Below, piece after piece: positions 1-64,000 of a stretch of DNA of 64,000 nt. The DNA is from Streptomyces sp. NBC_00690 (GTDB taxonomy: Bacteria; Actinomycetota; Actinomycetes; Streptomycetales; Streptomycetaceae). Below the pieces are notes generated by a model that made no database searches, was not told the origin of the DNA, and saw only the letters and a list, made by a program, of their open reading frames with translations. How positions within the stretch are numbered: the first letter of the stretch is position 1; each line of letters opens with the position of its first letter. The stretch is from positions 3,224,001-3,288,000 of the forward strand of contig NZ_CP109009.1 in assembly GCF_036226685.1 (NCBI RefSeq), given 5' to 3'. Both the position numbers and the translations under genes were made by a program.

Positions 1-331
1 TGCGTCCTCGCCCGGCCTCGGCCAGCAGGGCGTCCCACCCTGGGCGCTTGCGCTTGCGCTGCCACGCGGAGCGGTTGTTGTCCACGAAGACCTGGTCCTC
101 GACAACGGCGAGCCCGAGCCGTTCGGCCACCTCGCGGCAGATGCGCTCCTGGCGCTCGACGCCCGTCTGATCGTCGTCGTTGGCATGGGAGATCCGGCAG
201 TAGATGGCCGCGGTCTCTCCCGTCCAGTCGGATGGGCGTTGCTTGGTCCGCTGGGTTCCCGCCGCCTGCGTGGCCCGGAGCGCTCGCCGTAAGCGGGCTT
301 CTGACTGCTGGTCCTTCTCGTCCTCGGTCAC
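1..331 (-). CDS. Serine site-specific recombinase, N-terminal part (runs off left edge)
   Basis: The first 331 bases read leftward as the N-terminus of a large serine recombinase. After a charged leader of about 35 residues comes AIYCRISHANDDDQTGVERQ, which has the YxRxS motif of the resolvase catalytic domain (catalytic serine near residue 46). It continues with a VFVDNNRSAW stretch and GWDALL, typical of phage or ICE integrases. GTG at 331 is the first start codon after an in-frame stop; no good ribosome binding site is visible. The rest of the protein lies outside the window. The gene starts about 10 bases from the broken end of a DUF4291 gene and points away from it, the usual layout of a serine integrase beside its att site. 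Family call confident; whether it is active cannot be judged. Confidence 0.85.
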   Translation of the reverse strand, partial: MTEDEKDQQSEARLRRALRATQAAGTQRTKQRPSDWTGETAAIYCRISHANDDDQTGVERQERICREVAERLGLAVVEDQVFVDNNRSAWQRKRKRPGWDALLAEAGRGR

Positions 332-362
332 AAGTAAGAGACTACGAACGCGGCTTGATCCA
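332..362. other. Candidate recombination junction (attL or attR)
   Basis: DUF4291 homology stops in the codons for TWIKP (about 348-362), and the serine recombinase starts at 331. The integration crossover should therefore lie within or just beside these roughly 30 bases. The exact 2-bp core cannot be defined without the other junction or an empty site. Confidence 0.5.
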
Positions 363-512
363 AGTCATCCTGGTCCGCTTCCAGGCTGCCGGAAATCGGC
401 CGTCGCGCGCCGCTGGCAGGCCGAGTTCCGGGGCGTACGCCTGGTACACGGTGATGGTGGTGTCGGTGTGCAGCGCGCGGATCGCGCGCTGCGGGGGGTT
501 CGTCTCCTGCAT
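342..512 (-). pseudogene. DUF4291 protein, N-terminal fragment, truncated
   Basis: This 56-codon leftward frame starts at ATG 512 and ends at TAG 342. It contains IRALHTDTTITVYQAYAPEL and then RMTWIKP, the conserved N-terminus of DUF4291 proteins (roughly 180-200 residues, function unknown). Family members continue after WIKP with a conserved SFLWM-like segment; here the frame changes to Arg-Ser-stop immediately after WIKP. The serine recombinase gene begins 10 bases further on. I infer that an element integrated within this gene and displaced the remaining three quarters, which may lie at the element's other end outside the window. The fragment follows mmsA on the same strand, 76 bases beyond its stop, with a hairpin in between. 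Confidence 0.75.
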
Positions 513-530
513 GGGGACCAGAATGCGGTC

Positions 531-576
531 GGGCGCGTGGCCGACGCGAGCGGATTAACGCTGCGGCCACGCGCCC
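531..576 (-). terminator. Hairpin downstream of mmsA
   Basis: A perfect 13-bp inverted repeat (GGGCGCGTGGCCG at 531-543, its complement at 564-576) has a 20-nt loop and lies just after the mmsA stop. There is no clear U-tract, as is common for Streptomyces terminators. It probably ends the leftward inositol operon and insulates it from the DUF4291 fragment. Confidence 0.6.
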
Positions 577-588
577 GGCGCGGATGTG

Positions 589-2091
589 TCAGTGGTTGCG
601 CGGGAAACCGAGGTCCACGCCCGAGGGGGCGTCGGCCGGGTCGGGCCAGCGGGTGGTGACGACCTTGCCGCGGGTGTAGAAGTGCACGCCGTCGTTGCCG
701 TAGATGTGGTGGTCCCCGAAGAGGGAGTCCTTCCAGCCACCGAAGGAGTGGTAGCCGACGGGAACCGGAATCGGAACGTTCACGCCGACCATGCCGGCCT
801 GGACCTCCATCTGGAAGCGGCGGGCCGCACCGCCGTCGCGGGTGAAGATCGCGGTGCCGTTGCCGTACTGCGAGGCGTTGATGAGGGCCAGGCCCTCTTC
901 GTAGGTCTCCGCGCGCAGGACGCACAGCACCGGGCCGAAGATCTCGTCGCGGTAGGCGTCGGAGTCGGTGGAGACCTTGTCGAGGAGGGAGATGCCGATC
1001 CAGTGACCGTCCTCGAAGCCCTCGACCGTGTAACCGGTGCCGTCGAGGACGACCTCGGCTCCCTGGGCGGCGGCACCGGTGACGTAGGAGGCGACCTTGT
1101 CACGGTGCACCTTGGTGATCAGCGGACCCATCTCGGACGTGGGGTCGTTGCCCGGGCCGATCTTGATCTTCTCGGCGCGCTCGCGGATCTTCTCCACCAG
1201 TTCATCGGCGATGGAGTCGAGGGCGACGACCGCGGAGATGGCCATGCAGCGCTCGCCCGCCGAACCGTAGGCGGCCGAGACCGCGGCGTCGGCCGCAGCG
1301 TCCAGGTCGGCGTCCGGGAGGACCAGCATGTGGTTCTTCGCACCGCCGAGCGCCTGCACCCGCTTGCCGTTGGCGGAGGCGGTGGTGTGGATGTAGCGGG
1401 CGATCGGAGTGGAGCCGACGAAGGAGACCGCCGATACGTCCGGGTGGTGCAGGAGTGCGTCGACGGCCACCTTGTCGCCGTGGACCACATTGAGGACACC
1501 GTCGGGCAGCCCCGCTTCGGTGGCCAGTTCGGCGAGGAAGTTGGCCGCGGAGGGGTCCTTCTCGCTGGGCTTCAGGATGAAGGTGTTTCCGCAGGCGACC
1601 GCCAGCGGGAACATCCACATGGGGACCATCGCGGGGAAGTTGAACGGGGTGATGCCCGCGACGACACCGACGGCCTGGCGGATGGAGGACACGTCGACCC
1701 GGTTCGACACCTGGGTGGACAGCTCGCCCTTCAGCTGGGTGGTGATGCCACAGGCCAGCTCGACGACCTCCAAGCCACGGGCGACCTCGCCCAGCGCATC
1801 GGAGTGGACCTTGCCGTGCTCGGCGGTGATCAAGGCCGCGATGTCGTCACGGCGCGCGTCCAGCAGCGCCCGGTAGCGGAAGAGGATCGCCGTGCGCTGG
1901 GACAGGGACGACGTGCCCCAGGTGGCGAACGCTTCCTTGGCCGCGGCGACGGCGGCACCGACCTCGTCGGTCGAAGCCAGCGCGACCTGGGCGGCCACGG
2001 CGCCGGTCGCCGGGTCGGTGACCGGACCCCAGTTGCCCGACGTTCCCTCGACGGTCTTTCCACCGATCCAGTGGTGGATGTTCTTCGTCAT
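589..2091 (-). CDS. mmsA: Methylmalonate-semialdehyde dehydrogenase (acylating)
   Basis: A 500-residue CoA-acylating aldehyde dehydrogenase. It converts malonate semialdehyde (inositol pathway) or methylmalonate semialdehyde (valine pathway) with CoA and NAD+ to acetyl-CoA or propionyl-CoA plus CO2. Visible hallmarks: the GITPFNFP segment (residues 146-153) with the oxyanion asparagine, the cofactor-binding ILKPSEKDP segment, and the catalytic cysteine in GERCMA (Cys282). Length matches the family. It is the last gene of the leftward run iolC, aldolase, iolB, iolD, mmsA, separated from iolD by 42 bases, so it probably plays the IolA role. In Streptomyces the orthologue is also known as msdA. 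Confident. Confidence 0.93.
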   Translation of the reverse strand: MTKNIHHWIGGKTVEGTSGNWGPVTDPATGAVAAQVALASTDEVGAAVAAAKEAFATWGTSSLSQRTAILFRYRALLDARRDDIAALITAEHGKVHSDALGEVARGLEVVELACGITTQLKGELSTQVSNRVDVSSIRQAVGVVAGITPFNFPAMVPMWMFPLAVACGNTFILKPSEKDPSAANFLAELATEAGLPDGVLNVVHGDKVAVDALLHHPDVSAVSFVGSTPIARYIHTTASANGKRVQALGGAKNHMLVLPDADLDAAADAAVSAAYGSAGERCMAISAVVALDSIADELVEKIRERAEKIKIGPGNDPTSEMGPLITKVHRDKVASYVTGAAAQGAEVVLDGTGYTVEGFEDGHWIGISLLDKVSTDSDAYRDEIFGPVLCVLRAETYEEGLALINASQYGNGTAIFTRDGGAARRFQMEVQAGMVGVNVPIPVPVGYHSFGGWKDSLFGDHHIYGNDGVHFYTRGKVVTTRWPDPADAPSGVDLGFPRNH

Positions 2092-2133
2092 GAGAAAGGC
2101 TCCTTCACAAGTGCCGGCACGTCTGCGGATGTC

Positions 2134-4155
2134 TCACAGCTGGCGGCGTCGCTCGGCGGTGCGCCGCTCGTACTCCTCCCGGGCGTCGACCGCCGACTGC
2201 CGGGTCGCGATCTCTGCCACGGGAACATCCCACCACGCCTGTGCCGGGGGCGGGCTCGACACAGTGTCTGCGGTTTCGGTCTCGACATAGACACCTGTGG
2301 GAACGTCCGCCGCCCGGGCCTCGACGAGCGCGCGCCGCAGTTCATCCACGGTTGTGGCCCGGATCACGCGCAGTCCGAGCGAGGCTGCGTTGGCGGCCAG
2401 ATCGACGGGGAGCGGCGCTCCGGAGTACGTGCCGTCGGGGCCGCGGTGACGGTAGGCCGTGGCGAACCGTTCGGCGCCCACGGCTGCTGAGAGTCCACCG
2501 ATCGATGCGTATCCGTGGTTCTGAACGATGACCACCTTGATGGGGATGTTCTCCTGGACCGCGGTGACGATCTCCGTGGGGTTCATCAGATAGGTGCCGT
2601 CGCCGACGAGGGCCCAGACGGGCCGCCCGGGTGCGGCCAGCCGGACACCGATGGCCGCGGGGATCTCGTAGCCCATGCAGGAGTACCCGTACTCGACGTG
2701 GTACTGGTCGGCGGACCGGGCGCGCCACAGTTTGTGGAGGTCCCCGGGGAGCGAACCGGCGGCGTTGATGACGATGTCGTCCTGGTCGACGAGGGCGTCG
2801 AGCAGGCCGAGCAGCTGGGTCTGGGTGGGGCGGGCGTTGGGGTCGTCCGCGCGATAGGCGAGGTCCACCCGCTGCTCCCAGCGCTCCTTGCCCGCGCGGT
2901 ACTCCTCCTCGTACGCCGGCGAGACCCGCTTCGGTGCTGCTTCGGCGGGACCTGCGAGATCGGTGAGATCGGTGAGATCGGTCAGGGCCTCGCGGGCGTC
3001 CGCGACGAGGGAGAGGCCGGCCATCTTGTGGGCGTCGAAGGACGTGACGTTGATGTTGACGAATCGAACGGACGGGTTCTGGAACAGAGTGGAGGACGCG
3101 GTGGTGAAGTCGGACCACCGAGTGCCGACCCCGATCACGACATCCGCGGTACGGGCCGCCTCCGCAGCGACCGCGGTACCGGTGTGGCCGATGCCGCCGA
3201 TGTCGCAGGGGTGGTCGTAAGGGAGGGACCCCTTTCCGGCCTGGGTGGAGGCAACGGGAATGCCGGTGGCATCGGCGAACGCCCTCAGCGCTGCCTCGGC
3301 CTCGCTGTGGTGAACTCCGCCGCCGGCGACGAGGAGGGGGCGGCGGGCCGCGGACAGGAGCCGGCGGGCCTCGTCGAGCGCATCACGATCGGGGCGGGGC
3401 CGGTCCACCCGCCAGATCCGCTGGGTGAAGAACTCCTCCGGCCAGTCGTACGCCTCGGTCTGCACATCCTGAGGAAGGGCGAGGGTGACCGCACCGGTCT
3501 CCGCCGGGTCGGCGAGGGTGCGCATGGCCTGGAGCGCGGCCGGGATCAGGGCCTCGGGGCGGGTGATGCGGTCGAAGTAGCGCGAGACGGGTCGTAGGGC
3601 GTCGTTGACGGACAGATCTCCCGCATGGGGGGTTTCGAGCTGTTGCAGAACGGGGTCGGCCGGACGGGTGGCGAAGACGTCGCCGGGGAGCAGGAGTACG
3701 GGGAGGCGGTTGATGGTGGCGAGTGCCGCACCGGTGACCAGATTGGTGGCGCCGGGGCCGATGGACGTGGTGACCGCGTGGGCGGAGAGCCGACGGGACT
3801 GTCGCGCGTAGCCGACGGCGGCATGGACCATCGCCTGCTCATTGCGGCCTTGGAAGAACGGCATGGCAGGACGGCCGCCGCCGGTGCCTCCGCCGTGGCC
3901 GTGCGTTTCACCGGCCGCGCCGTGCGTTTCACCGGCCGCGCGGTGCGGGTGCGGTTCGGTGCTGGAATCGGGCGCTGTCGGGTAGGGGCCGGTGCCGGAT
4001 TCCAGCAGGGCTTGACCGATCCCTGCCACGTTCCCATGACCGAAGATGCCCCAGGTGGCGCTGATGAGCCGCTGTCGGCGTCCGTCCCGCTCGGTGTACT
4101 GGCGGCTGAGGAAGGTGATCAGGGCCTGGGCGACGGTGAGGCGACGGCAGGTCAT
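2134..4155 (-). CDS. iolD: 3D-(3,5/4)-trihydroxycyclohexane-1,2-dione acylhydrolase
   Basis: A 673-residue thiamine-diphosphate enzyme that opens the ring of trihydroxycyclohexane-dione to give 5-deoxy-glucuronate. ATG at 4155 overlaps the iolB stop (ATGA) and fits the family N-terminus (RLTVAQALITFL); the frame continues further upstream but only as antisense of iolB. Features: IFGHGNVAGIGQAL near residue 40, the cofactor-activating glutamate in QGRNEQAMVHAA (Glu106), GPGATNLVTGAA, and the C-terminal diphosphate/Mg2+ site around GDGTYLMNPTE. Between residues about 55 and 97 there is a His/Gly-rich insertion not expected in the family; Bacillus IolD goes straight from GIGQAL to the QGKNEQ segment. 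Part of the insertion comes from a 21-bp duplication. Function confident. Confidence 0.93.
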   Translation of the reverse strand: MTCRRLTVAQALITFLSRQYTERDGRRQRLISATWGIFGHGNVAGIGQALLESGTGPYPTAPDSSTEPHPHRAAGETHGAAGETHGHGGGTGGGRPAMPFFQGRNEQAMVHAAVGYARQSRRLSAHAVTTSIGPGATNLVTGAALATINRLPVLLLPGDVFATRPADPVLQQLETPHAGDLSVNDALRPVSRYFDRITRPEALIPAALQAMRTLADPAETGAVTLALPQDVQTEAYDWPEEFFTQRIWRVDRPRPDRDALDEARRLLSAARRPLLVAGGGVHHSEAEAALRAFADATGIPVASTQAGKGSLPYDHPCDIGGIGHTGTAVAAEAARTADVVIGVGTRWSDFTTASSTLFQNPSVRFVNINVTSFDAHKMAGLSLVADAREALTDLTDLTDLAGPAEAAPKRVSPAYEEEYRAGKERWEQRVDLAYRADDPNARPTQTQLLGLLDALVDQDDIVINAAGSLPGDLHKLWRARSADQYHVEYGYSCMGYEIPAAIGVRLAAPGRPVWALVGDGTYLMNPTEIVTAVQENIPIKVVIVQNHGYASIGGLSAAVGAERFATAYRHRGPDGTYSGAPLPVDLAANAASLGLRVIRATTVDELRRALVEARAADVPTGVYVETETADTVSSPPPAQAWWDVPVAEIATRQSAVDAREEYERRTAERRRQL
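3901..3942. repeat. 21-bp tandem duplication inside iolD
   Basis: Two adjacent 21-base copies (3901-3921 and 3922-3942) differ only at the last base and encode AAGETHG twice in IolD. Being a multiple of three, the duplication preserves the frame. Confidence 0.9.
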
Positions 4156-5084
4156 CCCTGCTCCTCGGCCGGTCGTGGGTGCCTCGGTGCGTCGGAGCGC
4201 GAGCCGGGTCGGAGCGGGAGTCGGGGATCCATCGGCTGGTCCGGCCAGGTGTCCCGGATCCAGCCGTGGTCGGGGTGGTCGCGGATGAGCCACTCCCGTG
4301 GGCCGGGCCCCGCCATCACATTGAGGTAGTACATGTCCCGCCCGGGAGCGGCGATGGACGGACCATGCCATCCGTCGGGCACGAGGACGGCATCACCGCC
4401 GCCGACTTCGACGAGCAACTCCGTACCCCCGGGGCGGGACGGCGAGACCTGGTGGAAGCCCGTACCACCCCGGTCGATCTCGAAGTAGTAGATCTCCTCC
4501 AACTCGGACTCCACCCCGGGCACGTGCTCGTCGTGCTTGTGCGGCGGATAGGACGACCAGTTGCCACCGGGGGTGATCACCTCCACAGCGATGAGGCGAT
4601 CGCAGTCGAAGACACCCGCGGCGGCGAAGTTGTTGACCTGGCGGGAGCAGCCACCTGAACCGCGGAGTTCGACCGGTACCTCCGGCGCGGGGCCGTAGCG
4701 AGCGGGGAGTCGTCGCTCGCACTTCGCTCCTGCCAGGGCGAAGCGGCCTCCCGCACCGGAGGCGATCTGTGCGTGGGAATCACGCGGCAGATAGGCGAAG
4801 TCCGTCGCTCCGCCAAATACACCTTCCCTTCCGCGCAGTTCGAAGAACTCTCCTTCTGCATGTACGGTGCAGCCGCCGCTCAGGGGCAGGACGATCCACT
4901 CGCAATCGCCCGTGTCCAGGGAGTGGGTGCCACCGGGGGGCAGTTCCAGAACCCTCAGGGCGGCATGGGCCCATCCCGCGCGGGCGGGATCGATGCGCAG
5001 GGCATAGGGCCCGCTGCGCGCGCTGCCCGCCGGGAGGTGAGACCTCGACTCGGGCGGCACGGTGTGCGTGTGATCGGCGCTCAT
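4152..5084 (-). CDS. iolB: 5-deoxy-glucuronate isomerase
   Basis: A 310-residue cupin-fold protein that isomerises 5-deoxy-D-glucuronate to 2-deoxy-5-keto-D-gluconate. It has the two-cupin layout and the family segments SYPPHKHDEH (metal-binding histidines) and EEIYYFEIDR, followed by the second-domain DGWHGPSIAAPGRDMYYLN region. Length matches IolB proteins. ATG at 5084 gives SADHTHTVPPESRSHLPAGS and lies 16 bases after the aldolase stop. The stop overlaps the iolD start by four bases, indicating translational coupling. Confident. Confidence 0.93.
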   Translation of the reverse strand: MSADHTHTVPPESRSHLPAGSARSGPYALRIDPARAGWAHAALRVLELPPGGTHSLDTGDCEWIVLPLSGGCTVHAEGEFFELRGREGVFGGATDFAYLPRDSHAQIASGAGGRFALAGAKCERRLPARYGPAPEVPVELRGSGGCSRQVNNFAAAGVFDCDRLIAVEVITPGGNWSSYPPHKHDEHVPGVESELEEIYYFEIDRGGTGFHQVSPSRPGGTELLVEVGGGDAVLVPDGWHGPSIAAPGRDMYYLNVMAGPGPREWLIRDHPDHGWIRDTWPDQPMDPRLPLRPGSRSDAPRHPRPAEEQG

Positions 5085-5100
5085 GTTCTCTCCGTACCCC

Positions 5101-5985
5101 CTACAACAGTCCTACGGCGGTATCGACGGCAGCGGCCACGTCTCCGTCCGCCGGGTAGAGCAGTGAACGTCCCACGACGAGGCCCTGGACGGTGGGCAGT
5201 CGCAGGGCCCTGTGCCACTTCGCGTAGACGCCGTCCTGGTCGGTGCCGATGTCACCGCCGAGGATGACCGCGGGCAGGGTGGAGGTCTCCATGACGCTCG
5301 CCATCGCCTCGGGGTCGTCCGGCACCGGAACCTTGAGCCAGGTGTACGCGGAGGTCCCGGCGAGACCGGAGGCGATGGCGATGGACCGGGTGATCGCTCC
5401 GGCGCTGAGGTCGGTGTGGAGACGTCCGTCGGTCCGGTGGCAGATGAAGGGCTCGACGAAGACGGGCAGTCGGTGTGCCGCCATCTCGTCGACGACGCGG
5501 GCGGCCGAGTGGAGGGTGTCGAGGGACGCCGGGTCCTGGTAGTCGATGCGCAGCAGCAGTTTGCCCGCGTCGAAGCCGAGGCGGGCAAGGTCCTGTGGGC
5601 GATGTCCGGTGAAGCGGTCGTCCAGTTCGAAAACGGCGCCGGCGAGTCCGCCGCGGTTCATGGACCCCATGACGACCTTGTCGTGCAGCGCCCCGAGCAG
5701 AAGCAGGTCGTCAAGGATGTCCGCGGTGGCGAGGACGCCGTCCACACCGGGGCGTGAGAGGGCGAGACAGAGCCGTTCCAGCAGGTCGAAGCGGTTGGCC
5801 ATGGCCAGCGGGCTGGCTCCGACGGCGAGCGCTCCACGGGCCGGATGATCGGCCGCGATGATCATCAGCCGTCCGCTCGGACCGATGAGACGGGTCCGTC
5901 TGCGTCGGCTCGCGGCAGCCTCGGCCACGGCCTCGGGGTGCCTGGTCCGGATTCCGGTCAGTTCGTTTATGGCGACACGGCTCAT
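5101..5985 (-). CDS. Cgl0159-type (beta/alpha)8 aldolase of the inositol operon
   Basis: A 294-residue TIM-barrel protein related to class I aldolases and to the Corynebacterium Cgl0159 protein found in inositol gene clusters. ATG at 5985 overlaps the iolC stop (ATGA). Motifs: MIIAADHPARGALAVG (the ADHPxRG signature near residues 45-55), GSMNRGGLAG, LLRIDYQDP, FVEPFICHR and AVILGGDIGTDQDGVYAKWH. The operon has no recognisable IolJ, so the inferred job is cleavage of 2-deoxy-5-keto-gluconate 6-phosphate to dihydroxyacetone phosphate and malonate semialdehyde. This role is inferred from position and fold; many annotations call it simply a deoxyribose-phosphate aldolase-like protein. Confidence 0.8.
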   Translation of the reverse strand: MSRVAINELTGIRTRHPEAVAEAAASRRRRTRLIGPSGRLMIIAADHPARGALAVGASPLAMANRFDLLERLCLALSRPGVDGVLATADILDDLLLLGALHDKVVMGSMNRGGLAGAVFELDDRFTGHRPQDLARLGFDAGKLLLRIDYQDPASLDTLHSAARVVDEMAAHRLPVFVEPFICHRTDGRLHTDLSAGAITRSIAIASGLAGTSAYTWLKVPVPDDPEAMASVMETSTLPAVILGGDIGTDQDGVYAKWHRALRLPTVQGLVVGRSLLYPADGDVAAAVDTAVGLL

Positions 5986-7169
5986 GGGTGCCCTCCGGGG
6001 CCATCGGCTCGGCGCGGCTCGACCGGGGGTGCCTCGGAGGATCGCAGCTCCGGGGCGGGCGGGACTCGGGATGCCGGGGGTGGGGCCGTCGGCCCTTCGG
6101 GGGACGGTCGCGGGGAGGGCTGCGGGGGCGACGGCTGTTCGGATGGGCGCAGGGGAACGGGTGGGAGCAGGGGGACGGCCGGGGGCGGGGTAGGCGAAGG
6201 CGGGACGGGCCCACCGGACATCACCTGGTCTACTTCCGTCGCGAACGGCATGGCGGTGGAGCAGGCGAGCCTCGCGGCGACGATGGCGCCGGCGGCGTTG
6301 CCATAGCGCATCACGCGCTCCAGGTCCCAGCCGGCGAGCAACCCATGACAGAGGGCCCCACCGAACGCGTCTCCCGCACCCAGCCCGTTGACCACGTCCA
6401 CGGGCACGGGAGGGACCTCGACGCGAGTGCCGTCCTGGTGCAGTGCGAGGACTCCCGCGGGGCCCTGTTTGACGACGGCGAGGTCCGCTCCCGCGGCGAG
6501 CAGCGCCCGGGCGGCTGCCTCCGGTTCGCGCTCGCCGGTGGCGATCTCGCACTCGTCGAGATTGCCGACGGCAACGGTGGCCCAGGCGAGTGCTCGGCGG
6601 TAGTGGGCGCGGGCCGCCGTGGGGTCTGCCCAGAACATGGGCCGCCAGTCGAGGTCGAACACGGTGATCCCGGCACGGTCGCGATGGGCGAGCGCCGCGA
6701 GCGTGGTGGCCCTGCTGGGCTCCTCGCAGAGTCCCGTACCGGTCGTCCAGAAGACCCGCGCCGCTCGGATCGCCTCAAGGTCGAGGTCCTGGAGTGCGAT
6801 TTCCAGGTCGGGTGCCTTGGGCTGTCGGTAGAACCAGAGGGGGAAGTCGTCCGGGGGGAAGATCTCGCAGAAGGTGACGGGGGTGGGGAGTCCCGGTACG
6901 GGGGTCACCCATCGGTCGTCGACCCCGAAATCGGCGAGTGCCTCGTGGAGGTACTCACCGAAGGCATCGGCGCCGGTACGGGTGATCACCGCGGTGTGCC
7001 GCCCGAGCCGTGCGGCAGCGACGGCGACGTTCGTCGCCGAGCCACCGAGGAACTTGCCGAACACATCGACCCGCGCCAGCGGCACACCGGTGCGCAGGGG
7101 ATAGAGATCCACCCCGATGCGTCCCATGGTGATGACGTCGAAGGACTCCGGTTGGTGCGGCTGCGACAT
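5982..7169 (-). CDS. iolC: 5-dehydro-2-deoxygluconokinase
   Basis: A PfkB-family sugar kinase that phosphorylates 2-deoxy-5-keto-D-gluconate. ATG at 7169 (MSQPHQPESFDVI) is preceded by an AAGGGA ribosome binding site; longer frames upstream enter the promoter. Motifs: GGSATNVAVAAARLG (residues 42-56), FDLDWRPMFW, and the catalytic NGLGAGDAFGGAL (residues 261-273, Asp267 as base). The family normally ends near residue 320. Here a tail of about 75 residues, very rich in proline (PPSPTPPPAVPLLPPVPLRP and similar), follows MPFATEVDQV. The tail could be disordered or an artefact of a shifted stop codon. It is the first gene of the operon, about 30 bases downstream of a predicted promoter. Confidence 0.9.
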   Translation of the reverse strand: MSQPHQPESFDVITMGRIGVDLYPLRTGVPLARVDVFGKFLGGSATNVAVAAARLGRHTAVITRTGADAFGEYLHEALADFGVDDRWVTPVPGLPTPVTFCEIFPPDDFPLWFYRQPKAPDLEIALQDLDLEAIRAARVFWTTGTGLCEEPSRATTLAALAHRDRAGITVFDLDWRPMFWADPTAARAHYRRALAWATVAVGNLDECEIATGEREPEAAARALLAAGADLAVVKQGPAGVLALHQDGTRVEVPPVPVDVVNGLGAGDAFGGALCHGLLAGWDLERVMRYGNAAGAIVAARLACSTAMPFATEVDQVMSGGPVPPSPTPPPAVPLLPPVPLRPSEQPSPPQPSPRPSPEGPTAPPPASRVPPAPELRSSEAPPVEPRRADGPGGHP

Positions 7170-7204
7170 GCGGGTCCCTTCGCCTCGCTGCCCGGGTCTC
7201 CCCA

Positions 7205-7234
7205 GGTCTAGTGCCGTCCATCGAATACTGTCAA
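7205..7234 (-). promoter_or_regulatory. Predicted iolC operon promoter
   Basis: On the minus strand a TTGACA (-35, at 7234-7229) is followed after 18 bases by TAGACC (-10, at 7210-7205), about 36 bases before the iolC ATG. The -35 overlaps the left arm of the central dyad, so a regulator bound there would block it. Confidence 0.55.
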
Positions 7235-7262
7235 CATTTTGTCCGGACATTCGGACGTTGAC
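7230..7262. promoter_or_regulatory. Nested palindromic operator between iolC and the inosose dehydratase gene
   Basis: Outer arms GTCAAC (7230-7235) and GTTGAC (7257-7262) flank inner arms GTCCG (7241-7245) and CGGAC (7252-7256). A perfect 10-bp palindrome, TGTCCGGACA, lies at 7240-7249. The site covers the -35 elements of both divergent promoters, a natural target for an inositol-responsive repressor. No candidate regulator gene lies next to it. Confidence 0.6.
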
Positions 7263-7291
7263 TTGACACTCTTTCGGGGCGGCCGTAAGGC
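7263..7291 (+). promoter_or_regulatory. Predicted promoter giving a leaderless inosose dehydratase mRNA
   Basis: TTGACA (7263-7268), a 17-base spacer and TAAGGC (7286-7291) lie directly upstream of the ATG at 7300. Transcription would start within a base or two of the start codon, and no Shine-Dalgarno sequence is present, so the mRNA is probably leaderless. Confidence 0.5.
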
Positions 7292-7299
7292 TCGGCCGT

Positions 7300-8211
7300 A
7301 TGAGCTCCCCCGTCCCCGCACTGAACCGCATCCGGGTCGGCTCGGCCCCCGACTCCTGGGGGGTGTGGTTCCCCGACGACCCCCTCCAGGTGCCGTGGCA
7401 ACGATTCCTCGACGAGGTCGCCCAGGCCGGCTACGAGTGGATCGAACTCGGCCCGTACGGCTATCTCCCCACTGATCCCGGCCTCTTGCAGGAAGAAACC
7501 GTGCGGCGGGGGCTCAAGGTGTCGGCGGGGACGGTCTTCACCGCCCTCCACCGTGGCACCGCCGTCTGGGACGCGACCTGGGCGCACGTCTCCGACATCG
7601 CCGCCCTCACCCAGGCCATGGGGGCCGAGCATCTGGTGGTCATCCCCGCGTTCTGGAGGGACGACAAGACCGGGCGGGTCGTGGAGGACAGCACTCTGAC
7701 CTCCCGTCAATGGCGTGATCTGACCGTCCAGACCGAACGTCTCGGCCGTGAGGTGCGCGAGCGCTACGGGCTGGAGATCGTGGTGCATCCCCATGCGGAC
7801 ACTCATATCGACGGTGAGGAGAACGTCAGCCGCTTCCTCGACGCCACCGATCCGGATCTGGTCTCGCTCTGCCTGGACACGGGCCACTACGCCTACTGCG
7901 GCGGGGACAGCGTCGCCCTGATCGAGACGTACGGCGAACGGCTCGGCTATCTCCACCTCAAGCAGGTGGACCCTCGGATCCTCGCGGAGGTGAACGCCGA
8001 TCAGTTGCCCTTCGGCCCGGCCGTCGCACGGGGAGTGATGTGCGAGCCACCGGCAGGCATCCCTGCCCTGGAACCCGTACTGGCCGCAGCCGACGCGCTG
8101 GGCGTGGAACTCTTCGCGATCGTCGAGCAGGACATGTACCCCTGCCCTCCTGACAAACCATTTCCCATTGCCCAACGAACCCGTCGCTTCCTGCGCACTT
8201 GCGGCGCCTGA
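7300..8211 (+). CDS. Inosose dehydratase-like TIM-barrel isomerase (IolE family)
   Basis: A 303-residue AP-endonuclease-2/xylose-isomerase-like barrel. The N-terminal VGSAPDSWGVWFPDD matches the signature of IolE-type inosose dehydratases. Further metal-site regions are IVVHPHADTHIDGEE, SLCLDTGHYAYCGGD and YLHLKQVDP. IolE removes water from scyllo-inosose, the step just before IolD. The gene is divergent from the rest of the pathway and shares its dyad-containing promoter region. The alternative is another sugar-phosphate isomerase of the same superfamily, such as an IolH- or IolI-type enzyme. No inositol 2-dehydrogenase (iolG) lies beside it, so that step must be encoded elsewhere. Superfamily certain, IolE activity likely. 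Confidence 0.8.
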   Translation: MSSPVPALNRIRVGSAPDSWGVWFPDDPLQVPWQRFLDEVAQAGYEWIELGPYGYLPTDPGLLQEETVRRGLKVSAGTVFTALHRGTAVWDATWAHVSDIAALTQAMGAEHLVVIPAFWRDDKTGRVVEDSTLTSRQWRDLTVQTERLGREVRERYGLEIVVHPHADTHIDGEENVSRFLDATDPDLVSLCLDTGHYAYCGGDSVALIETYGERLGYLHLKQVDPRILAEVNADQLPFGPAVARGVMCEPPAGIPALEPVLAAADALGVELFAIVEQDMYPCPPDKPFPIAQRTRRFLRTCGA

Positions 8212-8419
8212 GGCCCACTCATCACATCTGTCACCGTTGTCGCCCTCTGATCACACATATCTCCATTACGCGGGTTTTCCGTCACGGGGGGTCGACAGAC
8301 CCGTCTTCCCTGTTCCGGGGGCGGTCGAGCAGGCGCACTCTCATGATCGCCAGCATCCGCACGACGGCTCCCCCGACGGCCCCCAGGTCGCCGCTGTCGT
8401 GCACGCGGGGAGGTGCCAC

Positions 8420-8617
8420 ATGACGGACAAGAGTCTCTGGTCCTATAAGGAGATCGCTGCTCACATCCGGGTACAGCCCGACACGGTCCGCTCCTACCGC
8501 AAGCACGGACAACTCCCGCCACCCGATCTGGTCCAGGCCGGTAAGCCCTACTGGTACGCCGAGACCATTCGCGTATGGGTCGCCAACCGCCCAGGAAACA
8601 GAGGTCGCGCCAACTGA
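8420..8617 (+). CDS. Small helix-turn-helix DNA-binding protein
   Basis: A 65-residue protein with a single winged or MerR/AlpA-like HTH: WSYKEIAAHIRVQPDTVRSY spans the two recognition helices (residues 6-25), followed by a wing (KPYWYAETIRVWVANRPG). The frame is open upstream from 8168, but a strong GGAGG at 8409-8413 places the start at ATG 8420. It is followed by a strong terminator hairpin. Such small proteins are common in Streptomyces and may act as regulators or excisionase-like factors; the target is unknown. It lies between the inosose dehydratase and a convergent exporter, linked to neither by overlap. Confidence 0.8.
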   Translation: MTDKSLWSYKEIAAHIRVQPDTVRSYRKHGQLPPPDLVQAGKPYWYAETIRVWVANRPGNRGRAN

Positions 8618-8625
8618 CTCCTGCC

Positions 8626-8663
8626 GGGCAGTCCCGCACACCGGGTGGTGTGCGGGACTGCCC
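8626..8663 (+). terminator. Strong rho-independent terminator
   Basis: A perfect 17-bp stem (8626-8642 with 8647-8663) and a 4-nt GGGT loop are followed by CCCTTTTC. It begins 9 bases after the stop of the small HTH gene. It is among the strongest intrinsic terminators visible in the window. Confidence 0.85.
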
Positions 8664-8907
8664 CCTTTTCCCCCTCCTCGCACCGTGCTTGCTCTCTCCC
8701 GCGCCTGGCACCCGCCGCACCTGTCGTCTTGGGTATGGCCTGCTCCCCCGTACCCACCGTCTTCGGTACGACTTGCCCCCGCGCCTACCGTCCCCGCACC
8801 GGCTGTGGCGCCTTCTGCCGTGCCTGCTCCCCTCGCCGTCAGACCTTGGCCGGGCTCACGGTCAGATCCCGGCCCGACTCGCCATCAGAATCCGAACCGC
8901 TGCACCA

Positions 8908-11331
8908 TCAGACCTTGGCCCGATCGGGCGGGGCGGAGCCGGCCCCCTGGTCTGCGTCGGTGTTCTGGATCGCTCCTCGCCCAGCGGCGCCCGCACCAGC
9001 CGCGTGTTCATCTTCGAGAGCGACCGAGGCCGCCGTGTCGCCTTCGCTGAGACCGAACCGCTGGTGGAACCGTCGCAGTGGCGCGGGCGCCCACCAACTC
9101 CACGCGCCCATCAGCTTCATCACCGACGGCACCAGCAGACTGCGCACCACCATGGCGTCCATCAGCACCGCAAGGGCGATACCGAGACCGAGCATCTTCG
9201 TGTTGGTGACCCGCGAGGTGCCAATGGCGAGCATCACCACCGCGAGGATCACGGCCGCTGCGGTGATCAGTCCACCCGTGCGTTGCAGTCCGAAGCGCAC
9301 CGCGTGTTCATGGTTGCCCGAGTGGTCGTACTCCTCCTTGATGCGGGAGAGCAGAAAGACGCCGTAGTCCATCGAGAGACCGAAGGCGATGCAGAACATC
9401 AGCACCGGCAGATTGGTTTCGATGTCTCCGGTCGGAGTGAAGCCCAGCAGCCCGGAGAGATTCCCGTCCTGGAAGATCCAGACGACCGCACCGAACATGG
9501 CGGTGAGACTCAGCGCATTGAGCACGACCGCCTGAAGGGGAATCAGCACACTGCCGGTCAGAAGGAAGACCAGAACCAAGGTGGCCACGGCAATGATCCC
9601 CAGCGCCCACAGCAACCTGTCCGCGATCGCCGCCTTGGAGTCCTCCAGAACAGCGGCCCTGCCCGTCACCGAGGTCTCGAACGGCGCGGGCACCTCCCGC
9701 AGGTCATGGACCAACTGCTGAGCGCTTTCGCCCACCGCCTCGCCCTTGGGCTGAATGGTGAAGTAGGCCGCACTACCGGACACGGCCGGCCCGTCCACCC
9801 GCAGCACTCCCGGGAGGGCGGCTATTCGGTCGCGGTACTCCGCGTAGGTGGCGGATGTGACACCCGCGCTCGCCTCCTCGTCACCGTCTCCCCCATCGGT
9901 GAGCGGCCCCGCGAAGATCTCGATGGCCCCGTCGGGACTACCGGTGAATCGCTCGCGGATCTCCTCCTGCACCACACGGGACTCAGCACTCACGGGGAGT
10001 TGCCGATCATCCGGCGTACCGAACTTCACATCAAGGAAGGGGAGCCCCAGAAGGAGCAGTGCCGCAATGGTCGTGAAGGCGAACAGCGGTGCCCTTCGCA
10101 TCACCAGATCCGCAAGTCGGGTCCACCCTCCCCGCTCTCCGGGCTGCTCCGCGCTGCGTGGCCCGACAGACCCCGAGGGCTGCTCCCCCTGATGCTCGAC
10201 GCGCTCGACGCCGCCGAGGTCTCGGCAGGCTGGGCGGACTCGGCGGCGACGGAAGGCCGCTCGCAGGTCCAGGGCGTTGATCCGATGCCCCAGGAGCATC
10301 AGCGCAGCGGGCAGCAGGACCAGAGCCGCACCGGCAGCCAGGAGGACCACCGCCACTCCCGCATAGGCGAACGAGCGGAGGAAGTACTGCGGAAACACCA
10401 GCATGGCCGCCAGGGACACCGCCACCGTCAGTGCCGAGAAGAGAACGGTTCTCCCGGCCGTGCGCAGGGTCGCCCCCACGGCATCACGGACCTCAAGGCC
10501 ACCGGCCAGTTCCTCCCGGAACCGACGCACGATGAACAACGCGTAGTCAATGGCCAGCCCCAACCCCAAGGCGGTGGTGAGGTTCATGGCGAAGACCGAG
10601 ACGTCCGTGAACTCCGTGAGCCCCCTCAGCAGCGCATTGGTGCCCAGGATCGCGACGATCCCGACCAGCAGGGGCAGCGCTGCCGCGACCGCGCTTCCGA
10701 AGACCATGACCAGAAGGATCAGGGTCACCGGTAGGGCGATGGCCTCGGCCAGCAGCAGATCTTCCTGGATGATCGTGGTCATCTCATGCTCCACGGCAAC
10801 AGGCCCTCCGAGGGAGACCTCCACTGGGCCGTGCGCTCCGCGATACTCCGGAGCTATCCGCTGGAGCACCTCGGCCTTGGTCTTCTCATCGCCCAGTACC
10901 CGAGCCGCGACGAGGGCTTGCCGTCCGTCCTCTGAGCGCAGAGCCGGCGAAGGGCTCTGCCAGTAGGACCCGACGCCCGTGATCCCCTTCTCCGCCGCCA
11001 GGCGCTCGGTCAACCGCCGCCCTTCGGCGGCGACCGCCGGGCTGTCCACCCCCGCCCGCCCGCTGTCGACCAGCAGCAGCAGATTGGGCTGGGACGCCGG
11101 AAACTCGCGCTCCAGCGCCTTGGTCGCGTACGACGACTCGGCAGCCGGATCGGTCCACCCGCCGCTTCCCATCCGGTCCGCCACTCCACTGCCCGCGAAG
11201 ACGGCGAGCACGGTGAGGACCAGGGCCGCGAACAGGGCGAGTCGTGGTCGCGCGGTGACGAATCGGGTCCACCCACCGACCGGCCGCCGTGCCCGGGGCG
11301 GGGCCGGGGGCGGGCTGTTGACTTCGGACAT
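8908..11331 (-). CDS. MMPL/RND-family membrane transporter
   Basis: An 807-residue MMPL transporter with the usual duplicated design. A first membrane helix near residues 30-50 is followed by an extracytoplasmic domain and five clustered helices. A cytoplasmic loop follows (charged, with many Gln and Arg residues), then a second copy: one helix, an outer domain with FTIQPKGEAVGESAQQLVHD, and five helices. Conserved membrane motifs include GLAIDYALFIVRRFREEL and GLSMDYGVFLLSRIKEEYD, which carry the Asp-Tyr pairs of proton-coupled transport. Likely substrates are lipids or hydrophobic drugs. It is divergent from a TetR regulator across a large dyad, which suggests substrate-inducible export. 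Confidence 0.9.
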   Translation of the reverse strand: MSEVNSPPPAPPRARRPVGGWTRFVTARPRLALFAALVLTVLAVFAGSGVADRMGSGGWTDPAAESSYATKALEREFPASQPNLLLLVDSGRAGVDSPAVAAEGRRLTERLAAEKGITGVGSYWQSPSPALRSEDGRQALVAARVLGDEKTKAEVLQRIAPEYRGAHGPVEVSLGGPVAVEHEMTTIIQEDLLLAEAIALPVTLILLVMVFGSAVAAALPLLVGIVAILGTNALLRGLTEFTDVSVFAMNLTTALGLGLAIDYALFIVRRFREELAGGLEVRDAVGATLRTAGRTVLFSALTVAVSLAAMLVFPQYFLRSFAYAGVAVVLLAAGAALVLLPAALMLLGHRINALDLRAAFRRRRVRPACRDLGGVERVEHQGEQPSGSVGPRSAEQPGERGGWTRLADLVMRRAPLFAFTTIAALLLLGLPFLDVKFGTPDDRQLPVSAESRVVQEEIRERFTGSPDGAIEIFAGPLTDGGDGDEEASAGVTSATYAEYRDRIAALPGVLRVDGPAVSGSAAYFTIQPKGEAVGESAQQLVHDLREVPAPFETSVTGRAAVLEDSKAAIADRLLWALGIIAVATLVLVFLLTGSVLIPLQAVVLNALSLTAMFGAVVWIFQDGNLSGLLGFTPTGDIETNLPVLMFCIAFGLSMDYGVFLLSRIKEEYDHSGNHEHAVRFGLQRTGGLITAAAVILAVVMLAIGTSRVTNTKMLGLGIALAVLMDAMVVRSLLVPSVMKLMGAWSWWAPAPLRRFHQRFGLSEGDTAASVALEDEHAAGAGAAGRGAIQNTDADQGAGSAPPDRAKV

Positions 11332-11406
11332 GGTGCGGTGTCCCCTTCACCGGGGCCCATGTGCAGGCATGCGAGCAGGCAGCATGAGGCGACCATTGCC
11401 ATAGAC

Positions 11407-11469
11407 TTGGCAAACACGAGCAATCGCTCGCATTGACAAAGAATGCGAGCGACCACTCGCGTTTGTCAA
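11407..11469. promoter_or_regulatory. Large nested dyad, probable TetR operator
   Basis: A perfect 10-bp inverted repeat, CGCTCGCATT (11425-11434) and AATGCGAGCG (11442-11451), has a 7-base spacer. It is enclosed by outer arms at 11407-11420 and 11456-11469 that match at 12 of 14 positions. The dyad lies between the divergent exporter and TetR genes, so one repressor could control both. Confidence 0.75.
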
Positions 11470-11494
11470 CCGCGCCAGGAAGCTGGGGATATCA

Positions 11495-12214
11495 GTGCCG
11501 GACACGACAAAGCCGGAGGCAGTAACTCCAGAAATCGCGCCCGCCCAGGAGTCCGCGTCCACGACCGCCAAGCCGCGCCGACGCCAGGCGCGCGGGGAGC
11601 GGCGGATCGCCCAACTCCTCGATGCCGCGGCGACCGTCTTCACGACGTCCGGATACACCGCAGCCACGACCAACGCCATCGCGCGTGAGGCTGGCGTCTC
11701 CCCCGGCACGCTCTACCAGTTCTTCCCCAACAAGGAAGCGATCGCCATCGAACTGGGCGGTCGCCTCCTGGAGCGCTGGCGCGAGTCGCACGGCACGGCA
11801 CTCGTCGCAGCGGGCCAGCCACTCCCCCTCGACACACTCCTGGACGAAGTCCTCGATCCGCTCTTCGCCTTCAACTACGACAATCCGGCTTTCGCGGTCC
11901 TGATCCACGGCCATGACGCGCCCGGCCAGATTGCCCAGGAGTTCAACGCCATCCATCTGAGCCTGCTGGCCCGGATCGAAGAGGTGTTCGCCGTCTATCT
12001 GCCCGACCTCTCGCCGGCAGAGCTGTCCCGCATCGCCAACACCGCGCTCACCATCTTCAAGGCGGGCCTCGATCTCGTCCTCACCCATGAGGGCGACGAG
12101 CGACAGGCGTACACCCTGGAGATCAAGACGGTCCTGTACCGCTATCTGGACCCACTGTTCCCCGAGGGCGAGGACTGCGCACTGACCCGCGGCGCCACCG
12201 AGGGGACGTCCTGA
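11495..12214 (+). CDS. TetR-family transcriptional regulator
   Basis: A 239-residue repressor-type protein. A disordered charged leader of about 35 residues precedes the DNA-binding domain: RRIAQLLDAAATVFTTSGYT, then TTNAIAREAGVSPGTLYQFF (the helix-turn-helix, about residues 57-76), followed by PNKEAIA. The C-terminal half is helical and should bind a ligand. It is transcribed away from the MMPL exporter, and the intervening region contains a strong dyad. The simplest model is that it represses both itself and the exporter. The ATG/GTG choice at the N-terminus is uncertain because the leader is not conserved-looking. Confidence 0.9.
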   Translation: MPDTTKPEAVTPEIAPAQESASTTAKPRRRQARGERRIAQLLDAAATVFTTSGYTAATTNAIAREAGVSPGTLYQFFPNKEAIAIELGGRLLERWRESHGTALVAAGQPLPLDTLLDEVLDPLFAFNYDNPAFAVLIHGHDAPGQIAQEFNAIHLSLLARIEEVFAVYLPDLSPAELSRIANTALTIFKAGLDLVLTHEGDERQAYTLEIKTVLYRYLDPLFPEGEDCALTRGATEGTS

Positions 12215-12268
12215 CGAACGGCCGCGCGCCACGGAGTCCCACAAGCGGGAGTTTCCTACCCGCGTTTC

Positions 12269-12285
12269 ATACCCCCTAGGGGTAT
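12269..12285. promoter_or_regulatory. CsoR-type copper operator
   Basis: ATACCCC (12269-12275), CTA, GGGGTAT (12279-12285) is a perfect 7-bp inverted repeat of the TACCCC/GGGGTA type bound by actinobacterial CsoR. It overlaps the AT-rich TATAGTATATT likely to contain the -10 of the copper chaperone gene. CsoR itself is not in the window. Confidence 0.75.
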
Positions 12286-12386
12286 AGTATATTGAGCATC
12301 ACGGGGTCCCTGCCGTCTCGGGAGCCCCTGATACGCCTCTGGTGCGCCGCGACAGGCGCATCCCCACTGCCCGCGAGGAGAACGAC

Positions 12387-12704
12387 ATGACCGCGAAGAC
12401 CGAGATCGAGATCATCGAGAACGCCCCCGCCTCCAGCTGCTGCGGTGGCAGTGCTTGCGGCACCGACTCGGCCGACACCACAACGGAGGGCGCCGTGACC
12501 ACGGTCTACCAGGTCGCCGGAATGACCTGCGGCCACTGCGAAGGCGCGATCTCCACGGAGATCTCCGCCATCGCCGGCGTCACCTCCGTCCAGGCCGTCG
12601 CCGCGACCGGTCTGGTGACCGTCGTCTCCGAGGCCGCCCTCGACGAGTCGGCCGTCCGCGATGCCGTGGACGAGGCGGGGTACGAACTGGTTGGCAGGGC
12701 CTGA
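12387..12704 (+). CDS. copZ: Copper chaperone CopZ-like (heavy-metal-associated domain)
   Basis: A 105-residue cytosolic copper carrier. Residues 38-105 form one HMA domain with the metal site GMTCGHC (Cys48 and Cys51), ending ELVGRA. The N-terminus adds about 37 residues with a second cysteine cluster, SSCCGGSACG (residues 16-25), which could also bind metal. ATG at 12387 has GAGGAG upstream. The gene lies downstream of a CsoR-type box, so it should be induced by copper. The usual partner CopA is present only as a decayed remnant about 1 kb downstream. Confidence 0.85.
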   Translation: MTAKTEIEIIENAPASSCCGGSACGTDSADTTTEGAVTTVYQVAGMTCGHCEGAISTEISAIAGVTSVQAVAATGLVTVVSEAALDESAVRDAVDEAGYELVGRA

Positions 12705-13679
12705 GCCAGGAGCGCGGGCCCGGTCCGACCCGCGGCTATGCCACGGGCGACCCCCAAGCCCGGACCGCGATGGGCGGCGTGAGGAATCCACCCCTGCCGC
12801 AAACCGTCCCGAGGCCCGGCCGGACGCCATCCCGTCCAAGCGCCACGCGGACGAGGACAGCCCAGGCGTCGAGCCGTATCCGATCAGTTCGCACTGGTTG
12901 GGTACGGCTCGACGGTCACCACCGTCCCGGGCTCATTTCCGCGCTGACCCGATGACGTATCCAGCGCGGACGGCCTGTCTCCCGCACAGGGCTCGCGGTC
13001 TTCCGACGGTCACTCTGGGCAGTGCTCCTGGGCCCCGTCGCCATGGCGGAAATGCGTCGCGACCACCCCCTCAGACCTCGCGGATGATCTTCGCCGGCGT
13101 TCCCATGAAGAGACCGACAGCAGGGTGGCATTCGTCCCTATCGGACGCATACCGAAGACCCGCCCCACGGACGACTTCAGCCAGGCACGCAGTGCCGCAC
13201 TTGCCATTCGCCCATCGAGGAGCCTGCCGTACGACGGAATCCGCGTTTCGGGCGATCCGACCGCACATCGGCAGCACTCGTCGCACCGGCCGCCAAAGGG
13301 CCGTCCCGGGCCGGCGAGCGCCGCGAAAGGCACCCACCGAAGCGTCCCGCTCCGCAGAGCCAGCCGGTGGCTGCCGACCGCGTGGGCACCACTGCCCACA
13401 GACGCCGGCATACGGCTGCCTGAGAGACCCCTGACGCCTGCGGCCACCCCGAACGGGACGGGGGATGATTCTTCCCCCCTCAAGGGCCGTACGGCCGTCT
13501 AGGCGAGCTGTGATGACAACTCGCCGGGTGCCCTGAGTCGCCGCCCGGCGAAGCCAGAGCCCGTGACACGACCGCGGTGGGGTCGCGCAGGGGAACCGTC
13601 CCGTTCCGACCGACCCACCCCCGACCAGTGCCGACCAGTACCGCCCAGTACCGACCGGCCACTGCCCTCGCCACGACCG
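12705..13679. other. Region between copZ and the copA remnant, no gene recognised
   Basis: About 1 kb without a convincing coding frame on either strand. The open frames have arginine/proline-rich composition typical of antisense or non-coding high-G+C DNA. A hairpin (GAGCCGTA at 12871-12878, TACGGCTC at 12903-12910) and short GACCAGTACC-like repeats around 13622-13662 are visible. The stretch lies where the front two thirds of copA would be expected, but I cannot align it to CopA. Confidence 0.5.
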
Positions 13680-14112
13680 AGCGCCGAGGCGGCCGAGCCC
13701 GACATCGACGAGGCGCGTGCTCCGGTGCCGCCGAGGACAAGAGCGGAGGTCGCAGGACGACTCCGGGCGAGGATGTGGCGGGGCGATAGTCGAGGGCAAC
13801 ACCCGCGAGACGAGTGCGCTCGCCACCGCAGATCCGCGTCCGAGGCCGAAAACGGGCGCCGGTGCCGCAGCCGGGGCGAGTGATCTCACTCTCATCCGGG
13901 GAGATCTACGGGTGGCCGCGGACGCGATCCGTCTCGCGCATCGGACACTCAGGACCACCAAAGGGAATCTTTTTCGGGCCTTTGGCGATAACGTAGCCGC
14001 ACTACCTCTTGCGGCATCCGGCCAGTTCACACCCATGATCGTTGGGTTTGCCATGGCCGCTTCATCCGTTTTTGTGGTCACGAACAGCCTGCGTCTACGG
14101 TCGTTCAACTGA
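13680..14112 (+). pseudogene. copA: Decayed copper-transporting P1B-type ATPase (CopA), C-terminal remnant
   Basis: Two frames carry pieces in CopA order. From about 13698 one frame reads DIDEARAPVPPRTRAEVAGR, matching the IDEVxAxVLPEDKAAEVAR part of the ATP-binding domain. From about 13777 a second frame reads GAIVEGNTRETSALATAD, where functional enzymes have VAMVGDGVNDAAALATAD. It then continues ASDLTLIRGDLRVAADAIRL, NLFRAFGDNVAALPLAASGQ and SSVFVVTNSLRLRSF, the final membrane segments. The frameshift near 13770 and the loss of the GDGxND hinge motif mean it cannot be a working pump. With copZ upstream, this is what is left of a copper efflux operon. Another copy elsewhere in the genome is expected but not visible. 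Confidence 0.8.
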
Positions 14113-14210
14113 GCTCATGTGAGGCACAAGACCTTCACAAAGAGACCTAGATCACAGATATTGAGGGGTAACCATTGAGGCTCCGCATGAGTCTAAATGG
14201 GCGATGCCAG

Positions 14211-14254
14211 GAACGTCTTGGGGGACGTTCGTGGGATGTCTTGGGGGACATTCC
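14211..14254. repeat. Twin hairpins with identical TTGGGG loops
   Basis: GAACGTC-TTGGGG-GACGTTC (14211-14230) is followed by GGGATGTC-TTGGGG-GACATTCC (14233-14254). The loops are identical. The stems differ by a paired change (C:G to T:A) plus a G:T pair, so base pairing is kept. They may be part of a structured RNA or a protein-binding repeat. Confidence 0.6.
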
Positions 14255-14354
14255 AGGCAAGCGTTGGCCGGGGCACGTGCCCGGGGAGCTTTGAGCGGCC
14301 CTCCCGTGCGTACGTACCCCGGCAGACCGCGTGTGGAGCTTCTGCTGCGGCAGG

Positions 14355-14443
14355 GACACCCGATCGGATCCCGTGGGGGGAATCCGTCTCGGAGGTCCCC
14401 CAAGCAGCAGAGACACCCGGCCGGATCCCGTGGGGGGAATCCG
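14355..14443. repeat. 32-bp direct repeats with 57-bp period
   Basis: Copies at 14355-14386 and 14412-14443 match at 30 of 32 bases around GGATCCCGTGGGGGGAATCC. A partial third copy (CCCGTGGGGGGATC) lies near 14477. The 57-bp period is a multiple of three and yields a repeated SPHGIR peptide on the minus strand, but no convincing gene surrounds it. Confidence 0.75.
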
Positions 14444-14459
14444 CTCCGGGGATATGGGA

Positions 14460-14504
14460 AGCGCCCCGCTCGTCGACCCGTGGGGGGATCGGCAGCGGGG
14501 CGCT
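14460..14504. terminator. Terminator-like hairpin
   Basis: An 11-bp stem, AGCGCCCCGCT (14460-14470) with AGCGGGGCGCT (14494-14504), has a 23-nt loop and is followed rightward by TTCGTCTTCT. No intact gene lies directly upstream on the plus strand, so which transcript it ends is unclear. Confidence 0.5.
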
Positions 14505-15555
14505 TTCGTCTTCTACGGGGTCGCCCGGGCATGGAACGCCCAGGAGCCCAACTGGGGGCCACAAGAGCCCCACAGGGCCGCTCAGGGCCTGGAAGGGCCC
14601 ATCCGGGCTCAGTCTTGCGGTCGCAAGCGCGTCGAGCACGGCCTGATGCCCCTTGGTGGCCGGCCCGTCGCAGCGCCAGCGCCACCCACCACTTGCGGCA
14701 CGTCGGCGCGCCTCCACTCGATCGACCGAGCTGCCGGGCAGGCCCACCCACACACTCCGGCACGCGCCGCGACCCACCGACACACGCCGACACCTTCGGT
14801 ACGCACGGGCTGAATCCAGCACTTCGACACCGGTGCCCCAAGGCTCCCGAGCCTGGCCATCGCGGTCCGTACGAAGGGGGTTGGACGTTCGCCGGAGCAG
14901 GGCGCACGGGCTGCCGGACCAGCCAGAATCAGCCGCCGGGACATCGTGATGCGACAACACACAGTGATCGTTACCGGGTCCCAACTCGCAAGGCCCTCCG
15001 GGACGGCCGAGGCGGCACAGCCCTCGTTCCCGGCGCGCCACCACCCCCCGGGTGGTGGACATGGCCCCAGCGGGCGGGTGCAACGGCCCTTACGGGTGTT
15101 CCCGGCGCCGTCCGCCGTCCCGGACAAACAAGGCCGTCCGCCGTCCCGGACAAACAAAAGCGTGGCACCGCCCTGGGGAATGCGTCGGGAAGCGTCTGCC
15201 TGCCCGACCAATCAGGCGCAGTCCGTGCGGTCCACACGAGGTGCTCGCCCAAGGGCGGTAACACCGCCGCCAGAAGCCACCGAGGGGGCCCATCGAGGAG
15301 GCAAGGGGCACGAGGGCGTCAAGGGCTGCGAGGGGGCACAGGAGGCGTCCGCACGAGGAAGACAGTGCGGGCCAGGGGCCGGTTCGACCTCGGCTCACCA
15401 GACGGCCGGCCGCAGCACACGGTGGCACGCAGTGCCTAACGCCCACTTCGCCTCGCCTGCGCGGGGGAACGTGCTGTGCACAATCCGCCGAGCCCGCCGA
15501 ACAGATCGCTCTACCCGCGGTAGCTGCCCCAGATGTCGAAGTACGCCGAAAACAC
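14505..15555. other. Gene-poor stretch, nothing recognised apart from a short tandem repeat
   Basis: Long frames exist on both strands, but none has a ribosome binding site, a recognisable family, or the codon-position bias seen in neighbouring genes. I treat it as non-coding or decayed. One 26-bp tandem repeat (15107-15157) is listed separately. Confidence 0.5.
15107..15157. repeat. 26-bp tandem repeat, two copies
   Basis: A 25-base unit beginning GCCGTCCGCCGTCCCGG and ending ACAAACAA occurs at 15107-15131 and 15133-15157 with one base between, copied exactly. It lies in an apparently non-coding stretch. Confidence 0.9.
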
Positions 15556-15590
15556 CGCTGCCGGAGTGCCCGTGGGGCACTCCGGCAGCG
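15556..15590 (-). terminator. Citrate synthase terminator
   Basis: A perfect 16-bp stem (15556-15571 with 15575-15590) with a GTG loop is followed in the leftward direction by TGTTTTC, a canonical intrinsic terminator. It lies about 165 bases beyond the citrate synthase stop. A second perfect 13-bp hairpin (15601-15613 with 15631-15643) precedes it. Confidence 0.8.
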
Positions 15591-15600
15591 GGATGCTGGA

Positions 15601-15643
15601 CCGTACGGCTGCCGGGACGCCCGTCCACAGGGCAGCCGTACGG
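15601..15643 (-). terminator. Second hairpin downstream of citrate synthase
   Basis: CCGTACGGCTGCC (15601-15613) pairs with GGCAGCCGTACGG (15631-15643) around a 17-nt loop. It lacks a T-tract of its own and probably acts in tandem with the hairpin at 15556. Confidence 0.55.
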
Positions 15644-15755
15644 AACTGGGGACCGCAGAGCCTCAGCCGGCGGCGACCCCGGTGGTCGAGCCCCGAAGGA
15701 CTCGGGTGAGCTCGACGCCAATCCAGGGCGTCGGCGGCCCTAGGTCGGATCGGGC

Positions 15756-17045
15756 TCAGCGGGCCTCGACGGGCACGAAGTCGCGCTCGACGACACCCGT
15801 GTAGATCTGCCGCGGACGGCCGATCCTCGAACCCGGCTCCTTGATCATCTCGTGCCACTGCGCGATCCATCCGGGCAGCCGCCCGATCGCGAACAGCACG
15901 GTGAACATCTCGGTTGGGAAGCCCATGGCCCGGTAGATCAGACCGGTGTAGAAGTCGACGTTCGGGTAGAGCTTGCGCTCCACGAAGTAGCTGTCGGAGA
16001 GCGCGTGCTCTTCGAGCTTGAGCGCGATGTCGAGCAGCTCGTCGGACTTGCCGAGCGCGGAGAGGACATCGTGGGCGGCTGCCTTGATGATCTGGGCACG
16101 CGGGTCGAAGTTCTTGTAGACCCGGTGGCCGAAGCCCATCAGACGGACGCCGTCCTCCTTGTTCTTCACCTTGTTGATGAAGGAGTCGACGTTGCCGCCG
16201 GACGTCTTGATGCCCTCCAACATCTCTAGCACTGACTGGTTGGCGCCGCCGTGCAGCGGGCCCCAGAGCGCCGAGATGCCGGCGGAGATCGAGGCGAACA
16301 TGTTCGCCTGGGAGGAGCCGACCAGGCGGACCGTGGACGTCGAACAGTTCTGCTCGTGGTCCGCGTGCAGGATCAGCAGCTTGTCGAGGGCCGCGACCAC
16401 GACGGGGTCGAGGTCGTACTCCTGCGCGGGGACCGAGAAGGTCATCCGCAGGAAGTTCTCGACGTACCCGAGGTCGTTGCGCGGGTAGACGAAGGGGTGG
16501 CCGATCGACTTCTTGTACGCGTACGCCGCGATCGTGGGCAGCTTGGCGAGCAGCCGGATCGTGGAGAGGTGGCGCTGCTTCTCGTCGAACGGATTGTGGC
16601 TGTCCTGGTAGAACGTCGACAGCGCGCTGACCACCGAGGAGAGCATGGCCATGGGGTGGGCGTCACGCGGGAAGCCGTCGAAGAACCGCTTGACGTCTTC
16701 GTGCAGCAGAGTGTGCTGGGTGATCTCGCCACGGAACTCGGCCAGCTCGTCGACGGTGGGAAGCTCACCGTTGATCAGCAGGTACGCCACTTCGAGGAAG
16801 CTGGAGCGCTCCGCCAGCTGCTCGATGGGGTATCCGCGATAGCGGAGGATTCCCTCTTCGCCGTCGAGGTAGGTGATCGAGGATTTATAGGCGGCCGTGT
16901 TGCCATAGCCGCTGTCCAGGGTCACCAGACCGGTTTGGGCTCGGAGCTTCCCGATGTCGAAGCCCTTGTCACCGACGGTGCTCTCAGCCACCGGGTAGGT
17001 GTACTCGCCGTCGCCGTACCGCAGTACTACAGAGTTGTCGCTCAC
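15756..17045 (-). CDS. gltA: Citrate synthase
   Basis: A 429-residue type II (E. coli-like) citrate synthase that condenses acetyl-CoA and oxaloacetate to start the TCA cycle. The start is GTG 17045 (VSDNSVVLRYGDGEYTYPV), preceded by GAGGGA seven bases upstream; this agrees with the conserved N-terminus of the Streptomyces enzyme, while the longer frame is a spurious Arg-rich extension. Catalytic features: HADHEQNCSTSTVR (active-site His), WGPLHGGANQSVLEML (second His) and GFGHRVYKNFDPRA (arginine and histidine of the substrate site), plus the C-terminal REIGRP-like segment RIGRPRQIYTG. It is a single gene with its own terminator. Confident. Confidence 0.95.
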   Translation of the reverse strand: MSDNSVVLRYGDGEYTYPVAESTVGDKGFDIGKLRAQTGLVTLDSGYGNTAAYKSSITYLDGEEGILRYRGYPIEQLAERSSFLEVAYLLINGELPTVDELAEFRGEITQHTLLHEDVKRFFDGFPRDAHPMAMLSSVVSALSTFYQDSHNPFDEKQRHLSTIRLLAKLPTIAAYAYKKSIGHPFVYPRNDLGYVENFLRMTFSVPAQEYDLDPVVVAALDKLLILHADHEQNCSTSTVRLVGSSQANMFASISAGISALWGPLHGGANQSVLEMLEGIKTSGGNVDSFINKVKNKEDGVRLMGFGHRVYKNFDPRAQIIKAAAHDVLSALGKSDELLDIALKLEEHALSDSYFVERKLYPNVDFYTGLIYRAMGFPTEMFTVLFAIGRLPGWIAQWHEMIKEPGSRIGRPRQIYTGVVERDFVPVEAR

Positions 17046-17285
17046 GTCATCCCTCACCGACGTAGTGCCTCTTCTTCGAGGTGCCCTGACTGTCTCTACC
17101 ATCCCCCACTTGGCTCAGCAGAGTGCACTCGGGGTCGACCGATTGACCCTTTGACGGCACTGAGTGCCGCCAAGCCTGCCCATCCTGCCCCGTCAGACCG
17201 GAAACCGGAAGTCGAGGTGGCATTTCCCACCCCGGTACCAAAGCGCTTCCCCCGAGCGGGCGAGTGTGCCCGGCTCAACCACGGC

Positions 17286-19508
17286 TCAACCACGACCCAG
17301 CCGGTGGTCCAGCGCCGTGAACCGTCTGCCTGCGGAAACTGTCCGCACCGCCTGTCCGAGCGCTTTGCGGGAGCCGACGAGGACAACGAGCTTCTTGGCC
17401 CGGGTGACAGCCGTGTAGAGGAGGTTGCGCTGGAGCATCATCCACGCCCCGGTGGTGACCGGGATCACCACGGCCGGATATTCGCTGCCCTGCGAACGAT
17501 GAATGGTGACCGCATACGCATGAGCCAGCTCATCGAGCTCGTCGAACTCATACGGAACCTCCTCGTCCTCATCTGTCAGGACCGTGAGTCGCTGATCGTC
17601 CAGGTGAAGGGAGGTGACGACGCCCACCGTTCCATTAAAGACGCCGTTCTTTCCCTTCTCATAATTGTTGCGAATCTGCGTGACCTTGTCGCCGACCCGA
17701 AAAATTCTCCCGCCGAAGCGCTTCTCGGCCACATCAGGGCGGGCGGGCGTAATCGCCTGCTGTAGAAGGCCGTTGAGCGTGCCGGCACCCGCAGGACCGC
17801 GGTGCATAGGGGCAAGAACCTGAACATCTCGCCGAGGATCCAGACCGAATTTGGCTGGAATTCTTCGCGCGGCAACATCGACAGTGAGCCTTCCGGCGTC
17901 CTCGGTCTCCTCCTCGACGAAAAGAAAGAAGTCCGTCAAGCCGGAAGTGAGGGGCGGCAGACCCGAATTGATGCGATGGGCATTGGTGACCACACCCGAC
18001 TGCTGGGCCTGCCGGAAGATCCGAGTGAGGCGCACACTGGGAATAGGCCCGCCGTCGGCGAGGAGATCGCGCAGGACCTCTCCCGCACCCACGCTCGGCA
18101 ACTGGTCCACATCCCCCACCAGCAGCAGATGCGCACCGGGAGCGACCGCTTTGACCAGCTTGTTGGCCAGGAGCAGATCGAGCATCGAAGCCTCGTCCAC
18201 CACCACCAGATCCGCATCCAGGGGGCGGTCCCGGTCATACGCGGCATCGCCGCCCGGCTTCAACTCCAGCAGTCGATGCACGGTGGACGCCTCGGCACCG
18301 GTGAGCTCGGAGAGCCGCTTGGCCGCCCGGCCCGTGGGCGCGGCCAGCACCACCTTCGCCTTCTTGGCACGGGCGAGCTCCACCACCGACCGTACGGTGA
18401 ACGACTTACCGCAGCCGGGACCACCGGTGAGAACCGCAACCCTGCTGGTGAGCGCGAGCTGAACGGCGGCCTGCTGCTCGGGGGCAAGCTCCACACCGGT
18501 GCGCTCCGCCAGCCAGCCGAGCGCCTTCTCCCAATCGACGTCCTGGAAGGCGGGCAGTCTGTCGTCCGCCGCGCCCAGCAGCCGTTGGAGTTGGGCCGAG
18601 AGCGAGATCTCCGCCCGGTGGAACGGCACCAGAAAGACCGCAGTCAGCGGGTCTCCTCCATCCGGCGCGGGCACCTGTTCCCTGACCACTCCCTCCTCAT
18701 CGGCCGCCAACTCCGCGAGGCATTCGATCACCAGCCCGATGTCCACCTGGAGCAGTTTGACCGCGTCGGAGATCAGTCGGTCCTCGGGCAGGAAGCAGTG
18801 CCCCTGGTCGGTGGATTGGGACAGGGCGTACTGAAGGCCGGCCTTGACCCGCTCCGGGCTGTCGTGGGGTATGCCCACCGCCTGTGCGATCTTGTCGGCG
18901 GTGAGGAAGCCGATGCCCCACACATCGGCCGCCAGCCGGTAGGGCTGGTTCTTCACCACGGAGATGGAGGCGTCCTCGTACTTCTTGTAGATGCGGACGG
19001 CGATGGAGGTGGAGACGCCGACTCCCTGGAGGAAGACCATCACCTCCTTGATCGCCTTCTGCTCCTCCCAGGCCACACCGATCAACTTGGTCCGCTTGGG
19101 GCCCAGTCCCGGAACCTCGATGAGTCGCTTCGGCTCCTGCTCGATGACATCAAGGGTGTCGACTCCGAAGTGATCCACGATCCGCTCGGCGATCTTGGGG
19201 CCGATGCCCTTGATCAGCCCGGAGCCGAGATAGCGGCGGATGCCCTGGATGGTGGCAGGCAGGATCGTCGTGTAGTTCTCGACGGTGAATTGCTTGCCGT
19301 ACTGCGGATGCGAGCCCCAGCGGCCCTCCATGCGCAGTGATTCACCGGGTTGGGCGCCGAGCAGCGAGCCGACGACGGTAAGGAGGTCACTCGCGCCGCG
19401 ACCGGTGTCGACGCGCGCCACGGTGTAGCCGTTCTCCTCATTGGCGTAGGTGACGCGCTCCAGGACACCTTCGACGACCGCCAGCTGAGGCACTGTCGTT
19501 TGGGACAT
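17286..19508 (-). CDS. recD2: ATP-dependent DNA helicase RecD2
   Basis: A 740-residue superfamily 1B 5'-3' helicase of the RecD2/TraA type, found in bacteria without a RecBC-bound RecD. The N-terminal region has an OB-like domain and helix-hairpin-helix motifs (LIKGIGPKIAERIVDHFG near residue 98 and EVPGLGPKRTKLIG near 131). The motor domain has Walker A GGPGCGKSFT (362-371), motif II VVVDEASMLD, the LVGDVDQLPSVGAG segment, and motif VI-type VTIHRSQGSEYPAVVIPV and LYTAVTRAKK. It acts in DNA repair and stability. ATG at 19508 is followed by SQTTVPQLAVVEGVLERVTY. Nothing suggests an operon with its neighbours. Confidence 0.94.
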   Translation of the reverse strand: MSQTTVPQLAVVEGVLERVTYANEENGYTVARVDTGRGASDLLTVVGSLLGAQPGESLRMEGRWGSHPQYGKQFTVENYTTILPATIQGIRRYLGSGLIKGIGPKIAERIVDHFGVDTLDVIEQEPKRLIEVPGLGPKRTKLIGVAWEEQKAIKEVMVFLQGVGVSTSIAVRIYKKYEDASISVVKNQPYRLAADVWGIGFLTADKIAQAVGIPHDSPERVKAGLQYALSQSTDQGHCFLPEDRLISDAVKLLQVDIGLVIECLAELAADEEGVVREQVPAPDGGDPLTAVFLVPFHRAEISLSAQLQRLLGAADDRLPAFQDVDWEKALGWLAERTGVELAPEQQAAVQLALTSRVAVLTGGPGCGKSFTVRSVVELARAKKAKVVLAAPTGRAAKRLSELTGAEASTVHRLLELKPGGDAAYDRDRPLDADLVVVDEASMLDLLLANKLVKAVAPGAHLLLVGDVDQLPSVGAGEVLRDLLADGGPIPSVRLTRIFRQAQQSGVVTNAHRINSGLPPLTSGLTDFFLFVEEETEDAGRLTVDVAARRIPAKFGLDPRRDVQVLAPMHRGPAGAGTLNGLLQQAITPARPDVAEKRFGGRIFRVGDKVTQIRNNYEKGKNGVFNGTVGVVTSLHLDDQRLTVLTDEDEEVPYEFDELDELAHAYAVTIHRSQGSEYPAVVIPVTTGAWMMLQRNLLYTAVTRAKKLVVLVGSRKALGQAVRTVSAGRRFTALDHRLGRG

Positions 19509-19920
19509 GGCTCGACGCTACCGTCTCGGTCCGACAAGCCGCCCCGCCTGTGGATAACCCCGAACATTCCGACCCTGCCGTACGGGACCGCTCGGTCGAG
19601 CAGGCAGTCCGATACGGAGGTGAGCTGCGGTGTCCGGCGCGGAAGCCCGAACCAACGGAGGAACGACCTGGCGAGAGAGCAGACCCGAGAAGAAAGGCCA
19701 GAAGGAAGGCCAGAAGGGAGGAGGAGAGGGACGGAAATCGAGGAGGACCCGACCATGGGCCGGGCCCCTCCCTTTCCCCTCCGTCAAGACTTCCAGAATC
19801 CCCCCAGATTCCCCCCCGGAAGCCCTGACACCACGTACGACACTCATCGGCGCCGAAGGGTTGCACGGTCGGAGAACATTTTTCCCGGCCGTCGGGTAAA
19901 CCGCCTCCTGGGCGGACGCA
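19509..19920. other. Intergenic region with purine-rich tract upstream of recD2
   Basis: No gene is recognised. It should hold the recD2 promoter (minus strand) and the end of the sugar operon. A DnaA-box-like TGTGGATAA lies at 19549-19557, about 40 bases from the recD2 start. Bases about 19660-19750 are strongly purine-rich on the plus strand (GAGAAGAAAGG-type runs). A weak hairpin (CCGCC/GGCGG near 19900) may end the leftward sugar operon. Confidence 0.45.
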
Positions 19921-20766
19921 TCACCACACGTACTCCTGGAAGCGGTGGAGCGTCTCGGCGACCACTTCGGCACCGTCCCGCGCCCAGAGCGCCTCGTTGA
20001 ACAGCTCCACCTCCACCGGCCCGCGGTACCCGGCCTCCTCGACCCGCTCCCGCCAGCGCCGCAGCTCGATGGAGCCTTCGCCGAGTTGGCCGCGCCCCGT
20101 GAGGACGCCTGCGGGGAGGGGTGTGATCCAGTCGGCCAGTTGGAAGGAGTGGATGCGCCCCTGCTCCCCGGCGTCGGCGACCGCCCGTGGTGCCGACTCG
20201 TCCCACCACACGTGGTACGTGTCCACCACCACTCCCACCCAGGACGGTGGGAAACGGCCGGCGAGGTCCAGCGCCTGGTGCAGGGTGGAGATGACGCAGC
20301 GGTCCGCCGCGTACATCGGGTGCAAGGGTTCGATGGCCAGCCTCACGCCCCGTTCCGCCGCGTAGGGGGCGAGCACACCCAGCGCATCGGCGACCTGTTC
20401 GCGGGCTCCGGCGAGGTCGCGGCTGCCCTCCGGTAGTCCGCCGCTGACCAGCACCAGGGTCTCCGTACCGAGGGCCGCCGCCTCGTCGACCGCGGCCCTG
20501 TTGTCGTCGAGGGCCCGGTCGCGCCCCCGACGGTCGGACGCGGTGAAGAAGCCTCCCCGGCAGAGGCTGGTGACGGTCAGTCCGGCGGACTTCATCAACT
20601 CGGCCGCGGCCCGGACCCCGTACGAGCGGACCGGCTCCCGCCAGAGGCCGACACCCCGTACTCCCAACTCTCCGCATACGGCGGCCAACTCGGGCAGGGA
20701 GAGCTGTCTCACGGTCATCTGGTTGATGCTGAACCGGTCGAGCCCCCGCTCGCTCCGGGCGCTCAC
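19921..20766 (-). CDS. Sugar phosphate isomerase/epimerase (TIM barrel)
   Basis: A 281-residue AP-endonuclease-2 superfamily barrel, a metal-dependent sugar isomerase or epimerase. It starts DRFSINQMTVRQLSLPELAA; metal-site regions include RLAIEPLHPMYAADRCVIST, VGVVVDTYHVWWDESAP and EVELFNEALW. ATG at 20766 overlaps the stop of the DUF993 gene by four bases, and DUF993 in turn overlaps the oxidoreductase, so the three are translated as a coupled unit. In similar clusters such enzymes act on keto- or amino-sugar intermediates made by the oxidoreductase. The substrate cannot be read from sequence. Confidence 0.85.
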   Translation of the reverse strand: MSARSERGLDRFSINQMTVRQLSLPELAAVCGELGVRGVGLWREPVRSYGVRAAAELMKSAGLTVTSLCRGGFFTASDRRGRDRALDDNRAAVDEAAALGTETLVLVSGGLPEGSRDLAGAREQVADALGVLAPYAAERGVRLAIEPLHPMYAADRCVISTLHQALDLAGRFPPSWVGVVVDTYHVWWDESAPRAVADAGEQGRIHSFQLADWITPLPAGVLTGRGQLGEGSIELRRWRERVEEAGYRGPVEVELFNEALWARDGAEVVAETLHRFQEYVW

Positions 20767-21926
20767 CCTTTGACCCCGTACACATCGAGAAGTGCGCGCA
20801 TCCGGGCCTCGGCGGACTGCGGGTCGGGGAAGAGACCGAGTGCGTCGGCGAGTTCATACGTCCTGGCCAGATGGGGCAGCGAGCGGGCGGACTGCATGCC
20901 TCCGACCATGGTGAAGTGGCTCTGGTGACCGGCGAGCCAGGCCAGCAGCACCACACCCGTCTTGTAGTGGTGGGTCGGCGGTTCGAAAAGGTGCCGGGAG
21001 AGCGGCAGCGCGGGTTCGAGGGCCGTGCGGAATCCGGCCGGATCGCCCGCGTCCAGCCGTCGTAGGGCATCGGCGGCCAGCGGCGCCAAGGGGTCGAGTA
21101 CGCCGAGCAGGGCATCGCTGAAGCCCTTTTCGTCCCCCGCAATCAGTTCCGGATAGTGGAAGTCGTCCCCGGTGTAGCACCGTACGCCGGTCGGTAGTCG
21201 ACGGCGGAGAGCGACCTCCAGGGCAGGATCGAGCAGCGAGACCTTGACCCCGTCGACCGCGGTGGGCCGTGCGGCGACGATCTCCACCAGGGCTGCGGCG
21301 GCTGCCTCGGGGTCATCGCTCCCCCAGTAGCCGCGCAGCGCCGGGTCGAACATCGGACCGAGCCAGTGCAGGACCACCGGCTCACGGGCCTGGCGCAGCA
21401 GTTCGCCGTAGAGGGCGGCGTAGTCCTCAGGGCCACGGGCCGCCGCCGCGAGCGCCCGGGACGCCAGGAGAACGGCGCGGGCCCCGCACTCCTCGACGGT
21501 GGCGAGTTGTTCGACGTAGGCGGCGTACACGGCGTCCAGGGTCGCCGGCCCCGGAGGGAGTTGGTCGGTTCCGACCCCGCAGACGATCTGTCCGCCGACC
21601 GCTGCGGCCTCGGCCGCGGAGCGTCTGATCAGCTCCGCAGCCGTCGGCCAATCGAGGCCCGCCCCGCGCTGTGCCGTGTCCATGGCCTCCGCCACACCCA
21701 GTCCGTACGACCACAGATGGCGGCGGAAGGCGAGCGTCGCGTCCCAGTCGACGACGGCGGGCGAGCCGGGGCCGTTGGCCGCACGGGGATCGGCGACGGT
21801 GTGGGCAGCGGCGAAGACCGTACGGGAGCGGGGCCCGGGCCGGTCGGGGAACGGGAACTCGATGGGGTGGAGGCGGGGGCGGTAGGTGCGCAGCCCGCCG
21901 TCGGCGTCGGGCAGGAGCAGGCTCAC
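20763..21926 (-). CDS. DUF993 family protein (dihydrodipicolinate synthase-like)
   Basis: A 387-residue protein of the DUF993 family, distant relatives of dihydrodipicolinate synthase/N-acetylneuraminate lyase aldolases. The start is GTG 21926 (VSLLLPDADGGLRTYRP), overlapping the preceding oxidoreductase stop (GTGA). Recognisable stretches: AAELIRRSAAEAAAVGGQIV, REPVVLHWLGPMFDPALRGY, VDGVKVSLLDPALEVALRRR (with a possible Schiff-base lysine, not proved), RCYTGDDFHYPELI and HYKTGVVLLAWLAGHQSHF. The family travels with Gfo/Idh/MocA oxidoreductases and xylose-isomerase-like barrels, suggesting a retro-aldol step in sugar breakdown. No characterised member is known to me. Confidence 0.82.
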   Translation of the reverse strand: MSLLLPDADGGLRTYRPRLHPIEFPFPDRPGPRSRTVFAAAHTVADPRAANGPGSPAVVDWDATLAFRRHLWSYGLGVAEAMDTAQRGAGLDWPTAAELIRRSAAEAAAVGGQIVCGVGTDQLPPGPATLDAVYAAYVEQLATVEECGARAVLLASRALAAAARGPEDYAALYGELLRQAREPVVLHWLGPMFDPALRGYWGSDDPEAAAAALVEIVAARPTAVDGVKVSLLDPALEVALRRRLPTGVRCYTGDDFHYPELIAGDEKGFSDALLGVLDPLAPLAADALRRLDAGDPAGFRTALEPALPLSRHLFEPPTHHYKTGVVLLAWLAGHQSHFTMVGGMQSARSLPHLARTYELADALGLFPDPQSAEARMRALLDVYGVKG

Positions 21927-23083
21927 AGCGTCACCTCCGGAACGTTCAACCGGCGCCCTTCGGCGGCCGACCTGCCGGCCAGTTCCGCGAGTTGTACGCC
22001 TCGGGCGCCGGCCAGCAGGTCCCAGTGGTAGGGCTCGCCGAGCGCCACATGGCGGAGGAACAGCTCCCACTGGGTTTTGAACCCGTTGTCGTACTCCTCG
22101 TTGTCGGGGATCTCCTGCCACTGGTCGCGGAAGGACTCGGTGGCGGGCAGATCGGGGTTCCAGACAGGTCTGGGGGTGGCCGAGCGGTGCTGGGCCCGCC
22201 AGCGGCGCAGCCCCGCGACGGCCGAGCCGTGGACTCCGTCCACCTGGAACTCCACTAGTTCGTCCCGCATCACCCGTACCGCCCAGGAGGAGTTGATCTG
22301 GGCGACCGCGCCCCCTTCGAGTTGGAAGATGCCGTACGCCGCGTCGTCGGCGCTCGCCCGGTAGGGCTCGCCGCGCTCGTCCCAGCGTTGTGGGACATGG
22401 GTGGCCGTGTGGGCGAAGACGCTGGTCACCCGGCCGAAGAGTTCGTGCAGCAGGTAGTCCCAGTGGGGGAACATGTCGAGGGTGATCCCGCCGCCGTCTT
22501 CGGCGCGGTAGTTCCAGGACGGCCGTTGGGCCTGCTGCCAGTCGCCTTCGAAGACCCAGTAGCCGAATTCGCCGCGGATGGACAGGATCTCGCCGAAGAA
22601 TCCGCCGTCGACGAGCCGTTTGAGCTTGCGCAGCCCCGGGAGGAAGAGTTTGTCCTGGACGACGCCGTGCCGTACGCCCGCGGTGTCCGCGAGCCGGGCG
22701 AGTTCGATGGCTCCGGCGAGGTCCCCGGCGGTCGGCTTCTCCACGTAGAGGTGCTTGCCGGTGGCGATGGCCCGCTTGAGCGCCGCGGGGCGGGCGGAGG
22801 TCACCTGGGCGTCGAAGTAGACGTCCACGCGTCGCTCTCCGGTGGCATCGAGCACGGCGTCGAGGTCGGTGCTCCATTCGGTGAGGCCGTGGCGCTGGGC
22901 GATGGCACGGAGTGCGTCCTCGCGGCGCCCCACCAGGACCGGTTCGGGCCAGAGGGTCTCACCGCCGCCGATGTCGAGTCCGCCCTGTTCGCGGATGGCG
23001 AGGAGGGAGCGCACCAGGTGCTGGCGGTATCCCATCCGGCCGGTGACGCCGTTCATGGCGATCCGTACGGTCCTGCGTGTCAC
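21923..23083 (-). CDS. Gfo/Idh/MocA family oxidoreductase
   Basis: A 386-residue NAD(P)-dependent sugar dehydrogenase. The N-terminal Rossmann fold begins TVRIAMNGVTGRMGYRQHLV and contains LYVEKPTAGDL, the family EKP motif whose lysine is catalytic (about residue 115). The C-terminal half is an alpha/beta domain with GGGITLDMFPHWDYLLHEL, in which Asp and His are the usual active-site residues. It is the first gene of the leftward operon with DUF993 and an isomerase, divergent from a LacI regulator. It could serve as an inositol dehydrogenase but lies in a different, LacI-linked locus, so I infer another sugar. Family certain, substrate unknown. Confidence 0.88.
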   Translation of the reverse strand: MTRRTVRIAMNGVTGRMGYRQHLVRSLLAIREQGGLDIGGGETLWPEPVLVGRREDALRAIAQRHGLTEWSTDLDAVLDATGERRVDVYFDAQVTSARPAALKRAIATGKHLYVEKPTAGDLAGAIELARLADTAGVRHGVVQDKLFLPGLRKLKRLVDGGFFGEILSIRGEFGYWVFEGDWQQAQRPSWNYRAEDGGGITLDMFPHWDYLLHELFGRVTSVFAHTATHVPQRWDERGEPYRASADDAAYGIFQLEGGAVAQINSSWAVRVMRDELVEFQVDGVHGSAVAGLRRWRAQHRSATPRPVWNPDLPATESFRDQWQEIPDNEEYDNGFKTQWELFLRHVALGEPYHWDLLAGARGVQLAELAGRSAAEGRRLNVPEVTL

Positions 23084-23283
23084 GTGCCAGCCTCCGGCGG
23101 CTAGTCGGTGCCGCCCATGGCCGGGTGCCGTGGCGGGCGGCGGTGCGCTCGTTCGACTTCTCCCCTATATCCCTGCGCTGCGCCTGACGGAACCGCCTGA
23201 CGGATCGCCGGTGTGTCTGCGGGTCCGGGGCGACGGCGAGGTGGCGCTGAAACCCTTCTGGAGCGTGTTCACCGCAACCTGTC

Positions 23284-23301
23284 ATAGCAAGCGCTTTCTA
23301 T
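23284..23301. promoter_or_regulatory. LacI-type operator
   Basis: ATAGCAAGCGCTTTCTAT is palindromic at 16 of 18 positions around AAGCGCTT, the classical centre of LacI/GalR-family operators. It lies 72 bases upstream of the LacI-family gene and between it and the divergent sugar operon, so the regulator probably controls both directions. Confidence 0.75.
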
Positions 23302-23372
23302 CGGATATGACGCTAGCCTGCCGACAGCGGCCCGGACAAGCGCCCGGGGCGGATCTCCCGCGGAGGAAAGCG

Positions 23373-24449
23373 ATGACAGTCACCCTGGCGGATGTCGCGG
23401 CGCGGGCCCGGGTCTCCCCGGCCACCGTCTCCCGCGTCCTCAACGGCAACTACCCGGTCGCGGCCTCGACCCGGGAGCGAGTGCTGCGCGCGGTGGACGA
23501 TCTGGACTACGTGCTCAACGGCCCGGCCAGTTCCCTGGCCGCAGCCTCGTCCGATCTTGTGGGCATCCTGGTGAACGACATCGCCGACCCCTTCTTCGGG
23601 ATCATGGCCGGGGCCGTGCAGAGCGAGATCGGCGGGTTGGGGAGCGTCGGGCGCGGGGGCGGCGAGAAGCTGGCCGTCGTGTGCAACACGGGTGGCGCCG
23701 CCGAGCGGGAGCTCACCTATCTCACCCTGTTGCAGCGGCAGCGCGCCGCGGCGGTGGTGCTGACCGGTGGCGCGCTGGAGGATCCCCAGCACACGGCTGC
23801 GATGGCGGCCAAGCTGGGCAAGCTCAGTCGGGCGGGGACGCGGGTGGTGCTCTGCGGCCGTCCCCCGATCAGTGGCGACCCGGGGGCGGGGGACCATCCC
23901 GACCCAGCCGTACTCGCCTTCGACAACCGGGGCGGAGCCCGCCGACTGACCGACCACCTCCTGGCGCTCGGGCACCGCAGGATCGGCTATGTGGCCGGAC
24001 CGCCGGGCCGTACGACCACCAGGGACCGGCTGGAGGGACACCGGGAGGCGATGGCGGCTGCGGGTGTGGCGGGCGATCAGCAACGACTCACCGTGCACAG
24101 CACCTACGGCCGCAGCTCGGGCTTCGACGCGGCCCGTGAGCTCCTGCGGAGGGACCCGGAGTTGACGGCCGTCGTGGCCGCCAACGACACCGTGGCGCTC
24201 GGGGTCTGCGCGGCCCTGCGCGATCAGGGGCTCCGTATCCCCGAGGACGTCTCCGTGGCGGGCTTCGACGACCTGCCCTTCGCGGTGGACGCCGTGCCGG
24301 CACTCACGACCGTACGACTTCCGTTGTTCGAGGCGGGCGCGCGGGCGGGGCGGCTGGCGATGGGGAAAGAAGCTCCTCCCCCGGGCGGGATAGCGACGGT
24401 CGAAGCGGAACTGATGGTGCGCGGATCCACGGCACGGCCGCGGGAGTGA
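23373..24449 (+). CDS. LacI-family transcriptional regulator
   Basis: A 358-residue sugar-responsive repressor. The N-terminal HTH is complete (TLADVAARARVSPATVSRVL, residues 4-23, followed by the hinge NGNYPVAASTRERV). A periplasmic-binding-protein-like domain follows, with DIADPFFG, GHRRIGYVAGP and VSVAGFDDLPFA, the last being a family signature for the ligand pocket. ATG at 23373 has CGGAGG nearby; the longer frame upstream is antisense of the oxidoreductase promoter. An AAGCGCTT-centred operator lies just upstream. It should sense the substrate of the divergent dehydrogenase, DUF993 and isomerase genes and perhaps the downstream isomerase. Confidence 0.92.
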   Translation: MTVTLADVAARARVSPATVSRVLNGNYPVAASTRERVLRAVDDLDYVLNGPASSLAAASSDLVGILVNDIADPFFGIMAGAVQSEIGGLGSVGRGGGEKLAVVCNTGGAAERELTYLTLLQRQRAAAVVLTGGALEDPQHTAAMAAKLGKLSRAGTRVVLCGRPPISGDPGAGDHPDPAVLAFDNRGGARRLTDHLLALGHRRIGYVAGPPGRTTTRDRLEGHREAMAAAGVAGDQQRLTVHSTYGRSSGFDAARELLRRDPELTAVVAANDTVALGVCAALRDQGLRIPEDVSVAGFDDLPFAVDAVPALTTVRLPLFEAGARAGRLAMGKEAPPPGGIATVEAELMVRGSTARPRE

Positions 24450-24678
24450 ACGTCCGGCCGCCGGGCATCCGCCGTCCCCGGACTCATCCGGGGGACCCTC
24501 GCAGGTCGCGGCGGATGTCGGGCGGGATGCGGGGTACCCGCACTACGGGACGTCGCACACCACCGGGCCGTCCACGCTGAAGGGTCCCGGCCGCCGTCCC
24601 ACCGGATCGGCGGGGCGTTCCGTCGGCCCGGCAGGCAGTCCACAGGGCAGGTTCGGGCCCCGACGAAAGGAACAGTCC

Positions 24679-25494
24679 GTGAAGTTCGCGTTCTCCACGC
24701 TCGGTGTGCCGGGCATGCCCACGGCAGACGTGGCGGTCCTCGCCGCCGACACCGGCTATCAGGGCGTGGAGCTGAGGGTGGCTCCCGACGAGCCGGTGCA
24801 CCCGGGGATCGAGATGCCCGAGCGGGCTGCCGTGGTGAAGGAGTTCGAGCGGGCCGGAGTGCAGATCCTCGCAGTCTGCGGCTACACCAATCTGGCAGCC
24901 GAAGCCGATGAAGCGGTGGCACTGCGGGAGATCGGCGAGCTGTTGTGGCTGGCCCGGGACCTCGGAGCTCCCTACGCCCGGGTCTTCCCCGGTGGCGGCG
25001 ACCAGGACTCCTCCATTGCGGATGCAACGGCAGCCAGGCTGCTCGGTGCTGCTGCGGAGACCGCGGCAGGCGCCGGGGTGAAGCTGCTCCTGGAAACCCA
25101 TGACTCGCATCCCACGGGAGAGGACCTGTCCCGGGTCCTCGGGCCCGTCGGGCATCTGCACGCGGGCGCCCTCTGGGATGTGCTGCACCCGTGGCTGGCC
25201 GGCGAGGACCCGATCACCACCCATGGCGCGCTCGCCCCGTTCCTTGGATACGTACAGGTCAAGGATGTCGCCTCGCGTGAAGACCTCACCCCGATCGCCC
25301 TGGGTGAGGGTGTGGTCCCGCTCGCCGAGTGCCTGGCGACGCTCACCCCCCGGACGTGGTTGAGCTGGGAGTACGAGAAGCGCTGGAACCCTCAGGCAGC
25401 GGACCTTCCGGGGCTGCTCGTCGCGGGACGGGAGCATCTGGAGGGCCTGTTGTCCTCCCTGCCCGTCCAACCGACCTTCCCGACAGCGAAGTGA
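24679..25494 (+). CDS. Sugar phosphate isomerase/epimerase (TIM barrel), second copy in locus
   Basis: A 271-residue barrel of the same superfamily as the gene at 19921 but not a close copy. GTG at 24679 (VKFAFSTLGVPGM) is preceded by GAAAGGAA. Active-site regions: GYQGVELRVAPDEP, ARVFPGGGDQ, KLLLETHDSHPTGED, HAGALWDVLHP and YVQVKDVASREDLTPI. It lies 229 bases downstream of the LacI gene on the same strand and is probably part of the same catabolic system. Its last 152 bases overlap, tail to tail, the end of the EamA exporter frame. Substrate unknown. Confidence 0.85.
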   Translation: MKFAFSTLGVPGMPTADVAVLAADTGYQGVELRVAPDEPVHPGIEMPERAAVVKEFERAGVQILAVCGYTNLAAEADEAVALREIGELLWLARDLGAPYARVFPGGGDQDSSIADATAARLLGAAAETAAGAGVKLLLETHDSHPTGEDLSRVLGPVGHLHAGALWDVLHPWLAGEDPITTHGALAPFLGYVQVKDVASREDLTPIALGEGVVPLAECLATLTPRTWLSWEYEKRWNPQAADLPGLLVAGREHLEGLLSSLPVQPTFPTAK

Positions 25495-26353
25495 GCGCCA
25501 CTCCGGTCACCAGGAGTACGGCGGCGCACCAGCCCAACGGGCTGATGGACTCATCGAGCAACAGCGCCGCGGACGACATGCCGAAGACGGGAACCAGCAG
25601 GGAGAACGGGGCCACCGCCGAGGCGGGGTGATGGCGGAGCAGCCAGTTCCAGGCTCCGAATCCGAGCACCGTCGACACCCAGGCGATGAATAGCACCGCT
25701 CCCGCGCCGGTCCAGTCCAGAGAGCGCAGGGCCTCCGTCTGCGCCTGTGGCCCCTCGAAGAGGAGCGAGAGGGCGAACAGGGGCAGTACGGGGACAACGC
25801 TGACCCAGACCATGAAGTTGAGGGCATGCGGTGGGGACGCCTTACGGGTGAGCACATTGGACACGCCCCAGCACGCAGCGGCGGCAATGACCAGCGCGAA
25901 GGCCGCGACAGATCCCGAGGCTCCCTCATCGACGGCGGCGACGGCGATCCCGCCGAACGCTATGGCCATGCCGATGATCCGCCCCCGCCCGAGGTGCTCC
26001 GCCAAGAGGGTGGCGGCGAAGACCGCGGTGAAGACCGCTTGGGCCTGGAGCACCAGCGAGGACAGACCCGCGGGCATCCCCTGGTCCATGCCGAGGAACA
26101 GCAGACCGAACTTCCCCACGCCCAGCGCGAGGCCCACGCCGATGATCCACCGCCAGGCGACGGTGGGGCGGCCGACGAGGAAGACGGCGGGCACGGCGGC
26201 GACCGCGAACCGCAGGGCGGAGAAGAGCAGGGGCGGAAAGCGGTCGAGGCCGATGTCGATGACGACGAAGTTGACTCCCCAGGTCGCGGTGATCGCGACG
26301 GCCAGGCAGATGTGTGCTGGGCGCATGAAGCGAGCATCAGGGACTCGAACCAT
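25343..26353 (-). CDS. EamA/DMT-family exporter
   Basis: A 336-residue drug/metabolite transporter with two five-helix EamA repeats: the first begins AHICLAVAITATWGVNFVVI, the second AAFALVIAAAACWGVSNVLT. Sequence features such as TWGVNFVVIDIGL and GLSSLVLQAQAVFTA resemble amino-acid exporters of the YdeD group. ATG at 26353 is the longest start; a second ATG at 26326 (MRPAHICLAV) would be equally good, and neither has a clear ribosome binding site. The last roughly 45 residues are hydrophilic, Pro/Arg-rich and antisense to the isomerase gene, so they look like read-through. Divergent from a LysR regulator. Confidence 0.87.
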   Translation of the reverse strand: MVRVPDARFMRPAHICLAVAITATWGVNFVVIDIGLDRFPPLLFSALRFAVAAVPAVFLVGRPTVAWRWIIGVGLALGVGKFGLLFLGMDQGMPAGLSSLVLQAQAVFTAVFAATLLAEHLGRGRIIGMAIAFGGIAVAAVDEGASGSVAAFALVIAAAACWGVSNVLTRKASPPHALNFMVWVSVVPVLPLFALSLLFEGPQAQTEALRSLDWTGAGAVLFIAWVSTVLGFGAWNWLLRHHPASAVAPFSLLVPVFGMSSAALLLDESISPLGWCAAVLLVTGVALTSLSGRSVGRAGRTTGPPDAPVPRRAAPEGPLPEGSSASRTPSSTTSGG

Positions 26354-26445
26354 GTAGCACCAGCACGCATTTCTTCATGGTGAAATTGAGCATTGCTTAC
26401 GAATGAAGTGTTGCCGGGCAGTCCGGCAGTCGACAGGGGGGCGCC

Positions 26446-27348
26446 GTGCTCGATCTGGGGCGGTTGCGGGCGCTGCACGCCATCGCGGTGCACGGTTCGG
26501 TCGCGGCTGCCGCGACCGCACTCGGGTACACGCCTTCGGCGGTGTCGCAGCAGATCACCAAGTTGGAGCGGGAGACGCGCACGATCCTGCTGGAGCGCCG
26601 GGGGCGTGGCGTCGTCCTCACGGACGAGGCACGCCACCTCGCCGGCGCTGCGCAGGAACTGCTGGCGATCGTGGAACGCGCCGAGACCACCTTGGAGGAA
26701 CGGCGTGGCACTCCGACCGGTCGGTTGACGATCGCCGCCTTCGCATCGGCGGCCCGGGGACTCCTGCCGGAAGTCCTCGCCGAACTGACACACCGCCATT
26801 CCGCCCTGGACGTGCGGTTGACCGAGGTGGATCCGCATCTGTCGATCGATCTGGTCGCCAAGGGCATGACGGATCTTGCGGTGGCCCACGACTGGGACAT
26901 CGCACCCCGGCCCGCGCCCGACGGAGTGGAGCAGGTCTACCTCGGGGAGGACCTGTGCGATCTGCTGGTGCCCGAGGGCCATCCACTGGCCACGAAGGGA
27001 AAGGCGGGGCAGGCGGACCTGGTGGGCGAGCGCTGGATCTGCCAGCCGCCGGGGACGGTCTGCCACGACTGGCTGATCCGTACGCTGCGCGCCTCGGGCC
27101 ATGAACCCGATCTGGTGCACCAGGCGGAGGAGAACCACACCCAACTGGCCCTGGTCGCAGCGGGGTTGGGCGTGGCCGTGATTCCACGGCTGGGGCGGGG
27201 GGCCCTGCCGCCCGGCGTGGTGGCGGTGCGACTCGACCCACTGCCCAGACGCCGGCTGTACGCGCTGTGGCGGACGGGTGCAGCTCGACGACCGGCGATC
27301 ACCACGACGGTGGAAATGCTGCGGGACCACTGCGCCCGACTGGCGTAA
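26446..27348 (+). CDS. LysR-family transcriptional regulator
   Basis: A 300-residue LysR-type regulator. GTG at 26446 (VLDLGRLRALHAIAVHGSVA) follows a purine-rich AGGGGGG. The winged HTH is typical (SVAAAATALGYTPSAVSQQI, residues about 18-37, with TKLERE). The C-terminal effector domain has TGRLTIAAFASAARGLLPEV, LVPEGHPLAT and VAAGLGVAVIPRL. It is transcribed away from the EamA exporter with 92 bases between them, the classical layout for a regulator of an adjacent exporter. AT-rich inverted elements (TTCATGGTGAA) lie in the gap. Confidence 0.92.
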   Translation: MLDLGRLRALHAIAVHGSVAAAATALGYTPSAVSQQITKLERETRTILLERRGRGVVLTDEARHLAGAAQELLAIVERAETTLEERRGTPTGRLTIAAFASAARGLLPEVLAELTHRHSALDVRLTEVDPHLSIDLVAKGMTDLAVAHDWDIAPRPAPDGVEQVYLGEDLCDLLVPEGHPLATKGKAGQADLVGERWICQPPGTVCHDWLIRTLRASGHEPDLVHQAEENHTQLALVAAGLGVAVIPRLGRGALPPGVVAVRLDPLPRRRLYALWRTGAARRPAITTTVEMLRDHCARLA

Positions 27349-27379
27349 CACCGCTTGGATGCGTGAGGGGATCCGCTCG

Positions 27380-27432
27380 GGCGGCCTGGTGCGCGATCCC
27401 GTGTTGCCCAGGCGGCCCGGTGCGCGATCCCG
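27380..27432. repeat. 22-bp direct repeat, two copies
   Basis: 27380-27401 and 27411-27432 match at 21 of 22 bases, 31 bases apart, in the untranslated region after the LysR gene. Confidence 0.85.
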
Positions 27433-27940
27433 GCGCGTCCCGGGCGGATGGGCGGCGTGCGATCCGGTCTCGTAGCCCCGACGGCGGGGCGCGCGAATCT
27501 GGCGCTCGGGACAAGTGCCCTCCCCGAGGCAACCCCCACGCGGACTTTGCCGTCTATCCAGCCAGCCCTGCCGGGTGGGTTCGCAGTTCGGTGCCGGTCC
27601 GCTTTCGTTTTGGTACGAGCGCATCACCGGCTTACCCCTCTCCCGCCGCACTGCGACCGGTCGGGCTCGCCGCCACCGGTGCGTCCCCTCCCGACGGCAC
27701 CGGTGGCGGACCTCCTCCGTACCGCCGTGCACGGCTACGAGAGGCCCCGACCGAAGGCCCCGACCTCGGGCATCACTCTGATCGATCGGCCCGGCGCGCG
27801 CCTCAGTTCCGCCTCGATTCCGCTGCGGCGCTCGGGCTCCTGTGAGGGCACATGGGTGTCGGGCCCGGGTGCAAACCGCCCTGATCCCCCAAGACGAATC
27901 CACGCAACAGGGACCTCCGACACCCCTCGGGCCCATTCCC

Positions 27941-27969
27941 TTGCCGAACGCTCGTCCTGACAGTTATCT
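27941..27969 (+). promoter_or_regulatory. Possible promoter of the GH3 gene
   Basis: TTGCCG (27941-27946), a 17-base spacer and TTATCT (27964-27969) are a partial match to the vegetative consensus about 70 bases before the ATG. A weak prediction. Confidence 0.3.
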
Positions 27970-28037
27970 TCCGCCTGACCGTTTCCCCCTGGAAGTTTCC
28001 TTCAACTCCCTTGTAAGCAAGGCCGGAAGGAGCACCT

Positions 28038-29885
28038 ATGCAGGACCGAAGCCTCTCCAGACGCACGCTCATCGCGTCGGCCGCCGTCGGTGCGGCGACC
28101 GTCGCAGCAGTGACGGGCACGACCGTGCCGGCGGCAGCCGCCGAAGCAGCCCGTCACTCCCAGACCAAACGCCTCAAGCAGCTCATCGCCGGGATGAGCC
28201 TGGAGCAGAAGGTCGGCCAGCTGTTCGTCCCGTACTTCTACGGGACGTCCGCCACTGCCCCGTCCCAACGCGACATCGACCAGAACCTCCGGGAGATCGG
28301 CGTCAGCAATGTCGCCGAGATGATCCAGAGGTACCACCTCGGCGGAGTCATCTACTTCGGCTGGGCGCGGAACATCACCGATCCGCACCAGCTCGTCGAC
28401 CTCTCCAACGCGATCCAGAAGGTCGCCAAGGACAACGGCACGCTGCCGGTCGTCATCTCGATCGACCAGGAGCACGGGCCGAACACTCGGGTCGGCCCGC
28501 CGGCCACCCAGCTCCCCGGTCCCATGGCACTCGGCGCCAACGGTTCGGTCTCTGATGCCCGCACAGCAGCTGAGATCGCCGGTGTCGAGCTGGCCGCCAT
28601 GGGAATCCACCAGAACTTCGCCCCGGTCGCCGACGTCAACGTCAACCCGGCGAACCCGATCATCAACATCCGGTCCTTCGGCTCCGACGCCCGTCATGTG
28701 AGCCGGCTGACCGCCGCTCAGGTGCGCGGCTACGAGCGCAAGGGCATCGCCACGTCCGCGAAGCACTTCCCGGGCCACGGCGACACGGGGATGGACAGCC
28801 ACACCTCGCTGCCGATCATCACCCACACCCGGGAGGAATGGGAGCGCATTGACGCCCCGCCGTTCCGGGCGGCCATCGACGCCGGCGTGTCATCGATCAT
28901 GACCGCGCACCTCCAGGTCCCCGCGCTCGACCCGAGCAACGACCCGGCGACGCTCTCCCACCCCATCATCACCGGTGTGCTCCGTGGAGAACTCGGCTAC
29001 GACGGGGTCATCGTCACCGACGCCCTCAACATGACGGGCGTACGGACCAAGTACGGCGACGACCGCGTCCCCGTTCTCGCCCTCAAGGCGGGTGTGGACC
29101 AGCTCCTCTTCGTCCCCAACCTGGACCTGGCGTGGAACGCCGTCCTCAACGCGGTGCGCGGTGGCGAGCTGACCGAAGCACGGCTGGATGAATCGATCCT
29201 GCGCATTCTCCGCATGAAGGACAAGGTGGGGCTGCTCGACGGCAACCCCTACGTCACCCACCGCGGGGTGGACCGCACGGTCGGCATCCCCAAGCACCTC
29301 GCGACCGCCGACCGGATCGCCGAGCGCACGGTGACCCTGTTGGTGAACCAGCGCGACTTCCTGCCGCTGTCCCGGCGCAAGCAGCGCAAGGTGCTGGTCA
29401 CCGGCCAGAGCCCGGCGTTCCCCTACAACGCGGATCGGCGCAGTGTGCCGGTGCTGGCCGAGCAGTTGACGGGACAGGGCTTCGCCCCGACCACCGTCAC
29501 CATCGACCACGCGGCCCGTGAGACGTGGGACGACGCCAACATCGCCCGGGCGGTCGCCGGGGCGCAGGGTCAGGACGTCGTCGTGGTGCTCACCCAGAAC
29601 GTGGGGGCCACCAACCGGCAGAAGGTCCTGGTCGAGCGGCTCGTCGCCACCGGCGTCCCCGTGGTCACGGTGGCCGTCGGCAACCCGTACGACATCGCCC
29701 ACTTCAGCGGGGTGAAAGCGTCGCTCGCCACGTACGGCAGCGCGGACGCGGAGCTGCCCACGCTCGCCCGCGTGCTCGCCGGTCGTGGCGAGCCCGGTGG
29801 ACGACTGCCCGCGGCGATCCCGCGTGCGGACAACCCGGCGCAGGCGCTCTACCCCGTCGGTTATGGACTGTCTTACGACGACTGA
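28038..29885 (+). CDS. Exported family 3 glycoside hydrolase (beta-N-acetylhexosaminidase, NagZ type)
   Basis: A 615-residue secreted enzyme. The N-terminus has a Tat signal (SLSRRTLIASAAVG, cleavage likely after PAAAAEA near residue 37). The catalytic barrel has KHFPGHGDT (242-250) followed by MDSH (252-255), the His-Asp pair diagnostic of NagZ-like beta-N-acetylglucosaminidases, and VIVTDALNM with the nucleophilic aspartate. A C-terminal alpha/beta domain extends it beyond the roughly 340 residues of Gram-negative NagZ. It should release N-acetylglucosamine from chitin or peptidoglycan fragments outside the cell. ATG at 28038 has GGAAGGAG upstream, and a hairpin terminator follows. Confident on family and export. 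Confidence 0.92.
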   Translation: MQDRSLSRRTLIASAAVGAATVAAVTGTTVPAAAAEAARHSQTKRLKQLIAGMSLEQKVGQLFVPYFYGTSATAPSQRDIDQNLREIGVSNVAEMIQRYHLGGVIYFGWARNITDPHQLVDLSNAIQKVAKDNGTLPVVISIDQEHGPNTRVGPPATQLPGPMALGANGSVSDARTAAEIAGVELAAMGIHQNFAPVADVNVNPANPIINIRSFGSDARHVSRLTAAQVRGYERKGIATSAKHFPGHGDTGMDSHTSLPIITHTREEWERIDAPPFRAAIDAGVSSIMTAHLQVPALDPSNDPATLSHPIITGVLRGELGYDGVIVTDALNMTGVRTKYGDDRVPVLALKAGVDQLLFVPNLDLAWNAVLNAVRGGELTEARLDESILRILRMKDKVGLLDGNPYVTHRGVDRTVGIPKHLATADRIAERTVTLLVNQRDFLPLSRRKQRKVLVTGQSPAFPYNADRRSVPVLAEQLTGQGFAPTTVTIDHAARETWDDANIARAVAGAQGQDVVVVLTQNVGATNRQKVLVERLVATGVPVVTVAVGNPYDIAHFSGVKASLATYGSADAELPTLARVLAGRGEPGGRLPAAIPRADNPAQALYPVGYGLSYDD

Positions 29886-29894
29886 CGTAGACGG

Positions 29895-29937
29895 ATGGGG
29901 CCCGCACTCTAGACGCACAACCCCCAGCGGGCCCCAT
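29895..29937 (+). terminator. Terminator of the GH3 gene
   Basis: An 11-bp stem, ATGGGGCCCGC (29895-29905) with GCGGGCCCCAT (29927-29937), and a 21-nt loop start 10 bases after the stop codon. No T-tract. Confidence 0.6.
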
Positions 29938-29989
29938 GGCGATCGGTGCGGCTGGCATCGAAAGCCCGGACGGGCCACCCTTGATCCGA

Positions 29990-30003
29990 CGACCGTACGG
30001 TCG
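29990..30003. promoter_or_regulatory. 14-bp perfect palindrome before the lipoprotein gene
   Basis: CGACCGTACGGTCG lies 17 bases upstream of the ATG at 30021. It could be an operator or a short hairpin in the leader. Confidence 0.4.
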
Positions 30004-30020
30004 AGGGTTCGGGGGTCCGA

Positions 30021-30653
30021 ATGGCACAGCGGCTGCGGTCGAGCCGACGCAGGTCCACGATGAGCGCCCTGGTACTCCTACCGGTGGCGCTCATCGTCGG
30101 TTGCCAGCAACCCGCCGAGGGCACCAGCCGGGCCAAGGAGCAGTCGGAGAACATCACCACCGCACCCAACTACGGCACGGTCTTCCTGGGCCCCGGCGAC
30201 TGCGGCTCGCGCGACAAACACTTCCTTGAGGTCCCCTGCACCAGCGAGAAGGCCGCCGCACGGGTGATCGCCCGGCACGGCGGACGACAGTCGACCGGCC
30301 CGGCCTGCCCGCTGGTCACCGACTACGTCCTCCACATCTCACACGGCTACTCCCCCGTCGACGAGGACGGCGACGGAGACGTGGGCCAGGGCTACGCCTG
30401 CATGCGCAACCTGGAACCGCCGCACCCGGGCGACCCGGGCGGCGGAGGCGGTCCACACACCGTCGTCGGCGACTGCGTCTACCGGGCGGGCGGCGGCCAG
30501 GTGAAGGAGACCGCCTGCAACGGCGCGGGGCGGCACCCACCGGGGTACCGGATCGAGTCGGCCGTACTGCACCGGTCACAGTGCCCGGACACGACGGACC
30601 TCTATGTTCAGTTGCGCGTCGGCAAACCGGTGGGCTGCGCCCACCACATCTGA
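30021..30653 (+). CDS. Cysteine-rich lipoprotein, unknown function
   Basis: A 210-residue protein with an Arg-rich N-region and a lipobox (ALIVGC, Cys28), so it should be anchored outside the membrane. The mature part has two related modules. The first, from GDCGSRDKHFLEVPCTSEKA to GYACMRN, and the second, from GDCVYRAGGGQVKETACNGA to GKPVGCAHH, each start GDC, have paired internal cysteines and end with a cysteine. This suggests a duplicated disulfide-bonded domain like those in Streptomyces LppU-type proteins. A Gly/Pro/His linker separates them. ATG at 30021 is used; an internal ATG at 30060 would shorten the N-region. No enzyme motif is seen. Confidence 0.75.
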   Translation: MAQRLRSSRRRSTMSALVLLPVALIVGCQQPAEGTSRAKEQSENITTAPNYGTVFLGPGDCGSRDKHFLEVPCTSEKAAARVIARHGGRQSTGPACPLVTDYVLHISHGYSPVDEDGDGDVGQGYACMRNLEPPHPGDPGGGGGPHTVVGDCVYRAGGGQVKETACNGAGRHPPGYRIESAVLHRSQCPDTTDLYVQLRVGKPVGCAHHI

Positions 30654-30737
30654 CCCGACCGTGCCGGGCCGTCCTGTGCACGGCGGGGACAAGACGGGCC
30701 GCGCCCGCCGCACATGACGGCGACGGACACGGCCCGA

Positions 30738-30766
30738 GGACGTACTCAACCGGGACGTACTCAACC
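30738..30766. repeat. 14-bp tandem repeat next to the S28 peptidase stop
   Basis: GGACGTACTCAACC occurs at 30738-30751 and 30753-30766, ending exactly where the leftward peptidase stop codon (30767-30769) begins. Confidence 0.9.
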
Positions 30767-32221
30767 TCACGGGCGCAAGGTGGGCTCCCGCTCGATGTCC
30801 ACCTTGTCGAGCTTGGCGTCGAACCGCGCCAGCGGCTTCGCCTGTGACTCGTCACGCTGGACGGCAGCCGGTGCGACGCCCGCCCACTTCAGGATGGACG
30901 CGGTGGCCGCGGCCTTGTCCTCGGGGGCGAGTCGGGCCACGTTGGCACCGTGGTTACCACCGGGAGCGACGTACACATAGCTGTCGCTGCTGCCCCGGCC
31001 GAGGCGGAACGGCTCCGCGCTCCACGGGTCGTTCTGACCGTTGACGAACATCATCTGGTCGGCGTTGTTGCGCACCCACCGGTCGACGTCCTTCATCGCG
31101 TGCGGCTTGAACCGCATCGGGATGTCCTTCGGCACGAAGTTGCGCGGCGGCTGGTAGCCGTAGCGGCTCAGCCCCTTGAGGTGGGGCTGCTGGATGTCCG
31201 GCGAGCCCAGTTCCGTACCCGCCTGGTAGTAGTACGGCGTGTACGGGGCGAGGCCCTGGTCCGTGTAGAAGGAGAACCCGGAGATCGAGTCGACGGTGTT
31301 CCACAACTCGTCGTCGGTCGCCGTCTTCGCGACCGGGATCGAGCCGCAGTCGGCGACCAGGCTGTACTGCCAGAACGCCCAGGTGTAGTCGAGGACGACG
31401 GCCTCGAAGGCACGGTCGAGGGAGCCGATCGTGTTGAAGGTGTAGCCGTTGTCCTTCGCGTACTGCGCGTACTTCGCGGCGAGCGGTGCACGGCGGACGA
31501 GGGCTTCGCGCTGGACCGCGTTCAGCTTGTCGCGGCACTCCTTGGTGCCGACGTTCGCGAGGAAGCGGTCGTACGCCTTGTCCTCGTTGTTCACCACGTC
31601 GTTCGGCGCCACGTAGGCGACGACGCCGTCCATGTCGCGCGGGTAGAAGCGCTCGAAGTAGGTGGCGGTCATACCGCCCTTCGAGCCGCCCGTGGAGAGC
31701 CACTTCTTGTCGTAGATCTTCTTCAGCGCGGAGAAGATCCGGTGCTGGTCGCTGGCGGCCTGCCAGATGTCCAGCTTCGACCAGTCGGCCGGGTTGGGGC
31801 GGGACGGCGTGAAGTACCTGTACTCCAGGGAGACCTGGTTGCCGTCGATGATCGCGGTGGGCTCACTGCGGCGCGGAGCCGTATTCAGCCCGTAGCCGGA
31901 GGTGAAGAACACCGTGGGTCGGGTGGTGTCCTTGTGCAGCAGCGTGAGCCGCTGCTGGAAGGTGCCCTTGCGCGGATTGCGGTGGTCCACGGGCTGGGTG
32001 TAGTTCAGAACGAAGAACCGGTAGCCCGGGTAGGGCTTCTCCTCGATCAGACTCATGCCGGGTATGGCAAGAATCCGATCCTTGATGTCGGTGCTCACAG
32101 TCCTGGTGGACGAAGACTCCGCGGCTTTCGCCGCCCCTGAAGTCGCCTCCGCCGCGCCCACGGTGCCCACGAGCACCCCGAGCGACACCAGACCTGTCAG
32201 CGCCTTGCGCGCCTTGCGCAT
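30767..32221 (-). CDS. Secreted S28-family serine peptidase (tripeptidyl aminopeptidase-like)
   Basis: A 484-residue secreted alpha/beta-hydrolase peptidase. A Sec signal peptide (ALTGLVSLGVLVGTVGAAEA) is followed by a short spacer. The catalytic serine sits in LSTGGSKGGMTATYFERFYP (Ser180, GxSxGG motif). The aspartate is probably in MMFVNGQNDPWSAEP and the histidine in APGGNHGANV. Streptomyces enzymes of this kind remove peptides from protein N-termini, including tripeptides in protease cascades. ATG at 32221 is preceded by GGGAGGG. The gene is convergent with the lipoprotein gene, and its stop abuts a 14-bp tandem repeat. Confidence 0.88.
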   Translation of the reverse strand: MRKARKALTGLVSLGVLVGTVGAAEATSGAAKAAESSSTRTVSTDIKDRILAIPGMSLIEEKPYPGYRFFVLNYTQPVDHRNPRKGTFQQRLTLLHKDTTRPTVFFTSGYGLNTAPRRSEPTAIIDGNQVSLEYRYFTPSRPNPADWSKLDIWQAASDQHRIFSALKKIYDKKWLSTGGSKGGMTATYFERFYPRDMDGVVAYVAPNDVVNNEDKAYDRFLANVGTKECRDKLNAVQREALVRRAPLAAKYAQYAKDNGYTFNTIGSLDRAFEAVVLDYTWAFWQYSLVADCGSIPVAKTATDDELWNTVDSISGFSFYTDQGLAPYTPYYYQAGTELGSPDIQQPHLKGLSRYGYQPPRNFVPKDIPMRFKPHAMKDVDRWVRNNADQMMFVNGQNDPWSAEPFRLGRGSSDSYVYVAPGGNHGANVARLAPEDKAAATASILKWAGVAPAAVQRDESQAKPLARFDAKLDKVDIEREPTLRP

Positions 32222-32572
32222 TAACCCTCCCCTGATTGTTCTGTGGGTCGCCGCGAAACCTAGCGCTGGTCACACCCAACCCGCCAGACCCAATTTCCGA
32301 CGGCAGGGGCCCTGAACAGGAGAATCAACCGTTATGCGCGCCGGTGGCAGGGAAGTTACCGGCAAAGGTGAGGGAACGTCATCAGTGCTATCAGAGTGTG
32401 GCAACGGGCACCGAACGGTGGGCGGTCCATGCGGCGGCAGACCCTCGAAGGGGCGCTGCGCGAACCCATGTGCATCGGCCGCGGCTCCACAGGGCTTACG
32501 GGGTAAGCGAGTTGAACGGCCCCGAAACCCTGAGGCCCGAGACCGCCGGTCGACGCCACAACGGGTCTGCGC
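32222..32572. other. Intergenic region upstream of the S28 peptidase
   Basis: About 350 bases with no supported gene. It holds the peptidase promoter on the minus strand. Frames on the plus strand are Arg-rich and lack starts. Confidence 0.5.
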
Positions 32573-32612
32573 GTCAGCAGGTCAGGAGGTCAGGAGGTCA
32601 GGAGGTCAGCAG
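32573..32612. repeat. 8-bp tandem repeat (5 copies) overlapping a stop codon
   Basis: GTCAGCAG (32573), then GTCAGGAG three times (32581-32604), then GTCAGCAG (32605-32612). The last unit contains the stop codon (32606-32608) of the small secreted protein, so slippage there could alter its end. Confidence 0.9.
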
Positions 32613-33109
32613 AGGATCCACCCGGTGGAACGTTCGACCCCGGCGATCGTGCCGGTGGCCCGAACACAGCGGTTCAGCGCATGGACGGTCACCGGGCCCG
32701 CCTTGCGGGTGTAGCGACCCTCGTCCACCACCGCCCGCCCGCCCCTCGGCTGGAGTGACACGGACATGGCCCGCCGAACCCCCGGGCGCTTGGCGATCGT
32801 GATGGCACAGGCGTAGCGGTGGCTCCGGTAGACGCGCAGTTCTCCGGTGGAGAAGCGCACCGTCCTCGCGGGACGCCCTGAGCACCCGGAAGCCCGCGCC
32901 ACCACCTCGCCCGTCGGCGCGAGGGCAGGGGAACTCATCGGGGCGGCCTGGGCCCGCTGCCCGCCGACGCTGAAGGCGCTGAACGCGAGCAGAACCATGA
33001 CCAGGGCAAGGAGCTGCGCCAACAACCTCCGCACGGCCCTGAACCCCGTGGAGGTCCTGCGTATTCGAGCGGATCGCCCCGTGTCCGTCTCCCTGTCGCC
33101 GAGCGCCAT
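32606..33109 (-). CDS. Small secreted protein of unknown function
   Basis: A 167-residue protein with a basic N-region and one hydrophobic segment (LLAQLLALVMVLLAFSAFSV, about residues 29-48), followed by AQAAP, a likely signal-peptidase site near residue 56. The mature part of about 110 residues has four cysteines and a beta-rich pattern (RTVRFSTGELRVYRSHRYAC, SVSLQPRGG, TVHALNRCVRATGTIAG). I do not recognise a family. An ATG at 33109 with flanking GGGGGAG supports the start. The stop lies within an 8-bp repeat array. Confidence 0.72.
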   Translation of the reverse strand: MALGDRETDTGRSARIRRTSTGFRAVRRLLAQLLALVMVLLAFSAFSVGGQRAQAAPMSSPALAPTGEVVARASGCSGRPARTVRFSTGELRVYRSHRYACAITIAKRPGVRRAMSVSLQPRGGRAVVDEGRYTRKAGPVTVHALNRCVRATGTIAGVERSTGWILC

Positions 33110-33387
33110 GACTCCCCCTAGCTATGGATGCCGTACTTCCGTATGACGCGTTGGCGATGCCGAATGGTTGTCGGCGCCACAGCAGCTTCACACCCGTCGT
33201 TTCCTGGGGAGAATTCGGCTCCGTCCGAGGAGGAGACGCGCCTCGACGGCGTTGTTGTGCTTCGGCCACATCGGACTCGGGGGGCGAATCCAAGGGGGGA
33301 CCGTCGGCATCGGCGACAGGAAACCGCGAGGGGCGGACGGATCTCCCTGCCTCCGGCCGGAGCCTGCCGGTGCGCCCCTGGCGGGTC

Positions 33388-36300
33388 TCAGTTCACCGCG
33401 GCTTCGACACCCGCCAGATCGTCGGGGTCGTCCGCGCCGATGAAGGTCCGCCACAAGGTCGCGTACCGCCCGTCGCGGGCCAGGAGTTCTTCGTGGGTGC
33501 CGTCCTCGGCCACCCTGCCGTCGGCCATCACCACTACGCGGTCGGCGCGGGCGGCCGTGGTGAGCCGATGGGCCACCACCAGGGTGGTGCGACGACCGGC
33601 GAGCCGGTCCGTGGCCTGGTTGACCTGGGCTTCGGTGGCAAGGTCGAGTGCCGCGGTCGCCTCGTCGAGCAGCAGAACGTCGGGGTCGACCAGTTCGGCG
33701 CGGGCGAGCGCTATCAACTGCCGCTGCCCCGCGGAGAGATTGCGTCCCCGCTCGGAGACGTCATGGAGATAGCCGCCGTCCAAAGTGGCGATCATGTCGT
33801 GGGCACCGACGGCGCGGGCCGCTGCCTCCACTTCGGCGTCGCCGGCACCAGGACGCCCGTAGGCGATGGCGTCCCGGATCGTGCCCTCGAAGAGGTACGA
33901 CTCTTGTGGGACGACTCCCAACCGGTGCCGGTACGCGGTGAGATCGAGCTCTCGTAGATCGGCGCCGTCGGCGGTGACCCGGCCTCCGGTCGGGTCGTAG
34001 AACCGGGCCACCAGTTTGACCAGGGTGGACTTTCCGGCGCCGGTCTCTCCGACAAAGGCAACGGTCTGACCGGCCGGTATCCGCAGATTGATGCCGGTGA
34101 GGGCCTCTTCCTCGTCCCCGTAGGCGAAGTCGACGTCTTCGAAGGCGATCTCTCCGCGGAGTTGGGTGACCTCGGCAGGCCGGTCGGCGCGGACGGTGGA
34201 CGTGGGCTCGTCCAGCAGCTCCTGGATGCGCCGCAGCGACACGGCCGCCTGCTGGTAGCCGTCGAAGACCTGGGAGAGCTGCTGCACGGGTGCGAAGAAC
34301 AGGTCGATGTAGAGCAGATAGGCGACCAGGGCACCGGTGGTGAGGGTGCCGGCGTCGATGCGGTGGGCGCCGACGATCAGTACCGCCGCGGCGGCGACGG
34401 ACGCGAGGAGCTGTACGAACGGGAAGTAGATCGAGATGAGCCACTGGCCGCGCACCCGGGCTTCGCGGTAGCTGTCGCTGCCCGCGACATAGCGCTCGTT
34501 GCCGTGGCGCTCACGGCGGAACGCCTGCACGATCCGCAGTCCGGAGACGGACTCCTGGAGGTCGGAGTTGACGACGCTGACCCGCTCACGGGCCAGTTCG
34601 TACGCCTTGACGCTCTGCTTGCGGAAGAAGTAGGTGCCGATGATCAGCACCGGCAGGGTCACGAAGACCACCATGGCCAACTGCACGTCGATCACGACGA
34701 GGACGACCAGGATGCCGAAGAAGGTGACGACCGAGATGAACGCGGTGACCAGTCCGGTCTGGAGGAAGGTGGAGAGCGCGTCGACGTCGGTGGTCATCCG
34801 GGTCATGATGCGACCGGTCAGCTCGCGCTCGTAGAAGTCGAGGCCGAGCCGCTGGAGCTGGGCGAAGATGCGCAGCCGGATGGAGTACAGCACCCGTTCA
34901 CCGGTGCGGCCGGTCATCCGGGTCTCCCCGATCTGGGCAGCCCACTGCACCAGGACGCTCAGCAGGGCGAGTCCGGAGGCGGCCCAGACCGCGCCGAGCG
35001 CCACCTGTTCCACGCCCTGGTCGATGCCGTAGCGGATCAGTACCGGCAGCAGCAGCCCCATGCCCGCGTCGATCGCGACCAGGAGCAGGCTCAGCAGCAG
35101 GGGCCGGCCGAAGCCCCGGAGCAGCATCCGCAGTCCCTGGCCCTCGCCGTGGGTGTGCTCGGGGCGCAGGGCACGGGCCTCGTCCACCTCGGGGGTGTCC
35201 GTCGCCGGTGGGAGTGCGGCGACCTGGGCGAGTAGTTCGGGGGTGGCGTCGGCTGCGGCGGGCAGGTCTGCGCCGGGGCTCTCGTCGCGTATCCACAGCC
35301 TGGGGGTGATGCCCCGCTCGGCGTCGAACTCGGCGTCGAGTTCCTCCCGCACGGTCAGGTCCTGCGGCGGTTCCGCTTCCAGGGCCGGCAGATGGCCGGG
35401 GGAGACTCCGCCGAGTTCGTCGGGGTCGGTGAGCAGTCGGCGGTAGAGGGCGGACCGTGCGGCCAACTCGTCGTGGGTGCCGATGTCGGCGAGGCGACCT
35501 TCGTCGAGGACGGCGATCCGGTCGGCGAGGTTGAGCGTGGATCGGCGGTGGGCGATGAGCAGGGTGGTGCGGCCGGCCATGACCGAGCGGAGTGCATCGT
35601 GGATCTCGTGCTCGACGCGGGCGTCCACGGCGGAAGTCGCGTCGTCGAGGAGGAGCAGCCGTGGGTCGGTGAGGATGGCCCGGGCGAGTGCGATGCGCTG
35701 TCGTTGACCGCCGGAGAGGGTCAGTCCGTGTTCGCCGACCTTGGTGTCGTACCCGTCGGGCAGGGCGGCGATGAAGCCCTCCGCCTGCGCCGCGCGGACC
35801 GCGGCGAGGATCTCGTCGTCAGTGGCGTCCGGCTTCCCGTAGGCGATGTTGGCGCGCACGGTGTCGGAGAAGAGGAAGCTGTCCTCGGGGACGAGCCCGA
35901 TGGCGGCGCGCAGCGATTCGATGGTCAGTTCGCGGACGTCGTGGCCGCCGACGAGGACCGCACCCTGGCCGACGTCGTAGAAGCGCGGCAGCAGGAGGGA
36001 GACGGTGGACTTTCCGCTGCCGGACGCACCGACGACGGCGACGGTCTCCCCCTCGCGGATCTCCAGGGAGAAGCCGTCCAGGACGGGACGGTCGGGGTCG
36101 TAGCCGAAGGTGACCGCGTCGAACTCGACGGTTGCGGGTGCGTCGGCGGGGAGTTCCTTGGTGCCGTTTTGGATGGTGGGTTCGGTGTCGATGAGTTCCA
36201 GGACGCGTTCGACACCGGCACGGGCCTGCTGGCCCACGGTGAGGACGACGGCGAGCATCCGGACCGGGCCGACGAGTTGGGCGAGGTAGGCGGAGAAGGC

Positions 36301-37137
36301 GACGAACGTCCCGAGGCTGATCTCCCCCCGGGTGGCGAGCCAGCCGCCCATGGCGAGCATGGCGACCTGCCCGAGTGCGGGCACGGACTGGAGGGCCGGG
36401 GTGTAGCGGGAGTTCAGCCGGATGGTTCGTAGCCGCCCGGCGAACAGGAGACGGCTGGCGTCGCGGAGTTTGCCGGTCTCCTGGTCTTCCTGGCCGAAGC
36501 CCTTGACCACGCGGACGCCGGCGACAGCACCGTTCACCACTCCGGCGACGGCGGCGGCCTGGCTCTGCGCATACCAGGTGGCGGGGTGGAGGCGGGTGCG
36601 GCTGCGGCCGGCGATCCACCACAGGGCGGGGCCGACGGCGAGGGCGATCAGGGTGAGGGGCAGCGAGAGCCACGCCATGATCACCAGGGAGATCAGGAAG
36701 AGCAGGACGTTCCCGATGGTCATCGGGAGCATGAACAGCAGGCTCTGGATCAGCTGGAGGTCGCTGGTGGCGCGGCCGACGACCTGGCCCGTGGAGAGTT
36801 CGTCCTGTCGGCGGCCGTCGAGGCGGGTGATGGTCGCGTACATCTCGGTCCGCAGGTCGTGCTGGACGTCGAGGGCGAGCCGGCCGCCGTAGTAGCGGCG
36901 TATGTAGGTGAGGACGTAGACGATGAGCGCCGCGACTATCAGGACTCCGGTCCAGACGGCGAGGGAGCGGCTCTGGTCTCCGATCACGTCGTCGATGACG
37001 ACCTTGGTGATCAACGGTACGAGGGCCATGACCGCCATGCCGCCCAGCGAGGATCCGAGGGCGAGCACGACATTACGCCGGTAGCGCCAGGCGTAACCGC
37101 TCAGCCGCCGCACCCAGCCCTGCTCAGCCGCCGCCAC
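33388..37137 (-). CDS. Tandem (fused) ABC multidrug-type exporter
   Basis: A 1249-residue protein: two complete half-transporters (TMD-NBD-TMD-NBD) in one chain, normally encoded as a heterodimer pair. GTG at 37137 (VAAAEQGWVRRLSGYAW) is chosen over an ATG at 37179 because GGGAGG lies seven bases upstream. First NBD: Walker A GASGSGKST, signature LSGGQRQR, Walker B LLLLDDATSAVD, with Asp in place of the catalytic Glu. Second NBD: GETGAGKST, LSAGQRQL, LLLDEATAALD with the normal Glu. This asymmetry is usual in heterodimeric exporters with one weak ATP site. A charged linker of about 100 residues joins the halves. Substrate unknown. Confidence 0.92.
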   Translation of the reverse strand: MAAAEQGWVRRLSGYAWRYRRNVVLALGSSLGGMAVMALVPLITKVVIDDVIGDQSRSLAVWTGVLIVAALIVYVLTYIRRYYGGRLALDVQHDLRTEMYATITRLDGRRQDELSTGQVVGRATSDLQLIQSLLFMLPMTIGNVLLFLISLVIMAWLSLPLTLIALAVGPALWWIAGRSRTRLHPATWYAQSQAAAVAGVVNGAVAGVRVVKGFGQEDQETGKLRDASRLLFAGRLRTIRLNSRYTPALQSVPALGQVAMLAMGGWLATRGEISLGTFVAFSAYLAQLVGPVRMLAVVLTVGQQARAGVERVLELIDTEPTIQNGTKELPADAPATVEFDAVTFGYDPDRPVLDGFSLEIREGETVAVVGASGSGKSTVSLLLPRFYDVGQGAVLVGGHDVRELTIESLRAAIGLVPEDSFLFSDTVRANIAYGKPDATDDEILAAVRAAQAEGFIAALPDGYDTKVGEHGLTLSGGQRQRIALARAILTDPRLLLLDDATSAVDARVEHEIHDALRSVMAGRTTLLIAHRRSTLNLADRIAVLDEGRLADIGTHDELAARSALYRRLLTDPDELGGVSPGHLPALEAEPPQDLTVREELDAEFDAERGITPRLWIRDESPGADLPAAADATPELLAQVAALPPATDTPEVDEARALRPEHTHGEGQGLRMLLRGFGRPLLLSLLLVAIDAGMGLLLPVLIRYGIDQGVEQVALGAVWAASGLALLSVLVQWAAQIGETRMTGRTGERVLYSIRLRIFAQLQRLGLDFYERELTGRIMTRMTTDVDALSTFLQTGLVTAFISVVTFFGILVVLVVIDVQLAMVVFVTLPVLIIGTYFFRKQSVKAYELARERVSVVNSDLQESVSGLRIVQAFRRERHGNERYVAGSDSYREARVRGQWLISIYFPFVQLLASVAAAAVLIVGAHRIDAGTLTTGALVAYLLYIDLFFAPVQQLSQVFDGYQQAAVSLRRIQELLDEPTSTVRADRPAEVTQLRGEIAFEDVDFAYGDEEEALTGINLRIPAGQTVAFVGETGAGKSTLVKLVARFYDPTGGRVTADGADLRELDLTAYRHRLGVVPQESYLFEGTIRDAIAYGRPGAGDAEVEAAARAVGAHDMIATLDGGYLHDVSERGRNLSAGQRQLIALARAELVDPDVLLLDEATAALDLATEAQVNQATDRLAGRRTTLVVAHRLTTAARADRVVVMADGRVAEDGTHEELLARDGRYATLWRTFIGADDPDDLAGVEAAVN

Positions 37138-37265
37138 TGATTGCCTCCCGTTTGGTTCGGTTCCGCCGAGACACACCAACGCCGGGAGGGGCCGATTTCA
37201 TCCCGTTGTAATAAAGGAACTGTGAGGAAGGGCGGGAAAGGAACGGTGGGAGGGCGTGATCACGG

Positions 37266-37305
37266 CGCAGTCCCGGCCACCGTCGTGACGGTGACCGGGA
37301 CTGCG
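37266..37305 (-). terminator. Hairpin downstream of the beta-lactamase-like gene
   Basis: CGCAGTCCCGG (37266-37276) pairs with CCGGGACTGCG (37295-37305), with an inner ACCGT/ACGGT stem. It starts about 23 bases beyond the leftward stop at 37328 and lies before the ABC exporter start. Confidence 0.65.
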
Positions 37306-37327
37306 GATACGGCTGGGCCCGGTGGGG

Positions 37328-38293
37328 TCAGCGGATGGCCGGAACCGCGTCCTTCGCTGCCCGCTCGGGGGTTGCGGGGACGGCCTCGTACGGCACCGCC
37401 GGCAGGACGAACGTGGTGCGCGCGGTCGGGTTGATCGCCTTGTGGATGGCTCGGGAGACGGCCTGGATGGTGTTCACACCGTCGTTCATGGTGGTGTTGC
37501 CGTGGGTGAGGACGCTGATCGTGTAGTCGTGTCCCTTTCCGGTGAAGGCGCCGATGCTGTGCACCCGCCATCCGTGCGTGGAGCGCGGCAGCCAGCCGTT
37601 CTTCAGCTGGACGGTTGCGGTGCTGGGCGCCCCCGCCGGGGTTCCCCAACGCTGGGAGGGGACCACGTCGTGCATCAGCTTGAGTGCATAGGCTCGCGAG
37701 GCGTCGGTGAGCAGGGTGTTCTTCACGGTGAATCGGGAGAGCAATATGCCCTGGTCACGGGCGGTGATCTGAGTGAGCCCCCAGTAGCCGTTCGCGCCGG
37801 GGACGGTGTTCTTCATCGCCGCCCCGGTCAGGAAGCGCTTGATCTTGGTGAGCCCGAGCTGCTTCCACAGAGTGGTCGTGGAGGCATTGTCCGACTTGGT
37901 GATCATGGCGGTGGCCAGGGTCTTCTCACGCGCGGTGAGCGATCGCTTCTGGTTCTGCGCATCAAGGAGCAGCGCACCGAGGACGGTCGACTTGACCACG
38001 CTGGCGGAGTCGAACTTCTGGTCCTGACGCAGGGCGCAGCTGGACTTGCCGACGCGGTCGCTGAAGTGGATCGCGACGGTGCCCTTGCGGCCCCTGAGCG
38101 CCGCCTCGATGTCCTTCTTGAGCTTGGCCGCGAGACCTGCCTTCGCCGACCCGCAGGAGACCGCTGGTGCAGCGGCTGCCGCTGGTGCAGCACCGACGCC
38201 CACGAGGGCGGGCGCCAGGACGGCGACGGCCAGAGCGGCGGCGACGGCACGCGGCCTACGCACGGCGCGGCCGGCTATTCGGTTCTGAGTCAT
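37328..38293 (-). CDS. Exported class A beta-lactamase-like serine hydrolase
   Basis: A 321-residue protein with a Sec signal (hydrophobic core about residues 17-37, then AAPAAAAAPA). The penicillin-binding fold shows S98-V-V-K101 (SxxK), SDN at 134-136 and a possible KNG box in LKNGWLP; the glutamate of the omega loop typical of true class A enzymes is not obvious. Such proteins in Streptomyces are often annotated serine hydrolase and may be cell-wall peptidases rather than resistance enzymes. ATG at 38293 starts MTQNRIAGRAVRRPRAV, an Arg-rich N-region. The gene stands alone between the ABC exporter and an ABC-2 system. Confidence 0.85.
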   Translation of the reverse strand: MTQNRIAGRAVRRPRAVAAALAVAVLAPALVGVGAAPAAAAAPAVSCGSAKAGLAAKLKKDIEAALRGRKGTVAIHFSDRVGKSSCALRQDQKFDSASVVKSTVLGALLLDAQNQKRSLTAREKTLATAMITKSDNASTTTLWKQLGLTKIKRFLTGAAMKNTVPGANGYWGLTQITARDQGILLSRFTVKNTLLTDASRAYALKLMHDVVPSQRWGTPAGAPSTATVQLKNGWLPRSTHGWRVHSIGAFTGKGHDYTISVLTHGNTTMNDGVNTIQAVSRAIHKAINPTARTTFVLPAVPYEAVPATPERAAKDAVPAIR

Positions 38294-38517
38294 GGAGAGT
38301 TCCCCTGTCCCCTGAAACTGATGGGGGCGCGCCTACGTCGGTGCACCCGCCACTGATGACTCATGGGGGCGGGGATGGTTGTACGGAGATTTGGCACTGG
38401 GGGAAACAGTTGCGGAGTGGTGACACACACTGATCGAAACGCCTGGTGGGGGCGGTGCCGAGGGCTCCGGGCGGGGGCTATCACGCACTCAACACTCCCC
38501 CAGGCGTCATACTCCCC

Positions 38518-39297
38518 TCACGCGTCTCGGCGGTGGAGTCTTGTCCAGCCCGCGCAGAGGGCCGCGGAGGTCCACAACACCAACACTCCCAGTCCGGCCC
38601 AGGGACTCAGCGGCCCCGACGGGTCCTGGAGAAGGATCTGCTGGCCGGCTCGGTCGGGGAGGAAGTCGGCGATGCCCCCGTCGTCCTCCAGGTCTCCGAC
38701 GATGAAGGACACCATCATCAGGAGCGGGATCAGTGTGCAGATCACCGCGGGTGCACTGCGCACCAGGACGGTCGCCCCCGCCGAGAACAGTGCTATCAGC
38801 GCGAGGTAGAGCGCGCACCCGATCACCGAGCGCAGGGCGCCGGGGTCGGTCAGCCCCACTCCGTGGTCGCCCATGAGTCTCTGTCCGATGAGGAAGCAGG
38901 TCAGACTGGTGATCAGACCCACCGCCAGGGACAGCGCGCCGATGACGGCGAGCTTCGCCGCGTAGAAGACGCCTCGATGGGGCACGGCCACCAGGGAGAG
39001 TCGGATGGCGCCGGTCTTGTACTCCCCCGCGACCGCGATCGCGCCGAACGAGATCATGCCGATCTGGCCGAAGTTCAGACCGAAGTAGGCGGAGCGCAGG
39101 GGGTCGAAGTCCGGCTTCGCCATGTCCTGGGCGGTGAACGACCCACTCATCAGTACGGAGAATCCGAGCGTGGCCAGGAACGCCGCGGCCAGCGCCACCC
39201 ACTGCCCTCGTATGGACACGATCTTCAGCCACTCGGACCGCATCGAGGGGACGAAGAAGAAGCGGGCTGGCACGACGGTACGGGTGAGGGTGGACAT
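38518..39297 (-). CDS. ABC-2 type transporter permease
   Basis: A 259-residue permease with six predicted helices, e.g. GQWVALAAAFLATLGFSVLM, VIGALSLAVGLITSLTCFLI, SVIGCALYLALIALFSAGAT and ICTLIPLLMMVSFIVGDLED. Its start lies two bases after the stop of the ATP-binding gene, so the two form one transporter operon. The hydrophilic N-terminus (RFFFVPSMRSEWLKIVSIRG) is typical of the ABC-2 exporter subfamily. The operon is divergent from a two-component system, which often controls such exporters in response to cell-envelope stress or antibiotics. Confidence 0.87.
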   Translation of the reverse strand: MSTLTRTVVPARFFFVPSMRSEWLKIVSIRGQWVALAAAFLATLGFSVLMSGSFTAQDMAKPDFDPLRSAYFGLNFGQIGMISFGAIAVAGEYKTGAIRLSLVAVPHRGVFYAAKLAVIGALSLAVGLITSLTCFLIGQRLMGDHGVGLTDPGALRSVIGCALYLALIALFSAGATVLVRSAPAVICTLIPLLMMVSFIVGDLEDDGGIADFLPDRAGQQILLQDPSGPLSPWAGLGVLVLWTSAALCAGWTRLHRRDA

Positions 39298-39299
39298 GG

Positions 39300-40229
39300 T
39301 CAGACCTCCTGCGGCACGGTCGGGTCGGTGGTGAACTCGGCTGCTCCCGAGGTCAGGGCGAGGTACGCGGATTCCAAGGAGTCCTCCTCACCGGCGAGTT
39401 CCAGGATCGGTATGCCTTCGTGGGCGGCGATGGGCCCGATCTCCTCCACCCGGGCGCCATCGACCGTCCACCGACCATCGTCGGTTTGGGCAGGCTGGTA
39501 CCCCTTGCGGACGAGGGCCTCGCGCAACCGCTCCCCCTCCGTGGTCCGCAGCCGCACTCTTGGAGTCGTCCACTCGTCGAGGAAGTCCTGGATGGGCGCG
39601 TCTGCGAGCAGGCTGCCCTTGCCGAGCACCACCAGGTGGTCGGCGACGGCCGCGGTCTCGGTCATCAGATGACTGGAGACGAGGACGGCCCGACCGTCGT
39701 CCGCGTAATCCCGCAGTAGGGTGCGTATCCAGATGATCCCCTCGGGGTCCAGCCCGTTGGCAGGCTCGTCGAGCATCAACACCTGAGGGTCACCGAGCAG
39801 TGCTCCCGCGATGCCCAGCCGCTGTCTCATGCCGAGCGAAAAGGTGCTGATCCTGCGTCGCGCGACGGAGGCGATCCCGGTCCGGTCCAGGACCTCGTCC
39901 ACCCGGCCGGCCGGCAGTCCACCGGCCGCCGCGAGGACGCGTAGGTGGTCGCGTGCGGTCCGGGCACCGAGCGCTGCTCCGGCGTCCAGCAGGGCACCCA
40001 CCGTGCGCAGTGGTTCGGCGAGGGATGCATAGGTGCGTCCGCCGATGGTGGCGGTGCCCGAGGTGGGCCGGTCCAGGCCGAGCACCAGCCGCATGGTGGT
40101 CGATTTTCCCGCGCCGTTGGGACCGAGGAAGCCGGTGACCCGTCCGGGCAGCACGCTGAACGTCAGCCCGTCGACCGCGCGGCGGGGTCCGTACTCCTTG
40201 GTGAGGTTCAGTACATCGATGCTGGTCAT
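39300..40229 (-). CDS. ABC transporter ATP-binding protein
   Basis: A 309-residue ATPase partner of the adjacent permease. Walker A GPNGAGKST (about residues 37-45), signature FSLGMRQRLGIAGALLGDPQ, Walker B VLMLDEPANGLDPEGI and SSHLMTE (switch histidine). The C-terminal 80 residues form the accessory domain found in drug-type ABC-2 systems. ATG at 40229 (MTSIDVLNLTKEYGPRRAVD). The cytoplasmic ATPase drives export through the permease at 38518. Divergent from the histidine kinase, with 108 bases between. Confidence 0.92.
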   Translation of the reverse strand: MTSIDVLNLTKEYGPRRAVDGLTFSVLPGRVTGFLGPNGAGKSTTMRLVLGLDRPTSGTATIGGRTYASLAEPLRTVGALLDAGAALGARTARDHLRVLAAAGGLPAGRVDEVLDRTGIASVARRRISTFSLGMRQRLGIAGALLGDPQVLMLDEPANGLDPEGIIWIRTLLRDYADDGRAVLVSSHLMTETAAVADHLVVLGKGSLLADAPIQDFLDEWTTPRVRLRTTEGERLREALVRKGYQPAQTDDGRWTVDGARVEEIGPIAAHEGIPILELAGEEDSLESAYLALTSGAAEFTTDPTVPQEV

Positions 40230-40337
40230 GGCAGTAAGCCTGGCCGTCGAGCGACCGGCGCCACCTCCCCCAGCCGTGTTGATCGGCTCCCCCGTGCGGG
40301 GGAGCCGTCAGCTCCCGGACGCTGGCACGATGGCCAA

Positions 40338-41525
40338 ATGCTCCGCTTTCTTCGCCCGCTGACGCAGGCGGTCACCTACACCCGCTGGCTGCATCTGTTC
40401 ATCAGCGTGGTGGTCGTCGGCATGTGGATCCTCGTCGACGACGAGCATCCCTATCTCGTCGTCCTGTTGCTGGCGTTCGCCGGCCTGGTGCCCGCGGTGC
40501 GGCTCGTGGAGGGGCTTCAGGCCCGGCTGTTGCTGACCCGTCACGGATTCAGGGATTCCGAATCGGGCATCTCCGCGGCGCCTTCAGCGAGTTGGTCGGA
40601 TCGTTGGCGCACGGTGCTCTGGCTGGAGATCCGGATGGTCCTGGGGTTGGCCATCAGCTTCCTCACCGTGCATCTGCCCGGCATCACCAACGATCTGGTC
40701 AGGGCGACGACAGATGATCCCACCCGGTTCTCCGCCCTGGATCTGCCGGGCGGCCACTGGTGGTACGCGCTGCTCGCGCCCCTGCCGCTCATCCTCCTCA
40801 TGGCAGTCGTCGTGGGGACGGGCCATCTGATCACGGTGGTGGCGCTGCACCTGCTCGGCCCGTCGGCGGCCGAGCGGGTGGCGGCGTTGGAGGAGCGCAC
40901 CGAGCAGTTGTTGGAGCGCAATCGCATCGCCCACGAGCTGCACGATTCGATAGGCCATGCGCTGACGGTGGCCGTGGTGCAGGCGGGTGCTGCCAGGGCC
41001 ACGGGGAACGCCGAGTTCACCGAGCGGGCGTTGACCGCGATCGAGGAGACCGGGAGGGCGGCGTTGGAGGACCTGGAAAGGGTGCTGGTGGTGCTGCGCG
41101 AGTCGGGGCAGCCAGTGAGCGGCCGTCCGACGCTCGGTGACACCGACCGGCTGTTGGAGTCCGCACGTGCTTCGGGGGCCGAGGTCGAATCGGAGTTGAC
41201 CGGCCCGGTGGGTGCAGTGCCGGGGCCGGTGTCCCGGGAGGGGTACCGAATCATTCAGGAGGCGTTGACGAATGTGCTCAGGCACGCGGGACCGGTGCGG
41301 ACCCGGGTCCGGATCGCCGTCGCCGATGGCTCGCTGGAGTTGGAGGTGCTCAATCCGCTGAGTACGGCGGACAAGACTCAAGGGCGCAGTGGTGGCAGCG
41401 GGCTGCGGGGCATACGGGAGCGGGCCGCGCTGCTGGGCGGGGATGCCACGACCGGCCCGTACCGGGGTGAGTGGCGGGTCCGCGTGCGCCTTCCGTTGGA
41501 CCTGGCAGCGGAGGTACGCCGGTGA
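40338..41525 (+). CDS. Sensor histidine kinase (NarL-type, HisKA_3)
   Basis: A 395-residue membrane sensor kinase with four hydrophobic segments in the first 175 residues (such as HLFISVVVVGMWILV, YLVVLLLAFAGLVPA and ALLAPLPLILLMAVVVG). The dimerisation/phosphoacceptor box RNRIAHELHDSIGHALT follows (His202 in the ELHD motif), then a HATPase domain with EALTNVLRHAGP (N box) and GGSGLRGIRERAALLGG. ATG at 40338 is used; the frame is open further left but overlaps the divergent promoter. It pairs with the response regulator at 41783, from which it is unusually separated by 257 bases containing a 39-bp tandem repeat. Likely regulates the divergent ABC transporter. Confidence 0.9.
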   Translation: MLRFLRPLTQAVTYTRWLHLFISVVVVGMWILVDDEHPYLVVLLLAFAGLVPAVRLVEGLQARLLLTRHGFRDSESGISAAPSASWSDRWRTVLWLEIRMVLGLAISFLTVHLPGITNDLVRATTDDPTRFSALDLPGGHWWYALLAPLPLILLMAVVVGTGHLITVVALHLLGPSAAERVAALEERTEQLLERNRIAHELHDSIGHALTVAVVQAGAARATGNAEFTERALTAIEETGRAALEDLERVLVVLRESGQPVSGRPTLGDTDRLLESARASGAEVESELTGPVGAVPGPVSREGYRIIQEALTNVLRHAGPVRTRVRIAVADGSLELEVLNPLSTADKTQGRSGGSGLRGIRERAALLGGDATTGPYRGEWRVRVRLPLDLAAEVRR

Positions 41526-41677
41526 GCCGCACCCAGGGCGTACGACGCCTCCGTACAACCGCGAGCCGCACCCAGGACATGCGGCATCTCCGTACAACCG
41601 CGAGCCTCGACCAGGACATGCGCCATCTCCCTACAACCGCGAGCCTCAATCAGGACATGCCTCGCCTCCGTACGACA
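41522..41677. repeat. 39-bp minisatellite, four copies, starting at the kinase stop codon
   Basis: Units at 41522-41560, 41561-41599, 41600-41638 and 41639-41677 are alike (for example CCGCACCCAGGACATGCGGC and TCTCCGTACAACC) with a few changes each. The first unit contains the kinase TGA (41523-41525). Because 39 is a multiple of three, all frames stay open, but there is no sign of translation. Confidence 0.92.
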
Positions 41678-41782
41678 GTGAGCCATCAGCGAGGTGTATA
41701 CCGCCAGCCTGCGGTGCTGAGCTGCCTACCAGCATGGATGCCTGCGGACAGCCGTCCGCGGGCCAGCACTTAGGCTGGCCCG

Positions 41783-42433
41783 GTGCCGATCTCCGTACTC
41801 CTCGTCGACGATGAACCGCTCGTACGTGCGGGTCTGCGTGCCGTGCTGGAGGCGCAGTCCGACATTGAGGTGGTCGGCGAGGCAGCTGACGGCGCCGCGG
41901 TGATTCCCCTGGTGCGGCGGTTGCGGCCCGATGTGGTGGCGATGGACGTCCGAATGCCGCTGCTCGACGGGATCGAGGCCACCCGCGCCGTCCTGCGCAC
42001 GGTGGACAATCCGCCCAAGATCATTGTGATCACGACCTTCGAGAACGACGAGTATGTGTACGAGGCGTTGCGCGCCGGCGCCGACGGCTTTCTGTTGAAA
42101 CGCTCGCGTCCCGTGGAGATCGTGAACGCCGTGCGGCTCGTTGCGGAGGGCGAGTCGCTGCTATTCCCCGCCGCAGTGCGCGCCTTGGCGGCCGAGTACG
42201 GCACCAGCACCGCCCGCGCAACGATGCAACGGGCCGCGCTGACGGAGCGGGAGGCAGCGGTGCTCCGGTTGATGGCACGCGGGATGTCCAATGCGGAGAT
42301 CGCCGCGCAACTCGTCGTGGGCACGGAGACCGTCAAGACCCATGTCAGTTCGGTACTGGCCAAGTTGGGTGCCCGTGACCGCACTCAGGCTGTGATCGCC
42401 GCCTACGAGTCGGGTTTCGTGGCCCCGGCCTAA
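41783..42433 (+). CDS. LuxR-family response regulator
   Basis: A 216-residue NarL-type regulator. The receiver domain begins ISVLLVDDEPLVRAGLRAVL, with the phospho-acceptor aspartate in VAMDVRMPLLDG (Asp55) and the switch threonine in VITTFENDEYVYEAL. The C-terminal HTH is LTEREAAVLRLMARGMSNAE followed by IAAQLVVGTETVKTHVSSVL. GTG at 41783 is the start. Partner of the sensor kinase upstream. Its TAA stop is the entrance to a 120-bp array of 8-bp repeats. Likely controls the nearby ABC-2 exporter operon. Confidence 0.92.
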   Translation: MPISVLLVDDEPLVRAGLRAVLEAQSDIEVVGEAADGAAVIPLVRRLRPDVVAMDVRMPLLDGIEATRAVLRTVDNPPKIIVITTFENDEYVYEALRAGADGFLLKRSRPVEIVNAVRLVAEGESLLFPAAVRALAAEYGTSTARATMQRAALTEREAAVLRLMARGMSNAEIAAQLVVGTETVKTHVSSVLAKLGARDRTQAVIAAYESGFVAPA

Positions 42434-42552
42434 GCAGCACAGCAGCACAGCAGCACAGCAGCACAGCAGCACAGCAGCACAGCAGCACAGCAGCACAGCA
42501 GCACAGCAGCACAGCAGCACAGCAGCACAGCAGCACAGCAGCACAGCAGCAC
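42433..42552. repeat. 8-bp microsatellite AGCAGCAC, 15 perfect copies
   Basis: Fifteen uninterrupted copies fill 42433-42552. The last base of the response regulator's TAA stop is the first base of the array. All frames are open and give Leu/Cys- or Ser/Thr/Ala-rich repeats, but coding is unlikely. The 275 bases that follow, up to the TPP gene stop, are CAG-rich and also lack a gene. Confidence 0.97.
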
Positions 42553-42828
42553 CTAAGGGCTACCGGCTGGCCTCAGCGGTACACAAGGGTTCCAGCCGGA
42601 CAGCCGCAGCAGAAACAGCAACAGTGAACAGGGAGCAGTACAACAGAGAGCAGTGCAGCAGGGTGCCGGCCAGGCCCGAGCCGGTGCAGCAGCAGAACAA
42701 CCGTGCCACCGGTCCAAAAGGGCCGCCCCAAGGGCCGCACACCCGAGCGGCTCGGGTATGCGGATCGGGCCCGCGACCCCGGCACCACCAGCACCACCCG
42801 CAGCCCCCGCACCCCCGGCAGCCGTCCC

Positions 42829-44511
42829 CTACAGATGCGTGGGCGCGAACATCTTCAACAGTGCGGGCAGCACCACCACCGAGGGTCCCGGCTCGCTCAG
42901 CGCCTTGGCCAGGTCCTCACCGAGTGCGTCGGGCGTCGTACGGATCCCGGGCACCCCGAACGACTCGGCCAGTGCCACGAAGTCGGGGCGGGCAAGCTCG
43001 GTCGCCGATGCCTCGCCAAAGGCGTCCGTCATGTATTCGCGGAGGATGCCGTATCCACCGTCATCGACGATGAGCCAGGTGACGGGAAGCCCGTACTGCT
43101 TGGCAGTGGCCAGTTCGGCGATCGAGTACATGGCGCCCCCGTCGCCCGAGACCGCGAGCACGGGACGCGTGGGATCGGCGACGGCCGCACCGAGCGCCGC
43201 GGGGAAGGCATAGCCGAGTCCGCCCGAGCCCTGGGCCGAGTGCATGGTGTTGGGGCGCCGTGCGTCGAAGGCGGCCCAGGCCCAGTAGGACAGGATCGTC
43301 ATGTCCCAGAAGCTGGGGGCGGCATCGGGCAGGGCCCGACGGACGGCGGTCAGCAGGGACTGTTCGAGCGTTCGGTCCTGCGCGGCGATCCGTGCACCGA
43401 CCTGGTCGAGAAGCGCCCGCACTCGCTCGGGTGCCTTGTCGTCGGGTCGGGCTTCCACCGTCTCTAGCAGGGCCGAGAGTGCGATCCTGGCGTCGGCGTG
43501 GATGCCGATCGCCGGGTGATTGGACTCCAGTTTCCCGGCGTCGGCCTCGATCTGGATGATCCGACCGCGCGGGGCGAAGGTGTGGTAATTCGAGGAGAGT
43601 TCGCCGAGCCCGGACCCGATCACGAGGAGGACGTCCGCGTCCTCCAGGAAGTCGGTGGTGTGCCGGTCCTCGATCCAGGACTGGAGGGACAGCGGGTGCG
43701 CCCAGGGAAACGCCCCTTTGCCACCGTAGGTGGTCACCACGGGGGCATTGACCCGCTCGGCGAGCGCGCGCAGCTTCCCGGCCGCGTCCGAGCGGACCAC
43801 TCCGCCGCCCGCGATGATCGCAGGGCGCTGTGCACCGGCCAGCAGATGTGCGGCCACGGCCGTCAGTTCCGGCCGGGGCAGCAGGTCATCGGGGGTGGCG
43901 TCGACGGCGGTGACCACCGGTAGCACGGTCTCGGCGAGGAGGACGTCCTGCGGGATCTCCACCCACACCGGCCCGTGCGGGGCGGTGAGTGCCGACTGCC
44001 AGGCCGCGGCGACCGCGGACGGGATCTGGGAGGCGGTACGGGCAGTGTGGACCGATTTCACCAGGTCGCGGGCGGACGCCTGCTGGTCGCGCAGTTCGTG
44101 GAGGTAGCCGTGGCGCCCGCCGCCGAGCCCTGCGGAGGGAATCTGGCTGGAGATCGCCAGTACCGGGGAGCTGCCTGCGGCGGCCTCCTGGAGCGCGGCG
44201 AGCGACATCAGCGCGCCCGGCCCGGTGGAGAGGAGCAGCGGCGCGACCTCGCCGGTGATCCGTCCGTAGGCGTCGGCGGCGAAGCCCGCGTTGTTCTCGA
44301 TCCGCAGCCCCACGTACGTCAGTGAGGAGCGGCGCAGTGCGTCGAAGAGTCCCAGGGCGTGCTGTCCGGGCAGTCCGAAGACGGTGGTGGCGCCGAGGCC
44401 CCGCAGGGTCTCGATGACGAGGTCACCGCCGGTGCGACCGGGCGGCGGGTTCAGCGCCGCCTCGATCTGCCGCGCGGTGGGCTTCAGTTCGACGTCGTGG
44501 TCGTGGGTCAC
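42829..44511 (-). CDS. Thiamine-diphosphate-dependent enzyme (acetolactate synthase-like; possible 2-ketoarginine decarboxylase)
   Basis: A 560-residue TPP enzyme with the three usual domains: N-terminal [20 protein letters not shown] and the cofactor-activating glutamate in [15 protein letters not shown]; the middle domain around [15 protein letters not shown]; and the C-terminal [20 protein letters not shown] with the Mg2+/diphosphate motif. ATG at 44511 overlaps the ureohydrolase stop by four bases, so the two work together. A TPP enzyme coupled to a guanidino-hydrolase recalls AruI, the 559-residue Pseudomonas 2-ketoarginine decarboxylase, followed by guanidinobutyrase. This pathway call is inference; a generic acetolactate-synthase-type enzyme is the alternative. 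Confidence 0.85.
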
Positions 44512-45482
44512 TGTCCATCCCTCGCAGCGGCGATCTGCCGCGTCATGATCGTGGTCAGTTCGTACGCGGTGTGTGAGGCGGCCACCGCGGTGATCTCGGC
44601 ATGGTCGTACGCGGGCGCGACCTCGACGACGTCGGCGGACACGAGGTTGCAGGAGGCGAGGCCGCGCAGGATCTCCAGGAGTTCCCGGGAGGTCATACCG
44701 CCGGCCTCGGGGGTGCCCGTACCGGGCGCATGCGCGGGGTCGAGGCAGTCGATGTCGATGGAGATGTACAGCGGTCGGTCGCCGATGCGCTGGCGCAGTT
44801 GGTCGGCGATCTCGTCGGCGCCGCGGCGGTAGACGTCGGCGGAGGTGACGATGCCGAAGCCGAGCTTCTCGTCGTCGGTCAGGTCCTGCCTGCCGTACAG
44901 GGGCCCGCGGATGCCGACGTGGGAGAGGGCGGAGGTGTCGAGGATGCCCTCTTCGACGGCGCGGCGGAACGGGGTGCCGTGCGTGTACTCGGCGCCGAAG
45001 TAGGTGTCCCAGGTGTCGAGGTGGGCGTCGAAGTGGAGCAAAGCGACGGGCCCGTGCTTCTTGGCGACCGAGCGCAGCAGCGGCAGGGCGATGGTGTGGT
45101 CGCCGCCGAGGGTCATCAGTCGGGCGCCGGTGCCCAGCAGGTCGTCCGCTGCGGCCTCGATGGTTTCGACGGCCTCGTTGATGTTGAAGGGGTTGGCGGC
45201 GATGTCACCCGCGTCGGCGACCTGCGCCAGGGCGAAGGGGGACGCGTCCTGGGCGGGGTTGTAGGGGCGCAGCAGTCGGGACGCCTCACGGATGGCGTTG
45301 CCGCCGAAGCGGGCGCCGGGACGGTAGGAGACTCCGGCGTCGAAGGGCACTCCGACGACGGCGACGTCGGTGCTGCCGACCTCGTCGAGTCGCGGCAGCC
45401 TGGCGAACGTCGCGGGTCCGGCGTACCGCGGGATGCGGGACGAGTCGATGGGACCACGCGGCTGCTCGGTGCTGCTGCTCAT
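44508..45482 (-). CDS. speB: Ureohydrolase (agmatinase / guanidinobutyrase family)
   Basis: A 324-residue arginase-superfamily enzyme that hydrolyses a guanidino compound to an amine and urea at a dinuclear manganese site. Metal ligands: [27 protein letters not shown] and [20 protein letters not shown]. Family members act on agmatine, 4-guanidinobutyrate or 3-guanidinopropionate, and sequence alone does not separate these. Coupling to a TPP decarboxylase-like gene suggests guanidinobutyrate from the arginine transaminase route. ATG at 45482; upstream is a region of repeats before the divergent VOC gene. Family confident, symbol by general similarity. Confidence 0.88.
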
Positions 45483-45849
45483 ATCCGTTGCCTCTTCTTC
45501 CTGCGCTTCGTTGCCTTTTCGACTTTAAGGGCAGGGGTTCGAATACCGAAGCGGAGGGTGTGCCTGCGGTATGGGGGGCGGCTTGCTGTGGTGCGGGGCG
45601 GCCCAGCCCTCAGGCGGGTGAGGGGTGCAGAGGGAGCACCCAGGGCTGGGGGCTGGCCGCCGTGGGCGGCTGGCGGACACCGATGACTTTCGCCGCTGCG
45701 GACGGTCATGACCTTGTATGCCTGCGCTGATCGCGTGGACAACGTGCATGCGCGCGTTGATCGCGCGGACAAGCAACACGGGGACAAGCAACGCGCGGGG
45801 AAAGAACGCGGGAAAAGAACGCGCGGACAAAGATGAGAGGGCACACCCC
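45483..45849. other. Divergent intergenic region with short repeats
   Basis: Contains the promoters of the ureohydrolase operon (minus) and the VOC gene (plus). Bases 45725-45833 hold imperfect repeats of GATCGCG(T/C)GGACAA and GCGCGGGGAAAGAAC types. The frame through them is open into the VOC protein, but the Arg/Thr-rich translation is not protein-like. Confidence 0.5.
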
Positions 45850-46224
45850 ATGGCAACTCCGAGCAACATCACCGGACTCGGCGTCATCCTCGGCACCACG
45901 GACCCCGAGCCGCTCATCGAGTGGTATCGCGCGGCCCTGGAGCCGCTCGGCGCCCGCTGGGAGGAGCATCTGCTCGTCATCGGGCAGCAGACGATCATCG
46001 GCTTCAACCAGCGCGACGACATCGCGGACAGCGCCACGGAACCCGGTAGACACATGATCAACATCACTGTGCGTGATATTCGTGCGGCTGAGAAGCATCT
46101 CAACGCTATGGGTGTGACCTGGGTGCGACCGGTCGAGGACACGGGAGGCGGATGGTTCTTCTCCACCGTCGTGGACCCGGTCGGCAACTACCTCCAGATC
46201 CTCCAAGGTCCCGACACGCCCTGA
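45850..46224 (+). CDS. VOC (glyoxalase/bleomycin-resistance fold) family protein
   Basis: A 124-residue protein with one vicinal-oxygen-chelate unit: starts SNITGLGVILGTTDPEPLIE, with the beta-alpha-beta repeats ending DIRAAEKHLNAMGVTWVRPV and FFSTVVDPVGNYLQILQ. The metal-ligand glutamate or histidine pattern of true glyoxalases is only partly present (His in GRHMINITV, the C-terminal QILQ instead of ELxE), so it may be a binding protein. ATG at 45850 with GAGAGGG upstream; the frame continues 44 codons further left through repeats that I exclude. Not linked to neighbours. Confidence 0.82.
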   Translation: MATPSNITGLGVILGTTDPEPLIEWYRAALEPLGARWEEHLLVIGQQTIIGFNQRDDIADSATEPGRHMINITVRDIRAAEKHLNAMGVTWVRPVEDTGGGWFFSTVVDPVGNYLQILQGPDTP

Positions 46225-46361
46225 GCCGGCCTGAACCACCCTCGCCCCACCGACTCACATCGCCACCCCACCCAACTCGAATCGTCCCGCCCCGACCGCT
46301 GTGACGCAGGTTGCCCCAGGAGCCCTGGACAGCCCCGAGAACCAACGGGTAACTTCGACTG

Positions 46362-46375
46362 AGCAAGCGCTTAGA
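46362..46375. promoter_or_regulatory. Palindromic operator before the acyl-CoA dehydrogenase
   Basis: AGCAAGCGCTTAGA centres on the perfect palindrome AAGCGCTT (46365-46372), 26 bases upstream of the start codon. Sites of this kind precede fatty-acid or branched-chain degradation genes controlled by TetR-type repressors. The regulator is not in the window. Confidence 0.45.
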
Positions 46376-46397
46376 CATCTCACCGAGGGAGGCGTAA

Positions 46398-47555
46398 GTG
46401 CGCCGCAGCGTTTACAACGAGGACCACGAGGCGTTCCGGGAGACCGTACGCGCCTTCATCGAGGCCGAGGTCGTCCCCGTCTACGACGAGTGGTACGCGG
46501 CGGGCCAGGCGCCACGCGACTTCTACTACAAGCTCGGCGAGCTGGGCATCTTCGGCATCGAGGTGCCCGAGGAGTACGGCGGCGCCGGTGAGGAATCGTT
46601 CAAGTTCCAGGCCGTCATCACGGAGGAGTCGGCCCGGGCAGGGGTCTCCTTCGGCGGCTCAGGAGTCCATGTCGCGCTCTGCCTCCCGTACCTCATCGGC
46701 TATGCCACCGACGAGCAGAAGAAGCGCTGGTTGCCCGACTTCGTCAGCGGCGCGGCCATGTACGCCATCGCCATGACCGAGCCTGGCACCGGCTCCGACC
46801 TGGCCGGGATGAAGACCACCGCCAAGCTCTCCGATGACGGTACGCACTACGTCCTCAACGGCTCGAAGACCTTCATCACCGGTGGTGTGCACGCCGACAA
46901 GATGATCGTCTGCGCCCGTACGGCAGCCTCCACCCCCGAGGACCGCCGCCATGGCATATCCCTCTTCGTGGTGGACACCAAGGCGGAGGGGTACGCGGTC
47001 GGCCGCAAGCTCGACAAGCTCGGCCTGAAGACCTCGGACACCGCCGAGCTGTCCTTCTCCGACGTCAAAGTCCCGGCCGATGACCTCCTCGGCGAGGAGA
47101 ACAAGGGCTTCTCCTACCTCGGACAGAACCTCCCCCAGGAGCGTCTGGCGATCGCGGTCGGCGCCTACGCCCAGGCCAGCGCCGCGATCCGGTTCACCCA
47201 GCAGTACGTCACCGACCGTACGGTCTTCGGCAAGACGGTCGCCTCCTTCCAGAACACGAAGTTCGAACTGGCGGCCTGCAAGGCCGAGGTGGACGCAGCC
47301 GAAGCCGTCGTGGATCGCGCGCTCGAAGCGCATGACGCAGGCGAGCTGACCGCCGCCGAGGCCGCATCGGCGAAGCTGTTCTGCACCGAAGTCGCCCATC
47401 GGGTCATCGACAAGTGCCTCCAACTGCACGGCGGCTACGGCTATATGAACGAGTACCCCATCGCCCGCCTCTACGCCGATAACCGCGTCAACCGCATCTA
47501 CGGCGGCACCAGCGAAGTCATGAAGTCGATCATCGCCAAGTCCATGGGTCTGTAG
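46398..47555 (+). CDS. Acyl-CoA dehydrogenase
   Basis: A 385-residue FAD enzyme that introduces the trans-2 double bond into acyl-CoA. GTG at 46398 (VRRSVYNEDHEAFRETVRAF) follows GGGAGG. Family signatures: ALTEPGTGSDLAGMKTTA-like (here AMTEPGTGSDLAGMKTTAK), FITGG, the FAD-binding QNLPQERLAIAVG and QLHGGYGYMNEYPIARLYAD, ending IYGGTSEVMKSIIAKSMGL with the catalytic glutamate in the GTSE loop. Followed after five bases by a thioesterase, so the two are likely cotranscribed. Substrate chain length cannot be told; in Streptomyces some relatives act in valine or leucine breakdown. Confidence 0.92.
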   Translation: MRRSVYNEDHEAFRETVRAFIEAEVVPVYDEWYAAGQAPRDFYYKLGELGIFGIEVPEEYGGAGEESFKFQAVITEESARAGVSFGGSGVHVALCLPYLIGYATDEQKKRWLPDFVSGAAMYAIAMTEPGTGSDLAGMKTTAKLSDDGTHYVLNGSKTFITGGVHADKMIVCARTAASTPEDRRHGISLFVVDTKAEGYAVGRKLDKLGLKTSDTAELSFSDVKVPADDLLGEENKGFSYLGQNLPQERLAIAVGAYAQASAAIRFTQQYVTDRTVFGKTVASFQNTKFELAACKAEVDAAEAVVDRALEAHDAGELTAAEAASAKLFCTEVAHRVIDKCLQLHGGYGYMNEYPIARLYADNRVNRIYGGTSEVMKSIIAKSMGL

Positions 47556-47560
47556 CCGCC

Positions 47561-48439
47561 GTGAACAGCAGTAGCACCGCACTCGACGACCTGCTCGACC
47601 TCCTCGATCTGGAGCGGATCGAGCAGGACGTCTTCCGTGGACAGTCGCGGCCCTCGGTCATCCCGCGGGTCTTCGGCGGACAGGTCGCGGCCCAGGCCCT
47701 GGTGGCCGCGGGCCGCACCGTCCCCGCGGACCGCACGGCCCACTCGCTCCACGCCTACTTCCTGCGCACGGGCGATGCGGGCGCCCCGATCGTCTACACG
47801 GTCGACCGCATCCGCGACGGGCGCTCCTTCACCACGCGCCGGGTCGTCGCCGTCCAGCACGGCCAGCCGATCTTCCACCTCTCGGCCTCCTTTCAGACGT
47901 ACGAGGAAGGGTTGGAGCACCAGGCCCCCATGCCCTCGGCGCCACCGCCCGAGTCGCTCCCCACGGCGGAGGAGATCCTCCCGGCCTACTCCGACGTCAT
48001 CGATCCGCGCGTCGCGGAACGACTGTTGGAGGCCCGGGCCGCCGTCGACCTGCGCTATGTGGACGCCCCACCGTTCGCCAGCGTCGGCGAGGTGCGCGAA
48101 CCGCGCTCCCAGGTCTGGTTCCGCGCCAACGGCAAGCTCGCCGACGACCCGTTGCTGCACATCTGCCTGGTGACGTACGTATCCGACATGACCCTGCTCG
48201 ACTCGGTGCTGCTCGCGCACGGTCGGGGCGGCTGGGCCGTCGGCGATGTGGTGGGCGCTTCCCTGGACCACGCCATGTGGTTCCACCGCCCGTTCCGCGC
48301 GGACGAATGGCTGCTGTACGACCAGGAGTCGGCGTCGTCCTCCGGCGGCAGGGGCCTGGGCCAGGCACGCATCTACACCGAGGACGGCCGGCTGGCGGTC
48401 TCGGTGATCCAGGAGGGAGTGGTGCGCGTCCCGCGCTGA
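47561..48439 (+). CDS. tesB: Acyl-CoA thioesterase II (TesB family)
   Basis: A 292-residue double-hotdog thioesterase that hydrolyses acyl-CoA to free acid and CoA. N-terminal hotdog: VFRGQSRPSVIPRVFGGQVA (the GGQ helix region), HSLHAYFLRTGDAGAPIVYT, FTTRRVVAVQHGQPIFHLSA. C-terminal hotdog: YVSDMTLLDSVLLAHG (catalytic Asp), GASLDHAMWFHRPFRADEWL and GLGQARIYTEDGRLAVSVIQ. GTG at 47561, five bases after the acyl-CoA dehydrogenase stop. The pairing suggests a role in clearing acyl-CoA intermediates. A 32-bp direct repeat begins at its stop codon. Confidence 0.92.
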   Translation: MNSSSTALDDLLDLLDLERIEQDVFRGQSRPSVIPRVFGGQVAAQALVAAGRTVPADRTAHSLHAYFLRTGDAGAPIVYTVDRIRDGRSFTTRRVVAVQHGQPIFHLSASFQTYEEGLEHQAPMPSAPPPESLPTAEEILPAYSDVIDPRVAERLLEARAAVDLRYVDAPPFASVGEVREPRSQVWFRANGKLADDPLLHICLVTYVSDMTLLDSVLLAHGRGGWAVGDVVGASLDHAMWFHRPFRADEWLLYDQESASSSGGRGLGQARIYTEDGRLAVSVIQEGVVRVPR

Positions 48440-48502
48440 GCCCGACCGAAGGCCAGAAGCCCCTGCGCAGAGCCCAACCGAAGCTCAGAAGGCCCCGCCC
48501 AG
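48439..48502. repeat. 32-bp tandem duplication at the tesB stop codon
   Basis: 48439-48470 and 48471-48502 share the pattern GCCCxACCGAAGxxCAGAAG then CCCC and GCxCAGA, with about seven mismatches. The first copy begins on the last base of the thioesterase stop. Confidence 0.75.
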
Positions 48503-48587
48503 ATCCACGAGCCGCTTCCGGTGGATGAGATGTGCCGCTGAGCGTGGGTCCCGCACCGGGGATGAAGCAGAGCATACGGTCACGGAT

Positions 48588-49568
48588 ATGAGCGAACCGG
48601 ACAGCGGGGCGGCTGTGCCCACCGAGAGCACCTTCACCGTCATCGTGGCGGCGGTCGCCAATCTCGGCATCGCCGTGGCAAAGGCGATCGCGGGGATCAT
48701 CAGCGGCTCCAGCGCCATGCTCTCCGAGGCGGCGCACTCGGTGGCGGACACCGTCACCGAACTACTCCTGCTGACCGCGCTGAAGCGCAGCGAACGGCCG
48801 GCGGACGAGGAGCACCCCCTCGGGTACGGGCCCGAGCGCTACGTCTGGGCACTGCTCGCCTCCGTCGCCACCTTCGTCGGCGGCGCGGTGTTCGCGATCT
48901 ATGACGGCATCCACACCCTCACCCACGGCGAGGAGTTGGGCGACCCGCTCATCTCCTACATCGTGCTCGCCATCGCCTTCGTCCTCGAAGGCTTCTCGCT
49001 ACGGACCGGGGTGCGCCAGATCCGCGCGGAGGCCGCCCTCCTCGGCACACCTGCCGGCCACTACCTCAAGGTGACCCCGGACACGGCGGTCAAGGCGGTC
49101 GTCATGGAGGACACGGCCGCCCTCGCCGGACTGCTGCTGGCGGCGGGCGGCCTGCTCGGCGCACAGCTCAGCGGTTCGGGGATCTTCGACGGTGTCGCGT
49201 CGATCCTCATCGGGGTACTGCTGGTGTACGTGGCGTGGGAACTGGGCCGCAGCAACGCCCAGTTCCTCATCGGCCGTGCACTCCCCCGTCGGATGCGGGA
49301 AGCGGTGGTGGACGAGATCCTCACCGTTCCGCACATCGTGGCCGTACTGGAGCTGACCACCCTGATCCAGGGCCCGAAGGAGATCCTGATCGCGGCGAAG
49401 GTCGACTTCCGGGACGCCTCCAGCGCCCGCCAGGTCGAATGGGCCTGCGAGGAGGCGGAGGAGCAACTCCGGGAACGCTTCCCCGCGATCAGACGGGTGT
49501 ACCTCGACCCGACACCGGGCCTGGGGGACGAGGCTTCGACTCCCGGCCTGGGAGACGGGGCTCCATGA
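48588..49568 (+). CDS. Cation diffusion facilitator family transporter
   Basis: A 326-residue CDF-type metal transporter. Six helices: TFTVIVAAVANLGIAVAKAI, then the metal-site helix SAMLSEAAHSVADTVTELLL (His and Asp ligands), YVWALLASVATFVGGAVFAI, YIVLAIAFVLEGFSLR, the second metal helix region VVMEDTAALAGLLLAAGGLL and GVASILIGVLLVYVAWELG. A C-terminal cytoplasmic domain follows. Probable substrates are Zn2+, Fe2+ or Mn2+. ATG at 48588 (MSEPDSGAAVPTESTFT). A nine-residue near-repeat at the C-terminus (TPGLGDEAS, TPGLGDGAP) lies where the convergent endonuclease gene overlaps. Confidence 0.87.
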   Translation: MSEPDSGAAVPTESTFTVIVAAVANLGIAVAKAIAGIISGSSAMLSEAAHSVADTVTELLLLTALKRSERPADEEHPLGYGPERYVWALLASVATFVGGAVFAIYDGIHTLTHGEELGDPLISYIVLAIAFVLEGFSLRTGVRQIRAEAALLGTPAGHYLKVTPDTAVKAVVMEDTAALAGLLLAAGGLLGAQLSGSGIFDGVASILIGVLLVYVAWELGRSNAQFLIGRALPRRMREAVVDEILTVPHIVAVLELTTLIQGPKEILIAAKVDFRDASSARQVEWACEEAEEQLRERFPAIRRVYLDPTPGLGDEASTPGLGDGAP

Positions 49569-50502
49569 GGCTCGTGTCCAACACCACCGGCAGATGATCG
49601 GAGACGGCCCGCGCCTCGGGGGTGTCATGGGTGCGGTACGACTCCACCGGTAGCCCCCGTACGAGGATGTGGTCCAGCCGCAGGGCGATCCCCTCACCGC
49701 CGTGTCCGACGGTCGCGGCCCTGGCCCGCCCGGTGAGTGCCTGCGGATCGATCCACCCGGCGTTGACCAGGACCGCCAGGGCACGCCGGTCCATCGGCCC
49801 GAAGCTCCCATCGGGAGCGATCAGCCGATGCCGCGCGTGCAGATTCCGGGGCAGGCGCTCCCAGTCCACCGGTTCGACGTCATCCGCGCCCGGGCAGTGG
49901 AGATCGCCCAGGAGGAGGGCTCGATCCGGCATCCCCGGGAGGGTGCCGGCGTAGTCGGTCAGACAACGCGCCTCGGCGAGCCGGCGATCTCCGTCGATAT
50001 GAGTGAGGTGGGTCGCGAGGACGAGTACGTCGTGGCGATCACCTTCGGTGTGAACGGGTCGCAGCCGTGCCCTGATCAACGCATGGTGGTACACGCCCGC
50101 CCCGAGGGTGCGTCGACCGATCAGCCGTAGCGTGCTGGGTCGGTAGAGCAGGGCCGTGTGATTGCGGCCGTCGCCCAACCGGGAGGGCTCCATCCGCACC
50201 GGGACCATGCCGAGCACGTCCGTCATCCAGAGCAGCCGGCGTTCCTCGTCCGCGTCCCAGAAGGTGCACTCCTGAAGGGCGAGCACATCGGGGCGCAAGG
50301 CGGCCAGCACTTCGGACTGTCCCCTCAGTCGGCGCTCCAGGACACCGTCCACCCCGCCGAGGTCGAGATTCCAGCTCACGGCCCGGATGTTCCCGACGCC
50401 GACGCCGACGCCGACGCCGCACCGGTCCCGTAAGTCGTCCAGGCCCTTCAGTGCCCGCACCCAGCGGGCGAGGTCGACCATGTCGGGACTCACCGTCGGC
50501 AT
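49489..50502 (-). CDS. Endonuclease/exonuclease/phosphatase family protein
   Basis: A 337-residue EEP-fold metal-dependent hydrolase. N-terminal NIRAVSWNLDLGG and ALRPDVLALQECTFWD (catalytic glutamate), middle LVLATHLTHIDGDRRLAEAR and ALLLGDLHCPGADD, C-terminal LDHILVRGLPVESYRTHD and AVSDHLPVVLD (the SDH motif). No signal peptide, so it is cytoplasmic; the substrate (DNA, RNA or phosphoester) is unknown. ATG at 50502 overlaps the upstream HATPase stop (TGATG). Near the N-terminus GVGVGVG comes from tandem GACGCC repeats. The 3' end overlaps the cation transporter by 80 bases on the opposite strand. Confidence 0.85.
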   Translation of the reverse strand: MPTVSPDMVDLARWVRALKGLDDLRDRCGVGVGVGVGNIRAVSWNLDLGGVDGVLERRLRGQSEVLAALRPDVLALQECTFWDADEERRLLWMTDVLGMVPVRMEPSRLGDGRNHTALLYRPSTLRLIGRRTLGAGVYHHALIRARLRPVHTEGDRHDVLVLATHLTHIDGDRRLAEARCLTDYAGTLPGMPDRALLLGDLHCPGADDVEPVDWERLPRNLHARHRLIAPDGSFGPMDRRALAVLVNAGWIDPQALTGRARAATVGHGGEGIALRLDHILVRGLPVESYRTHDTPEARAVSDHLPVVLDTSLMEPRLPGRESKPRPPGPVSGRGTPV

Positions 50503-50993
50503 CAGGACTCCCGGGGCAGGGCGAGTGCACACCACACGCGCCCGTCGGAGGAGGCCACTCCCCAGGACTCGGCGAGCGCATCGACCAGATACAGCCCCCG
50601 ACCGCCTTCCTCCCAGGGCTCTGCCTGCCGTGGCCGAGGCTGCGGGCCGCTGCCACCACCACCGACTTCGATCCGCACATGGGTGGTGGTACGCCCCAGC
50701 CATACGCGAACGCTGTCCCCGCTCCCGTGCTGAAAGGCATTGGTCACCAACTCGGAGATCACCAACTCGGCGTCCTCGGCCAGCCCCTCCATCCCCCAGT
50801 GCTGAAGCTGCACCCGCCCCAGCCCCCGCACCTGCCCGGGCCGCGCCCGATCCAACGCACTGAGCTGCTCCCCGGGCGCAGTGGTCCGCCCGAACCGGAT
50901 CTCAAAGCCGGGGGTGGGAGGCGGGAGGTACGGGGTGAAGGTGCCGGTGTGGCGCACGGTGGGGGTGGGTGGGGGTGTGGTTCTGATCGTCAT
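50502..50993 (-). CDS. ATP-binding protein of the anti-sigma factor / RsbW type (HATPase_c)
   Basis: A 163-residue serine-protein-kinase-like HATPase common in Streptomyces. ATG at 50993 (MTIRTTPPPTPTVRH); the longer frame upstream is unlikely. The N box is ELVISELVTNAFQHGSGDS and the later glycine motif GRGLYLVDALAESWGV. The segment expected to hold the conserved DxGxG aspartate instead reads RIEVGGGGSGPQPRP, so ATP binding may be weak. It lies back-to-back with an XRE/DUF397 pair, the usual Streptomyces trio that regulates development or secondary metabolism. Function inferred from this context. Confidence 0.85.
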   Translation of the reverse strand: MTIRTTPPPTPTVRHTGTFTPYLPPPTPGFEIRFGRTTAPGEQLSALDRARPGQVRGLGRVQLQHWGMEGLAEDAELVISELVTNAFQHGSGDSVRVWLGRTTTHVRIEVGGGGSGPQPRPRQAEPWEEGGRGLYLVDALAESWGVASSDGRVWCALALPRES

Positions 50994-51250
50994 GACCAGC
51001 CCTCCGCTACCTGTGGACAGACTGCACGCCAGTTGACCCACCAAGGTCCGGATGGCAAGCGGATGTCCGAAATGACTGACAACAACTACCGTCCTGCATC
51101 TGCGAGTTAACCTGCAACTGAATCTGCAATCGCGGAGAAATTGGCACATGCCAGCGCCCCGACAGGGGCTTGCCCAAGGGGGAACTGCGGGTGGGAGACT
51201 CGTTACACGCGCTCTCCATGGGCCAACAGGGCGTCAGGAGGCACCATCAG

Positions 51251-52114
51251 ATGGCTGCACGCAGGGGGCCGACGTTCCGTCGTCGGGAACTGGGCAAGGA
51301 ACTGCGTCGACTGAGGGAGAAGGCGGATCTGACGATTCAGGAAGCCGTCTCCGGGCTCGGCTTCAGCGACACCAAACTCGGCAGAGTTGAGACCGGACAC
51401 AACAGTTTGCCGCGCGTGGAGGACCTGGAGAAGCTACTCGATCGCTTGGGCGTCGATGACATCGACGATCGAGACGGCCTGCTGGAGTTGCACAGAAACT
51501 CTCTCAGTCGCGATCCCTGGATTCCCTACAGGGATGTCATGCCCTCCGGTATGCCGATGTACGTCGGTCTGGAGGCCGACGCCCGCGAGATGCGGACTTG
51601 GCAACCGATGTACGTGTTCGGCCTGCTCCAGACCGAGGCGTACACCCGGGCCCAGTTCATGGCAGCCAAGCCAGTCGAGGAAACCACGACAGCCTTCGTC
51701 GAAAACAGCGTCAGCCTCCGCATGGAACGCAAGCACCTGCTAACTCGCGAGGAAACCCCCCTGACACTTCGCGTAATCCTCGATGAGTCAGCACTTCGAC
51801 GTGTTGTCGGTGGGCCAGATGTCATGAGGGAGCAGTACGAGGAGATCGAGCGTCTCGGCCAGCTTGACCATGTGACGGTCCAGATCCTGCCTCAGAGACT
51901 CGCCACATTCCGGTCGGACTTCAACTTCGCGGTTCTGGACTTCGACGCTCCAGTGGACTCCATCGTCCAGTCAGACATTCCAGGCACGATCACGGTCACC
52001 GACAAGCCCAGCGATGTATGGAAGTACAACCAGAGATTCAACAACATGCGTGGTGAGGCTCTGGGGCCCTCAGCAACAGCCGGATTTCTACACCAACTAG
52101 CGCAGGAGATGTAG
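51251..52114 (+). CDS. XRE-family regulator with DUF5753 domain
   Basis: A 287-residue regulator of the WhiJ/BldD-neighbour kind found in many copies in Streptomyces. An N-terminal Cro/CI-type HTH (LGKELRRLREKADLTIQEAV then SGLGFSDTKLGRVETG, residues about 14-50) is followed by the DUF5753 domain, with RTWQPMYVFGLLQTEAYTRA, LRVILDESALRRVVGG and LDHVTVQILPQRLATF. ATG at 51251 follows AGGAGG at 51236-51241; an earlier ATG frame is rejected because of this ribosome binding site. The DUF397 gene starts two bases after its stop. It probably works with DUF397 and the divergent HATPase. Confidence 0.92.
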   Translation: MAARRGPTFRRRELGKELRRLREKADLTIQEAVSGLGFSDTKLGRVETGHNSLPRVEDLEKLLDRLGVDDIDDRDGLLELHRNSLSRDPWIPYRDVMPSGMPMYVGLEADAREMRTWQPMYVFGLLQTEAYTRAQFMAAKPVEETTTAFVENSVSLRMERKHLLTREETPLTLRVILDESALRRVVGGPDVMREQYEEIERLGQLDHVTVQILPQRLATFRSDFNFAVLDFDAPVDSIVQSDIPGTITVTDKPSDVWKYNQRFNNMRGEALGPSATAGFLHQLAQEM

Positions 52115-52116
52115 CT

Positions 52117-52323
52117 GTGTCCAATCAGATGAGGGCGCCAGAAGTGGCACCCGAAAACACGTGGAAGAAGTCCTCCTACAGCGACAGCCAGGGTGGATCG
52201 TGCGTTGAGACCGCCGCCCAGGCTGGCCAGGTCGGCATCCGTGACTCCAAGGATCGGAACGGCCCAGTAGTCGTCGTCCCTGCCAACACCTGGAGCACCT
52301 TCGTCGCTTTCATCACCCGCTAG
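52117..52323 (+). CDS. DUF397 domain protein
   Basis: A 68-residue protein of the DUF397 family, the obligate small partner of XRE/DUF5753 regulators. Hallmarks: WKKSSYSDSQGGSCVETA, VGIRDSKDRNGPVVVVPANT and WSTFVAFITR. GTG at 52117 lies two bases after the regulator stop, so the pair is cotranscribed and probably translationally coupled. In some systems these partners antagonise the regulator. Confidence 0.93.
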   Translation: MSNQMRAPEVAPENTWKKSSYSDSQGGSCVETAAQAGQVGIRDSKDRNGPVVVVPANTWSTFVAFITR

Positions 52324-52422
52324 CAACGAGCACACACTCTGATACCTGCGCAACCCGATGCGGAGTGTTCGCCCCCGATACCAGGGCCGAACACTCCGCA
52401 TCGAAACACCCAACGACCAGCC

Positions 52423-52746
52423 CTACACGGGCGCCGGCACAACAGAAGCCGTGGCCATCCCATTGTGGTCAAGGGAATGGGGGCTCAACTCAACGCTTCT
52501 GATGCGTACGCCGGGAAACTCCTCGAACAGGGTCAGCGCCTCCGCGATGGCCTCCGTGAGGTGGTCGGCTTCGAAGTAGCAGACGAAGGTCGACTCCACC
52601 CCACGGACCTCTTCGAGACCGATGCGCCCGTCGTTGAAGGAGTCGAGACCAGCCAGGGTGTCATCCTGCTCCGGGGTCAACGGCTCGTCGGTGTGCAAAA
52701 TGAAGTGCCAGCTACGCACACGTCCGGTGGTGCTTGATGAACTCAT
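52423..52746 (-). CDS. Small protein of unknown function, overlaps a second small gene
   Basis: A 107-residue acidic protein beginning SSSSTTGRVRSWHFILHTDE, with EADHLTEAIAEALTLFEEFP and the ending RSVELSPHSLDHNGM. Composition and codon use are protein-like, with alternating beta and helix patterns. Its first 35 bases overlap the end of the upstream gene at 52712, so the two form one leftward unit. No family recognised. Partnership with the HicA-like gene suggests a possible antitoxin, but it lacks an obvious DNA-binding motif; this is speculation. Confidence 0.65.
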   Translation of the reverse strand: MSSSSTTGRVRSWHFILHTDEPLTPEQDDTLAGLDSFNDGRIGLEEVRGVESTFVCYFEADHLTEAIAEALTLFEEFPGVRIRSVELSPHSLDHNGMATASVVPAPV

Positions 52747-52936
52747 CGATCTTCTTCGCCTCCGTTCCCGCGTTCCTGGGGGTACAGCGCACGGTCACGC
52801 TCCTGTTGCAGGGGCAGCAGATGACGTATCCCCAGTTGTGCCTGTTCTTGTCGTGCGTCACTTTAAGGCCGCTCGATTCCGCGCGACGTAGTGCCGCTTC
52901 AATGTCCTTCTTCTGGTGCCGGTCCCCGAGTCCCAT
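52712..52936 (-). CDS. Small HicA-like or RNA-binding-like protein
   Basis: A 74-residue basic protein: HQKKDIEAALRRAESSGLKV, HDKNRHNWGYVICCPCNRS, then RCTPRNAGTEAKKIDEFIKH. A long helix, a beta-hairpin with two cysteines, a positively charged strand and a helix is reminiscent of the small double-stranded-RNA-binding fold of HicA toxins, but the family HGSHH signature is absent. It overlaps the next gene by 35 bases, consistent with a coupled pair. The nature of the pair is unproven. Confidence 0.65.
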   Translation of the reverse strand: MGLGDRHQKKDIEAALRRAESSGLKVTHDKNRHNWGYVICCPCNRSVTVRCTPRNAGTEAKKIDEFIKHHRTCA

Positions 52937-53220
52937 GGCTCACAGGGATACTCCCTCTGGTGGAAGCACGTCGCTGGTAACGAACTTCTTCACTCGATCG
53001 GAGAAGTCGGGCTCCCGTCTCCGGGCTGGCTCCGCCTTGAGCCGGCATACCCACTGCTGACCAGCGACTTCAAGGGTCAACCTCCCCCAGAGACGGCCAT
53101 GCCCCCGCCGTCCCCGGCACAACTACCGCCACGCTACTTCTGCCGGTGAGAGTTCCTGGTCGGGCGAAAGGGGGTGCTGTTGGATCAGGGCTGGTCCGGT
53201 CCGGGATGGAAGGAAGTCCT

Positions 53221-55800
53221 ATGAGACAACAGCGAAGAACGTCTGGACATATGAGGGCCGCGTCGCGGTGGCTCCGGCAAAGAGGCGTAGCGGTCCTGGT
53301 CTTCACAATGGCCATCGGCGTGACGACGGAAGGACTCTTCCCCACTGAGGCAGAGGCAGCGAGGCGGACGCCGTACTACCAAAGCCTGAAGGACGCCCAC
53401 CATCCCGACTGGATGTCGAGGATCAACGACGACGTATCGCTCGGTCGGCTCTCGGTTCCCGGAACACATGACACCCTCGCCATTCGAGGTGGTGATATCG
53501 CGGAAACGCAGGAGGACTACGGTATCAGCGGCCAAACGCTGAGGGCTCAGCTCGATGCCGGTATCCGTTCCATCGACATCCGTGTCCGTGTCATCGGCGA
53601 CCGATTCACCATCCACCATGGCACCTTCTACCAAGAAGCAAATTTCTCCGATGTGCTTCTGGAACTGAAGACCTTCCTCACGGCGCGGCCCACCGAGACA
53701 GTTCTGTTGAACCTCAAGGCCGAGTGCACGGGTTCGTTGGGGTCCTGCACGGACGAGCCCGACACCACGACGGGGGAGGACAGACGGCGGATCTTCGAGT
53801 GGTACCGGGACAACGACCCCAATCGTGATGTCCTCTACCAGCCTTCCGTCTCCGGAGCGGGCACCATCGACATGCCCAACCTGGGCCAGGTGCGGGGCAA
53901 GGCGGTCCTGACTCAGTTCCGAGGGCCGAGCGGCGGAGCTTTCGGGAACTTGGGGCTGACTCAACTCTTCTCCGACACCGACAGGACCCACTACATCCAG
54001 GACGAGTACGACGTCCCGACCGTCTTCGACATCGACGCCAAATGGCGTAAGGCACAGAGTCACTTCGTCAGGACCAACGCCGACACCAACAAGAACTCCC
54101 TCTACCTCAACTACCTCAGCGGCGCCAGTACGGGGGCCTACCCGTACTCCGTCGCCGGTGGTACGCCAGGGATTCGAGGGGTCAACGACTTCGCTCTGGA
54201 GTACCTCCAGGGGGGCCACGCAAGTCGTACCGGGGTGGTGATCATGGACTACCCGGGCGGCGCGCTGATCGATTCCATCCTCGCAACCAATGCGACCCTG
54301 CCGCCTCCCCGCGCCAAAGTGGTGCGCATGGCGGTCATGCCGCTCGGTGACTCGATCACCCTGGGAGTGGGCAGCAACACACGGACCGGCTACCGGCCGG
54401 CCCTGGCGGCTGCACTCGGCAAGGAAGCCACCACCCTGGAGTTCGTAGGTTCGCAGGTCGACGCCGACGGTGTGACCCGTCATGAAGGGCACTCGGGCTG
54501 GCGCATCGATCAGCTCCAGGCCGAGATCGAGACCTGGCTTGCCGCGGCGAAGCCGAACATCGTCACGCTGCACATCGGCACCAACGACATGAACCGCAAC
54601 TACCAGGTCGCCACCGCCCCGCAGCGGCTGGGCACACTGATCGACCAGATCCACACCGCATCGCCCGACACCGCCGTCGTGGTCGCCTCCCTGGTACCGG
54701 CCACCGATCCGGCGGTCCAGGCCCGCGTCAACACGTACAACGCGGCGATTCCCGGCATCGTCTCCTCTCGTGCCGCCCAGGGCTACAAGATCACCCAGGT
54801 CAGCATGGGCGGGCTGACCAACGCCGATCTGAACGACAATCTGCACCCCAACAACGCCGGCTACACCAAGATGGCCCAAGCGTTCCTCGGTGGCGTCCGC
54901 GAACTCGCCGACAAGGGCTGGATCAAGGAAACGGTCATCGTCAAGCCCGCCCCGCCGAAGCGGTCCACCGGTGTCGGTGACTACAACGTCGACATCAACG
55001 GCGACGGGCTGGCCGACTACCTCGTCGTCGACGACAACGGCGCCACCCGTGCCTGGCTCAACAACGGGGCCGGCGGCTGGACCGCTCAGGGTTACATCGC
55101 CTCCGGCTCGGCGGCCTGGACCGGCAGCCAGGTGCGCTTCGCCGATGTAGCCGGTGACGGCCGTGCCGACTACCTGGTCGTCGCGCCCAACGGTGCCGTG
55201 CGCGCGTTCGTCAATCTCGGCGGCGACGGCCGCGGAGGCTGGACCGACAAGGGCACCATCGCCACCGGTTCCTCGGCCTGGACGGGTGACCGGGTACGGT
55301 TCGCCAACGTCGGCGGAGACGCCTACGCCGACTATCTGATCGTGGAGGACAACGGCGCCACCCGAGCGTTCCTGAACTCCACGAACGCCACCACGGGCGT
55401 CATCCAGTGGACCGACCAGGGCACCATCGCCACCGGTTCGGCCGCCTGGACCGGCAGCCAGGTGCGCTTCGCCGACATCGGCGGCGACGCCCGTGCCGAC
55501 TACCTCGTGGTGGAGGACAACGGGGCCACCCGCGCCTTCGTCAACGCCGGTGGCGACGGCCGCGGAGGCTGGACCGACAAGGGCACCATCGCCACGGGCT
55601 CGGCCAACTGGATCGGCAGCCAGGTGCGCTTCGCCAACATCAGCGGCGACGCCCGCCCCGAGTTCCTGATCCTCGACGACAACGGCGCCATCCGCTCCTT
55701 CCTCAACACGACCAATGCCACGACGGGTGCCATCAGGTGGACCGACCAGGGCATCGTCGCCACCGGCGTCGGAGCGCCCGGACACCGCGTTCGCATCTGA
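53221..55800 (+). CDS. Secreted fusion: PI-PLC X domain, SGNH hydrolase, VCBS/FG-GAP repeats
   Basis: An 859-residue exported protein. ATG at 53221 (MRQQRRTSGHMRAASRWLRQ) follows GGAAGGAAG; a basic N-region and hydrophobic segment (VAVLVFTMAIGVTTEG) form the signal peptide, cleaved near residue 47. Residues about 62-355 are a phosphatidylinositol phospholipase C domain with VPGTHDTLAI (His83) and RFTIHHGTFYQ (His132/133), the two catalytic histidines. Residues about 368-570 are an SGNH/GDSL hydrolase: MPLGDSITLG (Ser378), HIGTNDMNRN (Asn455) and DNLHPNNAGY (Asp539/His542). Residues 590-859 carry five VCBS/FG-GAP-like repeats (DINGDGLADYLVV, DVAGDGRADYLVV and so on). An unusual fusion of two lipid-directed enzymes and a surface-binding region. 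Confidence 0.88.
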   Translation: MRQQRRTSGHMRAASRWLRQRGVAVLVFTMAIGVTTEGLFPTEAEAARRTPYYQSLKDAHHPDWMSRINDDVSLGRLSVPGTHDTLAIRGGDIAETQEDYGISGQTLRAQLDAGIRSIDIRVRVIGDRFTIHHGTFYQEANFSDVLLELKTFLTARPTETVLLNLKAECTGSLGSCTDEPDTTTGEDRRRIFEWYRDNDPNRDVLYQPSVSGAGTIDMPNLGQVRGKAVLTQFRGPSGGAFGNLGLTQLFSDTDRTHYIQDEYDVPTVFDIDAKWRKAQSHFVRTNADTNKNSLYLNYLSGASTGAYPYSVAGGTPGIRGVNDFALEYLQGGHASRTGVVIMDYPGGALIDSILATNATLPPPRAKVVRMAVMPLGDSITLGVGSNTRTGYRPALAAALGKEATTLEFVGSQVDADGVTRHEGHSGWRIDQLQAEIETWLAAAKPNIVTLHIGTNDMNRNYQVATAPQRLGTLIDQIHTASPDTAVVVASLVPATDPAVQARVNTYNAAIPGIVSSRAAQGYKITQVSMGGLTNADLNDNLHPNNAGYTKMAQAFLGGVRELADKGWIKETVIVKPAPPKRSTGVGDYNVDINGDGLADYLVVDDNGATRAWLNNGAGGWTAQGYIASGSAAWTGSQVRFADVAGDGRADYLVVAPNGAVRAFVNLGGDGRGGWTDKGTIATGSSAWTGDRVRFANVGGDAYADYLIVEDNGATRAFLNSTNATTGVIQWTDQGTIATGSAAWTGSQVRFADIGGDARADYLVVEDNGATRAFVNAGGDGRGGWTDKGTIATGSANWIGSQVRFANISGDARPEFLILDDNGAIRSFLNTTNATTGAIRWTDQGIVATGVGAPGHRVRI

Positions 55801-55891
55801 CACGGCCCAACCCCGTGGACGCTCGGCCTTCCGCTGGCGAGCTCCCGGGTCGTACAACGCTTGATCACTGATGTGTGAGGGCGAGCAGTTG

Positions 55892-55932
55892 CGACAGACG
55901 CTCGGCTGGGTTCCCCGGCCGAGCGTCTGTCG
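55892..55932 (+). terminator. Terminator of the PI-PLC fusion gene
   Basis: A perfect 15-bp stem, CGACAGACGCTCGGC (55892-55906) with GCCGAGCGTCTGTCG (55918-55932), and an 11-nt loop lie 92 bases after the stop. No T-tract. Confidence 0.7.
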
Positions 55933-56164
55933 TGAGGCAGGTGAGTTCGGCCGCGACGGCGTGAATGCACTCCCGGTGGTGCACCGCAGCCGGCTATCCC
56001 TTCGGTGAAATACCGTGCGCCAGAGGCCCGTTGACGCCCTTGGCGCGCTGATCGAGAGGCCCCCGCACCAGGCATTTGCCACTGACAGAAGCAGTGTCTT
56101 GCATACTTCCTGTCGGAGGAGTTCGGCGTTCCGGCCGAGCCATGCTGACCGGGGGAATCCAGAC

Positions 56165-58483
56165 ATGGGCGGCGCTGTGTCGGACACCGGCGACTTCGGC
56201 CGGCGCCTGCACGGTCTGCGGGTCGACGCCGGTATCAGCCAGGAGGAATTGGCGCACGCCGCGGGGGTGAGCGTGCGCGCACTGTCGAACCTGGAACGCG
56301 GACGGTCCCGGGGCCCGCAGCGCCGCACCGTGCAGGCCCTGGCAGCCGCGCTGGGCCTGGACGCCCCCACTGCCACGGCGCTGGAACGATCCGCCAGCCT
56401 CGGCCGCCCCCGAACCTCCGGCGGGCCGACCACCGAACCGTCCGACGGGCCCGCCCTGCGGCACACACTGACGCTCCCCCGCGACCTCCATGACTTCACC
56501 GCTCGCGGCCCCGCTCTGGCCCGGCTGTTGTCACTGGTGGAACGGACCGACCCCGCCCACCCTCCGGTCGCGGTGATCTGCGGACAGCCGGGGCTGGGCA
56601 AGACCGCCTTCGCCGTTCACGCCGCCCACACCCTCGCCCCGCACTTCCCGGACGGACAGTTGCACCTCGATCTGCGGGGGATGGCGGCCCAGCCCGCACC
56701 TCCCCAGGAAGCCCTGGCCAAACTGCTGGCCGCCCTGGGTGTGGCCGAGCAGATGGTGCCCCGTGATCTGGAGGACCGGGCCGGACTGTTCCGCTCCCTC
56801 GCCGCGACCCGACGTCTGTTGCTGTTGCTCGACAACGCGGTCGACGAGAACCAGTTACGCCCTCTGCTCCCGGGGACCGGCACCTGTCTCACCCTCGTCA
56901 CCAGCCGCAGCAGCCTCACCGCTCTGGAGGCGGTGCACCGGGTGGAACTCTCGCTGTTGCGCCGTGAGGAAGCGGTCGAACTGCTCACCCGCATCGTCGG
57001 CGTCGAGCGCGTCTCACACGAGGCGCAGGCCACCCGCGATCTGGCCGACCTGTGCGGGCGCCTGCCGCTGGCCCTGCGCATCGCCGGCCAGCGCCTCGCC
57101 GCCCGGCCGCACGAGAGCCTCGGCAAGCTCGCCGCCCAACTCGACCGCGAGGAACGCAGGCTGGACACCCTCCAGGCGGGCGATCTGAGGGTTCGGGCCG
57201 CCTTCGCGCTCTCGTACCGACAACTCGACACCCCATCGAGGCTCCTCCTGCGGCGCTGTGCGCTCGCCGCTGGCCCAGACCTCAGCCCCGAGACCGCCGC
57301 ACTCCTCGCCGGAATCCCGGTCCGCGACGCCGGACTGCGCCTGGAAGAACTCTGCGACCGCGGACTGCTCCAGGCCGATGCAACGGCCGAGCGCTACCGG
57401 CTCCATGACCTTCTCAAGCTGTTCGCGGCCGAACAGTCGACCGCCGAGGACGACCCGGCGACCCGGGACGAAGCGCTGGACCGCACCGCCCGCTGGATGC
57501 TGGCCCGGGCGACCACGGCCGCGCTCCACTTCGACGCAGAGCGGCACAGCACACCGGCAGGCGACCCCGATCCCGCCACCTCCCCCGCCGGTCGCGACCA
57601 GGCCCGCGCCTGGCTGGAAGCCGAGCGGGACCAGTGGCTCGCAGCCCTGCACCACGCCCTCACCGTCGGTCGGTACCGACAGGTCCTCGACGCTGCCGAG
57701 GCGATGCACTGGTTCTCCGACCTGACCCAACACTGGCAGCAATGGACCGCCGTGTTCCAACACGGCACCGACGCCGCCCGGGCCCTCGGCAGCCAGCACG
57801 AAGAAGCGACGCAACTCAACTACCTCGCCTGGGCCCAGAACAGGTGCGCCCACAACCCCTATGCGGCACTCGAAGCCGCCGACGCCGCGCTCGCCGTGGC
57901 GCGTGCCTGCGGGGACCCGCTCCAGACAGGCTGGGCGCTGGGATATGGCGCCGGTGCGCTGCGCCGCCTCGGCCGGACGGACGAAGCCATCGCCCGGCTC
58001 CACGCGGCGGCTGCCTGCCACCGCGACAACCCGTCGACCTCGGGCAGACTCGCCGAACTGACCACCCTCAACGCGCTCGGAGAGACCCTGCGCGAACACG
58101 GCCGCGCCGATCAGGCACTCGAACACCATCTGTACGGCCTGGAGATCTGCGACCAGGGAATCTCGGGCCAGGCACCCCATCTCCTGGCCCTATTCCACGC
58201 CGTCACCCTGCAACACCTCGGCAATGACTATGCAGCTCTCGACAGATGGCAGGAGGCCGAAACTCCCCTGCGAAGGGCATGGGACACCTTCGAGGAGATG
58301 GCCATGCCGGGGTGGTCCGGGCCCGCTCAGCTGGAACTCGGACGCGTCCTGCGCCAGCTCGACCGCCTCGGGGAAGCGCGTACGGCACTGGCCGCCGCCT
58401 TGCACACGCTCACCGAGCACCACCACCCGCTCCAGAGTGAAGCCGCCGCCGAACTCCACGCCCTGGACCGTGCCCACGGCTGA
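56165..58483 (+). CDS. XRE-NB-ARC-TPR regulator (STAND ATPase)
   Basis: A 772-residue signal-transduction ATPase. ATG at 56165 starts GGAVSDTGDFGRRLHGLRVD; the XRE HTH covers residues about 10-60 (ISQEELAHAAGVSVRALSNL), a Pro-rich linker follows, then an NB-ARC ATPase with Walker A GQPGLGKTAFA (140-150) and Walker B RRLLLLLDNAVD. The C-terminal third consists of TPR-like helices (such as NYLAWAQNRCAHNPYAALEA and LTTLNALGETLREHGRADQA). Such proteins act as regulators or, in other settings, as antiphage STAND sensors; the HTH favours a transcriptional role. No target is visible. Same direction as the upstream fusion gene but separated by a terminator. Confidence 0.9.
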   Translation: MGGAVSDTGDFGRRLHGLRVDAGISQEELAHAAGVSVRALSNLERGRSRGPQRRTVQALAAALGLDAPTATALERSASLGRPRTSGGPTTEPSDGPALRHTLTLPRDLHDFTARGPALARLLSLVERTDPAHPPVAVICGQPGLGKTAFAVHAAHTLAPHFPDGQLHLDLRGMAAQPAPPQEALAKLLAALGVAEQMVPRDLEDRAGLFRSLAATRRLLLLLDNAVDENQLRPLLPGTGTCLTLVTSRSSLTALEAVHRVELSLLRREEAVELLTRIVGVERVSHEAQATRDLADLCGRLPLALRIAGQRLAARPHESLGKLAAQLDREERRLDTLQAGDLRVRAAFALSYRQLDTPSRLLLRRCALAAGPDLSPETAALLAGIPVRDAGLRLEELCDRGLLQADATAERYRLHDLLKLFAAEQSTAEDDPATRDEALDRTARWMLARATTAALHFDAERHSTPAGDPDPATSPAGRDQARAWLEAERDQWLAALHHALTVGRYRQVLDAAEAMHWFSDLTQHWQQWTAVFQHGTDAARALGSQHEEATQLNYLAWAQNRCAHNPYAALEAADAALAVARACGDPLQTGWALGYGAGALRRLGRTDEAIARLHAAAACHRDNPSTSGRLAELTTLNALGETLREHGRADQALEHHLYGLEICDQGISGQAPHLLALFHAVTLQHLGNDYAALDRWQEAETPLRRAWDTFEEMAMPGWSGPAQLELGRVLRQLDRLGEARTALAAALHTLTEHHHPLQSEAAAELHALDRAHG

Positions 58484-58625
58484 CGCCCGTACCGACGTAC
58501 GATCCCCGGCCGTGCCCGGGCGGTGAGCACTGTCCGTGGACCACAACAGCCCACAACAGCCCGCAACAACCGGTGACACCGGCACACCCTTGCGCACCGG
58601 CGTGCCAGCAACAGGAGCCGTCGGT

Positions 58626-58904
58626 TCAGTCGGTCCCGGAGACCCTGCGGCGCCACCAGAGCTGGGACAACCCGATCAACAGCAGGCCGAGGATCATCAG
58701 CGGAATCTGGACCTCGAAGGGGAGCACCGGTTGCAGCCCGAGTGCCGTACCCAGCAGAAGGGCACCGGCACCCCATATCCCCGGCCGGTGCACGCTTCGG
58801 CGCAACCAGGAGAAGGCGATGCGCCCCGTCACCAGGGCCAGCACACCTGCCGCGGCGAACGTCAACGCCAGCGCGAACCTGATCACCAGAAAGACCGTGG
58901 CCAT
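58626..58904 (-). CDS. Small membrane protein of unknown function
   Basis: A 92-residue protein with two or three hydrophobic segments (VFLVIRFALALTFAAAGVLA, GIWGAGALLLGTALGLQPVL, IPLMILGLLLIGLSQLWW) and a basic C-terminus (RRRVSGTD). ATG at 58904 follows GGAGGAGGG, a strong ribosome binding site. Inner-membrane location expected. No family recognised. Flanked by short gaps and not linked to neighbours. Confidence 0.75.
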   Translation of the reverse strand: MATVFLVIRFALALTFAAAGVLALVTGRIAFSWLRRSVHRPGIWGAGALLLGTALGLQPVLPFEVQIPLMILGLLLIGLSQLWWRRRVSGTD

Positions 58905-59130
58905 ACGCCCTCCTCCAGGCGCCTCCGCCGGGCCCCACCGGTGATGTTGTCAGCCGTACAACAGAGCGACAATGCCGGTGGCCGGCAGTGTTCCACCTTC
59001 TTGACCACGACGAGTCCGTGCGAGATGTCATACCTATGGGCAGGGCGGGGTACGCGAAGCGGGCCGGGCAGGACGACACGTCACTGCGGCTCGGACACGG
59101 CCCACCGCGGCGCCAGTAGCGTGCGGGATC

Positions 59131-60666
59131 ATGAAGAGAACCGCAGTTCTCGGCGCGTTCGCCCTGTCGATCGCGGCCCTCACCATGACCATCGGAGCGC
59201 CCGTCAGCGCATCCCCTGCTGAGGGCGAGCGCGCACTGGAGCGGTTTAGGAAGCAGCCCGTCGACTGGACCGCCTGTAGGGACGTCTCGCTTGGCGCGAG
59301 CCGCACGCGCTGCGCGCGGATCACCGTCCCGCTCGACTACGGCAGGCCGGGAGGCCGCACGATCGAGATCGCCATCTCTCGGATCACCTCGTCCGATCCG
59401 GCTAAGCGGCGCGGCATCCTCCAGACCAACCCGGGCGGGCCCGGGGTCCGGGGCTTGGGCATGCCGCGGGATCTGCGGAGGGTGATGAGCCCCGGGGTGG
59501 CGGCGGCGTACGACGTGATCGGTATGGACACCCGCGGGCTCGGCGAGAGCACTCCCGCGGACTGCGGGCTGGATCGCAGCAGCTGGCTCCTGTACGCGCC
59601 GGGGGCCGATCGGGCGGGGTTCGACGAGAGCGTGCGGCTCACCCGGGAGGACGCCCGCAGGTGCTGGGACGAGCAAGCCGATCTGCTGCCGTATCTGTCG
59701 ACCCGCAATACCGCCCGGGACGTGGACATGGTCCGCAGTGTTCTGGGCGAGGCGAAGACCTCGTGGTTCGGGCATTCGTACGGGACGGTCCTGGGCTCCA
59801 CCTACGCCCAGATGTTCCCGCACCGGGTCGATCGGCTGGTCCTGGACAGTGCACCGGACCCCGCCGAGTACCCGCTGCGGATGGTGCGCCGTACGGGCCT
59901 CGCCAATGAGCGGGCGCTCGACGACTTCGCCCGTTGGGTCGCGCCGCGGCACGGTGAGTACGGGCTCGGACGTACACCAGCTGAGGTGCGCGCCGGAGTC
60001 GAGGCCATGGTCGTACGGGCGCGGAAGGCACCGATCCACCTCGGTGGACATCGGATGAGCGACCATGAGTTGCCGCTGCTGTTCTACGTCTTGGTGACCG
60101 ATGACACGGCGGACCCGCAGTTCGCCCAGCTGCTGCGGACCCTGTTGAAGGCGGAAGCGGTCGCGGCCACGGCGGGTGGTAAGCCGATCACCGTACCGCC
60201 GTGGCTCCAGAGCACCCTGGACCTGCTGTTCGCGTCCGTGGGTTCCGACCGGGCGGCGGACTACGCGGGCCAGTTGGGAATCGTCTGTGCCGACGCGGCC
60301 ATGCCCAGCGACCCGGAGCACTACTGGCGAGCCGTGCAGCGCTCCCGTGCATCACAACCGGTGTTCGGACCCATGACCCATGCGCCGCTCCCCTGCGCGT
60401 TCTGGCAGGAGCAGCCGCGCGAGTCGCTGACCAGGATCGACAATGAGGTCCCCGCGCTCCAGGTCCAGGCGACCGGGGACTCCCGAACCACCTATGAGTC
60501 GGGTCTGCGGATGCACCGGGCGATGCGCGCCTCCCGGCTGGTGACCGTGCCCGTCCGGGCGCACACGCTCTACGGCCACTACCCCAACGACTGCGTCGAA
60601 GAGACGGTGAACACCTATCTACTGCGCGGGACACTGCCCGCCCGGGATATCGTCTGTGCCCGCTGA
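59131..60666 (+). CDS. Exported alpha/beta hydrolase (TAP-like peptidase)
   Basis: A 511-residue protein with a Sec signal (TAVLGAFALSIAALTMTIGA). Mature part is an alpha/beta hydrolase with ILQTNPGGPGVRGLGMP (oxyanion region), the nucleophile elbow FGHSYGTVLGSTYAQMFP (Ser in GHSYG), and the C-terminal TAP-like domain with DNEVPALQVQATGDSRTTYE (aspartate) and VRAHTLYGHYPNDCV (histidine). Streptomyces TAP enzymes cleave tripeptides or larger groups from protein N-termini. ATG at 59131. A stand-alone gene. Confidence 0.88.
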   Translation: MKRTAVLGAFALSIAALTMTIGAPVSASPAEGERALERFRKQPVDWTACRDVSLGASRTRCARITVPLDYGRPGGRTIEIAISRITSSDPAKRRGILQTNPGGPGVRGLGMPRDLRRVMSPGVAAAYDVIGMDTRGLGESTPADCGLDRSSWLLYAPGADRAGFDESVRLTREDARRCWDEQADLLPYLSTRNTARDVDMVRSVLGEAKTSWFGHSYGTVLGSTYAQMFPHRVDRLVLDSAPDPAEYPLRMVRRTGLANERALDDFARWVAPRHGEYGLGRTPAEVRAGVEAMVVRARKAPIHLGGHRMSDHELPLLFYVLVTDDTADPQFAQLLRTLLKAEAVAATAGGKPITVPPWLQSTLDLLFASVGSDRAADYAGQLGIVCADAAMPSDPEHYWRAVQRSRASQPVFGPMTHAPLPCAFWQEQPRESLTRIDNEVPALQVQATGDSRTTYESGLRMHRAMRASRLVTVPVRAHTLYGHYPNDCVEETVNTYLLRGTLPARDIVCAR

Positions 60667-60687
60667 AGCCGCGCGCAACGGCCATCG

Positions 60688-61908
60688 CTACTGGTCGGAG
60701 GGCAGGCGCCACGCTTGCCGGCGGGCGCGGTCCATGTCACGCAAGCGGGTCGCCAGACCGACGAACTCATTCCTGACGTCCTGTGCGTCGCGGCCTTCGA
60801 GTAAAGCCTCCGCCAGGCGTGTCACCGGAATGGTGACAAGCACTCCGTGCCGGGCGAAGTACAAGGCGATGTTGCGGATGCGGTAGGTGTCGGCCGTGTC
60901 GAGCCAGGCGTACGCGAGTAGGTTCCAGATGCGGCGTCGCGCCCGACCGTTGGCGGCGACATGGGCCAGTGACACGACCTCCAACAGGGTCGATCCTTCG
61001 GTTCCGTCGAGCAAGAAGGTGTTGTCGTCCCAGTGATCGAAGATGACGGGGGCCGTGATGCCCCAGGGTGTGCCCGGGGGTGGATCGCCCGCGAGGCGGC
61101 GCAACTGCTCCAGTGCACCCGAGGTCTGGAGGCGTTGTGTCAGGGCCAGTGGGTCTGCGATCTCGTCGTCGCCGGCGCCCCGGTGTATGTCCTCAACGCT
61201 CGGCACGTCATCGCGGAACACCCTGAACAGCGGGCTTTCGATGCTGTTGTTGCGATTGGCGTACTGGAAGGAGCCGAGGATCCAGCACAGTCTGGCCAAG
61301 CCGCGCTCGGGGCCCGGTTCGCCCAGTTGCCCCAGGGTGGAGTGCTCGTGGAAGTAGGCGCGCACCCGGTCGAACAGTTCGCTCAGTATCTGCTCGTCCG
61401 GCTGGCCCGGACGCGAGAGATCACGGTGTCTGTGTTCTTGGGTGGTCACCACCAGACCCACCGACGCACCCGCGTCGCGCGCCGTGCGAAGGTCGATCCA
61501 GCCACTCGGTGTCGGACGCAGGTCCACGGCCCGTTCACGTCGATCGCCCGTCAGAAGTTCGTGCGTCGGGTATTGAACCGCCTCGGCATCGGCCCACGAG
61601 CGGGGAACGAGCCCCGCCCTGACCAGACCGAGCAGAGCCGAGTAGGGGGGTGCGAACTGGATCAAATGAGCCATGCGATGGGTGAAAGCGCGGCCGGCCT
61701 GGCTCCAATGGTGCTTGGGAACAGGCCCCTCAGGACGGACGACCTCACCGTCACGGACCTGTTGGACCAGGTACCGTGCCACCTCCTCCGACCCGGTCAG
61801 TCGCGTCTCGCACCAATCGCCCAACTCGCCATGATAAAGATGTGAGGTAACCGACACGCGGTAATTGTACGGTGATGCCCCGTTGTTCCGAAGGGCGTTC
61901 TCCGACAC
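60688..61908 (-). CDS. Protein of unknown function
   Basis: A 406-residue cytoplasmic protein. GTG at 61908 (VSENALRNNGASPYNYRVSV) has AGGAG nine bases upstream. A later GTG at 61857 (VSVTSHLYHGELGD) lies just after a TACAAT and could be a second, leaderless start. Notable stretches: HLIQFAPPYSALLGLVRAGL, LCWILGSFQYANRNNSIESP, ITAPVIFDHWDDNTFLLDGT, RRRIWNLLAYAWLDTADTYR. Helix-rich with no membrane segments or known catalytic motif. I do not recognise a family. Convergent with the TAP-like hydrolase (21-base gap), with another unknown gene beyond it. Confidence 0.75.
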   Translation of the reverse strand: MSENALRNNGASPYNYRVSVTSHLYHGELGDWCETRLTGSEEVARYLVQQVRDGEVVRPEGPVPKHHWSQAGRAFTHRMAHLIQFAPPYSALLGLVRAGLVPRSWADAEAVQYPTHELLTGDRRERAVDLRPTPSGWIDLRTARDAGASVGLVVTTQEHRHRDLSRPGQPDEQILSELFDRVRAYFHEHSTLGQLGEPGPERGLARLCWILGSFQYANRNNSIESPLFRVFRDDVPSVEDIHRGAGDDEIADPLALTQRLQTSGALEQLRRLAGDPPPGTPWGITAPVIFDHWDDNTFLLDGTEGSTLLEVVSLAHVAANGRARRRIWNLLAYAWLDTADTYRIRNIALYFARHGVLVTIPVTRLAEALLEGRDAQDVRNEFVGLATRLRDMDRARRQAWRLPSDQ

Positions 61909-62140
61909 AACTACCCACTCCTGTACGGAAGTTACCGCGGAAGCATGCGGTGAGGTGTCTCTTCCTGAGCGAGCGGCGATCGTTCGGTCCGAGGGGCGTC
62001 GTGGCGACCGGCGCACACTCCGGCCGGCGTCTTCGGAACGCTGCGGCCCGGGCGGCCCGGACCTGCGTCACCGTACGGTGATCGCCGCAGGCAGGATGGT
62101 GCCGTGGCGGGTGTCGCCACGCAATTGTTGGGGGCCCCGC

Positions 62141-62647
62141 ATGGCTGAGCACTATCCGTACCGGATCATCACCAAGAGTGGGGACCTCTTCGTCGTCTGG
62201 CAGCCCGGAGCGGGCGACGACCCCAATGAACTCGCCGTCGACGAGCACGGGCGGCTGCTGGTGTTCGAAGACCTCCAGTCCTTGGAGGAGCAGGGCGAAC
62301 GCAGCCGATGGACGCTGATCAGCGAGGAGGACGACTCTCTCGATCTGTCCCTCGTCCGGGAGTGGGTCTGGCAACCGCGGCTTCGCTCGGCGTCCCCCGG
62401 GCTGTTGCTGGATGCGTGGAACTTCCTCGAAGACCTCTCCCACACGCTGGAGGACCGTTCGTCACTGCCCGCACAGGGACCGGTGCACGACAGTGCGTAC
62501 GAGAAGTTCTACGAGGGCGATCCACTGGCATCGGACGGCAGCGAGGAAGCCTGGACGGAAGAGGAGACCGCCGCGGTGAATGAACTTCTGCGGGCGGGGC
62601 TGGACCTGTGGGAGCAGGCGGTTTCCGTGTCCGGGACACACGGGTAA
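62141..62647 (+). CDS. Acidic protein of unknown function
   Basis: A 168-residue acidic protein. ATG at 62141 starts AEHYPYRIITKSGDLFVVWQ; the longer frame begins in the divergent gene's leader and is rejected. It has two parts: a beta-rich N-terminal half (WTLISEEDDSLDLS, LVREWVWQPRL) and a helical, strongly acidic C-terminal half (SEEAWTEEETAAVNELLRAG). No family recognised; it could be a small binding or immunity-type protein, but nothing in the sequence proves it. Divergent from the unknown gene at 60688 and upstream of the restriction endonuclease-like gene. Confidence 0.68.
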   Translation: MAEHYPYRIITKSGDLFVVWQPGAGDDPNELAVDEHGRLLVFEDLQSLEEQGERSRWTLISEEDDSLDLSLVREWVWQPRLRSASPGLLLDAWNFLEDLSHTLEDRSSLPAQGPVHDSAYEKFYEGDPLASDGSEEAWTEEETAAVNELLRAGLDLWEQAVSVSGTHG

Positions 62648-62996
62648 CGGTCGACGCCGCGACCCGCGAGCAGCGGCCCATTCCTCGTTCCCAGTCCTAG
62701 TCCCAGTCCGACGACGGCCCGGGGACGGGCCTCGTCGAGGGGCCGGGGAACACCCTCTTCGCAGCGCTGAGTGGTGGGGCGGTGGGCCCACCGGTCCGTC
62801 CCGCCCCACGCCGCCCACGCACCTCTGGTCCGCGGCACGCGGCGCACACCGCGATCTCGGGAATCCAGGTCCGACGCGCACACTTCTCCCCCGGCGAGGT
62901 CAGCGAAAACAGCGCTATTGCCCTTCAGGTTCGAGAGACTGACGTTTTCATGTGTCTTGGGGGGCTGAGTGGCCCTGTGGGGAGGCGAGGGGCGAG
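62648..62996. other. Intergenic region before the restriction endonuclease-like gene
   Basis: About 350 bases with no supported gene. CCCAGTC/CTAGTCCCAGTC repeats lie near 62690-62710. The right end holds the promoter and a purine-rich ribosome binding region (GGGGAGGCGAGGGGCGAG) of the next gene. Confidence 0.5.
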
Positions 62997-64000
62997 ATGA
63001 GTCGTCGCTCTAGCGGGTTGATCGGAGCCTGGGCAGAGGCGCAGAGGCGGCAGCAGCGGGAAGCGGAGGCCCACTACCGCGCCACGATTCGGGCACAGCG
63101 CGAGCAGGAGCGCCAACAGCGGGTCTACCAACGGGATATGGCCCGGATGCACCGGGAGCAGCAGGCCGCCTACAAGCAGCGGCGGGAGGCGGATGCGAGG
63201 GCGCGGACGGCCGAGTTGGAGGCGCGGGTCGCGGAGCTGACCGGTCTGCTGGCCACCGGATGCCGTGGGGAGGCGTTCCGTACCGCGATGCTGACGCGCC
63301 AGGAGGAGATCGAGCCCTTCTCACCGGGGCAGTTGGTGCATCCCGTGCCGATGCCGGATCCCAACAACTACCGTGCGCAGGGCGGCTGGACGGCGTCCCG
63401 ACGGGCCGCGGCCGAGCAGGAGGCGCAGACGCGCTACCGGCACGATCTGGGGTTGGCCCAGGCCGCGGAGTCCGAGCGGGTACGGCAGTTGGCGGAGTAC
63501 CGGAGCCAGTACGACGCCTGGGCGCGGGCCCGCCGCACGGAGATCCAGCACCACAACGACGGTATCGCCGGAATGGTGAACGCGCTCCGCGCCGGGGACC
63601 CGGAGACGGTGGTGGAGTACTTCTCGGCCGCGCTGTACGCGTCGACGACCTGGCCCGAGGGGTTGCCGCGGCAGGTGATGGCGGCCTTCGACCGGGCGGC
63701 CCGGCAGTTGGTCCTCAACTGGGAGCTGCCCGGCTTCGATGTGGTGCCCGAGGCCAAGTCGGTTCGCTATGTGGTCTCCTCGGACCAGGAGAAGGAGAGC
63801 CCCCGGCCGGTGGGACAGCGCAGGGCGCTCTACCGGGACGTGGTCGCGCAGTGTGTGCTGCTGGCCCTTCGGGACCTCTTCGCGGCGGACGAGTTCGGGG
63901 TGTTGGACTCGGTGGCGCTCAACGGGTTCGTCGATGACGTGGACCCGGCGACCGGGCAGCGCAAGGACATCGTGCTGAGCACGGTGTCGGTGTCACGTGG
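62997..64000 (+). CDS. Probable restriction endonuclease (Mrr-type in Streptomyces), N-terminal part cut by right edge
   Basis: An open frame of 334 codons runs off the window. ATG at 62997 (MSRRSSGLIGAWAEAQRRQQ) follows a purine-rich ribosome binding site. Residues about 10-75 are a highly charged coiled coil (REAEAHYRATIRAQREQERQ, MARMHREQQAAYKQ), then EIEPFSPGQLVHPVPMPDPN, a second charged helix and a globular part (FDVVPEAKSVRYVVSSDQE and RDVVAQCVLLALRDLFAADE). From memory, Streptomyces proteins with this start are annotated restriction endonuclease, with an Mrr-type nuclease domain after the coiled coil. That nuclease domain is outside the window, so activity is not shown here. Confidence 0.7.
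   Translation, partial: MSRRSSGLIGAWAEAQRRQQREAEAHYRATIRAQREQERQQRVYQRDMARMHREQQAAYKQRREADARARTAELEARVAELTGLLATGCRGEAFRTAMLTRQEEIEPFSPGQLVHPVPMPDPNNYRAQGGWTASRRAAAEQEAQTRYRHDLGLAQAAESERVRQLAEYRSQYDAWARARRTEIQHHNDGIAGMVNALRAGDPETVVEYFSAALYASTTWPEGLPRQVMAAFDRAARQLVLNWELPGFDVVPEAKSVRYVVSSDQEKESPRPVGQRRALYRDVVAQCVLLALRDLFAADEFGVLDSVALNGFVDDVDPATGQRKDIVLSTVSVSR

Follow-up and report, generated by a model that had tools for sequence, protein, structure and literature searches.

In Streptomyces sp. NBC_00690, a 9,842-bp element of the pSAM2/SCO3937 type, an actinomycete integrative and conjugative element (AICE), has very probably been integrated by a serine integrase into an attB site within a chromosomal DUF4291 gene of unknown function, with cutting at a central TG. 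The window, by which we mean the whole 64,000-bp stretch of DNA analysed (C1:3224001-3288000 of a 9.17-Mb genome in two contigs), would start inside the right end of this element. We propose that the integrase paired attP with an attB in the DUF4291 codons ...RMTWIKPSFLWMMY..., a target of the form ATGACN-TG-GATCAAGCC, and that both sites were cut at the central TG and their halves joined, which would have split the gene at the W of TWIKP (codon 51), with attR now next to int and attL at a distance of 9.8 kb; a 46-aa ORF between rep and int may act as the directionality factor. Sequence comparison, set out below, documents the ends of the element, its gene content, the presence of uninserted sites in relatives, the recurrence of one integrase clade at the site and a near-identity between two elements that ends at the core; we infer in addition that the integrase is active and that the element continues to excise and transfer. 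An earlier reading of the window (the first-pass annotation) had described a serine integrase inserted in a DUF4291 gene; the comparisons support that reading in its essentials, and the type of element and the core are added here.

The split DUF4291 gene and its attachment sites

On the - strand of the window, a frame opening with an ATG at 512 encodes an N-terminal piece of DUF4291 (363..512, - strand; host B half of attR, assigned by PF14124 and sequence) that reads ...RMTWIKP, crosses the core and terminates in element DNA after a further RS and a stop (...ATG ACT TGG ATC AAG CCG CGT TCG TAG), with the TAG at 342-344. Window positions 351-482 match PF14124 positions 2-46 at 53.1 bits (cut-off 27). 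Exactly 10 bases separate the end of this frame from the GTG at 331 of the integrase, whose first 110 codons, of 505, occupy 1..331 (- strand) and whose ORF stays open in the adjoining sequence to genome position 3222814. The first-pass annotation was thus correct in placing a break directly after TWIKP, where RS and the TAG ending at 342 follow, and a serine recombinase 10 bases on: PF00239 (73 bits), PF07508 (70.2 bits) and PF13408 (29.1 bits) all exceed their cut-offs, as for a large serine recombinase. Ser48, in the motif AIYCRIS, is invariant in all six aligned integrases and is presumably the catalytic serine known from the family.

The rest of DUF4291, which the annotation had suggested seeking leftward, was found 9.8 kb to the left on the same strand (genome 3214107-3214529; PF14124 positions 40-180, 195 bits), and these two halves, covering complementary ranges of the profile, are the only PF14124 matches in the genome. 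The second junction, expected within about 150 kb if this were the edge of an integrated element, lies 9.84 kb away with AICE genes in between, which supports such an edge. Two further ideas were rejected: that the element restores the gene, because the C-terminal half at attL has its first start codon, a TTG in frame, only within the P arm, and that attachment is at a tRNA gene, since neither the window nor the adjoining 20 kb on its left contains a tRNA.

A 12-bp direct repeat, TGGATCAAGCCG, occupies window positions 351..362 (- strand), and its second copy lies at genome C1:3214509-3214520; the distance between the two copies gives the insert its length of 9,842 bp (about genome C1:3214520-3224362). 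In terms of the half-site model with a central dinucleotide, as given in passages of PMC3783163, attR covers ~50 bp (337..386, - strand) and consists of a B half (363-386), the proposed crossover dinucleotide TG (361..362, - strand) and a P' half (337-360). Rejoining the P and P' halves of the eight elements with both junctions available gave the attP consensus AAGGaCTAtGAACaCGgCTTGACa-TG-GATCAAGCcGcGtTCATAGtCTcT, and the attB consensus from eight elements is GCcTGGAAGCGGGACCGGATGACG-TG-GATCAAGCCgTCgTTCCTcTGGAT (lower case, fewer than 6/8 in each). Across the eight elements the inverted arms around TG match at 12-19 of 22 positions in attP and at 7-12 in attB, and TG is the top-scoring centre of attP symmetry in seven, the exception being G305, where a different centre scores 13 versus 12 of 22 at TG. 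The attP of the window element scores 16/22 at TG, a value reached by none of 100,000 base shuffles in a test that covered one element and one centre and preserved composition only.

That the core dinucleotide, which the annotation had asked to have defined, is most likely TG follows from two observations, namely that the inverted repeat of attP centres on TG and that attL and attR differ around it. In the window element, the bases to the left of TG differ between the two junctions. The element of S. roseoverticillatus (G240/L112) shows differences to the left and right of TG alike, attR reading ATGACG-TG-AGTC versus TTGACT-TG-GATC in attL; its near relative S. hiroshimensis has TGGATC in both junctions and lacks the difference, which may therefore be a later mutation. 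A crossover elsewhere within the shared TGGATCAAGCCG block seems unlikely. The block is 12 bp long in the window element and several of its dinucleotides match, and because attP and attB are alike just to the right of TG, the block alone cannot place the crossover in most elements; against such a crossover are the centre of attP symmetry at TG and, unless they arose after integration, the differences flanking TG in S. roseoverticillatus. TG is thus likely to be the point of exchange.

Gene content of the element

Adjoining the window on the left, the stretch L002 (genome 3204001-3224000) holds most of the insert. Nearest attL is a Nudix gene (L002 10565-11035, - strand), followed by a gene for a helix-turn-helix-like protein below the Pfam cut-off (11039-11782, - strand), small ORFs with no family assigned (about 11.9-13.7 kb), a GntR/UTRA gene (14201-14977, - strand), a SCO3933-family regulator (15106-15498, + strand; 118.8 bits, cut-off 80), an FtsK-type Tra (15495-16787, + strand; PF01580, 94.5 bits), a small protein that appears membrane-like by eye (16784-16978, + strand), RepSA (ending at 18629, + strand; PF20199, 463.6 bits), the 46-aa ORF between repSA and int (18626-18763, genome C1:3222626-3222763, + strand) and the integrase (18814 to genome 3224331, - strand), which adjoins attR. 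With an integrase, RepSA and an FtsK-type Tra predicted between two att sites, the insert is a pSAM2-type AICE.

RepSA scores 415.2 bits against the stricter NCBIfam equivalog model, below its cut-off of 700, and its open frame reaches ~140 codons upstream of L002 17376 without an ATG, GTG or TTG. A frameshift at the start of RepSA was considered and rejected: five of the seven relatives shown (in part) likewise have no Met in the upstream frame, CT34 and A. cocklensis being the exceptions, which favours an unusual start over a break. PADLOC gave a single match, between the Nudix protein and PDC-S07 (44.3 bits, E 3e-12); this candidate family has no description, and the match is not taken to indicate defence. 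A PDB sequence search gave no match.

Most integrating Streptomyces vectors use phage integrases, according to passages of PMC7460540, and the insert could by analogy be a prophage or phage remnant carrying a serine integrase; this is highly improbable. The 9.8 kb encode RepSA, an FtsK-type transfer protein, GntR and Nudix, and no phage structural gene is present among the element ORFs read or scanned, which include several small ORFs without a family. The integrase matched 537 phage records, all at <60% identity and the best-ranked at 30.2%, and a scan of viral contigs returned 63 pattern matches and no relative.

Use of the site in other genomes

The first-pass annotation had proposed a comparison with strains carrying an intact gene at this locus, and the site is uninserted in two relatives. 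These, G019 (L140) and G006 (L139), share the order iolD - mmsA - DUF4291 - peptidase/ABC gene, with no insert in DUF4291 and with the same neighbours that flank the split gene in the window genome, including the mmsA/iolA-like aldehyde dehydrogenase of the host flank (window 589..2091, - strand; PF00171). In both, a DUF4291 family member runs straight through the site, whereas the annotation would have been contradicted by relatives' genes ending there; the frame in G006 is interrupted upstream of the site (PF14124 positions 2-33 and 35-180). These are two of the six stretches fetched; in L136, L137, L138 and L141 DUF4291 is intact and the mmsA-peptidase neighbourhood was not found. The occupied state of the same locus is seen in Streptomyces sp. 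ISL-100 (L121), as iolD - mmsA - DUF4291 N-terminal piece - integrase. Window positions 589-8211, beside the att locus, hold an inositol-catabolism-like cluster (aldehyde dehydrogenase, IolD-like TPP enzyme, KduI/IolB and PfkB kinase).

Across the genus, PF14124 matches 315 of 392 genomes and finds nothing in 77, and a DUF4291 attB-like site with at most one mismatch is present in 246 of 343 genomes, a count that includes occupied attL junctions. The DUF4291 profile set comprised 30 genomes hand-chosen for weak or split matches or for carriage of the integrase, and its proportions should therefore not be taken as frequencies.

A match to the integrase at E <= 1e-60 occurs in 31 of 392 genus genomes, and 30 loci were fetched, the window's own included, with two matches without a locus left out. 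Seven of the 30 have the N-terminal DUF4291 piece beside int: five full-length integrases (100, 85, 82, 82 and 82% identity), one truncated (G085) and one broken (G325); no DUF4291 piece was found beside int in the other 23, whose integrases do not exceed about 66% identity. Scanning 84,980 species genomes yielded 12 loci, of which two at 27% identity were left out of the follow-up; the other ten are close relatives of the integrase, and nine of these have the DUF4291 piece beside int. The tenth, in Streptomyces sp. CB01373 (L115), adjoins a degenerate DUF4291-like half-site of ~35 bp (about 9960-10000) beside an unrelated gene, while a whole DUF4291 gene without an insert lies ~6 kb upstream (3614-4171); the half-site could be the decay of another copy or a pseudo-site. 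Relatives at the integrase come from Streptomyces and Actinacidiphila. After merging of duplicates (G240=L112, G315=L114, G305=L120, G085=L121), integrases of this clade adjoin the DUF4291 position in 13 genomes, two of them Actinacidiphila and one with the degenerate half-site only.

In a 29-row tree, the ten full-length, non-identical DUF4291-site integrases form one clade with 100/100 support; the tree leaves out short integrases (L059, L060, L061, L062, L121) and identical rows (L038, L039, L040, L113), and L063-L065 are not included. Sibling integrases adjoin pieces of other genes, which in four examples identified by Pfam are a luciferase-like monooxygenase, YqeY, an ABC-2 transporter and an aminotransferase, and one sibling group adjoins what appears by eye to be the end of an SMR transporter; the genes beside these more distant relatives are putative attB genes. 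The DUF4291 position looks like a real insertion address, given that relatives of the integrase occupy it in other species as well.

Evidence for movement comes from Streptomyces sp. SM1 and NBRC 110035, whose integrase proteins are the same over the aligned stretch. From TG towards int, 1,549 of 1,551 bases are identical (50/50, 100/100 and 1,399/1,401 in successive stretches), and the elements agree at 99.3% over the 6.3 kb available, while on the host side to the left of TG only 101 of 150 bases are identical. The break is placed at the core rather than to the base because the six bases before TG are equal in both hosts. On this comparison, one element has entered two different DUF4291 genes. 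That DUF4291 was instead broken by a rearrangement or an insertion sequence, with the integrase adjacent by chance, draws on how often the gene is absent or broken (the 77 genomes above) and on G307, where a split DUF4291 without P-like arms resembles a different insertion, but is refuted to the point of being negligible by recurrence of the same codon, orientation and spacing beside the integrase in 12 genomes of two genera, with the degenerate half-site in a thirteenth, and by the near-identity of the SM1 and NBRC 110035 elements ending at the core.

Further split sites were seen. In G117, G139, G254 and a second locus of G305, DUF4291 is split and has P-like arms with no homologue of this integrase; G307 was left out of the att count. 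At L100, L102, L103 and L104 the gene is split at the same codon by inserts of 0.9-3.4 kb with no homologue of the integrase, and three of these four carry an int-side arm, TCATCAAGCCGCGTTCACAG, that is 3 bases longer than in intact elements, with G254 similar; the longer arm is perhaps a second attP subtype. In L096 (G279), a P-like arm precedes each of two C-terminal halves of DUF4291 (178-600 and 4602-5033), which are separated by ~4 kb and suggest that one site took up insertions in tandem. The 11.6-kb plasmid record pNL15-2K-Cir (L143, NZ_CP130632.1), described as a Streptomyces sp. NL15-2K plasmid and filed as Kutzneria buriramensis, linear, encodes a sibling integrase (53% identical) and repeats the gene order of the element; it may be a circular AICE form captured in the assembly.

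The 46-aa ORF and comparison with known systems

The TTG start of the 46-aa ORF overlaps the rep stop, and the ORF ends before the 3' end of int. By tblastn it is present in 13 of 16 element sequences (three genomes counted twice), the two Actinacidiphila having its first half only; the misses are L121, where int is truncated, and L105 and L106 (G024), which have no such int. It also lies beside the broken integrase of G325, was not seen at G085, and is kept in the S. roseoverticillatus and S. hiroshimensis elements, where the rep and tra probes find nothing. At E <= 1e-4 it occurs in 9 of 392 genomes, and all nine carry the integrase family on the same contig, while RepSA is found in 342 of 392; the ORF therefore follows the integrase and not rep. 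In the remaining 22 of the 31 genomes with the integrase, no match attains this threshold, and weaker matches lie near many sibling integrases. An AlphaFold model has two helices (mean pLDDT 76.8, pTM 0.48). It is possible, if short of probable, that the 46-aa protein is a directionality factor (RDF) and that the clade constitutes a compact, self-contained, reversible int/RDF pair that targets DUF4291 at the level of a codon, other conserved genes having become the targets of its sister clades. Regulation of int is an alternative role, with directionality our best guess. If true, and judging by the literature passages compared, no AICE serine integrase would have had an RDF assigned before.

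The element is of an ordinary kind, and the DUF4291 attachment site appears to be undescribed, recurrent and probably dispensable. The first-pass suggestion of a new attB fits the literature to this extent: none of the PMC main texts searched contains 'DUF4291', alone or with 'integrase', supplementary tables of predicted sites aside, and the passages of PMC12884075 and PMC9513070 at hand do not mention it, the latter reporting 14 insertions in protein-coding genes. Durrant 2022 (PMC10083194) predicts sites for thousands of serine recombinases, and the DUF4291 site may be in its tables. With no intact copy in this strain and no match in 77 of 392 genomes, DUF4291 looks dispensable, so that its site could provide another orthogonal integration address. 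The family, with clades beside different genes, offers a natural series for how serine integrases change target.

pSAM2 of S. ambofaciens also combines RepSA, an FtsK-type Tra, GntR, Nudix and a small ORF between rep and int, which in pSAM2 is xis. It differs in using a tRNA-gene site (PMC3218068) and a tyrosine integrase, whereas the window element has a serine integrase convergent to rep and a protein-coding target. The pSAM2 protein Pif is a Nudix-domain protein (PMC3218068). The SCO3937 AICE of S. coelicolor, from passages of PMC8584621, is alike in having a KorSA-like GntR (SCO3932), the Pra-like SCO3933, TraSA-like and RepSA-like proteins and a serine rather than a tyrosine integrase; it is called a remnant there, whereas the window element, likened to it by gene set, has an integrase, Rep and Tra.

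AICEs with serine integrases are a known kind, as Ghinet et al. 2011 counted serine recombinases in 19 of 144 (PMC3218068), and the passages of that paper compared, Table S1 aside, mention no DUF4291 site among them. Its Faln2929 of Frankia is likewise an AICE with a serine recombinase convergent with tra and rep in a protein-coding gene, there a putative endonuclease gene rather than DUF4291; excision was detected and no RDF is identified in those passages. The Streptomyces phage serine integrases phiC31, phiBT1, TG1, R4, SV1, phiJoe and Samy belong to the same superfamily and share directional attP x attB recombination and an attP of ~50 bp with inverted arms, and they differ in their attB genes, which are SCO4848 for phiBT1 (PMC7460540) and a radical-SAM gene for Samy (PMC12924846). 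Beside them, the DUF4291 system would offer a defined attB/attP pair of ~50 bp each with a TG core and an integrase only distantly related to those of the phage vectors.
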